Source: Pseudomonadota bacterium (lineage in GTDB: Bacteria; Pseudomonadota; Gammaproteobacteria; Xanthomonadales; Rhodanobacteraceae). From it: a stretch of DNA of 38,180 nt. The translations under genes were made by a program, and so were the position numbers. The notes under the pieces were generated by a model that saw only the letters and a list, made by a program, of their open reading frames with translations, did no database searches and was not told where the DNA came from. The DNA lies in the NCBI GenBank assembly GCA_021792975.1, contig JAJYTR010000019.1:1-38180 (forward strand), in the 5' to 3' direction. Position 1 is the first letter of the stretch; each line of letters starts with the position of its first letter. Positions 1 to 38,180 of this stretch are shown here, piece by piece.

Positions 1-33
1 ACGCATACGTATTCATCGCTGCATACGTTTGCA
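1..33 (+). promoter_or_regulatory. Candidate LacI-type operator pair upstream of the amylase gene
   Basis: The octamer GCATACGT occurs at 3-10 and again at 21-28, in the same orientation and 18 bp apart. The second copy sits in TGCATACGTTTGCA (20-33), a palindrome with 12 of 14 matching positions and a central CG. The first contains the perfect palindrome ATACGTAT (5-12). CG-centred palindromes of this kind are typical of LacI-family sugar repressors, which often control amylase and maltodextrin genes. No regulator is visible in the window, so the assignment is inference. Confidence 0.35.
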
Positions 34-97
34 CTGCCGGCGCACCGCGCGCGCCAGGGCCTAGCCTGCATGCGGGGCCGACTGCACGGAGGGAATC

Positions 98-2167
98 ATG
101 GAACGCAGGCGCAGGCGCACGTGGAGCGCATGGGCCAGCCTGCTGCTGCCGCTGGCGCTGCTGGCCGGCTGTGGCGGCGGTGGCTCCGGCAGCGGCGGTG
201 CGGTACCACCGCCGCCGCCACCGCCCCCGGCCGCACCCGCGATCAGCAGCTTCACCGCGGTGCCGGCCGCGCTGAACGCCTCCGGCGGACCGGTGACCCT
301 GAACTGGCAGGCCAGCAACGCCGGCAGCTACGCGCTGGCGGTGCAGCCTGCCGCGGGCGTCGGCGGGCTGCCCGCCGGCACCGTGACCGGCAACAGCCAG
401 ACGGTGACGCTGCCGGCCAACAGCGGCAGCGGCGCGCTCACCTACACCTTCACGCTCACCGCCAACGGCGTCACCGGCACCACGCCGGCTACCGCCACCA
501 CCCAGGTCACGGTGACGGCCGCCGGCAGCGTGGCGGCGCTGGCCAACGTCGACTGGCCGGCGCAGGTGATCTATTTCCTGATGCCCGACCGCTTCGACAA
601 CGGCAACACCGCCAACGACAACGGCGGGCCGGGCGATGCGGCCGCCGCGCAGCCGCAGAATCCGATGGGCTGGTACGGCGGCGACTTCCAGGGCGTGACC
701 GACCGCATCCAGGCCGGCTACTTCACCCAGCTCGGCGCCACCGCGATCTGGATGACGCCGGCCTACCTGCAGGGGCCCGCGCAGTCGGGGCCCAGCACCA
801 ACAACCCCAACGGCTGGCAGAGCTTTCCCTACCACGGCTACGCGCCGTGGAACTTCGACGCACCCGATCCGCACTTCGGCAGCATCGGCGACCTGCAGGC
901 GCTGGTGCAGGCCGCGCACGGCAACCGCCTGGCGGTGATCCTGGGGCAGATCGTCAACGACGCCGGCATCGGCTATCCGCCCTACGTAGCCGAGACCAAC
1001 GCCATCGCCGCCGGCCAGCTCACGCTGAACAACAGCGCGCAGGCGGTGCAGACCTTCCTGTTCCACCACTTCGATCCGGCCACCGGCCAGTGCGAGCCCT
1101 ACCTCGGCGCCTACAACGCCACCTGGGACTGCCCGCTGGAGAACCTGCCCGACTTCAACTCCGACAACCCCGCCGTGCAGTCGATGCTGGACCAGGCCAC
1201 GGCGGGCTGGCTGGGCACCTACGGGCTGGACGGCATGCGCCTGGACGCGGCGATGTACGTGCAGAACAGCTTCTGGTCGCAGTATTTCGCCACCCTGCAC
1301 GCGCAGGGCTACCACCCCTTCGCCTACGGCGAGATCCTCGACGGCGCACCGGATTTCGTGGGCAGCTACACGCAGCCGGCGGTGGGCTTCGACGGGGCGC
1401 AGAACTATCCGCTGTACTTCGCCATCACCCAGTCGGGCCTGGCGCCGGGCCAGCCGGCCTACTACGGCTTCACCAACATGGCGGCGGTGGACTATGCCGT
1501 GCGGCAGAACCTGCGGTACGACGCGCAGCCCTTCCTGATGGTCAACTTCATCGACAACCAGGACATGCCGCGCTTCACCAGCTTCCTGGCCAACAGCGGC
1601 GTGGCCGCGAGCGACGTGCTGCCGCGCTGGCAGATCGCCGAGGTGCTCAGCTTCACCCTGCCCGGCATCCCGGTGATCTACTACGGCGACGAGGCCGGCA
1701 TGACCGGCACCTACGATCCCTACCAGGCGGTGGCCGCCGGCCAGCCGTCCAACAACATCCGCCAGCCGATGACGCTGTGGACCGCCGCGCAGCGGCAGAG
1801 CGCGGGCGTGCAGGGCTACTACACCTGGCTGCAGGCGCTGGCGCAGGCGCACGCGCAGTACCCGGCGATCCAGAGCGGCGGCTACACGCCGCTGTTCGTG
1901 CCCGGCAGTGCGGATCCCAACGTGTACGTGTACCTGCGCGGCAGCGGCGGCAGCAGCGTGCTGGTGGCCGTCAACGCCAGTGGCCAGAGCGTGACCCTGT
2001 CGCAACTGCCCAATGCCGCAGCGGGACTGCCGGTGCCCGGCGTGCCGGTGGCGGCGCTGGCCAGCCTGGTGGGCGGCACGCCCACGCTGGATCTGTCGTC
2101 CTGCTCCGCCGGCACCTGCCTCAACGGCACGCTGGCGCCCTGGAGCGTGCAGGTGCTGAACCCGTAG
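98..2167 (+). CDS. Lipoprotein alpha-amylase family (GH13) glycoside hydrolase
   Basis: This is a 689-residue exported glycoside hydrolase that probably acts on starch or maltodextrin at the cell surface. The N-terminus has an Arg-rich head, a hydrophobic stretch and a lipobox LLAGC (Cys25). A Gly/Pro-rich linker and a beta-sandwich-like segment (about 45-150) follow, then the catalytic barrel (about 155-570) and a C-terminal beta domain. The expected catalytic residues are visible: Asp383 in GMRLDAA, Glu412 in AYGEIL and Asp489 in NQDMPR. Region I is unusual: where the family normally has DxVxNH, this protein reads LGQIVND. Region IV has NQD in place of NHD. The start is supported by GGAGGGAA upstream of the ATG. 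Substrate specificity cannot be read from sequence. Confidence 0.88.
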   Translation: MERRRRRTWSAWASLLLPLALLAGCGGGGSGSGGAVPPPPPPPPAAPAISSFTAVPAALNASGGPVTLNWQASNAGSYALAVQPAAGVGGLPAGTVTGNSQTVTLPANSGSGALTYTFTLTANGVTGTTPATATTQVTVTAAGSVAALANVDWPAQVIYFLMPDRFDNGNTANDNGGPGDAAAAQPQNPMGWYGGDFQGVTDRIQAGYFTQLGATAIWMTPAYLQGPAQSGPSTNNPNGWQSFPYHGYAPWNFDAPDPHFGSIGDLQALVQAAHGNRLAVILGQIVNDAGIGYPPYVAETNAIAAGQLTLNNSAQAVQTFLFHHFDPATGQCEPYLGAYNATWDCPLENLPDFNSDNPAVQSMLDQATAGWLGTYGLDGMRLDAAMYVQNSFWSQYFATLHAQGYHPFAYGEILDGAPDFVGSYTQPAVGFDGAQNYPLYFAITQSGLAPGQPAYYGFTNMAAVDYAVRQNLRYDAQPFLMVNFIDNQDMPRFTSFLANSGVAASDVLPRWQIAEVLSFTLPGIPVIYYGDEAGMTGTYDPYQAVAAGQPSNNIRQPMTLWTAAQRQSAGVQGYYTWLQALAQAHAQYPAIQSGGYTPLFVPGSADPNVYVYLRGSGGSSVLVAVNASGQSVTLSQLPNAAAGLPVPGVPVAALASLVGGTPTLDLSSCSAGTCLNGTLAPWSVQVLNP

Positions 2168-2223
2168 CGCGCACGGCGCCGCGCATCGCGGCCGCGCGCG
2201 CACCGCTGCCGCCATCACCGCGC

Positions 2224-2240
2224 CTGATCGCCCCGATCAG
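2224..2240. terminator. Terminator-like hairpin after the amylase gene
   Basis: CTGATCG and CGATCAG form a perfect 7-bp stem around a CCC loop, 56 bp past the amylase stop. There is no T-run, so it may instead be a regulatory palindrome or an RNA-stabilising hairpin. The rest of the 2168-2306 gap holds only a GATATATC palindrome (2272-2279), which may be part of a -10 region for the next gene. Confidence 0.3.
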
Positions 2241-2306
2241 CAATCGCGACTGTGCCGCGCCCGGCGCGGGCGATATATCTCTGCGGCCCGATGCCGGAAC
2301 CGCACC

Positions 2307-3404
2307 ATGCCCGCGCCGCTCCCTCCGCACGTCGACCCCGTGGAAGACGTGATCGAACACGTCATCCCCGCCGATGCCCTCGAACTGATCGCACCCGATC
2401 CGCCGACGCCGCATCCGCTGCTGGCGCTGCTGCCGGGCCTCGGCCTGGTGCTGGTCCTCGCCGCGCTGGCCTGGTGGCTGGGCCGGCTGCTGCCGCTGGT
2501 GGGCGGCCCGGTGATCGGCATCGTGCTGGGCATCCTGGTGCGCAACACGCGCGCGCCGGGGCTGGCGTTCCACGCCGGCATCCGCTTCGCCGCCAGGCAG
2601 GTGCTGCAGTGGTCGGTGGTGGTGCTGGGTTTCGGGCTGAGCCTGGGCACGGTGGCCAGCACCGGGCTGTCCTCGCTGTCGGTGACGCTGGTGACCATGA
2701 GCGCGGCATTCGTCGCCGCCTGGGGCCTGGGCCGGCTGCTGGGCGTCTCCGGCAACCTGAGGACGCTGATCGGAGTGGGCACGGCCATCTGCGGCGGCTC
2801 GGCCATCGCCGCGGTGACGCCGATCGTGCGCGCGGACGAGCACGAGACCGCGTTCGCGATCTCGACCATTTTCCTGTTCAACCTGGTGGCGGTGCTGCTG
2901 TTTCCGTTCCTGGGCCACCTGATGCACCTGTCCGCCTTCGGCTTCGGCATGTGGGCCGGCACCGCCATCAACGACACCTCCTCGGTGGTGGCCGCGGCCT
3001 ACAGCTACTCGCACGCCGCCGGCGACTACGCCACCATCGTCAAACTGACGCGCTCGACGCTGATCATCCCGGTGTGCCTGGTGCTGGCGTTCGCCGAGGC
3101 CTGGCGGCAGAAGCAAGGCGGGGCGCAGGGCTTCAGCCTGGCGCGCGTCTTCCCCTGGTTCATCATGTGGTTCCTGCTGGCCTCAGCGGTACGCACGGCG
3201 GGGCTGGTCCCGGCCGCGCTGCAGCCGGGCTTGGCGCAACTGGCGCTGTTCATGATCGTCATGGCGCTGAGCTCGATCGGCCTCTCCGCCGACCTGCGGC
3301 GCATGGCCGCCACCGGCGTACGGCCGATCCTGCTGGGCACCGGCGTGTGGGCCGCGGTGGCGATCAGCAGCCTGCTGGTGCAGCGCGCGCTGGGGCAGAT
3401 CTGA
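2307..3404 (+). CDS. yeiH: YeiH/UPF0324 family putative sulfate-exporter-like membrane protein
   Basis: This 365-residue polytopic inner-membrane protein has about ten hydrophobic segments. After a Pro-rich cytoplasmic head (1-35) it shows the family signatures: GGPVIGIVLGILVRN near residue 75, VVVLGFGLSLG near 105, and GTAICGGSAIAAVTPIVRA followed by WAGTAINDTSSVVAA in the middle of the protein. These Gly/Ala/Asn-rich re-entrant motifs define the UPF0324 (YeiH) family. The family is annotated as a putative sulfate exporter by homology only, so the transported solute is uncertain. The gene appears monocistronic. It faces the converging c-di-GMP gene with 38 bp between the stops. The ribosome-binding site before the ATG is weak. 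Confidence 0.85.
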   Translation: MPAPLPPHVDPVEDVIEHVIPADALELIAPDPPTPHPLLALLPGLGLVLVLAALAWWLGRLLPLVGGPVIGIVLGILVRNTRAPGLAFHAGIRFAARQVLQWSVVVLGFGLSLGTVASTGLSSLSVTLVTMSAAFVAAWGLGRLLGVSGNLRTLIGVGTAICGGSAIAAVTPIVRADEHETAFAISTIFLFNLVAVLLFPFLGHLMHLSAFGFGMWAGTAINDTSSVVAAAYSYSHAAGDYATIVKLTRSTLIIPVCLVLAFAEAWRQKQGGAQGFSLARVFPWFIMWFLLASAVRTAGLVPAALQPGLAQLALFMIVMALSSIGLSADLRRMAATGVRPILLGTGVWAAVAISSLLVQRALGQI

Positions 3405-3424
3405 TTGCCGGTCTGCACGGCGGC

Positions 3425-3436
3425 ACCGGTACCGGT
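3425..3436. repeat. 12-bp perfect palindrome between convergent genes
   Basis: ACCGGTACCGGT is self-complementary and lies in the 38-bp gap between the yeiH stop and the stop of the converging EAL gene. It may contribute to bidirectional termination, but it has no loop and no T-run. Confidence 0.3.
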
Positions 3437-3442
3437 CCGGCC

Positions 3443-6049
3443 TCAGCAGCGTGCACCGACGAACAGGATCAGGTCGTCCAGGCTGGTGGGCCGGCTGAAC
3501 AGGTAACCCTGGATCTCGTCGCAACCGTGCCGGCGCAACAGCTCGAACTGCTCCATGGTGTCCACGCCCTCGGCGACCACGTGCAGATCGAGCGCGTGCG
3601 CCAGCGTGATGATGGCCGCGACCACCGCCAGGTTGCCGGACTTCTGGGTCATGTTCACCACGAACGAGCGGTCGATCTTGATGGTCGTGATCGGCAGGCG
3701 CGAGAGCATGCTCAGCGACGAATAGCCGGTGCCGAAATCGTCCACCGCGATGTGCATGCCGAGATCGCGCAATGCGTGCAGCCTGGCAATGTCCTCCTCG
3801 CCGCCGTCCATGATCATGTTTTCCGTGATTTCGAGATCGAGCATCGCCGCCGTCGGCGCATCCTCGGCGTGCAGCCTGCGCACGTCCTCGACGAAACCCG
3901 GCTGGCGCAGTTGCAGCGGTGAGACGTTGACCGCGATGCGCAGCTCGCCCATGCCCTGCCCGCGCAGCGCGCGCAGGGCTTCGCACGCGCGCCGCATCAC
4001 CCAGTTGCCGACCTCGACGATCAGCCCGGTGTCCTCCAGCACGGGAATGATCTGCGTGGGCGGCACCCAGCCGCCGTCTTCCGTTTGCCAGCGCAGCAGG
4101 GCCTCCGCCCCGGTGGGCCGCCCGGTACGCGCGTCCACCTTGGGCTGGTAGTGCAGGACGAACTGCTGTTCGCGCACGGCCTCGCGCAGGCGGTTCTCGA
4201 GCGTGACCCTGTGCAGCGCTTCCTGGGTCATGGCCGGCTCGTAGCGCAGGCTGGCCACGCCCTGCCGGGTGGCCGCGCGCATGGCGGCGGTCGCGTGCAC
4301 CAGCAGTTCGTCGGCATCCCGTCCGGCCTCGGGAGCGATGGCCACGCCGGCGCGGGGGCTGAAGTGCAGGCGGTTTCCGCCGATCACGAACGGCTTGGCG
4401 AATGCTTCCAGCAGGCGGTCGCAGAGTTGCACCGCCACGGCGTCCTCCGCCACCGGGCTGCCGATCACCGCGAAATGGTCCGGTCCGACCCGGCCGGTGC
4501 CCAGCGCGGCCTCCGGCAGATCGCGGATGCGGCGCGCCATCGCCTTCAGCAGCAGGTCGCCCTGGTGGCGGCCGAAGGACTCGTTGATCTGCGCCAGGTG
4601 GCCCACGTTGAGGATCACCAGCGGCAGCGCCATCCCGGCGCCGATGGCCTGATCGATCTGCTCCTGCAGATCCTCCGTCAGGCCGGCACGGCTGAGTGCG
4701 CCGGTGAGCGGGTCGTAGCGCGCCAGGTAGTCGAGGCGGTCGGCCTTGTCGAACGAAGCCAGCGCGTAGCCGATGTCGGCGACCAGGTCGTGCACGAGGC
4801 GCTGTTCGTCGGTGCTGAACACGCCGCTCTCGGTGGAGAACAGCACCAGCACCTCCGGGATGCGCGTTTCCACGACGATCGGAAACGCGGCGGCCGTGGT
4901 CAGCCCGAGGCCCGCCGCCTCCTCGCCCAGCGCCTCATGCGCCTCGCGGCCGATGTCGTGCAGGATGAAGTCGTGTCCCCACGCTAGGGCCGTGGAGGCC
5001 AGCCGCATGAAGGCACGCGCGCCGCGTTCGAAACCGGCGAGACATTCGCGCGTGGCCTCGTCCGCGACGCTCCAGCCGTCGACCGCCTCGAGCGCCTCGG
5101 CGGACTCGCCGGCATGCGCGATGCAGGCCAGGCGGAACCCGCCGGTCACCGTCAGCACCTGGCAGATCCCGTCCAGCAGGTCGCGCCGATCGCGGGCGCG
5201 CACGATCAGTGCGTTGATGCCGCTGAGCACGGCGTGGATGCGGCTGAGGCGCAGGATGTGCTGCTCCTGCAGCTTGCGCGTGGTGATGTCGGTGCAGATG
5301 ACGTCGATGCGCGCCGCTTCATCCGTGTCGCGGATCACGCGCGCCCGCTTGTGCACCCAGGCGGTGCTTCCGTCCGGCCGCCGGATGCGCAACTCGCGGT
5401 CGAAACGCCCGCTGCCCGTGCGCAGATCGGCCCACGCCGCCTCGAACTCCGCGCGATCCTCGGGATGCACGACCTCGTACATCAGCGTGCGGCTGGCGAA
5501 CAGTTCCTCCGGCTCGCGTCCGTACACGTCGCGGATGGCGTCGTTCACGAACAGGGCCTGCTCGTCGTCCAGGCGCATGGAGCAGACCACGTCGCGCATG
5601 GAGGCCAGGATGCCCTGCAACTGGTCCTTGGTGCGGCGCAGCTCCTGCTCGGCGCGCTGGCGTGCGCGCCGCTCCTCGGCCTCCTGCATGGCCCGGCGGA
5701 CCACGTTGCCGAGCCGCGGCAGATGCTGCTTCAGCACGTAGTCGGTCGCGCCGTGCTTGATGACCTCGATCGCGCGTTCCTCGCCGATGGTGCCCGAGAC
5801 GAACACGAACGGGGTGTCGGGCGCGGCGGTGCGCGCGATCTCCAGCGCCGCGATGCCGCCGAAGCCGGGCATGGAGAAATCCGAGAGGATCATGTCCGGC
5901 GCGAACGTCTGCAGCTTCTCGCGGAAGCAGGCCGCCGTCCGGACCACGGCGGATTCCACGGTGAAGCCCGAACTCTTCAGCTCGCGCAGCGCCAGTTCGG
6001 CGTCTTCGGCGTTGTCCTCGACGACGAGTACACGCAACTTTCTGTCCAT
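3443..6049 (-). CDS. Receiver-PAS-GAF-GGDEF-EAL c-di-GMP phosphodiesterase
   Basis: This 868-residue cytoplasmic signalling protein should act as the output of the operon by hydrolysing c-di-GMP. Domains in order: receiver (about 5-125, phospho-acceptor Asp57 in ILSDFSM), a short coiled coil, PAS (about 150-275, ending in a PAC-like segment), GAF-like (about 300-440), GGDEF (about 450-610) and EAL (about 620-868). The GGDEF motif is degenerate and reads VGPDHF, so cyclase activity is unlikely. The EAL domain keeps EALLRW, ITEN, DDFGTGYSS, KIDRSFV and VAEGV, the expected metal and substrate residues. The reading frame is open further upstream. I chose this ATG because it follows GGGACGGGG, starts the receiver fold directly and lies 23 bp after the preceding gene. 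Confidence 0.9.
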   Translation of the reverse strand: MDRKLRVLVVEDNAEDAELALRELKSSGFTVESAVVRTAACFREKLQTFAPDMILSDFSMPGFGGIAALEIARTAAPDTPFVFVSGTIGEERAIEVIKHGATDYVLKQHLPRLGNVVRRAMQEAEERRARQRAEQELRRTKDQLQGILASMRDVVCSMRLDDEQALFVNDAIRDVYGREPEELFASRTLMYEVVHPEDRAEFEAAWADLRTGSGRFDRELRIRRPDGSTAWVHKRARVIRDTDEAARIDVICTDITTRKLQEQHILRLSRIHAVLSGINALIVRARDRRDLLDGICQVLTVTGGFRLACIAHAGESAEALEAVDGWSVADEATRECLAGFERGARAFMRLASTALAWGHDFILHDIGREAHEALGEEAAGLGLTTAAAFPIVVETRIPEVLVLFSTESGVFSTDEQRLVHDLVADIGYALASFDKADRLDYLARYDPLTGALSRAGLTEDLQEQIDQAIGAGMALPLVILNVGHLAQINESFGRHQGDLLLKAMARRIRDLPEAALGTGRVGPDHFAVIGSPVAEDAVAVQLCDRLLEAFAKPFVIGGNRLHFSPRAGVAIAPEAGRDADELLVHATAAMRAATRQGVASLRYEPAMTQEALHRVTLENRLREAVREQQFVLHYQPKVDARTGRPTGAEALLRWQTEDGGWVPPTQIIPVLEDTGLIVEVGNWVMRRACEALRALRGQGMGELRIAVNVSPLQLRQPGFVEDVRRLHAEDAPTAAMLDLEITENMIMDGGEEDIARLHALRDLGMHIAVDDFGTGYSSLSMLSRLPITTIKIDRSFVVNMTQKSGNLAVVAAIITLAHALDLHVVAEGVDTMEQFELLRRHGCDEIQGYLFSRPTSLDDLILFVGARC

Positions 6050-6072
6050 CGCCCCGTCCCTCCGGTCGCGCC

Positions 6073-6513
6073 TTAGGGAGAAGTCCGGTTGCTGACCATC
6101 CAGTACAGGCCGACCTCGGTCACGCTGTCGGCGAACTTGTCGAAATCCATGGGCTTGACCACGTAGCTGTTGACGCCGAGCTCGTAGCTGCGGATCAGGT
6201 CGACCTCCTCGTGCGAGGAGGTCATCATCACCACCGGAATCCGCCGCGTCCGCTCGTCGGACTTGAGCACTTTCAGCGCGTCGATGCCGTCCACCCGCGG
6301 CATTTTCAGGTCGAGCAGGATCATGCGCGGCATGCCGTTGCCGCGGTTGGCGTAGTCGCCGCGCGTGAAGACGAAATCGAGCAGCTCGGCGCCGTCCTTG
6401 ACCCACACGATGTGGTTGGCGATGCGTTTCTGCTTGAGGGTGCGCAGCGTCAGTTCGGCATCCGCCGGATTGTCCTCGGCGTACAGGATCTCGATGTGCT
6501 GGAACTCGTTCAT
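6073..6513 (-). CDS. Single-domain response regulator (Rcp1-like)
   Basis: This is a stand-alone receiver of 146 residues with no output domain. The acidic pocket is at AEDN (residues 12-15), the phospho-acceptor is Asp68 in ILLDLKMP, the switch Thr/Ser is in MMTSS, and the conserved Lys is in VVKPMDF. It resembles the small receivers (Rcp1 type) that pair with phytochrome- or CHASE3-type kinases. The start codon overlaps the kinase stop as ATGA and follows a strong AGGAGGAG site, which argues for translational coupling and a fixed stoichiometry with the kinase. It probably shuttles phosphate from the kinase or acts by protein contact. The next gene also begins with a receiver, so this may be a two-receiver branch. 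Confidence 0.92.
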   Translation of the reverse strand: MNEFQHIEILYAEDNPADAELTLRTLKQKRIANHIVWVKDGAELLDFVFTRGDYANRGNGMPRMILLDLKMPRVDGIDALKVLKSDERTRRIPVVMMTSSHEEVDLIRSYELGVNSYVVKPMDFDKFADSVTEVGLYWMVSNRTSP

Positions 6514-7898
6514 TTCTCCTCCTCTGCGCAGGGCAGGGCGAACTGGAACAGGGCGCCCTGGTCGGGCTCGGATTGCGCCCACACGCGGCCGCCGTGGCGG
6601 GCGACGATGCGCTTGACGATGGCCAGCCCGACCCCGGTGCCCTCGAACTGGTCGTGGCCGTGCAGGCGCTGGAAGACGCCGAACAGCTTGTCGTAGTAGC
6701 GCATGTCGAAACCCACGCCGTTGTCGCGCACGCTGTAGCTGACCTCGGCCTCCGTGGCCTGCCCGCTGACCGCGACCATCGGCTGGGCGCTCCTGCTGCT
6801 GTATTTCACCGCGTTCGAGAGCAGGTTGACCCAGACCTGCCGCAGCAGCGCGCGGTCGCCCCAGGCGGGCGGCAGCGGTCCGAGGTCGATCGCGGTACGC
6901 GCCGCATCCGTACCGGACGCCTTCACTTCCTCGAGTGCCTCCGCGGCCAGCGCCTGCATGTCGACCTGCGCATGCTGCAGCGGTTTGCGGCCCAGCCGCG
7001 ACAGCGTCAGCAGGTCGTCGATCAGGGCGCCCATGCGCTTGCTGTTGGTGCGGATCACTCCCAGCAGCCGCAGGCCCTCGGCGTCCAGATGTCCGCCGTA
7101 ATCGGTCTCGAGGATGCGCGAGAAGCCGTCGACCGCACGCAGCGGCGCGCGCAGGTCGTGCGACACCGAATAGCTGAAGCTCTCCAGCTCCGCGTTGGCG
7201 TCCGCCAGCAGGACGGCCTGGTGCTGCAGGTCCGCGTTCAGTCTCTCGAGTTCCTTCTGGACTTCCTGCCAGTGCCGGATGCGCCGCCGGATCTGCGCGT
7301 AGACCACGGCCGATAGCGCCAGGCTGACGATGCACAGGAGGACGTACAGCGCGCTGACGACGTACCCCATGCGGCGCTCCTCGGCGATGCGCCGCGCCAG
7401 CAGCCCCCGCTCTTCGGCCCGCATGGCGGCCAGCGTGCCGAACACCGCGGCCGCGGCCGTCGCCATGTGGCGCCGGGCGACCAATGCCCGGGCGGCGGCG
7501 AACCCTTTGAGGGTACGCGCCAGCTCGACGTCCTCGCTGCGCCGCTCCCAGTACCGGATCCGCCCGGCGAGTGCATCGACGTTGCGCTGCTCGATGGGGT
7601 TGTCCGCGGTCATTTCGCGCAGGGCGACAACGTGCGTGGACAGGTTCGAGAGCCCGGCGTCCTTGGCGGCGAGGAAGGCGGGATCCGCCGTCACCACGTA
7701 GGCGCGGAGGTCCGACTGCACCTGGGCGATGTCCATGCGCACCGATTCGATGCGGGTCAGGACCGCGTGGGTGTGGCTCACCCAGCCCGCCGTGTCCAGG
7801 GTCTGGCGGGTGAACACGAACGCCAGCGAAACCACCCCCAGCAGCGCCGCGAACATCGCCAGCAGCACGCCCTGCACCCGGTGTTCGATCGCGATCAT
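6510..7898 (-). CDS. CHASE3-domain sensor histidine kinase
   Basis: This is a 462-residue inner-membrane kinase. TM1 spans about 10-30. A helical periplasmic CHASE3-type sensor (about 35-175) carries the typical ADNPIEQRNVDAL segment. TM2 spans about 179-201, a coiled coil about 205-240, and the phosphorylated His247 is in FSYSVSHDLRAPL. The ATPase domain carries NLLSNAVKYS, DNGVGFD and GTGVGLAIVKRI. The short HATPase form with the YYDKLFGVFQRLH segment is typical of phytochrome-like (HisKA/HATPase) kinases. It is 13 bp downstream of the binding-protein gene and overlaps the response regulator by 4 bp. The operon suggests, without proving, that the lipoprotein upstream presents a ligand to the CHASE3 sensor. 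Confidence 0.93.
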   Translation of the reverse strand: MIAIEHRVQGVLLAMFAALLGVVSLAFVFTRQTLDTAGWVSHTHAVLTRIESVRMDIAQVQSDLRAYVVTADPAFLAAKDAGLSNLSTHVVALREMTADNPIEQRNVDALAGRIRYWERRSEDVELARTLKGFAAARALVARRHMATAAAAVFGTLAAMRAEERGLLARRIAEERRMGYVVSALYVLLCIVSLALSAVVYAQIRRRIRHWQEVQKELERLNADLQHQAVLLADANAELESFSYSVSHDLRAPLRAVDGFSRILETDYGGHLDAEGLRLLGVIRTNSKRMGALIDDLLTLSRLGRKPLQHAQVDMQALAAEALEEVKASGTDAARTAIDLGPLPPAWGDRALLRQVWVNLLSNAVKYSSRSAQPMVAVSGQATEAEVSYSVRDNGVGFDMRYYDKLFGVFQRLHGHDQFEGTGVGLAIVKRIVARHGGRVWAQSEPDQGALFQFALPCAEEEK

Positions 7899-7911
7899 CG
7901 GCGCCCCCGGC

Positions 7912-8991
7912 TCATGGTCTCACGGCAGGCGGCAGCCGTTGCGCCCGGCGCGCCCAGCGGTCATCGATCGCGAGCGTACTGTCCTCCGGCAACCGTCCTT
8001 CCCCGACCAGGAATCGCCGCGCCTGCGCCAGCACGGCCTGCGCCTGCGGCGTGAGCGTGAACACAGGTTCGATGCCGCCCGCGGCGTGCAGCCCCGCGTA
8101 CACCTGCCCCAGCACGGCGGGCGTGTAGCCGACGGCCTGGGCGCCGATGGTGCGCAGTACGGCATTCCCCTGCGCGGGATCGGCGAGTAGGGTTTCGGCC
8201 GCGCGCTCGGCGCGCAGCCAGCCGACGACCGCCCCGGGATGCCGGCGCAGCAGATCCTTGCGCGCGACCAGGAACGCGCCGTCGCGCCAGTGGACCTCGG
8301 CGCCGGTCAGCGCCACGCGCGCCACGCCGGCGGCGACCATCGCCGCCGCCGCGGGCTGCCACACCACCGCCGCATCGAGCAGGTGCGAGCGGAAGGCCTG
8401 GCCGATGGTGTCCGGGGCCAGGTCGTAGACCGCCGCGGGCCGGATGTGCGCGCGCTCGATCAGGTAACCCAGAAACGCATCGCTGCAGGAGCCGCGCGGG
8501 ACCGCCACGCGCCGGCCGTCCATCCAGTGCAGCACGGCCGCGGCCGTGGGCGGCGCATCCGGAGCCACCAGCAGGACGCTGCACTGGTTCATGCTGAGCG
8601 CCGGTGCCGCGATCACCACCGCCTGGCCGGAGGCGGCGGCCATGGCAGCCGGCACGTCGCCGAGATAGGCCATCTGGATCCGCCCCTGCAGCAATTCGCG
8701 CTCGAGCACGCTGCCGCGGTTGGCAACGCGGAAACCGACCTTCGTCCCGGCGGGCAGGACATTCGCGTACAGGCGCTCGCCGCGCAGGATCGCGGCCGAC
8801 CACGCTTCGGCGTAATACGGCTGATAGCCGACCCGCAACTGCAGCGGATGCCCGGCCGCCGACAGGCTGCCGGCACGGCTGCAGCCGCCGCAGGCCAGCA
8901 GCAGCGCCAGGCCGACGGCGGCACTGAAACGGCGGCCGCCTGCCGTCACGATGCCGGCCAGACGCCGCAGTACGCTTCCGCTCCTGCCCAT
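7912..8991 (-). CDS. ABC-type substrate-binding lipoprotein (NMT1/SsuA-like fold)
   Basis: This 359-residue exported binding protein has a Gly/Arg-rich N-terminus, a hydrophobic core and a lipobox-like LLAC near residue 29, with a second Cys three residues on. The mature part reads like type-2 periplasmic binding proteins of the nitrate/sulfonate/taurine/thiamine-precursor group: VGYQPYYAEAW, then GRIQMAYLGDVPA, SMNQCSVLLVA, RVAVPRGSCSDAFLG and DAAVVWQPAAAAM. No permease or ATPase gene accompanies it. It heads an operon with a membrane kinase and two receivers, so a sensory role is a reasonable alternative to transport. The ATG follows GAGAGG very closely, and no in-frame upstream start looks better. 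The ligand is unknown. Confidence 0.8.
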   Translation of the reverse strand: MGRSGSVLRRLAGIVTAGGRRFSAAVGLALLLACGGCSRAGSLSAAGHPLQLRVGYQPYYAEAWSAAILRGERLYANVLPAGTKVGFRVANRGSVLERELLQGRIQMAYLGDVPAAMAAASGQAVVIAAPALSMNQCSVLLVAPDAPPTAAAVLHWMDGRRVAVPRGSCSDAFLGYLIERAHIRPAAVYDLAPDTIGQAFRSHLLDAAVVWQPAAAAMVAAGVARVALTGAEVHWRDGAFLVARKDLLRRHPGAVVGWLRAERAAETLLADPAQGNAVLRTIGAQAVGYTPAVLGQVYAGLHAAGGIEPVFTLTPQAQAVLAQARRFLVGEGRLPEDSTLAIDDRWARRAQRLPPAVRP

Positions 8992-9147
8992 CCTCTCGTG
9001 GACACCCCCGCATGCTGCAGGGAGAACACGTGCATGACGTCCGTCGCTGCGCGCGCACCGGTGTCCGCTGCGTGAGTCCGCCCCGCCGATGGCGCCGTGA
9101 CTGCCAGCCATGCGGACGTAAAGGCGTACGGACCCACGCCTCGCGAT

Positions 9148-9157
9148 CGAGATCTCG
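9148..9157. promoter_or_regulatory. Palindrome at the predicted transcription start
   Basis: CGAGATCTCG is a perfect 10-bp palindrome. It is flanked by a wider CGCGA...TCGCG inverted repeat and lies just downstream of the predicted -10 element of the signalling operon. This is a position from which a repressor would act. No cognate regulator is identified. Confidence 0.3.
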
Positions 9158-9162
9158 CGTGC

Positions 9163-9191
9163 TGGATATACGCTGCGCGCGAACGTGTCAA
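9163..9191 (-). promoter_or_regulatory. Candidate sigma-70 promoter of the binding protein/kinase operon
   Basis: On the minus strand, a perfect TTGACA (9186-9191) is followed 17 nt later by TATCCA (9163-9168), within TATATCCA. TATATC at 15-nt spacing is an alternative -10. It would start transcription near 9155, leaving a leader of about 160 nt before the ATG at 8991. Confidence 0.5.
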
Positions 9192-9389
9192 GCGCAAAAG
9201 CCGCCAAGGATGATGCAGCCGACGGTTTGCGGCGCGCGTCCGTGGAACGTCCCGCAGCGCCGGCAGGGCGGCGCCGCGGCCATCTTACGGATCGTGATGT
9301 TCCTCCATCGCGCCGCTGGCATCCGCGCACGCACGGCCGCGACGCTGCGCTACGGTTCCGCGCGGCGCGGCGAGTGCGGAAACGCGCGG

Positions 9390-10553
<1,164 letters not shown>

Positions 10554-10597
10554 GAAACCCTCCGGGGACGCCACCGCCGGCGCGGCAAACGGCCGTT

Positions 10598-11449
10598 TCA
10601 AAAGGGCGATTGTAACCCGCGGCCGCGCGCGGGCCCCGCGGCCGGACGGCGCGCGCCGGCGTCGGCACCGGCGGGGCACGGCAGCGGCGAAGGCCGCCCG
10701 CGCCGCTGCGCCAGCAGCCATCGCAGCAGGCCGGGATCGTCGTAGGCCTCGGGCCAGATCACGTGCGTCGCCGGCCACGGGCCGTGGCGGTACTCGGTGT
10801 AGCACACCGGTGCGTGCAGCCGGCGCAGCGCGGCGACCACGGTGCGCGAGCCCACCATCGCGCCGCCGTAGCCGGTGACCACGCCGGTGTCGTTGTCGTC
10901 GGCCGCGGCGAACACCCACTCCGGCACCTGCGCGATGCGTGACAGCCCCGCGAGCGTGGTGGCCCCGGTCATCGGCACCAGCGCGGCGAACGCCCGCGGA
11001 TAGGCCTTGGCCGTGGCCCACGCGCCGCTGGCTCCCGACGAAAGTCCGGTCAGGTAGATGCGGTCGGGATCGACAGGCCAGCGCGCCTCGACGGCGCGGA
11101 TCACCGCCATCACCTGGCGCGGATGCCAGGTCCCGGTGGGCGACTGCGGCGCCGCGAACAGCAGCGGGATGTGCGCGGCGATGGCGTTGTCCAGCAGTTC
11201 CAGCGCGCCGTTGGCCCCGTAGGCGATCTGCTGCTCGTTGTCGCTGCCGGCCTGGTCGGAGCCGTGCAGGAACACCGCCAGCGGCAGGCGCACCCCCGCC
11301 GGCAGCGGCTTCGGCACGTAGATGCGGTACGGCAGCCCCCGCACGCCGTGTACTTGGCCGTAGAGAAACGCCGGCGCCGCGCCGGCACGGGCGCCGGCCA
11401 CGGCCAGCAGAACGGCCAGTATCGGCATCGACATCCATGGCACGCGCAT
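10598..11449 (-). CDS. Exported alpha/beta-hydrolase esterase (PHB depolymerase/feruloyl esterase-like)
   Basis: This 283-residue protein has a Sec signal (about 1-25, ending ARAGAAP), so it is periplasmic or secreted. It carries an alpha/beta-hydrolase core: the oxyanion region [12 protein letters not shown], the nucleophile elbow TGLSSGASG (GxSxG), an acidic ADDNDTG segment and a late His in [12 protein letters not shown]. The family includes PHB depolymerase-, feruloyl- and acetylxylan-esterase-like enzymes; the natural substrate cannot be chosen. I start at MRVPWMSMP because it places the signal peptide at the N-terminus; MSMP, seven residues later, is also possible. The upstream region is shared with the divergent ArsR gene, so the palindrome at 11545-11568 might also affect it. 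Confidence 0.75.
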
Positions 11450-11519
11450 CGCAGGGCTCACCGTGTCCGCAGGCGGCGCAGTGTAGCCAGCGCGGCGGCC
11501 TTCTCCTGCCCGCAGCGGC

Positions 11520-11547
11520 TTGCCGGTGCGGCCGGCGCTGAAATATC
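11520..11547 (+). promoter_or_regulatory. Candidate promoter of the ArsR-metH operon
   Basis: TTGCCG (11520-11525) is followed after 16 nt by AATATC (11542-11547), a weak -10. The -10 overlaps the left arm of the palindrome at 11545-11568, so a bound repressor would block polymerase. Only moderate similarity to consensus. Confidence 0.3.
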
Positions 11548-11568
11548 CTTCCATCGCGATAGAAGGAT
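11545..11568. promoter_or_regulatory. 24-bp operator palindrome, probable ArsR-methyltransferase binding site
   Basis: Arms ATCCTTC (11545-11551) and GAAGGAT (11562-11568) are perfectly complementary and flank the self-complementary core ATCGCGAT (11553-11560). Only the pair 11552/11561 is mismatched. The site ends 5 bp before the GTG start, so its right arm also supplies the GAAGGA ribosome-binding site. ArsR-family repressors bind such palindromes, and its place in front of the arsR-like gene suggests autoregulation plus control of metH. Confidence 0.65.
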
Positions 11569-11573
11569 TTCAT

Positions 11574-12496
11574 GTGGATCTGCATCAGACCACCACCCTG
11601 CTGCGACTGCTGGCCGACCCGACGCGCATGCGCCTGCTGGCGCTGCTGGAGCAGGAGGAACTGACCGTGGCCGAGATCGCCGCGGCGCTGCAGTTGGCGC
11701 AGCCGCGCGTGTCCACGCACCTGGCACGGCTGCGCGAGGCGGGCCTGGTGCGCGACCGCCGCAGCGGCGTGTCGGTCTACTACCGCGCCGACCGCGGCGG
11801 CGACGCGCCGCGCGCCGTGCTGCTGGACTCGCTGCGCGCCGGGCTGGACGACGCCCTGCTGGCGGGAGACGCCGCGCGCCTGAGCGAAGTGCTGGCGCAG
11901 CGCGGCGGCGGCTGGGCCGACAGCGTCGCCGGCGACATGGAACGCCACTACTCGCCGGGACGCACCTGGGAAACGCTGGCGCGCGCCATGATGCAACTGC
12001 TGCAGACGGGCGACGTGCTGGATATCGCCTCGGGCGACGGCGTGCTGGCCGAACTGCTGGCGGCGCACGCGCGGCGCATCGTCTGCGTGGACGTGAGCGT
12101 GCGCGTGGTCGAGGCCGCGCGCGCGCGGCTGGCGCGCTACGCCAACGTCGAGGTGCTGCAGGCCGACATGCACGACCTGCCCCTGCCCGCGGGCGGTTTC
12201 GATCTGGTGCTGATGCTGCACGCGCTGACCTTCAGCGCGCAGCCGGCGCGTGCCGTGGCCGAAGCCGCGCGCGTGCTGCGCCCGGGCGGCCGCCTGCTGC
12301 TGACCACGCTGCAGCGCCACGGCCACGCGCGCACGGTGGCGCCCTACGGACACCTCAACAGCGGCTTCCGGCGCGAGGATCTGGCCGCCCACGCGCGCCG
12401 CGCCGGCCTGGCCGTGCGCTCCTGCCAGCGCATCAGCCGCGAGCGCCGTCCGCCCCATTTCGAAGTGCTGGCGCTGCTGGCGGGCAAACCCGAGGC

Positions 12497-12500
<4 letters not shown>
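11574..12500 (+). CDS. ArsR-family regulator fused to a SAM-dependent methyltransferase domain
   Basis: This 308-residue protein has an N-terminal winged helix (about 1-85: [17 protein letters not shown], then the recognition region [18 protein letters not shown]) and a C-terminal class I methyltransferase fold (about 130-308) with motif [16 protein letters not shown] and post-motif [11 protein letters not shown]. No metal-binding Cys pair typical of ArsR or SmtB is present, so it probably senses a small molecule. SAH-responsive ArsR-type repressors of methionine genes (SahR) are known in Proteobacteria. The direct overlap with metH suggests SAM or SAH as the signal here (inference). I choose the GTG at 11574, with GAAGGA upstream, because the frame to its left gives a non-family extension. 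Confidence 0.85.
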
Positions 12501-16270
<3,770 letters not shown>

Positions 16271-16335
16271 CGCGCGGTGCGGCGCATCGGCAGGAGCGGA
16301 TGCGCACGCACCATTTCTTGCGATAGCCTCACACC

Positions 16336-17475
16336 ATGCTGGACATTCCGTATCCAACCGGCAACCGCCGTGCGCTCGCCCTCGCCGCCGCGCAGGCGCA
16401 GCGGCCGCAGCCTGGCTTCGGCTTCGCGCTGGAGCCGGCGGCGCTGACCGGCGCCTTCCGCCTGCATCCGCCGGACGGTTTCGAGGCCTGGACCAGCCGC
16501 GACGGCACCCCCTTGTTCGCCACCCGCTTCGACCTGCTCACCACCGCCGACGCGGCGCTGGCGAGGTGCGTGCGCGCGCTGCCGGGACGGCGTCTCTGGG
16601 ACGGCCTGCTGCGGCCGCGCACGCTGTTCGCCGGCAGCACGGTGAGCGAGTACCTGCCGCTGTCGTCGGCCGCCGCGTCAGCCGCACTGCCGATGGCGCT
16701 ACGCGAGCAGTACGGGCGCACGTATCCGTTCGTGATCCTCAAGGACCTGCCGCAGGATTCGCCTCTGCTGGACGCGCACAGCAACCGCACTGCCGCGACG
16801 CTGCTGCGCGCCGCGCAGCAGGCCGGCTACGTGTCCGTGCAGGGCCAGGCGCTGGCGTACCTGCCGGTCGATTTCACCAGTCTCGAGGACTGGCTGCGGC
16901 GGTTTTCCGGCAAACGCCGCTACGACATCCGCCGCAAGCTGAAACAACGCGCCGCGCTGGACGTGGAGACCTGGCCGCTGGGCGCCCCGCCGCTGCAGGA
17001 CGCTGCCTGCCGCGCCGCGCTGTACGCCCTGTACCGGCAGGTGTATGCGCAGAGCGCGGTGCAGTTCGACGAGTTGTCCGCCGGATTCTTCGATGCCGTG
17101 TTCACCGATCCCGCGCTGCCGGGTTTCCTGTTCGTGTTCAGGCACCGGGGCCGCCTCGTGGGCTGGAAGCTGTGCTTCGAGCACGACGGCATGCTGATCG
17201 ACAAGTACGTGGGTTTCGACTATCCCGAAGCGCGCCGGCTGGGGCTGTTTTTCGTGGGCTGGGCCGAGTGCCTGCAGTACGCGCTGCAGCACGGGCTGCG
17301 GCATTACGTGATCGGCTGGACCGATCCCGCGGTGAAGGCCTACCTGGGCGCGCGCTTCACTTTCACCCGGCACGCGGTGTGGGTGCGCAATCCGCTGCTG
17401 CGTGCCGGCCTGCGACGGCTGTCACACCGGTTCGAGGCCGACGCCGGCACCCTCCTGGCCGCAGGCGGCGGCTGA
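16336..17475 (+). CDS. GNAT/FemAB-like acetyltransferase-fold protein
   Basis: This is a 379-residue cytoplasmic protein of uncertain role. The C-terminal half (about 170-340) reads like the GNAT acyltransferases used in peptidoglycan and lipid-linked pathways (BioF2-like/FemAB-related): FSGKRRYDIRRKLKQR, then YRQVYAQSAVQFDEL, FLFVFRHRGRLVGWKL, DKYVGFDYPEARRLG and VIGWTDPAVKAYLG. The N-terminal half has no recognisable domain. It is 65 bp downstream of metH on the same strand and could be read through from it, but nothing links the functions. Substrate unknown. The stop codon lies inside the left arm of the hairpin at 17468-17506. Confidence 0.6.
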   Translation: MLDIPYPTGNRRALALAAAQAQRPQPGFGFALEPAALTGAFRLHPPDGFEAWTSRDGTPLFATRFDLLTTADAALARCVRALPGRRLWDGLLRPRTLFAGSTVSEYLPLSSAAASAALPMALREQYGRTYPFVILKDLPQDSPLLDAHSNRTAATLLRAAQQAGYVSVQGQALAYLPVDFTSLEDWLRRFSGKRRYDIRRKLKQRAALDVETWPLGAPPLQDAACRAALYALYRQVYAQSAVQFDELSAGFFDAVFTDPALPGFLFVFRHRGRLVGWKLCFEHDGMLIDKYVGFDYPEARRLGLFFVGWAECLQYALQHGLRHYVIGWTDPAVKAYLGARFTFTRHAVWVRNPLLRAGLRRLSHRFEADAGTLLAAGGG

Positions 17476-17506
17476 CGGGCGCGGCATCGCCGCGCCCGTC
17501 AGCCGC
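17468..17506. terminator. Bidirectional hairpin between convergent genes
   Basis: An exact 18-bp inverted repeat (17468-17485 and 17489-17506) with a 3-nt ATC loop overlaps the stop of the upstream gene and ends 3 bp before the stop of the converging OmpA-like gene. It lacks T-runs on both sides, so it would need to work as a U-less terminator or as an RNA-stabilising 3' hairpin for both transcripts. Confidence 0.65.
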
Positions 17507-17509
17507 GGA

Positions 17510-18148
17510 TCAGCCCTGTCCGGAGGCCGCCGCCGGTGTCGCGGTGTCGGCGGTGCGGCCGGCGAAATCCACCACCAGCGAGACGCGCCGGTTGACCTCG
17601 CCCTGTGCGCCCCAGGCGCCGGGCTTGACCTGGCGGTCACGCGCCTTGCCGTAGCTCACCGTGCGCAACTCGCGCGCGGGGATGCCCTGCTCGACCAGAT
17701 AATCCTTCACCGCCTTGGCGCGGCGCAGCCCCAATGTATGGTTGTAGGCCACCGTGCCGGCCGGATCGGTGAAACCCTCGACGGTGATCAGCACATCCGG
17801 ATGATGCGCGGTGATCACCTGGGCGAACTGGGTCAGCAGCTGTTTGTCGCGCGCGTCCAGGGTGGCGCTGTTGAAGGCGAAATGGGAAACCGTGTCCACA
17901 CGGATGCGGCCTTGCAGCTGGCTGATCTCGGCGTTGTACTTGTCGAGGGCGGATTTCATCTCGCCGGAGAGCTGGTTGATCTGCGCCTGCTGCTGGTCGA
18001 GCTGCTGCTGCTGGTGCTGCTGCTGGTTGCGCAACTGCGCCACCGTGGAATCGAAGTCCTGTTTGGTGACGTAGTTGGCGCAGCCGCCGAGGGCGAACGC
18101 GCCGACCGCAGCCGCCAGCAGCGCCAGACGGGACGGAGTGCGAACCAT
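17510..18148 (-). CDS. OmpA-family peptidoglycan-associated lipoprotein
   Basis: This 212-residue outer-membrane lipoprotein has a signal peptide with lipobox ALGGC (Cys23), a Gln-rich coiled coil (about 35-80, with a QQQHQQQQ-type run) and a C-terminal OmpA-like peptidoglycan-binding domain (about 90-200). The domain shows FAFNSATLDARD, VEGFTDPAGTVAYN, LGLRRAKAVKDYL and GEVNRRVSLVV. The Asp and Arg that contact diaminopimelate are expected in the TDPAG and NRRV segments. The coiled coil suggests trimer formation or a stalk that spans the periplasm. The start follows AAGGAGGT at ideal spacing. The short Ala/Thr/Gly tail after VDFAG is unremarkable. It is divergent from xseA and appears monocistronic. 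Confidence 0.9.
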   Translation of the reverse strand: MVRTPSRLALLAAAVGAFALGGCANYVTKQDFDSTVAQLRNQQQHQQQQLDQQQAQINQLSGEMKSALDKYNAEISQLQGRIRVDTVSHFAFNSATLDARDKQLLTQFAQVITAHHPDVLITVEGFTDPAGTVAYNHTLGLRRAKAVKDYLVEQGIPARELRTVSYGKARDRQVKPGAWGAQGEVNRRVSLVVDFAGRTADTATPAAASGQG

Positions 18149-18341
18149 GTTGAACCTCCTTGGACGAAGGGGATGCCGCAGGCGGCGGCGCGCGCCTGCG
18201 GCGCTGCGTTCAGGGTCTGCGCCGCAGGTCAACCGTAAACCGCCGCGCCGCACCGTGCAGCCCCGCAGCGCCGACGGGTTTGCCCGCGTTCATGCAACCC
18301 GCATCGGCCCCGCGCACCGCTTCTGCTAGTCTCGCGGGACC

Positions 18342-19700
18342 ATGCCGCCCCTGTCCGTTTCTTCGAATCAGCGTGAGGTCATAAGCCCTAGTGCACTGAA
18401 TCGCATGGTGCGCGGCCTGCTCGAGGATGCACTGCCCATGGTCTGGGTGGAGGGCGAGATCAGCACCCTGGCACGGCCCGCCTCGGGCCATCTGTACTTC
18501 GCACTCAAGGACGCCCAGGCGCAGGTGCGCTGCGCCTTGTTCCGGCCGCGTGCGCAGGCGCTGCGCTTCGTACCGGCCGAGGGTCAGCGCGTGCTGGCGC
18601 GCGGCCGCGTCACCCTGTACGAGCCGCGCGGCGAGTACCAGCTGGTGGTGGAGTCGCTGGAGGATGCCGGCGCCGGCGCGCTGGCGCGGCAACTGGAGGA
18701 GCTGAAGGCGCGCCTGGCCGCCGAGGGGCTGTTCGCCGCCACGCGCAAGCGCGCGCTGCCGGCCTATCCGCAGCGCATCGGCGTGGTCACCTCGCCCAGC
18801 GGCGCCGCCATCCGCGACGTGCTGGCGGTGCTGGCGCGGCGCTTTCCCCTGGTGCAGGTGGACCTGCTGCCGGTGCCGGTGCAGGGCAAGGAGGCGCCGG
18901 CCGCGATCGCCGCGATGCTGGCGCGCGCCAGCCGCGCCGCGCGCCACGACGTGCTGCTGCTGACCCGCGGCGGCGGTGCCAACGAGGATCTGGCCGCCTT
19001 CAACGACGAGGCCGTGGTGCGCGCCGTGGCCGCCTGCACGATGCCGGTGGTGGCCGCCGTGGGCCACGAGATCGACTACACGCTGGTGGATTTCGCCGCC
19101 GACCTGCGCGCGCCCACGCCTTCGGCCGCCGCGGAGCTGCTGGTGCCGGACGCCGCCCTGCTGCGCATGCGCCTTGCGCGCCTGCACGAACAACTGCGCC
19201 GGCGCATGCGCCAGCATCTGCAGCAGCGCGCGCAGACGCTGGACGCCTGGCAGGCGCGTCTGCGCGGCCAGCATCCGCTGCAACGCACAACACGGGCGCG
19301 CGAACGCCTGCAGCGGCTGCGGTCGCAACTGCTGGCCCAGCCGCGGCAGCGGCTGCGCCTGCTGCGCGCGCAGCTTGCGCGCCTGCGTGCGGGGCTGGCC
19401 GCCGGCATGCCCGCCCCGCGCATCGCGGCCGCGGGCCGGCACCTGGACAGCGCAAGGCAGCGGTTGCGCGCAGCCGCCGCCGAGTGCCTGCGCAGCCGCC
19501 GCGCGCGGCTGGAGGTGCTGCGTCGCGCGCTGCATGCGGTCAGCCCGCAGGCCACGCTGGAGCGCGGCTACGCGATCGCGCTCGACGCGCAGGGCCGGGT
19601 GCTGCGCTCGGCCCGGGCCGTTGCGGCGGGGGCGCCGCTGCGCGTGCGGCTCGCCGAGGGCGAGCTGGCCGCCACGGTCACCGCCACGCACGCGCCGTGA
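18342..19700 (+). CDS. xseA: Exodeoxyribonuclease VII large subunit
   Basis: This is the 452-residue catalytic subunit of the ATP-independent, metal-independent exonuclease that degrades single-stranded DNA. An N-terminal OB fold (about 10-105: VWVEGEISTLARPASGHLYF, LKDAQAQVRCALF) precedes the catalytic core with RIGVVTSPSGAAIRDVL, LLLTRGGGANEDL and VGHEIDYTLVDFAADLRAPTPSAAAEL. A long Arg/Leu/Gln-rich coiled coil (about 280-400) and a C-terminal GYAIALDAQGRVLRSA segment follow. Length and motifs fit the family. The small subunit gene xseB is not in the window. The upstream 193 bp is shared with the divergent OmpA-like gene; a TAGTCT element near the start is only a weak -10 candidate. Confidence 0.97.
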   Translation: MPPLSVSSNQREVISPSALNRMVRGLLEDALPMVWVEGEISTLARPASGHLYFALKDAQAQVRCALFRPRAQALRFVPAEGQRVLARGRVTLYEPRGEYQLVVESLEDAGAGALARQLEELKARLAAEGLFAATRKRALPAYPQRIGVVTSPSGAAIRDVLAVLARRFPLVQVDLLPVPVQGKEAPAAIAAMLARASRAARHDVLLLTRGGGANEDLAAFNDEAVVRAVAACTMPVVAAVGHEIDYTLVDFAADLRAPTPSAAAELLVPDAALLRMRLARLHEQLRRRMRQHLQQRAQTLDAWQARLRGQHPLQRTTRARERLQRLRSQLLAQPRQRLRLLRAQLARLRAGLAAGMPAPRIAAAGRHLDSARQRLRAAAAECLRSRRARLEVLRRALHAVSPQATLERGYAIALDAQGRVLRSARAVAAGAPLRVRLAEGELAATVTATHAP

Positions 19701-19948
19701 GGCGGCATCCGCCATGAACGAAGTCGCGTCCGGAGGCCTGCGGCGACGGCGTGCCGGCCGTCCTGATCACCACACGGCGCTGGAACCTGAAAGCCCCGCA
19801 CGGCCAGACCCCGGCCGCGCGGTTGCCGCTGCAGCCCGTGTTCTTCATCTGCGGGCCGGGCTTCGTCTGCGCCGGCATCTACACCGGGGAACCCGATGCT
19901 GATGCCGCCGCGCGGGTCCACCGGCCCGGACGCCACCCTGGATGTCCC
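19701..19948 (+). other. Unexplained leader with coding-like base periodicity before the aldehyde dehydrogenase gene
   Basis: The gap between xseA and the aldehyde dehydrogenase has an open frame from an ATG at 19751 that continues in frame into the dehydrogenase. Of its 66 codons, 56 end in G or C, as in real genes here. Yet the peptide (it includes PVFFICGPGFVCAGIYTGEP) is not part of any aldehyde dehydrogenase I know. The opposite strand is also open for 66 codons (19678-19878). It could be a leader peptide, an N-terminal extension, or a conserved non-coding element. Confidence 0.35.
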
Positions 19949-21385
19949 ATGAGCACACCGAGCTATCCGTACTACCTCGCCAACCGTCCGCAGGCACCCA
20001 ATGCCGATCTGCCGGTGCTGGACAAGTACCGCGGCACGCTGGCCGCGCGCGTGGCGCTGCCCGACGCCGCCGCGATCGAGCGTGCGATTGCCGCCGCGGT
20101 GGCCGCCGAGGCGCCGATGCGTGCGCTGCATGCGGATGCGCGCCAAGGCGTCCTGGAGCACTGCGTGGCGCGCTTCCGCCAGCGCGAAGACGAGCTGGCC
20201 GAAGCCCTGTGCACCGAGGCCGGCAAGCCGATCAGGGACGCCCGCGGCGAGGTCACGCGCCTGATCGACACCTTCAGGGTCGCGGCCGAGGAAGCCGTGC
20301 GCATCGAAGGCGAGGTGCTGAACCTGGACATCTCGCCGCGTGCGCGCGGCTACCGCGGCTTCACGCGGCGCGTGCCGGTCGGCGCGTGCAGCTTCATCAC
20401 GCCGTTCAATTTTCCGCTCAACCTGGTGGCGCACAAGGTGGCACCGGCGATCGCCGCCGGCTGCCCGTTCGTGCTGAAGCCCTCGGAGAAAACCCCGCTG
20501 GGCGCGCTGATCATCGGCGAGGTGCTGGCCGAGGCCGGTCTGCCGGAAGGTGCCTTCTCGATCCTGCCGCTGCCGGGCGATGCCGCCGCGCCGCTGGTCG
20601 AGGACGAGCGGCTGAAGCTGCTGTCGTTCACCGGCGGGCAGATCGGCTGGCAGTTGAAGGCACGCGCCGGACGCAAGAAGGTGGTGCTGGAACTGGGCGG
20701 CAACGCCGCCTGCATCGTCGACGCGGATCAGCGCGGTCGGCTCGACGCCATCATCGGGCGCATGATTTTCGGCGCGTTCTACCAGTCCGGGCAGAGCTGC
20801 ATCAGTGTGCAGCGCATCCTGGTCCACCGCGACCTGTACGCGGATTTCCGTGCGCGTTTCGTGGCGGCCGCGCGCGCGCTGCGCGCCGGCGATCCGCGCG
20901 ATGAGCAGACGACCCTGGGCCCGGTCATCGACGAGGCCGCCGCCACGCGTCTGCGCGCCTGGCTGGACGAGGCGACCGCGGCGGGCGCACGGCTGCTGTG
21001 CGGCGGCCCGGGCACCGGCCTGCTGTTGCCGGCCAGCGTGCTGGAAGCGGTGCCGCACGCGGCGCGGCTGTGGCGCGAGGAGGCGTTCGGACCGGTGGCC
21101 GTGCTCGAGCCCTTCGAGGCCTTCGAGGATGCGCTGCGCACGGCCGACGACTCCGGCTACGGCCTGCAGGCCGGCGTGTTCACCGGCGCTCTGGACCATG
21201 CACTGCGCGCGTGGGACGAACTCGAGGTCGGCGGCGTGATCGTGAACGACGTGCCCAGCTTCCGCGTCGACAACATGCCCTACGGCGGCAGCAAGCGCTC
21301 CGGCCTGGGCCGCGAGGGGATCCGCGCGGCCATCGCCGAGATGACCGAGCCGCGCCTGCTGGTGATCCGCGACGTGGCGGACTGA
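19949..21385 (+). CDS. NAD(P)-dependent aldehyde dehydrogenase
   Basis: This 478-residue ALDH-superfamily enzyme oxidises an aldehyde to the acid. Landmarks: FITPFNFPLNLVAHKVAPA (oxyanion Asn), KPSEKTPLGAL (cofactor Lys), SFTGG, the general base Glu248 in LELGGNA and the nucleophile Cys284 in GQSCISVQR, then EEAFGPVAVL and PYGGSKRSGLGREG. The group resembles NADP-dependent glyceraldehyde-3-phosphate/lactaldehyde-type dehydrogenases, but the substrate is not certain. I use the ATG at 19949, which gives the usual family length. The frame extends 66 codons upstream with good codon use. The next gene starts 1 nt after the stop, so the two are probably co-transcribed. Confidence 0.9.
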   Translation: MSTPSYPYYLANRPQAPNADLPVLDKYRGTLAARVALPDAAAIERAIAAAVAAEAPMRALHADARQGVLEHCVARFRQREDELAEALCTEAGKPIRDARGEVTRLIDTFRVAAEEAVRIEGEVLNLDISPRARGYRGFTRRVPVGACSFITPFNFPLNLVAHKVAPAIAAGCPFVLKPSEKTPLGALIIGEVLAEAGLPEGAFSILPLPGDAAAPLVEDERLKLLSFTGGQIGWQLKARAGRKKVVLELGGNAACIVDADQRGRLDAIIGRMIFGAFYQSGQSCISVQRILVHRDLYADFRARFVAAARALRAGDPRDEQTTLGPVIDEAAATRLRAWLDEATAAGARLLCGGPGTGLLLPASVLEAVPHAARLWREEAFGPVAVLEPFEAFEDALRTADDSGYGLQAGVFTGALDHALRAWDELEVGGVIVNDVPSFRVDNMPYGGSKRSGLGREGIRAAIAEMTEPRLLVIRDVAD

Positions 21386-21386
21386 G

Positions 21387-21977
21387 GTGGCCGACACCCT
21401 CGCCGCACCCGCGCAGCATGTCCTCGTGGTGCGCGGCAGCCGCTTCGTCGCCGACGCCGCGCCCATCGCCGATGCCGATGCCGCGGCACACTGGCTGGCG
21501 GCACACCATCTGGACGCGGCCACGCACAATGCCTGGGCCTGGCGCTGCGGCGCGCGCTATCGCAGCAGCGACGACGGCGAGCCCGGCGGCAGCGCCGGGC
21601 GGCCGCTCCTGGCCGCGATCGACGGCCAGGGACTGGACCAGGTGGTGGTGCGCGTGGCGCGCTGGTTCGGCGGCATCAAGCTGGGCGTGGGCGGACTGGT
21701 GCGCGCCTATGGCGGCTGCGCGGCCGCCTGCCTGCGCCCGGCGCCGCGGCGGCCGCTGCGCGCGCAGGTGCGCCTGCGGGTGCGGCTGGATGCGGCCGCG
21801 CGTGCGCGTCTGTACGCGCAACTGGCACGCTTCGAGGCATGCGCCGGCAGCGGCGGCGAAGACCCGATCCTGACGCTGCCCGCCGACCGCCGGGACGAGC
21901 TGGTCGCCTGGCTGGCCGCGCTGACGCGCGGTGCGGCCCGCTGCGAGATCCTCGACGCGGAGGACGACACCGGCTGA
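21387..21977 (+). CDS. IMPACT/YigZ family protein
   Basis: This 196-residue cytoplasmic protein starts with GTG one base after the aldehyde dehydrogenase stop. The N-terminal IMPACT domain (about 1-115) shows SRFVADAAPIADADAA, THNAWAWRCG, the hallmark RSSDDGEPGGSAGRPLL and VVRVARWFGGIKLGVGGL. A short C-terminal DUF1949-like ferredoxin-fold domain (about 125-190) follows. The eukaryotic member IMPACT dampens GCN2 kinase activation. The bacterial YigZ proteins have no firmly established role, although a link to translation or nucleic acid binding has been proposed from structure. Nothing odd is seen. The start is also supported by family alignment (MADTLAAPAQH in place of the usual MPDTL-type opening). 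Confidence 0.9.
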   Translation: MADTLAAPAQHVLVVRGSRFVADAAPIADADAAAHWLAAHHLDAATHNAWAWRCGARYRSSDDGEPGGSAGRPLLAAIDGQGLDQVVVRVARWFGGIKLGVGGLVRAYGGCAAACLRPAPRRPLRAQVRLRVRLDAAARARLYAQLARFEACAGSGGEDPILTLPADRRDELVAWLAALTRGAARCEILDAEDDTG

Positions 21978-22028
21978 GGATGCACCGGGCCCGCCGGCTA
22001 CACTGCGGCGTCCCCATCCGGCCAGCCC

Positions 22029-23792
22029 ATGGATCCGACCTACCGTCCCGCCGGACGCAATCCGCGTGCCCTGCTGCAACTGTGGCCGTACGTGCGGCCG
22101 CAACGCGCGCTGGCGCTGGGCTGGCTGCTGTTCCTGGCCCTCTCCTCGGGCTCCACGCTGGCGCTGCCCTACGGCGTGCGGCTGATGATCGATCATGGCT
22201 TCAGTCACGGCGATCCGGCTGCGCTCAACCGCAGCTTCATCGTGCTGTTCGCCATTGCGCTGGTGCTGGCGCTGGCCACCGCCGGCCGCTATTTCTGCAT
22301 CACCCTGCTGGGCGAGCGCGCCATCACCGCGCTGCGCGATCGCCTGTACGCGCATCTGATCGGGCAGGACGTGAGCTTCTTCGAGCGCCTGCGCGTGGGC
22401 GAGGTGATCTCGCGCCTGGGCACCGACACCCAGGTGGTGCAGGACATGCTGGGTTCGGGCGTCTCGGTGGCCTTGCGCAGCAGCGTCACCCTGCTGGGCT
22501 CGGCGGCGCTGATGGTATGGACGCAGCCGCGCCTGGCCGGGCTGACCGCGCTGGTGATCCCGGGCGTGATCCTGCCCATCCTGCTGTTCGGCCGGCGCGT
22601 GCAGCGGCTCAGCCGCAGTAACCAGGACCGCATCGCCGATACCGCCGCCATCGCCAACGAGACCCTCAACGCCGCCAGCACGGTCAAGGCCTATGCGCGC
22701 GAGCGCATCGAGGCGGGGCGCTACCGGGCCGCCCTGCTGGACGCGCTGCGCAGCGCGCAGCGTCGCATCGGCACCCGTGCCGGGCTTACCGCCACCGTGA
22801 TCGTGCTGGTGTTCGGGGCGGTGACGCTGGTGCTGTGGACGGGTGCCCGCGAAGTGGTCACCGGCGGGCTTTCCGCCGGCGTGCTGGGACAGTTCGTGCT
22901 GTACGCGGTGTTCGCCGCGGGCGCCGTGGGCGCGCTGGCCGAAACCTGGGGCGAGGTGCAGCGCGCCGCGGGCGCGATGGAGCGCATCGACGAACTGCTG
23001 GCCGAACGGCCGCGGGTGGTGGCGCCCGTGCAGCCGCGGCGACTGCCCGCGCCGGTGCACGGCGCCATCCGCTTCGCCGGCGTGACCTTCCACTATCCCT
23101 CGCGCCCGGATACGCCCGCGCTGCAGGGATTCACGCTGCGCGTGGACCCGGGCGAGACGGTGGCGCTGGTCGGCCCCTCCGGTGCCGGCAAGACCACCGT
23201 CTTGCAGCTGCTGCTGCGGTTCCACGACCCGCAGCAGGGCAGCGTCACGCTGGACGGCGTGGACCTGCGCGAGCTGGACCCGGTGGAACTGCGCGGCAGC
23301 ATCGCCCTGGTGCCGCAGGAGCCGGTGATCTTCCACGCCAGCGCCGCCGACAACATCCGCTTCGGACGCAGCGAGGCGGGCGAGGCGGACGTGATCGCAG
23401 CCGCGCGCGCTGCCGAGGCCGATGGCTTCATCCGCGACCTGCCGCAGGGCTATGCCATGCCGCTGGGCGAACGCGGCGCGCGGCTTTCAGGCGGGCAGAA
23501 GCAGCGCATCGCCATTGCCCGCGCCCTGCTCAAGAACGCACCCGTGCTGCTGCTGGACGAGGCCACCGCCAGCCTCGACGCGCAGTCGGAAGCCGCGATC
23601 CAGCGCGCGCTGGCGCGGCTCTACCACGGCCAGACGACGCTGGTCATCGCGCACCGGCTGGCGACCGTGCAGCGCGCCGACCGCATCGTGGTGATGGATG
23701 CCGGCCGCATCGTCGCCGAGGGCACGCACGAGGCGCTGCTGGCCCAGGGCGGCCTGTATGCCGATCTTGCGCGGCTGCAACTGCTGGCCTGA
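22029..23792 (+). CDS. ABC exporter with fused permease and ATPase (MsbA/BmrA-like)
   Basis: This is a 587-residue half-transporter that would work as a homodimer in the inner membrane. Six transmembrane helices (about 20-310) form a type IV exporter domain with the coupling region ERLRVGEVISRLGTDTQVVQD. The ATPase domain (about 345-587) has Walker A GPSGAGKTT, Q-loop VPQEPVIF, signature LSGGQKQRIAIARALL, Walker B VLLLDEATASLD and switch His in VIAHRLAT. It fits the MsbA-related ATP-binding/permease subfamily common in Proteobacteria, whose substrates (lipid or drug) are generally unproven. It lies 51 bp after the IMPACT-family gene. No regulator or accessory protein is adjacent. Confidence 0.92.
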   Translation: MDPTYRPAGRNPRALLQLWPYVRPQRALALGWLLFLALSSGSTLALPYGVRLMIDHGFSHGDPAALNRSFIVLFAIALVLALATAGRYFCITLLGERAITALRDRLYAHLIGQDVSFFERLRVGEVISRLGTDTQVVQDMLGSGVSVALRSSVTLLGSAALMVWTQPRLAGLTALVIPGVILPILLFGRRVQRLSRSNQDRIADTAAIANETLNAASTVKAYARERIEAGRYRAALLDALRSAQRRIGTRAGLTATVIVLVFGAVTLVLWTGAREVVTGGLSAGVLGQFVLYAVFAAGAVGALAETWGEVQRAAGAMERIDELLAERPRVVAPVQPRRLPAPVHGAIRFAGVTFHYPSRPDTPALQGFTLRVDPGETVALVGPSGAGKTTVLQLLLRFHDPQQGSVTLDGVDLRELDPVELRGSIALVPQEPVIFHASAADNIRFGRSEAGEADVIAAARAAEADGFIRDLPQGYAMPLGERGARLSGGQKQRIAIARALLKNAPVLLLDEATASLDAQSEAAIQRALARLYHGQTTLVIAHRLATVQRADRIVVMDAGRIVAEGTHEALLAQGGLYADLARLQLLA

Positions 23793-23798
23793 CGCGGC

Positions 23799-23813
23799 GG
23801 CCCGGCACGGGCC
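23799..23813 (+). terminator. Short hairpin after the ABC exporter gene
   Basis: GGCCCG and CGGGCC pair around a GCA loop 6 bp after the stop of the exporter gene. No T-run follows, so termination is only a possibility. It sits just before the mobile patch. Confidence 0.3.
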
Positions 23814-23900
23814 TGCATGGCGGCGCCCCGGACGCAGCGCGATCCGGGCCTTTCCCGATAAACTGCGCTAACTCGGCGCTACGCGTCGTCGAGAAACAGC

Positions 23901-23928
23901 GACTCACTCAAACAAATCTGAGTGAGTC
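23901..23928. repeat. 10-bp inverted repeat at the end of the IstB remnant
   Basis: GACTCACTCA (23901-23910) and TGAGTGAGTC (23919-23928) are exact inverse complements around the 8-nt loop AACAAATC. The stop codon of the IstB frame lies in the left arm. It could be the transcription end of the old transposition operon or a leftover of an insertion-sequence end. Confidence 0.5.
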
Positions 23929-24315
23929 CCCGTCCTGATGAACTCGACGCTGGAGATCATCAGCGTGAACGACACGGTCCAGGATCACGTCAGCGATCGT
24001 GGCTTCGCCGAGATAAGCATGCCAGTTCGCCACGGGTAGCTGCGAGGTGATGACGACAGCCGACTTCCCGACGCAATCATCGATGACTTCGAGCAGATCC
24101 TGACGCCCTTGATCGCCGATGGGCGCAACCGCCCAGTCGTCCAGAATCAGCAGTGAGGTTCGGGCCAGTTGTTCACGCAACTTGGGCAGCGTGCCACTTG
24201 CGCGGGCGAGTTCAAGCCCCTCGAGCAATCGGGGTAGCCGGGTGTACTGCACGACCAGTCCGCGACGTGCTGCCTGCATGCCAAAATCGCGAGGCGCGGA
24301 GGTCTTGTAGATCAC
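23908..24315 (-). pseudogene. istB: Truncated IstB-like IS21-family helper ATPase
   Basis: The open frame encodes 135 residues. From about residue 13 it matches the C-terminal half of IS21 helper ATPases: YTRLPRLLEGLELARASG, the Walker B LLILDDWAVAPI, then VVITSQLPVANWHAYLGEATIADVILDR. Full IstB is about 250 residues. The N-terminal half, including the P-loop, is missing, and the first dozen residues here do not belong to the family. The region just before GDSLRF is also altered relative to relatives. No transposase (IstA) partner is left. GC content and codon use are lower than in neighbouring genes, consistent with foreign origin. The gene is almost certainly inactive. Confidence 0.8.
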
Positions 24316-24368
24316 GGGCGGGCTGCCTAATCGCTGCTAACCTGCCGCCTCACGTCCGCATGGCGTAG

Positions 24369-24583
24369 GCGATCCCCCAGACCTTCGAGCGCGCCGCGAA
24401 GCGCTCGAGCATCGAGGATCTGCACTTCCACGACCTGCGGCATGAGGCCGTCTCGCGCTTGGCCGAGAAGCTGCCCAATCTGATCGAGCGGGCGGCCGTT
24501 ACCGGGCACAAGGACCTGCGCATGTTCAAGCGGTACCACCCCCCCCCCCCCCCGCCGCGGATCTAGCCAAAAAGCTCGGTTGA
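24369..24583 (+). pseudogene. C-terminal remnant of a tyrosine site-specific integrase
   Basis: Reading in frame from 24369 (right after an in-frame TAG at 24366) gives the end of a phage/island integrase: AIPQTFERAAKRSSIEDL, then FHDLRHEAVSRLAEKLP, AAVTGHKDLRMFKRYH. These hold the conserved HxLRH, GH and nucleophile Tyr motifs. The last residues DLAKKLG and a TGA (24581-24583) follow, but in another frame: the C15 run at 24539-24553 shifts the reading so that the original frame ends early at 24564-24566. The N-terminal two thirds are absent and there is no start codon. It is a fossil that marks past integration near tRNA-Val. Confidence 0.75.
24539..24553. repeat. C15 homopolymer in the integrase remnant
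   Basis: Fifteen consecutive C residues lie between the KRYH and DLAKKLG codons of the integrase remnant. With 15 Cs the two parts are out of frame; 13 or 16 would join them. Such a tract could be slippage-prone, or its length could be a sequencing or assembly error. Confidence 0.85.
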
Positions 24584-24690
24584 GCCACCGTCTCCCGCCC
24601 ACCGGGTGAACCGCGCCCCGGCGGATGGCGTGCGGTACGATCAGTCGCGGGCGGCTGTCGCAGTGATGGTTCCGCTTGTGTCGTGGCCCG

Positions 24691-24720
24691 GATGTACATA
24701 CCATGGACATGCCAAACCAA
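24691..24720 (+). promoter_or_regulatory. Possible operator/promoter region of the small two-gene module
   Basis: ATGTACAT and CCATGG, two short perfect palindromes, lie next to each other, with a repeat of the type (G)ACAT spaced one helical turn apart, just ahead of the gene at 24732. TACATA could act as a -10. If the downstream protein is a ribbon-helix-helix regulator, this is where it would autoregulate. Weak evidence. Confidence 0.25.
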
Positions 24721-24731
24721 AGAGGTTGACC

Positions 24732-25031
24732 GTGAACGCCGCCATCGAACGCATCGTGGTGCAGGCCACCACACAGGAAAAGCGCGCCATAGTCGCCAAG
24801 GCCAAGAAGCTCGACATGACCGTCTCGGAACTGATGCGCAGCGGTGCACAGGCGTACCTGCCGGCCGACGCCGACCTCGTCGCCCTGGCCGAGGCGGCCC
24901 AGGCCTCCGCCCGACGCTCCATGGCTGCGATGGATGATGCATTTGCGCGCATCGCTGCGAGCAACGCGCGCATCGAGGCGATGGAAGCGGCCGCCAAGGC
25001 GCCGGCATCCCGTCGCGGCCACACGCCGTAA
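24732..25031 (+). CDS. Small ribbon-helix-helix-like protein with a coiled-coil tail, function unknown
   Basis: This is a 99-residue protein. The N-terminal part (about 4-45) has a short beta strand (IERIVVQAT) followed by two helices (QEKRAIVAKAKKLDMT, VSELMRSGAQAYL). This pattern fits ribbon-helix-helix proteins of mobile elements, such as mobilisation accessory proteins or antitoxins. The rest is an Ala-rich helix likely to form a coiled coil. I choose the GTG at 24732 because AGAGG precedes it and the frame to the left looks non-coding. It overlaps the following gene by one base (TAATG), so they form a coupled pair. It lies between the integrase remnant and tRNA-Val, so it may belong to the old island. 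I do not recognise a specific family. Confidence 0.6.
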   Translation: MNAAIERIVVQATTQEKRAIVAKAKKLDMTVSELMRSGAQAYLPADADLVALAEAAQASARRSMAAMDDAFARIAASNARIEAMEAAAKAPASRRGHTP

Positions 25032-25231
25032 TGGGCGGCGCACAGACGATCTGGAATGCGCTCACCACGATCATCCAGATGGAGGGGCGGGTGACGCAGC
25101 AGGCGCAATTGCTGACCGCGCAACAAGCCAAGATCGAGACCCTCACTGAGCGCGTCATCCGCCTCGAAGCGCAGATGGAGATGCTGCTGATCGGCGCCGG
25201 CGCCAAGTCGCCGAGCAAGCGACTGAGGTGA
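25031..25231 (+). CDS. Small coiled-coil protein, partner of the preceding gene
   Basis: This 66-residue protein starts with an ATG that shares its first base with the last base of the upstream stop codon. The sequence is helical, with heptad-like spacing in QLLTAQQAKIETLTERVIRL and EAQMEMLLIG, and a basic C-terminus (KSPSKRLR). No enzyme motif or membrane segment is present. The tight coupling to the gene before it suggests the two proteins interact through their coiled coils. Function unknown. The gene ends 51 bp before the tRNA-Val terminator, which is read from the other strand. Confidence 0.55.
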   Translation: MGGAQTIWNALTTIIQMEGRVTQQAQLLTAQQAKIETLTERVIRLEAQMEMLLIGAGAKSPSKRLR

Positions 25232-25281
25232 CTGTTGTCGCGTGTTTGAAGTTGATCAATTTGCTGCACTACCATCCGGGC

Positions 25282-25311
25282 AAGAAATAAGGCCCGATTC
25301 GAGGTCGGGCC
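25282..25311 (-). terminator. Intrinsic terminator of tRNA-Val
   Basis: On the minus strand, GGCCCGA and TCGGGCC form a 7-bp stem (25291-25311) followed by the T-rich TTATTTCTT (to 25282). It lies 19 bp past the tRNA 3' end and is correctly oriented for it. Confidence 0.8.
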
Positions 25312-25329
25312 TATCGTCGAGTGATCGAA

Positions 25330-25404
25330 TGGTGGGCGGTACAGGGTTCGAACCTGTGACCCCTGCCGTGTGAAAGCAGTGCTCTACCGCTGAGCTAACC
25401 GCCC
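25330..25404 (-). tRNA. tRNA-Val (anticodon CAC)
   Basis: The minus strand folds as a complete 75-nt tRNA with encoded CCA (25330-25332). The acceptor stem is GGGCGGT/ACCGCCC, the D arm GCTC...GAGC and the anticodon stem CTGCT/GGCAG (one G-T pair). The loop TTCACAC gives anticodon CAC, and the T arm is ACAGG-TTCGAAC-CCTGT. It decodes GUG, a frequent codon in this GC-rich genome. The promoter and terminator are both visible. Its 3' end faces the integrase remnant, the usual polarity for an integration site, but no duplicated 3' tRNA segment is seen on the far side in this window. Confidence 0.96.
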
Positions 25405-25419
25405 GTCGCGAAGGCGCGC

Positions 25420-25448
25420 AGTGTACGGAGCGCGGGTGGAACGGTCAA
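25420..25448 (-). promoter_or_regulatory. Promoter of tRNA-Val
   Basis: TTGACC (25443-25448, minus strand) and TACACT (25420-25425) are separated by exactly 17 nt. The -10 lies 15 bp upstream of the mature tRNA 5' end. Confidence 0.75.
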
Positions 25449-25475
25449 CGCGCTCCCGCCGTCTGACCGCGGTCA

Positions 25476-25504
25476 TTGGCGCCCGTCGCCGCGCCACCTA
25501 TGAT
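25476..25504 (+). promoter_or_regulatory. Promoter of the 82-residue protein gene
   Basis: TTGGCG (25476-25481) and TATGAT (25499-25504) with a 17-nt spacer lie 32 bp before the start codon. It is divergent from the tRNA-Val promoter. Confidence 0.6.
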
Positions 25505-25536
25505 CGCCGTACACCGGCGCTGCGCCGGAACGGGGA

Positions 25537-25785
25537 ATGCGTATGCAACGCTGGGTCAAGCTGCCGGACGGACGTTTCCTCGACGCCGCACGCGTGGTGC
25601 TGATCGGCAAGCCCGAGCGGTTCCAGCGCCTGGACGAGGAGGGCAACGACCTTGGTCCGGCGGTGCTGGTGAACCTGGGGCTGGACGCCGAGCGCGAGCA
25701 CCAGATCGCCGTCGCGGGCACCCACGAGGAGATCGCAGCGCTGTTGAAGGCGTTGATGGGCGTGGCCGGCAACAACGGCGCGTGA
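25537..25785 (+). CDS. Small conserved-looking protein of unknown function
   Basis: This is an 82-residue soluble protein with no signal peptide. It opens with RWVKLPDGRFLDAARVVLIGKP, a beta-rich pattern, and ends in a helix (THEEIAALLKALMGV). I do not recognise the family. The start could be the ATG at 25537 or the one at 25543 (MQRWVKL); GGGGA precedes the first. It has its own candidate promoter and lies between tRNA-Val and the fluoride riboswitch of crcB. Since the riboswitch begins 38 bp after its stop, transcripts from its promoter could run into the riboswitch, but no role in fluoride response can be claimed. Confidence 0.6.
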   Translation: MRMQRWVKLPDGRFLDAARVVLIGKPERFQRLDEEGNDLGPAVLVNLGLDAEREHQIAVAGTHEEIAALLKALMGVAGNNGA

Positions 25786-25822
25786 ACTTTCGGGAATGCG
25801 TCCGGTCCAAACGGACGACGAC

Positions 25823-25890
25823 GGGAGAAGGCATGCCTCCCGGCCCCATGGCCGAACCACCTTCGCGGTTGATGATGCCTGCCGTGCCGG
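25823..25890 (+). promoter_or_regulatory. Fluoride riboswitch (crcB motif) upstream of crcB
   Basis: The aptamer is recognised from its pairing scheme. Stem GGGAG (25823-25827)/CTCCC (25837-25841) encloses a loop with GGCAT (25830-25834). That loop forms the pseudoknot with ATGCC (25875-25879) in the conserved TGATGATGCCT segment. The second hairpin is AACC...GGTT (25855-25870). An extra small hairpin CGGCC/GGCCG (25841-25854) is inserted between them. The downstream arm overlaps the terminator at 25878-25915. Fluoride binding would hold ATGCC in the pseudoknot, block the terminator and turn on crcB. The class is firmly established; this member is called from sequence only. Confidence 0.88.
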
Positions 25891-25915
25891 CCACCCCGGC
25901 GCGGCGGGTTTTTTT
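25878..25915 (+). terminator. Riboswitch-controlled intrinsic terminator before crcB
   Basis: A 13-bp stem (25878-25890 with 25896-25908, two G-T pairs) closes a CCACC loop and is followed by seven Ts (25909-25915). Its left arm starts inside the pseudoknot strand of the aptamer, so the two structures exclude each other. Confidence 0.88.
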
Positions 25916-25951
25916 GCGGGTGGAATCCGGCCGCGCCTGGCGCAGAGGAGC

Positions 25952-26341
25952 ATGATGAACTGGGGCATCTGGGGAGGCATCGCCGTCGGTGCCGTGCTGG
26001 GCGCCTGGCTGCGCTACGGCTTCGCCCTGCTGCTGAACCCGGTCTTTCCCACCCTGCCGCTGGGCACGGTGGCGGCCAATCTGCTGGGCGGCTTCCTGAT
26101 GGGCATCGCCATCAGCAATTTTCCCCCGTACATGGGCCTGCCGGTGGAGATGCGCCTGGCGTTCGCCACCGGATTCCTGGGCGGGCTGACCACCTTTTCC
26201 ACCTTCACCGCCGAGTCGGTGACGCTGTGGCTGCGCGAGCAATGGGGGTGGGCGCTCGCGCACACCGCGGTGCATCTGCTGGGCTCGATCGCGCTGTGCC
26301 TGGCCGGCATCGGCCTGGGGCGCCTGCTGACGCGGCATTGA
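25952..26341 (+). CDS. crcB: Fluoride ion channel/exporter CrcB (Fluc)
   Basis: This 129-residue inner-membrane protein has four transmembrane helices and works as an antiparallel dimer that lets fluoride leave the cell. Family signatures are present: GAVLGAWLRYGF, PLGTVAANLLGGFLMG and FATGFLGGLTTFSTFT, which carry the pore Asn, Phe and Thr/Ser residues. Two adjacent ATGs (25952 and 25955) are possible starts; GAGGAG is better spaced for the second. It is a single full-length gene, so the dual-topology homodimer form applies. It is controlled by the upstream fluoride riboswitch and followed after 12 bp by the DUF190 gene. Confidence 0.96.
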   Translation: MMNWGIWGGIAVGAVLGAWLRYGFALLLNPVFPTLPLGTVAANLLGGFLMGIAISNFPPYMGLPVEMRLAFATGFLGGLTTFSTFTAESVTLWLREQWGWALAHTAVHLLGSIALCLAGIGLGRLLTRH

Positions 26342-26353
26342 GAGGAGGAGGCG

Positions 26354-26683
26354 ATGAACGGCTGCGCACTGCGTTTCTACATGCACGAGAACCAGAAGCA
26401 TCGGGGCAAGCTGCTGTACGAGTGGCTGCTCGAGCAGGCCAAGCGCGACGGCATCCACGGCGGCTCGGCATTCCGCGCCATCGCCGGGTTCGGCCGGCAC
26501 GGGCGCCTGCACGAACAGACGTTTTTCGAGCTGGCGGCCGACCTCACCGTCCTGGTCGAATTCGTGGTCACGCGGGAAGAAGCCGACCGGCTGATCGCCC
26601 TGGCCGAGGAAGACCAGGCGCCGCTGTTCTACAGCCGCTACCAGGTCGAGTTCGGCGTCACCGTGCCGCATCCGGCCAAGTGA
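26354..26683 (+). CDS. DUF190 family protein, fluoride-operon partner
   Basis: This 109-residue soluble protein of the DUF190/UPF0166 family shows LRFYMHENQKHRGKLLYEWL, GGSAFRAIAGFGRHGRLHE and a C-terminal TREEADRLIAL segment. The fold resembles GlnB-like small trimers, so a ligand-sensing or regulatory role is often assumed but unproven. It is second in the riboswitch-controlled operon, 12 bp after crcB with an AGAGGAGGAGG site, and its stop overlaps the next start (TGATG). DUF190 genes often accompany crcB in bacteria, which supports a role in fluoride handling. No metal-binding or catalytic motif is obvious. Confidence 0.88.
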   Translation: MNGCALRFYMHENQKHRGKLLYEWLLEQAKRDGIHGGSAFRAIAGFGRHGRLHEQTFFELAADLTVLVEFVVTREEADRLIALAEEDQAPLFYSRYQVEFGVTVPHPAK

Positions 26684-27339
26684 TGCGGCGCATCGCCGCG
26701 ATGCGGGAGACCACCGTGGGCCTCGAAATCCTGCTGATCCGTCACGGCGAGGTGCCCGGCATCGATCCGCCGCGCTTTCGCGGACGCCAGGACCTGCAGT
26801 TGACCGGTCGCGGCCGGGCCCAGGCGCGCGCCATCGGCGACTGGGTGCGCGGCCATTTCGAACTGGACGCGGTGTACTCGAGCCCGCTGTCGCGCTGCAT
26901 CGATACCGCGCAGGCCATCGCCGCGCCCCTGGGCCTCGCGGTGGAGACCTGTGCGGAGATCAGCGACACCGACTACGGGCGCTGGACCGGCCTGAGCCAC
27001 CCACAGGCGGCGGCCCGCGACCCGGAAATCTATCGCGCATGGAAGCACGACCCCGGCATCCATCCGCCGCCCGACGGCGAGACCCTGCGCCAGGTCGAGG
27101 TGCGCGCCGCCGGCGCCCTGAACGGCATCCGCCGCCGCCACCCGGCCGGCGCGGTGGCGATGGTCACCCACGACGCGGTGATCCGCGCGCTGGTGTTGCA
27201 CCTGCTGCAGGCGCCGCTGACGCACTACGGCGTGCTGAGGCAGGATCCGTGCGCCGTGAACCGGATCGAATGGCGGGAGGACGGCAGCCCGGTGGTCGCC
27301 CTGCTCAACAGCACCGCGCATCTGGCCGGAGCGGCGTGA
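26683..27339 (+). CDS. Histidine phosphatase family protein (phosphoglycerate mutase-like)
   Basis: This 218-residue cytoplasmic phosphatase has the phospho-His motif LLIRHGE near residue 20, the second Arg region SSPLSRCIDTAQA, the catalytic Glu segment EISDTDYGRWTGLS and the late His in VTHDAVIRAL. It most resembles CobC-like alpha-ribazole phosphatase or broad-specificity phosphatases, but no cobalamin genes are nearby. The start overlaps the DUF190 stop, so it belongs to the fluoride operon. Fluoride inhibits several phosphoryl-transfer enzymes, so a replacement or repair role is possible (inference). A second ATG at 26701 is an alternative start. Confidence 0.85.
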   Translation: MRRIAAMRETTVGLEILLIRHGEVPGIDPPRFRGRQDLQLTGRGRAQARAIGDWVRGHFELDAVYSSPLSRCIDTAQAIAAPLGLAVETCAEISDTDYGRWTGLSHPQAAARDPEIYRAWKHDPGIHPPPDGETLRQVEVRAAGALNGIRRRHPAGAVAMVTHDAVIRALVLHLLQAPLTHYGVLRQDPCAVNRIEWREDGSPVVALLNSTAHLAGAA

Positions 27340-27352
27340 GCACGCGCCTCAC
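27336..27352. terminator. Short hairpin spanning both stop codons of convergent operons
   Basis: GTGAG and CTCAC pair around a 7-nt loop and include the stop codons of the phosphatase gene (+) and the last gene of the Ehr-like operon (-). Only 9 bp separate these two genes. The 5-bp stem without a T-run makes it a weak terminator candidate. Confidence 0.25.
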
Positions 27353-29310
27353 AGCACGCCGACCCCCAGCACCGCCAGCAGCAGCAGGCCGATCAGGGCC
27401 AGATACAGATTCATGTCGCCCGACTGCAGACCGGCGACGCGATCGGACAGCCACCACACCGCGCGCGTGACCGGACGGAACAGCCGCGCGGCGAACAGCG
27501 GCGCGATGCGCTGCTCGAAGCTGAGCCGGCGCAGGAAATATTCGCGCTCCACGTGTTCGTGCTCGACATCCAGGCGCGGGCGGTAGATGAAACTGTAGAA
27601 CACCTGCACCGCGTGCGAAAAGGTCAGCGCGGTGGTGGCCGCGCGCGGTGCCGGTGCGTGGCCGCCGAACCACACGGGCGCCCGGCGCACGCCATGACGG
27701 CTGCGTGCCCACAGCACCAGCGCGACCGGCAGCAGTGCCAACAGCGGCATCACGATGACCAGCAGCGTCGGCGAGATGAAGGCGAACCGGGCCGTCAGCG
27801 GCACCAGCAGCGGCCCTTCGCGCAGTTGCAGCGACGAGTGCGCGAACCATTGCCGCGACACCGGATCGAGCGCCCGCAGCCACCAGGGCATCCCCGCCGC
27901 CAGCGCCAGCGCCAGCAGGCCCAGCAGTCCCACCGCCAGCGCATGGCCCACGGGCACCGGCTTGCGGTCGGCATCCTCCTGCGCCCTGCCCTGGCAGCCC
28001 AGGCCGATCGCCTTGACGAAGGTGGCATACGCCAGAGCGGCGGTGAGCGCCAGCCCCACGCCGCCCAGTGCCAGCGTCAGCCGGCCGGCAAGATCAGGCA
28101 CCTGGAAGTTCTGGAACAGGGTCTGGAACACGTACCACTCGCTGACGAAACCGGCCTGCGGCGGCATGCCGGCCAGGCTCATGCCGGCCAACACGATGCC
28201 GATCCCGAATATCCACGGGCTGGCGCGCAGCAGGCCGGACTGCCGCAGACGGTAGTGGCCACGCGCATGCCACGCGCCATCCGCGCCCAGCAGCATCGCG
28301 CCCTTGGCCAGGCTGTGCCCGGCCAGATGCAGCAGACCCACCAGCCAGGCCAGCATGGCCAGATCGGCCAGGCCGGCGCTGCGGAACACCAGTGCCGCCC
28401 CCAGCGCCAGAGTGGCGATGCCTGCGTTCTCGGCCGAAGACAGGCCCAGCAGTTGCCGCCAGTCGTCCGCCTGCAGCGCATACAGCACGGCCAGGATGGC
28501 GCTGAGCGCAGCCACCGCCACGGTGACGATGCCCAGCAGTTCGCTGGCCGGCAGCCACAGCAGCAGACCGCGCGCCAGCGCATACCACGCGGCGTTGAGC
28601 ACGATGCCGGAGAGCAGGCTGCCGCTGGCGCCGCTGCCGCTGGCGTAGGCACCGGCGAACCACTCGTAGAACGGCAGCAGGCCCAGCTTGGCGCCGAAGC
28701 CGAGCAGCAGCAGCACGCCCAGCCCGAAGACGGCGGCACCGGCAAGATGCGCCGCGCCGGCGGCAAAGCCGTCCATGGCCATGCTGCCGCCCGGCAGGGC
28801 GAAAATCAGCCAGGCCGCCAGCAGGGCGACGGCGCCCACCTCGAGCAGGGCCAGCATGTTCAGCGTCGCCCCACCCTCGTCGTCCTGTACGCCCAGACGT
28901 TCAGCCAGCAGCATCGCCGCGCCGCCCAGGCTCATCAGTTCCCAGGCCACCAGGAACACCACCCCGCCCCGCACGCCCATCACGCCCAGCGCGCCACAGA
29001 GGGCGCCGATGGCACCCACGTACCAGACGCGCTGGCGCGCGTCGGGGCTGCCCAGCGCCAACGCCGGCGTGGCGGCGATGCTGCCGAACAAGGCCAGCCA
29101 GCAGGCGGCGCCATCCAGCTCGAAATGCGCCGCGCCGATGCCGGCGATGCGCAGCGCATGGCCGCCCAGCAGGGCGCCCGCGCTCGCGAACACCACGCCG
29201 GCGCTGCCCAGCACGGCCAACAGGCGCGTCGGCGCAGGGGTCGGCAGCAGCAGCGCGAGCAGCGCCGCCAGCAGCAAGGCCAGGATCGCCAGTGACAGCA
29301 GCTCAGCCAT
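27349..29310 (-). CDS. HyfB-like antiporter subunit of the Ehr-like complex
   Basis: This 653-residue membrane protein has about 14-16 transmembrane helices and belongs to the proton-translocating antiporter family (NuoL/M/N, HyfB, MrpA/D). The ion-path acidic and basic residues are visible: Glu in LVAWELMSLGG, Lys in GFGAKLGLLPFYEWFAGAY, and the His/Lys region LLHLAGHSLAKGAMLLG. The last third includes FSHAVQVFYSFIYRP and YFLRRLSFEQ, typical of HyfB tails, then a final helix. The start ATG overlaps the stop of the fused ferredoxin/NuoB-like gene by 8 bp. It is the last gene of the operon, whereas in E. coli hyf this subunit comes near the front. It would couple electron transfer to ion pumping. 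Confidence 0.88.
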   Translation of the reverse strand: MAELLSLAILALLLAALLALLLPTPAPTRLLAVLGSAGVVFASAGALLGGHALRIAGIGAAHFELDGAACWLALFGSIAATPALALGSPDARQRVWYVGAIGALCGALGVMGVRGGVVFLVAWELMSLGGAAMLLAERLGVQDDEGGATLNMLALLEVGAVALLAAWLIFALPGGSMAMDGFAAGAAHLAGAAVFGLGVLLLLGFGAKLGLLPFYEWFAGAYASGSGASGSLLSGIVLNAAWYALARGLLLWLPASELLGIVTVAVAALSAILAVLYALQADDWRQLLGLSSAENAGIATLALGAALVFRSAGLADLAMLAWLVGLLHLAGHSLAKGAMLLGADGAWHARGHYRLRQSGLLRASPWIFGIGIVLAGMSLAGMPPQAGFVSEWYVFQTLFQNFQVPDLAGRLTLALGGVGLALTAALAYATFVKAIGLGCQGRAQEDADRKPVPVGHALAVGLLGLLALALAAGMPWWLRALDPVSRQWFAHSSLQLREGPLLVPLTARFAFISPTLLVIVMPLLALLPVALVLWARSRHGVRRAPVWFGGHAPAPRAATTALTFSHAVQVFYSFIYRPRLDVEHEHVEREYFLRRLSFEQRIAPLFAARLFRPVTRAVWWLSDRVAGLQSGDMNLYLALIGLLLLAVLGVGVL

Positions 29311-30115
29311 CGATGCGTCCCCCATGCAGCCGCTGCCGGCTGCGCCCCAGCAGCAGCAGCAATGCGTGCATGATCGCCGCCGGTGTCGGCGGGCAGCCGG
29401 GCAGATACACATCGACCGGAATCGCCGCCGCGGCGCCGCTGCCACCGGCATAGCCCTCGCGCGCCATCGCGCCGCTGATCGCGCAGGCGCCCATGGCCAT
29501 CACCCATTTCGGCTCGGGCATGGCCTCCCAGGCCGCCTGCAGCGCCTCCTGCATGGGCGCGGTGACGGTGCCGGTGACCAGCAGCAGGTCGGCCGCGCGC
29601 GGCGAGGCGGTGAAGAAGATGCCCAGCCGGTGCAGGTTGTAGAACGGGTTGAGCAGCGCCTGCAGTTCGCTCTCGCAGCCGTTGCAGGAGCCGGCGTCGA
29701 CATGGCGGATGTGCAGGCTGCGTTTGAAACGCCGCGCCATCAGCTCCTGCACCTGCGCGGTGATGCGATGCGCGTGCGGATCGAATTGCAGGTCCTCGCG
29801 CCGGCGCACGCCCGGTGCCCGGTCATGGCCGGGCATCAGCACATCGGCCGGACAGACTTCGATGCAGCGCTGGCAGGCGATGCAACGCCCGTAATCGAGT
29901 GCGATGCGTGTACCGCCGGCCTGTCCCTCGCCCGGCTCGCTGGCGGTGAGCGCCGCGGTCGGACAGGACGCGATGCATGCGGCGCAATCGGGTGCGCAGT
30001 CGCGGGCGGCGATGCGCGGCAGGCCCAATGGCACATCGCGCACCGGCGCTTCCGCGTCGGGCCCGTCGCGGGTGGCCTTGCCGCGCGCCAAACCGAACAG
30101 TGTCCACAAGGCCAT
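29303..30115 (-). CDS. Fused 2x[4Fe-4S] ferredoxin/NuoB-like subunit (HyfH-HyfI fusion)
   Basis: This 270-residue protein joins two complex subunits that are usually separate. The N-terminal ferredoxin domain (about 30-100) has two clusters: CAPDCAACIASCP (Cys40/44/47/51, with the first spacing CxxxC in place of CxxC) and CIACQRCIEVCP. A loop leads to a NuoB/HycG-like domain (about 125-255) whose four proximal-cluster cysteines remain in SCNGCESE, MGACAISG and LPGCPPTP. It should pass electrons from a soluble donor to the site at the large subunit. No NADH- or formate-oxidising module is in the operon, so a ferredoxin-type donor is likely (inference). It ends within the start of the HyfB-like gene. 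Confidence 0.88.
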   Translation of the reverse strand: MALWTLFGLARGKATRDGPDAEAPVRDVPLGLPRIAARDCAPDCAACIASCPTAALTASEPGEGQAGGTRIALDYGRCIACQRCIEVCPADVLMPGHDRAPGVRRREDLQFDPHAHRITAQVQELMARRFKRSLHIRHVDAGSCNGCESELQALLNPFYNLHRLGIFFTASPRAADLLLVTGTVTAPMQEALQAAWEAMPEPKWVMAMGACAISGAMAREGYAGGSGAAAAIPVDVYLPGCPPTPAAIMHALLLLLGRSRQRLHGGRIDG

Positions 30116-30124
30116 GGCGCGCTC

Positions 30125-31591
30125 CTAGCGGTCGCAGCCGGCGATGGTGCTGCCGAAACTGGCTTCGTTGATGGCGTAATCCATCATGTTGCTGTCGTGC
30201 ACGGTGTAGGGAAATACCCGCCAGTTGGAGTACGAGGGCGACTTGATCTTGACCCGCGCCAGCCGTCCGGCAGGATCCATGTGCGCCACGTAGTAGACCG
30301 AACCACGCGGCGATTCCGCCCAGCCCACGCCGAGACCCCGGGCCGGAACGGGACAATCGGTGCGCACGGCGCCGGCGGGCAGATCCCGGGCCAGTGCGCG
30401 CAGCAGCCGCAGGCTCTCCAGCAGCTCGCCGCAGCGCACGCGGTAGCGCGCATACGCGTCGCCGTCGCCATGCAGGATGATTCTGGGCGGATGCGCGTCG
30501 TAGGCGGCATAGGGATGGTCGCGGCGCAGGTCGCGGTCGAGCCCGGAGGCGCGCTCCACCGGCCCGGTGGCGCCCTGGTCGAAGGCCACCTGGCGCGGCA
30601 GCGGCCCGGTGGTGTGCAGGCGGTCGAGGAAACTCGAGGTGCGCTCGAGCTGATCGAGGTAGCGCACGCTGTCCCGCTGCAGCCGCGCCAGCTCCTGCGG
30701 AACGTGCGCGGGCAGATGCAGATCGCGGCGCAGGCCGCCCGGCACCAGCACGTTCATCAGCAGGCGGTGCCCGCAGACGGCGGCGTTGATCTGTTTGGCG
30801 CGCTCCTCCAGCAGCCGGCCCTCGGCCTGGCCCACCTTGAGCGTGGTGGTGTCGGCCAGATGCCCTAGGTAATGCAGGTGGTTGTACGTGCGCTCCAGCT
30901 CGGCCAGCAGGCTGCGCCAGGCACGTGCGCGCGGCGGCGGTTCGATGCCGGCGGCATCCTCGATGGCCTGGCAGTAGGCCAGCGCATGCGCCAGCGCGCC
31001 GACGCCCGAGACGCGCTCGGCCAGGTGCACCGCCGCGTCCGCCCGCAGTCCTTCGAAACGCTTTTCCATGCCGCGGTGCTTGAGAAACAGGCGCGGCTGG
31101 TAACGCAGGATGCGCTCGCCCATGTAGAAAAAACGGAACTGCGCCGATTCGAACACGTCGGCCCGGATCGGGCCGAAGTCCAGTTCCTGGATGTCCTCGC
31201 CGGCCACATCCGGCAGCACGTGCGGCGCCGGGAAACGGCCGCAGCCATCCGCACACGACAGCGGCGCGGGCTGCCCCGCGCGGCGCTCGATCACCAGCGG
31301 ATGCGGCTCGGGGTGGTGGACCAGATCCACCCCGGACAGGTCCTGCATTTCGCGCTCGTACCAGCCCAGCAGCGGCACGTGCGCGGCCATGCTGGGCAGG
31401 CCGCCGGGCAGCGCATCCACGCACCACAGCTCCAGCGGCTTGCCCGCGCCGGGCGAGGCCAGGTAGCAGACCTGCAGAGGTCCGGGCTGCGTGTGCGCGT
31501 ACACCATCTGCATGCGGCCACCGCCGGCCAGCAGCGTCTCGATGGCGCCGGGCAACCCGGCGGCGTGCATGCGCATGACCAGCTTGTTCAT
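30125..31591 (-). CDS. HyfG/NuoCD-like large subunit lacking the NiFe-binding cysteines
   Basis: This 488-residue protein fuses a NuoC-like N-terminal part (about 1-130, with GWYEREMQDLSGVDLVHHPEPHPLV) to a NuoD/hydrogenase large-subunit part. True group 4 [NiFe] hydrogenases carry RxCGxC and a C-terminal DPCxxC. Here the first reads RVSGVG, with Ser195 and Gly198 at the ligand positions. The C-terminus reads GSTIAGC, with Thr482 and Gly485. All four nickel ligands are lost, while the surroundings (ALAYCQAIE, ELERTYNHLHYLGHLAD) stay well conserved. No maturation (hyp) genes or C-terminal protease are present. So the protein cannot hold a NiFe site, and it fits energy-converting-hydrogenase-related (Ehr) complexes. 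The start overlaps the HyfF-like stop as ATGA. Confidence 0.9.
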   Translation of the reverse strand: MNKLVMRMHAAGLPGAIETLLAGGGRMQMVYAHTQPGPLQVCYLASPGAGKPLELWCVDALPGGLPSMAAHVPLLGWYEREMQDLSGVDLVHHPEPHPLVIERRAGQPAPLSCADGCGRFPAPHVLPDVAGEDIQELDFGPIRADVFESAQFRFFYMGERILRYQPRLFLKHRGMEKRFEGLRADAAVHLAERVSGVGALAHALAYCQAIEDAAGIEPPPRARAWRSLLAELERTYNHLHYLGHLADTTTLKVGQAEGRLLEERAKQINAAVCGHRLLMNVLVPGGLRRDLHLPAHVPQELARLQRDSVRYLDQLERTSSFLDRLHTTGPLPRQVAFDQGATGPVERASGLDRDLRRDHPYAAYDAHPPRIILHGDGDAYARYRVRCGELLESLRLLRALARDLPAGAVRTDCPVPARGLGVGWAESPRGSVYYVAHMDPAGRLARVKIKSPSYSNWRVFPYTVHDSNMMDYAINEASFGSTIAGCDR

Positions 31592-33042
31592 ACCGCCGCC
31601 CCCAGCGCATGGGCGATCTGCCCGAACCAGTGCGTGAACAGCGGCGGCCACCACAGACCGAACAGCAGCAGTGCAGCGACGGCCAGCGCCAGCGGCAACC
31701 CGGACAGCACGCCTGGCAGCGGGCCGGCGGGCGCGGCCGGCGCCGGGCGCGTGAACATCGCCCGGAAGTGGTCGAGGAGGCCGGCGAAGATGACGATCAG
31801 CAGCAGCAGGAACAGCACCGCCACCCAGCGCGTGCCGGGGCGCTGCCAGCCGGCCATCAGCACGCTCAGCTCGCTGCGGAACAGACCGAACGGCGGCGCG
31901 CCGGTGATGGCGACGGCAGCGGCCAGCCACAGCCAGGCGAAGCCGGGCATGGCGGCCGGCAGATCGCCCATGCACTGCATGTCGTGGCTGCCGAAGCGGC
32001 GCACCGCACTGCCGGCGCCGATGAACAGGGCGGTCTTGTTGAGGCTGTGGTTGAGCATGTGATACAGCGCGCCGAACACGCCCAGCGCGCCGCCGAAGCC
32101 GAAGCCCAGCGCCACCACGCCCATGTGCTCGACACTGGAGTACGCCATCAGGCGCTTGACGCCGCGCTGGCGCAGGATGAACAGCGCGCCGACGACCAGC
32201 GAGGCCGCTCCCAGCGCGATCAGCACCCGGTGCGGCCATGCGCCGTGGCCCGCGGTATCCGTGGCCGCCAGGAAGCGCACGATGCCGAGCATGGCGCAAT
32301 TGAGCAGCGCGCCGGAAAGCATGGCCGAGACCGGCGCCGGCGCCTCGCTGTGCGCATCCGGCAGCCAGGTGTGCATCGGCGCCAGTCCCACCTTGACGCC
32401 GTATCCCACCAGCGACAGCAGAAAGCCCACCTGCAGCAGTACCGCCGGCATGCGCGGCGCGATGGCATCCAGCGTGCTCCAGTCCAGCGTGTAGGTCGGC
32501 CCCAGCACGAAGGTGCCGCCCCAGTACAGCAGCACCGTGCCGAGCAGGGCGATGCTGATGCCGCCGGAGACGATGATGATGTATTTCCACGCCGCCTCCA
32601 TGCTCTCGGCGCTGCGCTCGTAGCCGACCAGGAAGGTGCTGACCAGCGTGGTCAGCTCGATGCCGATCCAGTACACCCCGATCATGTTGGCCATCGGCGC
32701 AGCGAACATGGTCCAGGCGAACAGCGCGAACAGCGCATAGAAATGGGGCAGCCGCCGCGTGTCCTCGCCGTGGCGCATGCAGTCCAGCGCGAACAGCGAG
32801 GACAGCAGGTACACCGCAGCCGTGCACAGCATCACCCAGGCGCCCAGGCGGTCGAGATACAGCAGCCGGTCGAAGAACTGCCGCGGCCGACCGGCGCCGA
32901 TGAGCAACAGGATGCTCGCCGGCAGACATACCAACGCCGCCAGCAGATTGGCCCATCCCGCCAGCCGCCGCACCAGCAGCGACCACAGCACCGCCAGCAG
33001 CGGCGCGCCCAGCAGCAGCAGGATCAGCGCGTGCGTGCCCAT
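31588..33042 (-). CDS. HyfF-like antiporter subunit of the Ehr-like complex
   Basis: This 484-residue membrane protein has about 14 transmembrane helices and is the second antiporter-like subunit. The key residues are present: Glu in VYWIGIELTTLVSTF, Lys in YGVKVGLAPMHTWLPDAHSEAPAPVSAM, a Lys/His stretch in AYSSVEHMGVV and the central MLNHSLNKTALFIGAGS. This is the classic proton-channel half motif of NuoM/N and HyfF. It overlaps the large-subunit gene by 4 bp and starts 1 bp after the HyfE-like stop. Only two such subunits are present here, where E. coli hydrogenase 4 has three (HyfB, D, F). Confidence 0.92.
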   Translation of the reverse strand: MGTHALILLLLGAPLLAVLWSLLVRRLAGWANLLAALVCLPASILLLIGAGRPRQFFDRLLYLDRLGAWVMLCTAAVYLLSSLFALDCMRHGEDTRRLPHFYALFALFAWTMFAAPMANMIGVYWIGIELTTLVSTFLVGYERSAESMEAAWKYIIIVSGGISIALLGTVLLYWGGTFVLGPTYTLDWSTLDAIAPRMPAVLLQVGFLLSLVGYGVKVGLAPMHTWLPDAHSEAPAPVSAMLSGALLNCAMLGIVRFLAATDTAGHGAWPHRVLIALGAASLVVGALFILRQRGVKRLMAYSSVEHMGVVALGFGFGGALGVFGALYHMLNHSLNKTALFIGAGSAVRRFGSHDMQCMGDLPAAMPGFAWLWLAAAVAITGAPPFGLFRSELSVLMAGWQRPGTRWVAVLFLLLLIVIFAGLLDHFRAMFTRPAPAAPAGPLPGVLSGLPLALAVAALLLFGLWWPPLFTHWFGQIAHALGAAV

Positions 33043-33043
33043 C

Positions 33044-33724
33044 TCAGCCCGCCAGCTTCTGCAGCGCCTGGCTGCCGGTGGCGCCCACCGCGCTCAGCAG
33101 ATAGCGCACCAGCACCGCAAAACAGGTCACCGCCACCAGCAGGTCGAACAGCAGCACCAGTTCGATCATCAGCGGCATGCCCGGCACCAGGATCTGCGAA
33201 CCAAGGAACACGCCGTTCTCCAGCAGCAGGACGCCCAGCACCGAACTGATCGCCTCGCGCCGGATCGCCAGCATGAGAAAGCCGATCAGCTTGATCGACA
33301 GCATCACCGTCAGCGCCAGGATCACCACCCGCGTCTCGATACCCACGCCGTGACCGATGCGGTAGGCCACCACCACCGCGAAGATCACCAGCGCGGCGCC
33401 CATCACCAGCGCGGTGGAAGGCCGCACGATCTCGTGCAGCTCGCGGTTGACGTGCAGGCGGTTGAGCACCCACAGCAGCATCAGCGGCAGCACCAGGCCG
33501 CGGAACAGCGCGGTCAGCGCCGCCACGAAGTACAGCTCGGCATAGCCGCCGGCGTAGCCCACCAGCGCCGAGAGGATGGCGATCAGCCACGACTGCGCGG
33601 CGAAGGCCAACATGTAGTCCTTCAGCCAGCGCGAGCCGAGCATCACGAACGCCAGCACCAGCGCGCTGATCGCGATCAGGCTGAAGAGCGAAGCGAGTAC
33701 GGGGTCGAGATGCAAGGCCAGCAT
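33044..33724 (-). CDS. HyfE-like membrane subunit
   Basis: This 226-residue membrane protein has about seven helices. The C-terminal part is NuoK-like: VMLSIKLIGFLMLAIRREAISSVLGVLLLENGVFLGS, with the conserved Glu in LENG, corresponds to the Glu of the NuoK proton path. The N-terminal helices resemble the extra segment of HyfE. The start is the ATG ahead of LALHLDPVLASLF, 4 bp after the HyfC-like stop, and it ends 1 bp before the HyfF-like start. It has no cofactor motif. Together with the HyfC-like subunit it should form the part of the membrane arm next to the large subunit. Confidence 0.88.
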   Translation of the reverse strand: MLALHLDPVLASLFSLIAISALVLAFVMLGSRWLKDYMLAFAAQSWLIAILSALVGYAGGYAELYFVAALTALFRGLVLPLMLLWVLNRLHVNRELHEIVRPSTALVMGAALVIFAVVVAYRIGHGVGIETRVVILALTVMLSIKLIGFLMLAIRREAISSVLGVLLLENGVFLGSQILVPGMPLMIELVLLFDLLVAVTCFAVLVRYLLSAVGATGSQALQKLAG

Positions 33725-33728
33725 GACG

Positions 33729-34670
33729 TCACCGGATGTTGTTGGCGATCAGCGCCAGCACCGCGAACACGAACGCGGCGGCCAGCGGTTCCTGGTAGCG
33801 GTAGAAGCGCAGCCGCGACTGCACCGTTTCCACGCCGATCACCGCGCCGGCGATGACGACGAACTTGACGGCGATGCCGGCCAGCGTGCCGGCGACGCCG
33901 ATCGCGCTGCCCTGCGCCGACAGCCCCCAGGGCAGGATGAACACGTTGGCGAAGATGGTGTACAGGATGAACTGCTTCATCATCCCCGCCCACTTCAGCA
34001 GCGCCAGCAGCGGGCCGGAGTACTCCAGTACCCGCGCCTCCTCGATCATGTACACCTCGATGTGGGTGCTGGAGTGGATCGGCAGGCGGTCGGTTTCCAC
34101 CAGCAGCAGCACGAAGAACGCCGCCACCAGAAACAGATGTGCGGGACTCCAGTACACCTCGGGCTGCTGCACCAGTTCGTGGTTGACCACGAACGGCAGC
34201 ATGGCTCCTGCCATCAGGGTGATGCCCACGAACACCAGGATCAGGATGGGCTCGGCGAGGATGCCGATCAGCACCGTGCGGCTGCTGCCCAGGCCGCCGT
34301 AGCTGCTGCCGGAGTCCATGCCGGCGAGGTTGATGAAGAACGAGCCCAGGGTGAGGATCAGGCCGCCGCCCAGGATGTCGCCCATATCCGAGAGCGGCAG
34401 CGGATAGTTGGTGAGCACCGGGATCAGGATCGGCACCGTCGTCATCGCGGTGAACGCGACGATGGGCGCCGCGACGAAGATCCAGCTCGCGCTTTCCGGC
34501 AGCACCGTCTGCTTGCCGAACAGTTTGATCAGGTCGCGCCAGGGCTGCAGCAGACCGGGACCGGTGGCGCGCTGCACGCGCTCCTCGTAGCGCAGGATGA
34601 AACCCTGCAGCAACGGCGCCAGCAGCAGCACGGTCAGTACCTGGCCGATCTGCAGCAGCGCGTCACGCAC
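33729..34670 (-). CDS. HyfC/NuoH-like membrane anchor subunit, first gene of the Ehr-like operon
   Basis: This 313-residue, eight-helix protein connects the hydrophilic arm to the antiporter subunits. NuoH/HyfC features include GLLQPWRDLIKLFGKQTVLPESAS, AMTTVPILIPV, VETDRLPIHSSTHIEVYMIEEARVLEYSGPLLALLKWAGMMKQ (quoted in parts: the acidic loops VETDRLP and MIEEARVLEYSG are the ion-path and quinone-side loops) and a conserved Arg/Glu-rich middle. The only in-frame start is GTG at 34670, preceded by GCGGGG. The ATG at 34675 is out of frame. The leader of about 105 nt carries a fluoride aptamer and a stem that hides this ribosome-binding site. Confidence 0.9.
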   Translation of the reverse strand: MRDALLQIGQVLTVLLLAPLLQGFILRYEERVQRATGPGLLQPWRDLIKLFGKQTVLPESASWIFVAAPIVAFTAMTTVPILIPVLTNYPLPLSDMGDILGGGLILTLGSFFINLAGMDSGSSYGGLGSSRTVLIGILAEPILILVFVGITLMAGAMLPFVVNHELVQQPEVYWSPAHLFLVAAFFVLLLVETDRLPIHSSTHIEVYMIEEARVLEYSGPLLALLKWAGMMKQFILYTIFANVFILPWGLSAQGSAIGVAGTLAGIAVKFVVIAGAVIGVETVQSRLRFYRYQEPLAAAFVFAVLALIANNIR

Positions 34671-34672
34671 GG

Positions 34673-34753
34673 CATGCCCCGCGTCCGGCGCGTTCGCAGC
34701 AGACAGCCAACCGGGATTTGCGCGTCGAAGTCGACGTGTTCCTGCGAGGCATG
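34673..34753 (-). promoter_or_regulatory. Predicted ribosome-binding-site-sequestering stem in the riboswitch leader
   Basis: On the minus strand CATGCCTCGC (34744-34753) can pair over 10 bp, with one G-U, with GCGGGGCATG (34673-34682), which is the Shine-Dalgarno region of the HyfC-like gene. A GGAGT (34760-34764) could also pair with the aptamer strand ACTCC (34782-34786) and compete with the fluoride-bound pseudoknot. Together these suggest translational control. Inference from pairing only. Confidence 0.5.
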
Positions 34754-34774
34754 ACCATCACTCCAGGTGGTGGG

Positions 34775-34826
34775 TCTCGTAGGAGTCATCAGCCCGTCGG
34801 GGGCGTTCGCGGCGAACTCCATCGCC
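34775..34826 (-). promoter_or_regulatory. Fluoride riboswitch upstream of the Ehr-like operon
   Basis: Minus strand, from 34826: GGCGATGGAGTTCGCC is the P1 stem-loop (GGCG/CGCC). Loop bases GGAGT (34816-34820) pair with ACTCC (34782-34786) in TGATGACTCCTACG, the most conserved segment of the class. The GCCC...GGGC hairpin lies between. The match to the crcB-motif consensus is essentially perfect. The aptamer starts about 15 nt past the predicted transcription start and ends about 105 nt before the GTG of the HyfC-like gene. Formate-hydrogenlyase-like genes have been reported among those linked to this riboswitch class. Confidence 0.93.
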
Positions 34827-34846
34827 TGCTTGCGCGATTTGCCGCG

Positions 34847-34875
34847 ATTACATGCCGGCGCCGCCGGCTTGTCAA
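34847..34875 (-). promoter_or_regulatory. Promoter of the Ehr-like operon
   Basis: TTGACA (34870-34875, minus strand) and TGTAAT (34847-34852) with a 17-nt spacer: 11 of 12 consensus bases. Transcription would begin near 34840, just ahead of the aptamer. Confidence 0.85.
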
Positions 34876-34953
34876 TCTGCCGGAGCACGGCGGTCGCGCG
34901 CGCGGCGCCGATCCAGCGCCCGCCAGGGTCCACGGCCGCACGATCGCCGATGG

Positions 34954-34983
34954 TTGACAGGCCGGCAAAGCCCTTGGGAGTAT
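34954..34983 (+). promoter_or_regulatory. Candidate promoter of the cfa operon
   Basis: A perfect TTGACA (34954-34959) is followed by a weaker -10, GAGTAT, at 34978-34983 (18-nt spacer). It would place the transcription start near 34988-34990, at the first base of the plus-strand aptamer. Confidence 0.5.
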
Positions 34984-34987
34984 CGCC

Positions 34988-35044
34988 GCGGGGATGGCAT
35001 TCCCCCGCTGTACGAATCGCCGCATGGCTGATGATGCCTACCGA
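34988..35044 (+). promoter_or_regulatory. Fluoride riboswitch upstream of cfa
   Basis: The GCGGGG (34988-34993)/CCCCGC stem encloses ATGGCATT. GGCAT (34996-35000) pairs with ATGCC (35034-35038) in TGATGATGCCTACC, the conserved 3' element. The GCC-GCAT-GGC hairpin (35019-35028) lies between. This is the same architecture as the other two aptamers in the window, on the opposite strand from the neighbouring one and about 160 bp from it. It lies 154 nt before the cfa start. No terminator with a T-run follows, so control may be at translation. Confidence 0.92.
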
Positions 35045-35113
35045 GCATGCGTGGCGGCGCGCGCGCCTCGGCCGGGCGCGCACGACGGGCCCTGCGGGGC
35101 ATGCACGCAGCTC
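35043..35113 (+). promoter_or_regulatory. Long hairpin after the cfa aptamer, possible expression platform
   Basis: GAGCATGCGTG (35043-35053) pairs with CACGCAGCTC (35104-35113), with one bulged A, and encloses a second GCGCGCC/GGGCGCGC stem. It begins at the last bases of the aptamer. A separate GGCC-GGAA-GGCC hairpin (35181-35192) covers the cfa ribosome-binding site. How fluoride would switch these is not clear from sequence. Confidence 0.35.
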
Positions 35114-35198
35114 GCGTACGGATCGCCCTGACGCGGAGTGCAACGATGACGTGCCCAGGCAGGCGGCTTGCAACGGATCGGCCGGAAGGCCCGGCGCC

Positions 35199-36317
35199 AT
35201 GAACCCGTCGGGCCTCCGCGCGCGCGCGGAACGTCTCCTCGCCGCGGCCGATGTGCGGATCGGCGGCGCGCGCCCGACCGATCCGGTGGTCCACGACGAA
35301 CGCCTGTACGCGCGCGCGTTCGCGCACGGATCGCTGGGCTTCGGCGAGGCGTACATGGACGGCTGGTGGGACGTGCAGGATCTTGCCGGCATGCTCACGC
35401 GCATCCTCGGTGCGCACATCGACGACCGGCTGCACACCCTCGATGCGCTGATCTCGCACCTGCGCGCGCGCTGGCTCAACGCGCAGCGCGGCCGCCGCGC
35501 CTGGGTGGTCGGCAGGCGCCACTACGACACCGGCAACGCGCTGTTCGAGGCCATGCTGGGCAAGCGCCTGGTGTACAGCTGCGGCTACTGGGCGCAGGCG
35601 GACAATCTCGACGACGCGCAGGAAGCCAAACTCGATCTGGTCTGCCGCAAGCTGCGGCTGCAGCCCGGCATGCGCGTCCTGGATATCGGCTGCGGCTGGG
35701 GCGAGGCGTTGAAGTTTGCCGCCGAGTGCTACGGGGTCAGCGGCGTGGGCATCACGGTGTCCAGGGAGCAGGCGACGTGGGCCCGGAACCTGTGCAAGGG
35801 CCTGCCCGTCGAGATCCGCCTGCAGGACTACCGCGAGGTGCAGGACCGCTTCGACGCGGTGTTCTCGATCGGCATGTTCGAGCACGTCGGCGCGCGCAAC
35901 TACCGCACGTACTTCGAGACCGTGCGCCGCGTGCTCGAGCCCGAGGGACTCAGCGTCCTGCACAGCATCGGCAGCAACGAGGCACCGAGCAGGCCGGACC
36001 CGTGGATCGAGCGGTACATCTTTCCCAACTCGATGATTCCGGCCGCCAGCCAGGTGGCCGCCGCCCTGGAGGGCCTGTTCGTGGTCGAGGACTGGCACAA
36101 CTTCGGCGCCGACTACGACCGCACGCTGTGTGCCTGGAAGACGAACTTCGATGCCGCCTGGGAGCGCCTGCGTGGCCGGTTCGACGAACGGTTCCGGCGC
36201 ATGTGGCATTTCTATCTGTGCGTGTCGGCTGCGGCGTTCCGCACGCGGCGCAACCAGCTCTGGCAGCTCACGCTCTCCCCGCAGGGCGTGCCGGGCGGCT
36301 ACCGCGTGCCGCGCTGA
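35199..36317 (+). CDS. cfa: Cyclopropane-fatty-acyl-phospholipid synthase
   Basis: This 372-residue enzyme converts cis double bonds of membrane phospholipids to cyclopropane rings using SAM. The N-terminal lipid-facing part has DERLYARAFAHGSLGFGEAYMDGWWD, quoted here only as the hallmark GSLGFGEAYMDGWWD. The catalytic domain has HYDTGNALFEAMLG, YSCGYW, motif I VLDIGCGWGEALKFAA, SIGMFEHVGARNYRTYF and a C-terminal FYLCVSAAAFRTR. Length is close to E. coli Cfa (382). The ATG at 35199 follows GGAAGG; the open frame to its left covers the riboswitch and is not coding. Cyclopropane rings are known to lower membrane permeability to protons and raise acid tolerance, which makes fluoride (HF) control plausible. 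Confidence 0.95.
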   Translation: MNPSGLRARAERLLAAADVRIGGARPTDPVVHDERLYARAFAHGSLGFGEAYMDGWWDVQDLAGMLTRILGAHIDDRLHTLDALISHLRARWLNAQRGRRAWVVGRRHYDTGNALFEAMLGKRLVYSCGYWAQADNLDDAQEAKLDLVCRKLRLQPGMRVLDIGCGWGEALKFAAECYGVSGVGITVSREQATWARNLCKGLPVEIRLQDYREVQDRFDAVFSIGMFEHVGARNYRTYFETVRRVLEPEGLSVLHSIGSNEAPSRPDPWIERYIFPNSMIPAASQVAAALEGLFVVEDWHNFGADYDRTLCAWKTNFDAAWERLRGRFDERFRRMWHFYLCVSAAAFRTRRNQLWQLTLSPQGVPGGYRVPR

Positions 36318-36364
36318 ATGCCGCCCGGCAGCGTTCCGGCTGATCCCGCGCGAGCGCACGGTCC

Positions 36365-38180
36365 ATGTTCACCGAGAGCCAGCGTCGCCATATCCAGCAA
36401 AGCCTGGCGCATATCGAGCAGACGCTGGGCGACGCCCTGCTGCTGGCCGCGCGGTCGCGGCACGACGAAGTGTTCCCGCGCTACCGCGCGGCACTGCCCG
36501 CCGCCGACACCGCGGCGCTGCAGGCCGCGCTGCAACGCCTGCGCGGCGTGCTGCGGCGCTTCGCGCATGCCCATGGCCAGACCCTGCCCGCGGCAGGCGC
36601 GATCGACCCGGCGTGGGCGCTGGACACCCAGATCACCCTGCTGCGCAACGTGGCGCTGGAGCTGCGGCCGGCCCACCTGGCGGGCTATGGCGCGCTGGAT
36701 GAAGGCGCCGTCATGGCCTGCCGCGCGCTGGCGGCCGAAGTGGGAGCCGTGCTCGAGGGGATGCAGGACGCGCTGCGCAGCGTCGGCGGCCTGCCCGCGC
36801 CCGCCGCCGCGGACGCGCTGACGGCGCTGCTGCTCGAGCTGATCCCGCGCTACCGCCTGGGCGAATACCGCGCCCGCGTCGCCGCGCTGGCCGAGACCGG
36901 CGGCCGCGTCGAGGTGGTCGTGCTCGGCCGCGTCAGCAGCGGCAAATCCTCGCTGCTCAACGCCCTGATCGGACGCGAGCTGTTGCCGGTGGGCATCGTC
37001 CCGGTGACGACGGTGACCACGCGCCTGATCGGCGGCGTTGCATCCATGCTCGAGCTGGTCTACCTCGATGGCCGCAGCGAGCAGCGACCGCTCGCGGAGC
37101 TGGCCGCTGCCGTGGACGAACGCCGCAACCCCGGCAATCGCCGCCGCCTGCGCGAGGTGCGCGTGGGTCTGGGTACGCCGCCCTGGGCCGCAGGCGTGGT
37201 GTTCACCGATACCCCGGGACTGGGCGCGCTGGAGGGCGAGGCCAGCGCCATGGCCATGGATTACCTGCCCCGCTGCGATCTCGGCCTGGTGCTGGTGGAC
37301 GCCGGCGCGACCGCCACCGCGCTGGAGCGCGATCTGCTGCAGGCCCTGCACGAGAGCGGTGCCGCGCTGCGCGTGGTGCTGGCCAAAGCGGACCTGCTGG
37401 GCGCGGAAGCCCTGTCGCAGCAGCAGGCGCATGTCGCGGCCAGCCTGGGCGGAGCCATCGGCGCTGTCGTACCGGTCGACGTCCTCAGCAGCCAGCCGGC
37501 CTGGCAGGCGGCACGCGAACACTGGCGCGAGTCCACCCTGCGCCCGCTGCTGGATGCGCTGCGCGACGAATCCGCGACGCGCGCGGTGCAGCGCGCGCAT
37601 GTACTGGGCCGGCAGGTGCTGGCCAGCCTGCGCCTGGCGGCACACGGGGATGCCGCCGGGCCGGCCGCATTCGACAGCACGGCGCAGCTGGCGCTGGATC
37701 AGGCGCTGCAGGAGCAGCACCGCCACATCGCACGCTACGCCGAGCAGGCCGGCGACGCGTTGCTGCGGCATGCGGTCGAACAGGAGCACGATGCCCAGGC
37801 CTGCGCGCATCAGGCCGGCGATCTCGCCCATCGACTGGCACAGCAGACGCGCGCGGCCGTGTCCGCGAGCGCGGCCGCCGAAGCCGGCGCCCTGCCGGCA
37901 TTCGCCTGGCCGTGCGGGTTCTTGCCGCAGGCGCCGGCGCTGCTGCCGCGGCCGCTCCGGCGCACTTGGCGCCTGCATCGCCTGCGCCAGGAACGGCGGG
38001 CGGATCTGCAGGCCGCCTGCCGGGCGTACGCGGCGGCACTGCACACCTGGCTGGACACCGCCGGACAGGCGGCGCAGCGGCAACTGCGCGCCGGCCAGAG
38101 CGCCGGCGCCGGCGACGCGCAGCAACTGCAGCGGGACATCGTCCGGCTGGCACGCGCGCTCGGGCAAGCCGACCCACCGG
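36365..38180 (+). CDS. Dynamin-like GTPase, 3' end outside the window
   Basis: The open frame starts 47 bp after cfa and has no stop in the remaining 605 codons. An all-helical N-terminal region (about 1-175) precedes a GTPase domain. P-loop is GRVSSGKSS (Lys194), switch Thr is in PVTTVTTRL, and G3 is DTPGLG (Asp282). The base-recognition motif reads AKAD where NKxD is usual. A long helical part follows, with a Trp/Leu/Pro-rich stretch near residues 515-535 that could touch or enter the membrane. This fits bacterial dynamin-like proteins, which remodel or protect membranes. The close spacing suggests co-transcription with cfa from the riboswitch leader. The ribosome-binding site is weak. Confidence 0.8.
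   Translation, partial: MFTESQRRHIQQSLAHIEQTLGDALLLAARSRHDEVFPRYRAALPAADTAALQAALQRLRGVLRRFAHAHGQTLPAAGAIDPAWALDTQITLLRNVALELRPAHLAGYGALDEGAVMACRALAAEVGAVLEGMQDALRSVGGLPAPAAADALTALLLELIPRYRLGEYRARVAALAETGGRVEVVVLGRVSSGKSSLLNALIGRELLPVGIVPVTTVTTRLIGGVASMLELVYLDGRSEQRPLAELAAAVDERRNPGNRRRLREVRVGLGTPPWAAGVVFTDTPGLGALEGEASAMAMDYLPRCDLGLVLVDAGATATALERDLLQALHESGAALRVVLAKADLLGAEALSQQQAHVAASLGGAIGAVVPVDVLSSQPAWQAAREHWRESTLRPLLDALRDESATRAVQRAHVLGRQVLASLRLAAHGDAAGPAAFDSTAQLALDQALQEQHRHIARYAEQAGDALLRHAVEQEHDAQACAHQAGDLAHRLAQQTRAAVSASAAAEAGALPAFAWPCGFLPQAPALLPRPLRRTWRLHRLRQERRADLQAACRAYAAALHTWLDTAGQAAQRQLRAGQSAGAGDAQQLQRDIVRLARALGQADPP

Follow-up and report, generated by a model that had tools for sequence, protein, structure and literature searches.

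The locus

The window, by which is meant the whole 38,180-nucleotide stretch of DNA analysed here, carries three fluoride aptamers, each preceding a separate operon. Aptamer 1 (25815..25888, plus strand; GGCAU/AUGCC pseudoknot) lies before crcB, aptamer 2 (34773..34835, minus strand; GGAGU/ACUCC pseudoknot) before a six-gene hyf-like operon, and aptamer 3 (34981..35047, plus strand; GGCAU/AUGCC pseudoknot) before cfa. Searches with RF01734 (cmscan at gathering thresholds, plus E-value mode) gave matches at all three sites: aptamers 2 and 3, at 53.1 and 46.8 bits, pass the gathering score of 34, and aptamer 1, at 32.1 bits, falls 1.9 bits under it and is therefore reported in E-value mode only. 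Aptamer 1 reads GAAGG in place of the consensus GAUGG, a change present in 4 of the 8 crcB-side aptamers read in the genus. A lineage covariance model trained on 37 aptamers, of which aptamer 1 is one, scores it at 55.2 bits. Across these 37 the pseudoknot is paired in 185/185 cells, and three of its five pairs vary on both sides. Exactly three RF01734 matches were found genome-wide (aptamer 1 at E 4.1e-7); the genome is 76% complete, so further aptamers may exist. The probability that three random places in 2.28 Mb would lie within 9.23 kb is ~6e-5. Genome-wide search, pseudoknot covariation and clustering together rule out chance aptamers, and the three-aptamer observation is confirmed. The first-pass annotation had found the right sites, with positions off by up to 10 bases, and had set each aptamer before its own operon (crcB-DUF190-phosphatase, six-gene complex I-like, and cfa-dynamin), as gene positions and family matches bear out. 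Its gene identities likewise agree with the profile matches (CrcB, DUF190, His_Phos_1, NADHdh/Proton_antipo_M/Oxidored_q6/Complex1_49kDa, CMAS and Dynamin_N).

The first operon comprises crcB, encoding a Fluc fluoride channel (25952..26341, plus strand; PF02537, 1.2e-25) that exceeds the cut-off of its family model (NF010792, 126.7 bits against 125), followed on the same strand by genes for a DUF190 protein (26354..26683; PF02641) and a histidine phosphatase family protein (26683..27339; PF00300, 1e-53). The third consists of cfa (35199..36317, plus strand), whose product exceeds the cut-off of the cyclopropane fatty acid synthase equivalog model (NF008686, 562.3 bits against 400) and of which one copy was found in the 76% complete genome, and a gene for a dynamin-like GTPase (36365..38180, plus strand; PF00350, 8.6e-19) truncated by the window end.

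The hyf-like operon runs on the minus strand. It begins with a GTG-initiated gene for a hyfC-like (NuoH-like) membrane subunit (33729..34670; PF00146, 1.2e-33) and continues with those for a hyfE-like membrane subunit (33044..33724), which has no Pfam match and scores 45 bits against NF008556 (cut-off 136), a hyfF-like antiporter-type membrane subunit (31588..33042; PF00361, 1.5e-52; NF005044, hydrogenase 4 subunit F, 344.8 bits against a cut-off of 610) and a hyfG-like large subunit (30125..31591; PF00346, PF00374). A fused hyfH-hyfI-like subunit follows (29303..30115; PF01058 and Fer4 families), with two 4Fe-4S ferredoxin motifs and a NuoB-like domain whose four cysteines are kept in alignment to 7z0s_G. 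The last gene encodes a second antiporter-type membrane subunit, hyfB-like (27349..29310; PF00361; NF005086, hydrogenase 4 subunit B, 262 bits against a cut-off of 667).

Leader designs

The three leaders appear to be built differently. Ahead of crcB, sequence and folding predict an intrinsic terminator (25878..25915, plus strand), with a hairpin at 25878-25908 and a U7 tract at 25909-25915, the base of the hairpin taking up the 3' pseudoknot strand of aptamer 1. Such overlap of terminator and pseudoknot strand is shared with the known fluoride riboswitch (crcB motif) class. Fluoride would hold the pseudoknot, the predicted terminator would not form and crcB transcription would continue. A similar hairpin occurs in the crcB leaders of four relatives in the genus, their U tracts being shorter or interrupted and least developed in L043 and L050.

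The hyf leader would instead act on translation, through a Shine-Dalgarno sequence that repeats a pseudoknot strand and a leader ORF ending at hyfC. The GGAGU at 34760..34764 (minus strand), identical to the 5' pseudoknot strand of aptamer 2, would serve as the Shine-Dalgarno of an out-of-frame ORF of 29 aa (34663..34752, minus strand), the stop of which overlaps the hyfC start by 8 nt, an arrangement suggestive of translational coupling. In the absence of fluoride, the ACUCC of aptamer 2 would pair with this GGAGU and hyf translation would be off; with fluoride, ACUCC would be locked in the pseudoknot, so that ribosomes could initiate on the leader ORF and translation continue into hyfC. Such coupling was not encountered in the consulted passages on the riboswitch class.

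The comparative counts are in keeping with this design. After 13 unparsed leaders were set aside from 74, a downstream copy of the 5' pseudoknot strand was found in 37 of 61 hyf leaders (L210 and L212 both counted), against 8.2 expected from mononucleotide shuffles; the exact copy is missing from the other 24. A pattern search recognised no Shine-Dalgarno in 21 of the 74 leaders, and the leader-ORF survey used the 52 that remained after these and one leader lacking a recognised pseudoknot strand were removed. The leader-ORF stop falls -12 to +15 nt from the hyfC start in 37 of the 46 distinct leaders left by filtering, the control frame giving 9/53; 7 of 49 out-of-frame leader ORFs span no more than three codons.

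Fold calculations were made on 220 aptamers, 71 unparsed and 37 duplicates having been dropped from 328. When the pseudoknot strands of the window's hyf leader are withheld, the first three bases of the Shine-Dalgarno become more open (from 0.32/0.26/0.31 to 0.63/0.56/0.93) and the last two still more closed (from 0.11/0.33 to 0.08/0.12). The ACUCC:GGAGU hairpin is not part of the minimum-energy fold of the whole window hyf leader. Fold analysis of the cfa leader revealed no clear terminator or Shine-Dalgarno switch that could serve as the platform of aptamer 3.

Linkage of aptamer and hyf-like operon across genomes

Homologues of the window's HyfG-like protein were chosen by protein similarity alone, as the best 80 of 338; of these clade A loci 70 were testable and 10 too short. 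Among these best 80, a fluoride aptamer stands directly before the hyf operon in 69/70 testable loci, 3237-3727 nt upstream of the HyfG match and right before hyfC; in the remaining locus the aptamer is at 4.5 kb. The count includes both L210 and L212, which have identical aptamer positions and scores, as well as five loci from genomes used in model training, outside of which 64/65 have the aptamer. When the Rfam model itself was run on seven loci, it likewise recovered the aptamer before hyfC in 7/7. Within a class sample of 342 genomes, 7/7 clade A genomes carry an aptamer before hyfC, and 4/4 clade B genomes carry an upstream aptamer in the same orientation, that of G170 being seen by the lineage model alone (28.4 bits). 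Each of clades A and B is set apart by a supported branch (100/100 and 100/99). Aptamers were also sought at 32 homologue loci; 29 of these, some of them short (L246, 4.7 kb), are more distant and were classed as 'other', and 1 of the 29 has a match at E<=0.001 (19.6 bits); 21 of the 29 form a neighbouring group, with tails mostly CNKSVNGSYSGHDL-like and the one weak aptamer match among them. Almost every close relative of the complex in the loci tested is preceded by a fluoride aptamer, suggesting a complex devoted to fluoride stress. Fulvimonas soli DSM 14263 and Dyella mobilis are cultivated carriers. The first-pass annotation had paired operon with aptamer correctly, and had seen neither this clade-wide linkage nor the differing leader designs.

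Aptamers were collected in two sets. The first comprised 87 + 40 matches, from which L122:239 (17.4 bits), L036:11137, L044:7243 (within a called gene, on the opposite strand) and L050:16557 were dropped to leave 123; the second comprised 207 matches, reduced to 205 by removal of L188:1 and L197:15315.

The locus might be no more than a shared site for envelope and acid-stress genes, at which the aptamers mark the history of crcB and those before hyf and cfa are relics. Decay may occur, since the crcB-side aptamer is under the Rfam cut-off with a change in its core. Relics would nonetheless not be expected to keep an intact pseudoknot with compensatory changes, nor to stand before hyf in all but one of the testable loci over two phyla, nor to recur before cfa in different arrangements, and this reading is very improbable.

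Nature of the hyf-like complex

The genes behind this RNA class have been given a name that clade A appears not to deserve. Formate hydrogen lyase is named behind the class in Weinberg 2010 (PMC2864571), and a 2024 review (PMC11139923) counts it as one of the enzymes most often found downstream of fluoride riboswitches. Under that identity, or that of hydrogenase-4, fluoride would shift metabolism to fermentation. The window operon does share C, E, F, G, H+I and B-type subunits with formate hydrogenlyase (Hyc) and hydrogenase-4 (Hyf), and these provide the nearest solved structures for most subunits searched: an E. coli FHL subunit is the best match for 4/5 (among them FHL subunit 4 for the HyfC-like and subunit 3 for the HyfB-like protein), that of the HyfF-like protein being another antiporter-type subunit, and the predicted HyfG model has a TM of 0.91 to FHL 7z0s_E. 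Unlike Hyc and Hyf, however, the operon has no NiFe ligands and no formate dehydrogenase gene, its H and I subunits are fused, and its proteins score below the cut-offs of hydrogenase-4 models. Where FHL HycE has RVCGICGFAH the HyfG-like protein reads RVSGVGALAH, and its C-terminus is SFGSTIAGCDR. Neither NiFe CxxC motif was found in any of the 80 fetched homologues (best 80 of 338), nor in 22 clade A and B proteins, the window's included, that were read out of 23 found, one (G010, clade B) being partial. HypD was not found in 15 of 18 carrier genomes, counting the 76% complete genome of the window (G000), and is present in G011, G012 and G223; formate dehydrogenase alpha is above cut-off in 5/18, in G348 ~15 kb from the hyf aptamer. 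Of the marks of a group 4 NiFe hydrogenase, namely four Cys ligands in the large subunit and HypD in the genome, neither was found here. Formate hydrogenlyase is rejected on the missing ligands and the usual absence of HypD, and the fermentative reading can hardly be right; the products of at least the clade A genes are suggested to form a distinct relative of complex I that lacks the NiFe site. The first-pass annotation had the family of this complex I-like operon right, and had missed both the loss of the NiFe site and the published formate hydrogen lyase link.

With respiratory complex I (Nuo) the window shares NuoB-, NuoD-, NuoH- and NuoL/M/N-like parts. Alignment of the HyfG-like protein shows a Gly in place of the quinone-site Tyr of complex I, whereas the quinone-site His is retained. 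Unlike complex I, the operon has no NADH module, NuoEFG genes being absent from its six. A closer likeness is to the Ehr complexes, described in PMC6349859 as group 4 hydrogenase relatives that have antiporter-like subunits and no Ni/Fe ligands, and suspected in the literature of redox-coupled ion translocation. The window complex has both a large subunit devoid of NiFe ligands and Mrp-antiporter-like subunits, as Ehr complexes do by definition; what distinguishes it is membership of a separate clade linked to fluoride aptamers. The antiporter Glu/Lys positions are kept in its HyfF- and HyfB-like subunits. The product looks like a NiFe-less, Ehr-type complex dedicated to fluoride, with pump residues kept.

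The complex could be fluoride-induced and yet be an Ehr-type redox enzyme without pumping, or a cation/H+ antiporter serving, for example, Na+/pH homeostasis. The membrane subunits are in the Mrp-antiporter family, the active site is lost, and PMC11139923 ranks Na+/H+ antiporters as the commonest class behind fluoride riboswitches after exporters. Against this, the window retains the NuoB-like cysteines, and the large subunit shows good conservation across Pseudomonadota and Acidobacteriota, two features for which a pure antiporter would have no use; the pump residues are kept as well. Absence of pumping is accordingly a possible but rather unlikely reading. That the complex is a redox-powered primary exporter of fluoride, either F- or F- with H+, and that its whole clade evolved for this, is a distant prospect; in that case its carriers would not have to depend on passive Fluc channels.

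A probable fluoride regulon

The window aptamers share with the known riboswitch class the aptamer itself, its pseudoknot and its 5' leader position; what sets them apart is their clustering, three in ~9 kb, relatives having up to 14 fluoride aptamers per genome. Aptamers in relatives precede enolase, pyrophosphatase, MutS-like pairs, CLC-type channels, cfa and dynamins; of 10 genes that follow unassigned aptamers, 3 have no Pfam match. Aptamers recur before cfa in other genomes in varying arrangements; in G008 and G011, cfa adjoins the hyf aptamer and has none of its own. The clustered regulon proposed from the window gains from this comparison, the same families standing behind aptamers elsewhere, and membership of the three operons in a recurrent fluoride regulon is supported. 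A tRNA-Val adjoins the crcB locus and recurs within 0.6 kb of it in G005, G008 and G011, and 8 kb away in G012; it need not therefore be an integration site, and a simple tRNA-borne island was rejected.

The locus, from a bacterium that its named relatives suggest to be Rhodanobacteraceae-like, is probably a three-operon fluoride regulon with a NiFe-less Ehr-type complex dedicated to fluoride and acting, most likely, as a H+ pump. As fluoride accumulates, each aptamer would fold and its operon be switched on. Electrons would most likely pass via the ferredoxin-type subunit of the complex to an acceptor, with H+ pumped out, and this pumping would undo two effects of HF entry, acidification and a fall in membrane potential. 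The restored potential would power passive exit of F- through CrcB, and Cfa and the dynamin-like GTPase would work directly on the membrane. Induction by fluoride, pumping that re-energises the membrane and, as the first-pass annotation proposed, a lower leakage of HF are predicted.

The hyf leader proposes a simple rule for translational control by this riboswitch class, and cfa, with its membrane lipids, and the dynamins are tied to fluoride stress. With the aptamer link, the function of the complex can be tested simply by applying fluoride at low pH, and a defined route is opened to the Ehr complexes, whose reactions are mostly uncharacterised.

Three fluoride aptamers and their operons

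The first-pass annotation claimed three fluoride aptamers, each before a separate operon, and these prove to be real, since the Rfam fluoride model (RF01734) matches at all three places. Aptamer 2 (34773-34835, minus strand; 53.1 bits) and aptamer 3 (34981-35047, plus strand; 46.8 bits) score above the curated cut-off, while aptamer 1 (25815-25888, plus strand; 32.1 bits) falls 1.9 bits short of it. Across 37 aptamers drawn from the window and its relatives, all 185 of 185 pseudoknot cells are paired, and three of the five pairs show changes on both sides. Three random places would lie inside 9.23 kb with P ~6e-5, and scanning all 101 contigs of the genome (2.28 Mb, 76% complete) revealed no fourth aptamer.

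The gene assignments also hold, judged by protein families. Aptamer 1 is followed by crcB, DUF190 and a histidine phosphatase gene; aptamer 2, on the strand opposite to that operon, by six complex I-like genes resembling hyfC, E, F, G, a fused H-I and B; and aptamer 3 by cfa and a dynamin-like GTPase gene that extends past the window end. This cfa is the only copy found among the contigs of the incomplete genome. Immediately left of the cluster (23911-25404) lie an IS21 helper (IstB) ORF, tRNA-Val and a NikA-like mobilisation protein, the last a weak match under its cut-off; three relatives (G005, G008, G011) also have tRNA-Val no more than 0.6 kb from the crcB aptamer, and in a fourth (G012) the distance is 8 kb. 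Named relatives in Fulvimonas, Dyella, Frateuria and Rhodanobacter put the bacterium within or close to the Rhodanobacteraceae.

The crcB aptamer carries GAAGG in place of GAUGG in four of the eight genus members whose crcB-side aptamer was read (the window, 25815-25888, and loci L041, L043 and L049, compared with L050, L014, L015 and L019), a core change common to them that could affect how tightly fluoride binds. Divergent aptamer pairs usually differ in pseudoknot code (6/7 listed pairs; for example window 34773-35047 and loci L033, L037, L050 and L040).

A complex without the NiFe site

Over most of its length the large subunit of the hyf-like operon can be aligned to HycE, a subunit of E. 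coli formate hydrogenlyase (FHL). Its AlphaFold model (14-row alignment; mean pLDDT 83.6, final six residues below 50) has HycE as best PDB match, at TM 0.91 and 26% identity. Unlike HycE, it lacks the NiFe cysteines: RVCGICGFAH of HycE reads RVSGVGALAH, and the C-terminal CxxC is absent. The NiFe ligands have been lost, as has the quinone-site Tyr of complex I. Among the best 80 of 338 homologues, chosen by protein similarity, neither the N-terminal nor the C-terminal CxxC was found (0/80 each). HypD is needed for building NiFe sites, and it is absent from 15 of 18 carrier genomes, being present in G011, G012 and G223. Formate dehydrogenase alpha scores above cut-off in 5/18 carriers, in one of which (G348) it lies ~15 kb from the hyf aptamer. 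The missing CxxC motifs and the usual absence of HypD speak against a hydrogenase; on sequence grounds, the hyf-like complex is not a hydrogenase. Other features are retained: the NuoB-like domain has its four cysteines, which line up with their counterparts in FHL subunit 7, and in the two antiporter-type subunits Glu and Lys positions, which we take to be pump residues, align with solved homologues.

Association of the complex with fluoride aptamers

The homologue search covered 84,980 species, one genome apiece, and was queried with 14 aligned large subunits; it used protein only and was blind to RNA. Of the best 80 of the 338 found, 70 loci had at least 3.6 kb upstream, and in 69 of these an aptamer lies before hyfC, its distance upstream from the large-subunit match being 3237-3727 nt; in the remaining one, L219, it lies 4.5 kb upstream. 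Genomes that supplied training sequences for the lineage covariance model (the 37 aptamers above) account for five of the 70 loci; outside training, 64/65 have the aptamer. Rfam's own model confirmed it in 7/7 loci given to it.

Within a class sample of 342 genomes, seven (776-861 bits) belong to clade A, the window type, and all seven have the aptamer before hyfC. Four more (324-336 bits) form clade B, and the rest score at most 311 bits. All four clade B genomes have a same-strand upstream aptamer, three by the Rfam model and one (G170) by the lineage model alone, at 28.4 bits. Other homologue loci yielded one match at E<=0.001 in 29 (L232, 19.6 bits). In a 70-row tree, with a long-branch warning among rows other than A and B, clade A (34 rows) and clade B (7 rows) are each set apart by a supported branch (100/100 and 100/99). 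Clade A, found in records that bear the labels Proteobacteria and Acidobacteria, looks like a fluoride-dedicated complex.

Clade B is a second, paralogous NiFe-less hyf-like operon, often with its own fluoride aptamer (L043 7984-15549, L041 9291-16998, L128, L098, L140, L221, L242); two of its aptamers have a GGGAC/GUCCC pseudoknot. The genome that contains the window also encodes another NiFe-less large-subunit homologue, of a different clade (contig C70, locus L234); the 9 kb read there contain no fluoride aptamer.

Predicted switching

At crcB the 3' pseudoknot strand continues into a terminator hairpin (25878-25908) followed by U7, and hairpin and pseudoknot would exchange that strand. The layout is that of known fluoride riboswitches, for which such exchange is described (PMC13273304). 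The hairpin is similar in four genus relatives, with a shorter or broken U tract.

The hyfC aptamer has a GGAGU/ACUCC pseudoknot, and a second GGAGU (34760-34764) lies 17 nt past the 3' strand, a short way 5' of a start codon. With fluoride unbound, ACUCC would pair with this copy, the predicted probability being 0.48-0.64 per pair in the unbound ensemble. When the pseudoknot strands are withheld, the copy's first three bases become more accessible (from 0.32, 0.26 and 0.31 to 0.63, 0.56 and 0.93) and its last two less so. Of 61 parsed hyf leaders, 37 repeat the 5' pseudoknot strand within 120 nt, where mononucleotide shuffles predict 8.2. Among 220 distinct parsed aptamers, the strand copy precedes a start codon in 37/81 GGAGU types versus 7/129 GGCAU types and a T run in 0/81 versus 11/129; a copy is lacking in 42/81 versus 97/129.

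The start codon next to the leader Shine-Dalgarno is usually not that of hyfC. A Shine-Dalgarno, by the authors' pattern, is present in 52/74 hyf leaders, and for 49 of these it starts an ORF in a different frame from hyfC, seven such ORFs having at most three codons. The ORF stops between -12 and +15 nt from the hyfC start in 37 of 46 distinct filtered leaders (control frame, 9/53), overlapping that start by 4 or 8 nt in 25 of the 37; the window's ORF (34752-34663, minus strand) has 29 codons and an 8-nt overlap. A functional leader peptide is disfavoured because the peptide sequences vary among leaders, and the ORF is therefore read as a putative translational coupling to hyfC.

The regulon across relatives

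Fluoride aptamers (E<=0.001) occur in 160 of 227 family genomes searched, one apiece in most of those listed, and in 29 of 370 genomes of the class sample. Family genomes with many include G454 (14), G479 (10), G019 (9), G021 (8) and G550 (8); 13 of 17 other listed genomes of G454's genus have one (G454 loci, L081-L085). Of the nearest records, several are metagenome bins. After four weak matches were discarded, 123 aptamers were located in the relatives' fetched regions. Genes mapped downstream include those for CrcB, CLC-type channels, DUF190, enolase, inorganic pyrophosphatase, paired MutS-like proteins, SNF2 helicase, HEAT and Hsp70-like proteins, MFS transporters, dynamin-like GTPases and Cfa, together with the hyf-like operon. 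In 42 family genomes, chosen non-randomly from aptamer match lists, a window-like cfa follows a same-direction aptamer in 21, of which 18 have the crcB-DUF190-cfa arrangement (three with an MFS gene interposed), and the hyf-like operon follows an aptamer in 14. By these gene maps the putative fluoride regulon is recurrent and expanding across relatives.

Pairs of MutS domain V proteins lie directly downstream of aptamers in L032 (8704-11983), L038, L047, L092, L095 and others. Elsewhere aptamers precede genes for a LuxR-type regulator with autoinducer domain, a GH15 enzyme, universal stress proteins, dihydroxy-acid dehydratase and an outer-membrane efflux protein (L183 437-1454 and 2207-4220; L217 1149-2371; L155 4507-5519; L156 2454-4445; L220 16116-17540).

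Implications for fluoride stress

Weinberg 2010 names mutS and formate hydrogen lyase downstream of the motif (PMC2864571), and a 2024 review repeats the latter (PMC11139923). In the literature searched, with most subscription papers (Baker 2012 included) outside it, no description was found of the complex as NiFe-less or fluoride-dedicated, nor of cfa or dynamins tied to fluoride riboswitches. According to the 2024 review, HF enters cells and splits, leaving an acid cytoplasm and an F- load, and Fluc-mediated F- export needs membrane potential (PMC11139923). If the hyf-like complex encoded next to crcB is an induced, complex I-like pump, it would answer this need; Cfa and the dynamin-like GTPase could act on the membrane.
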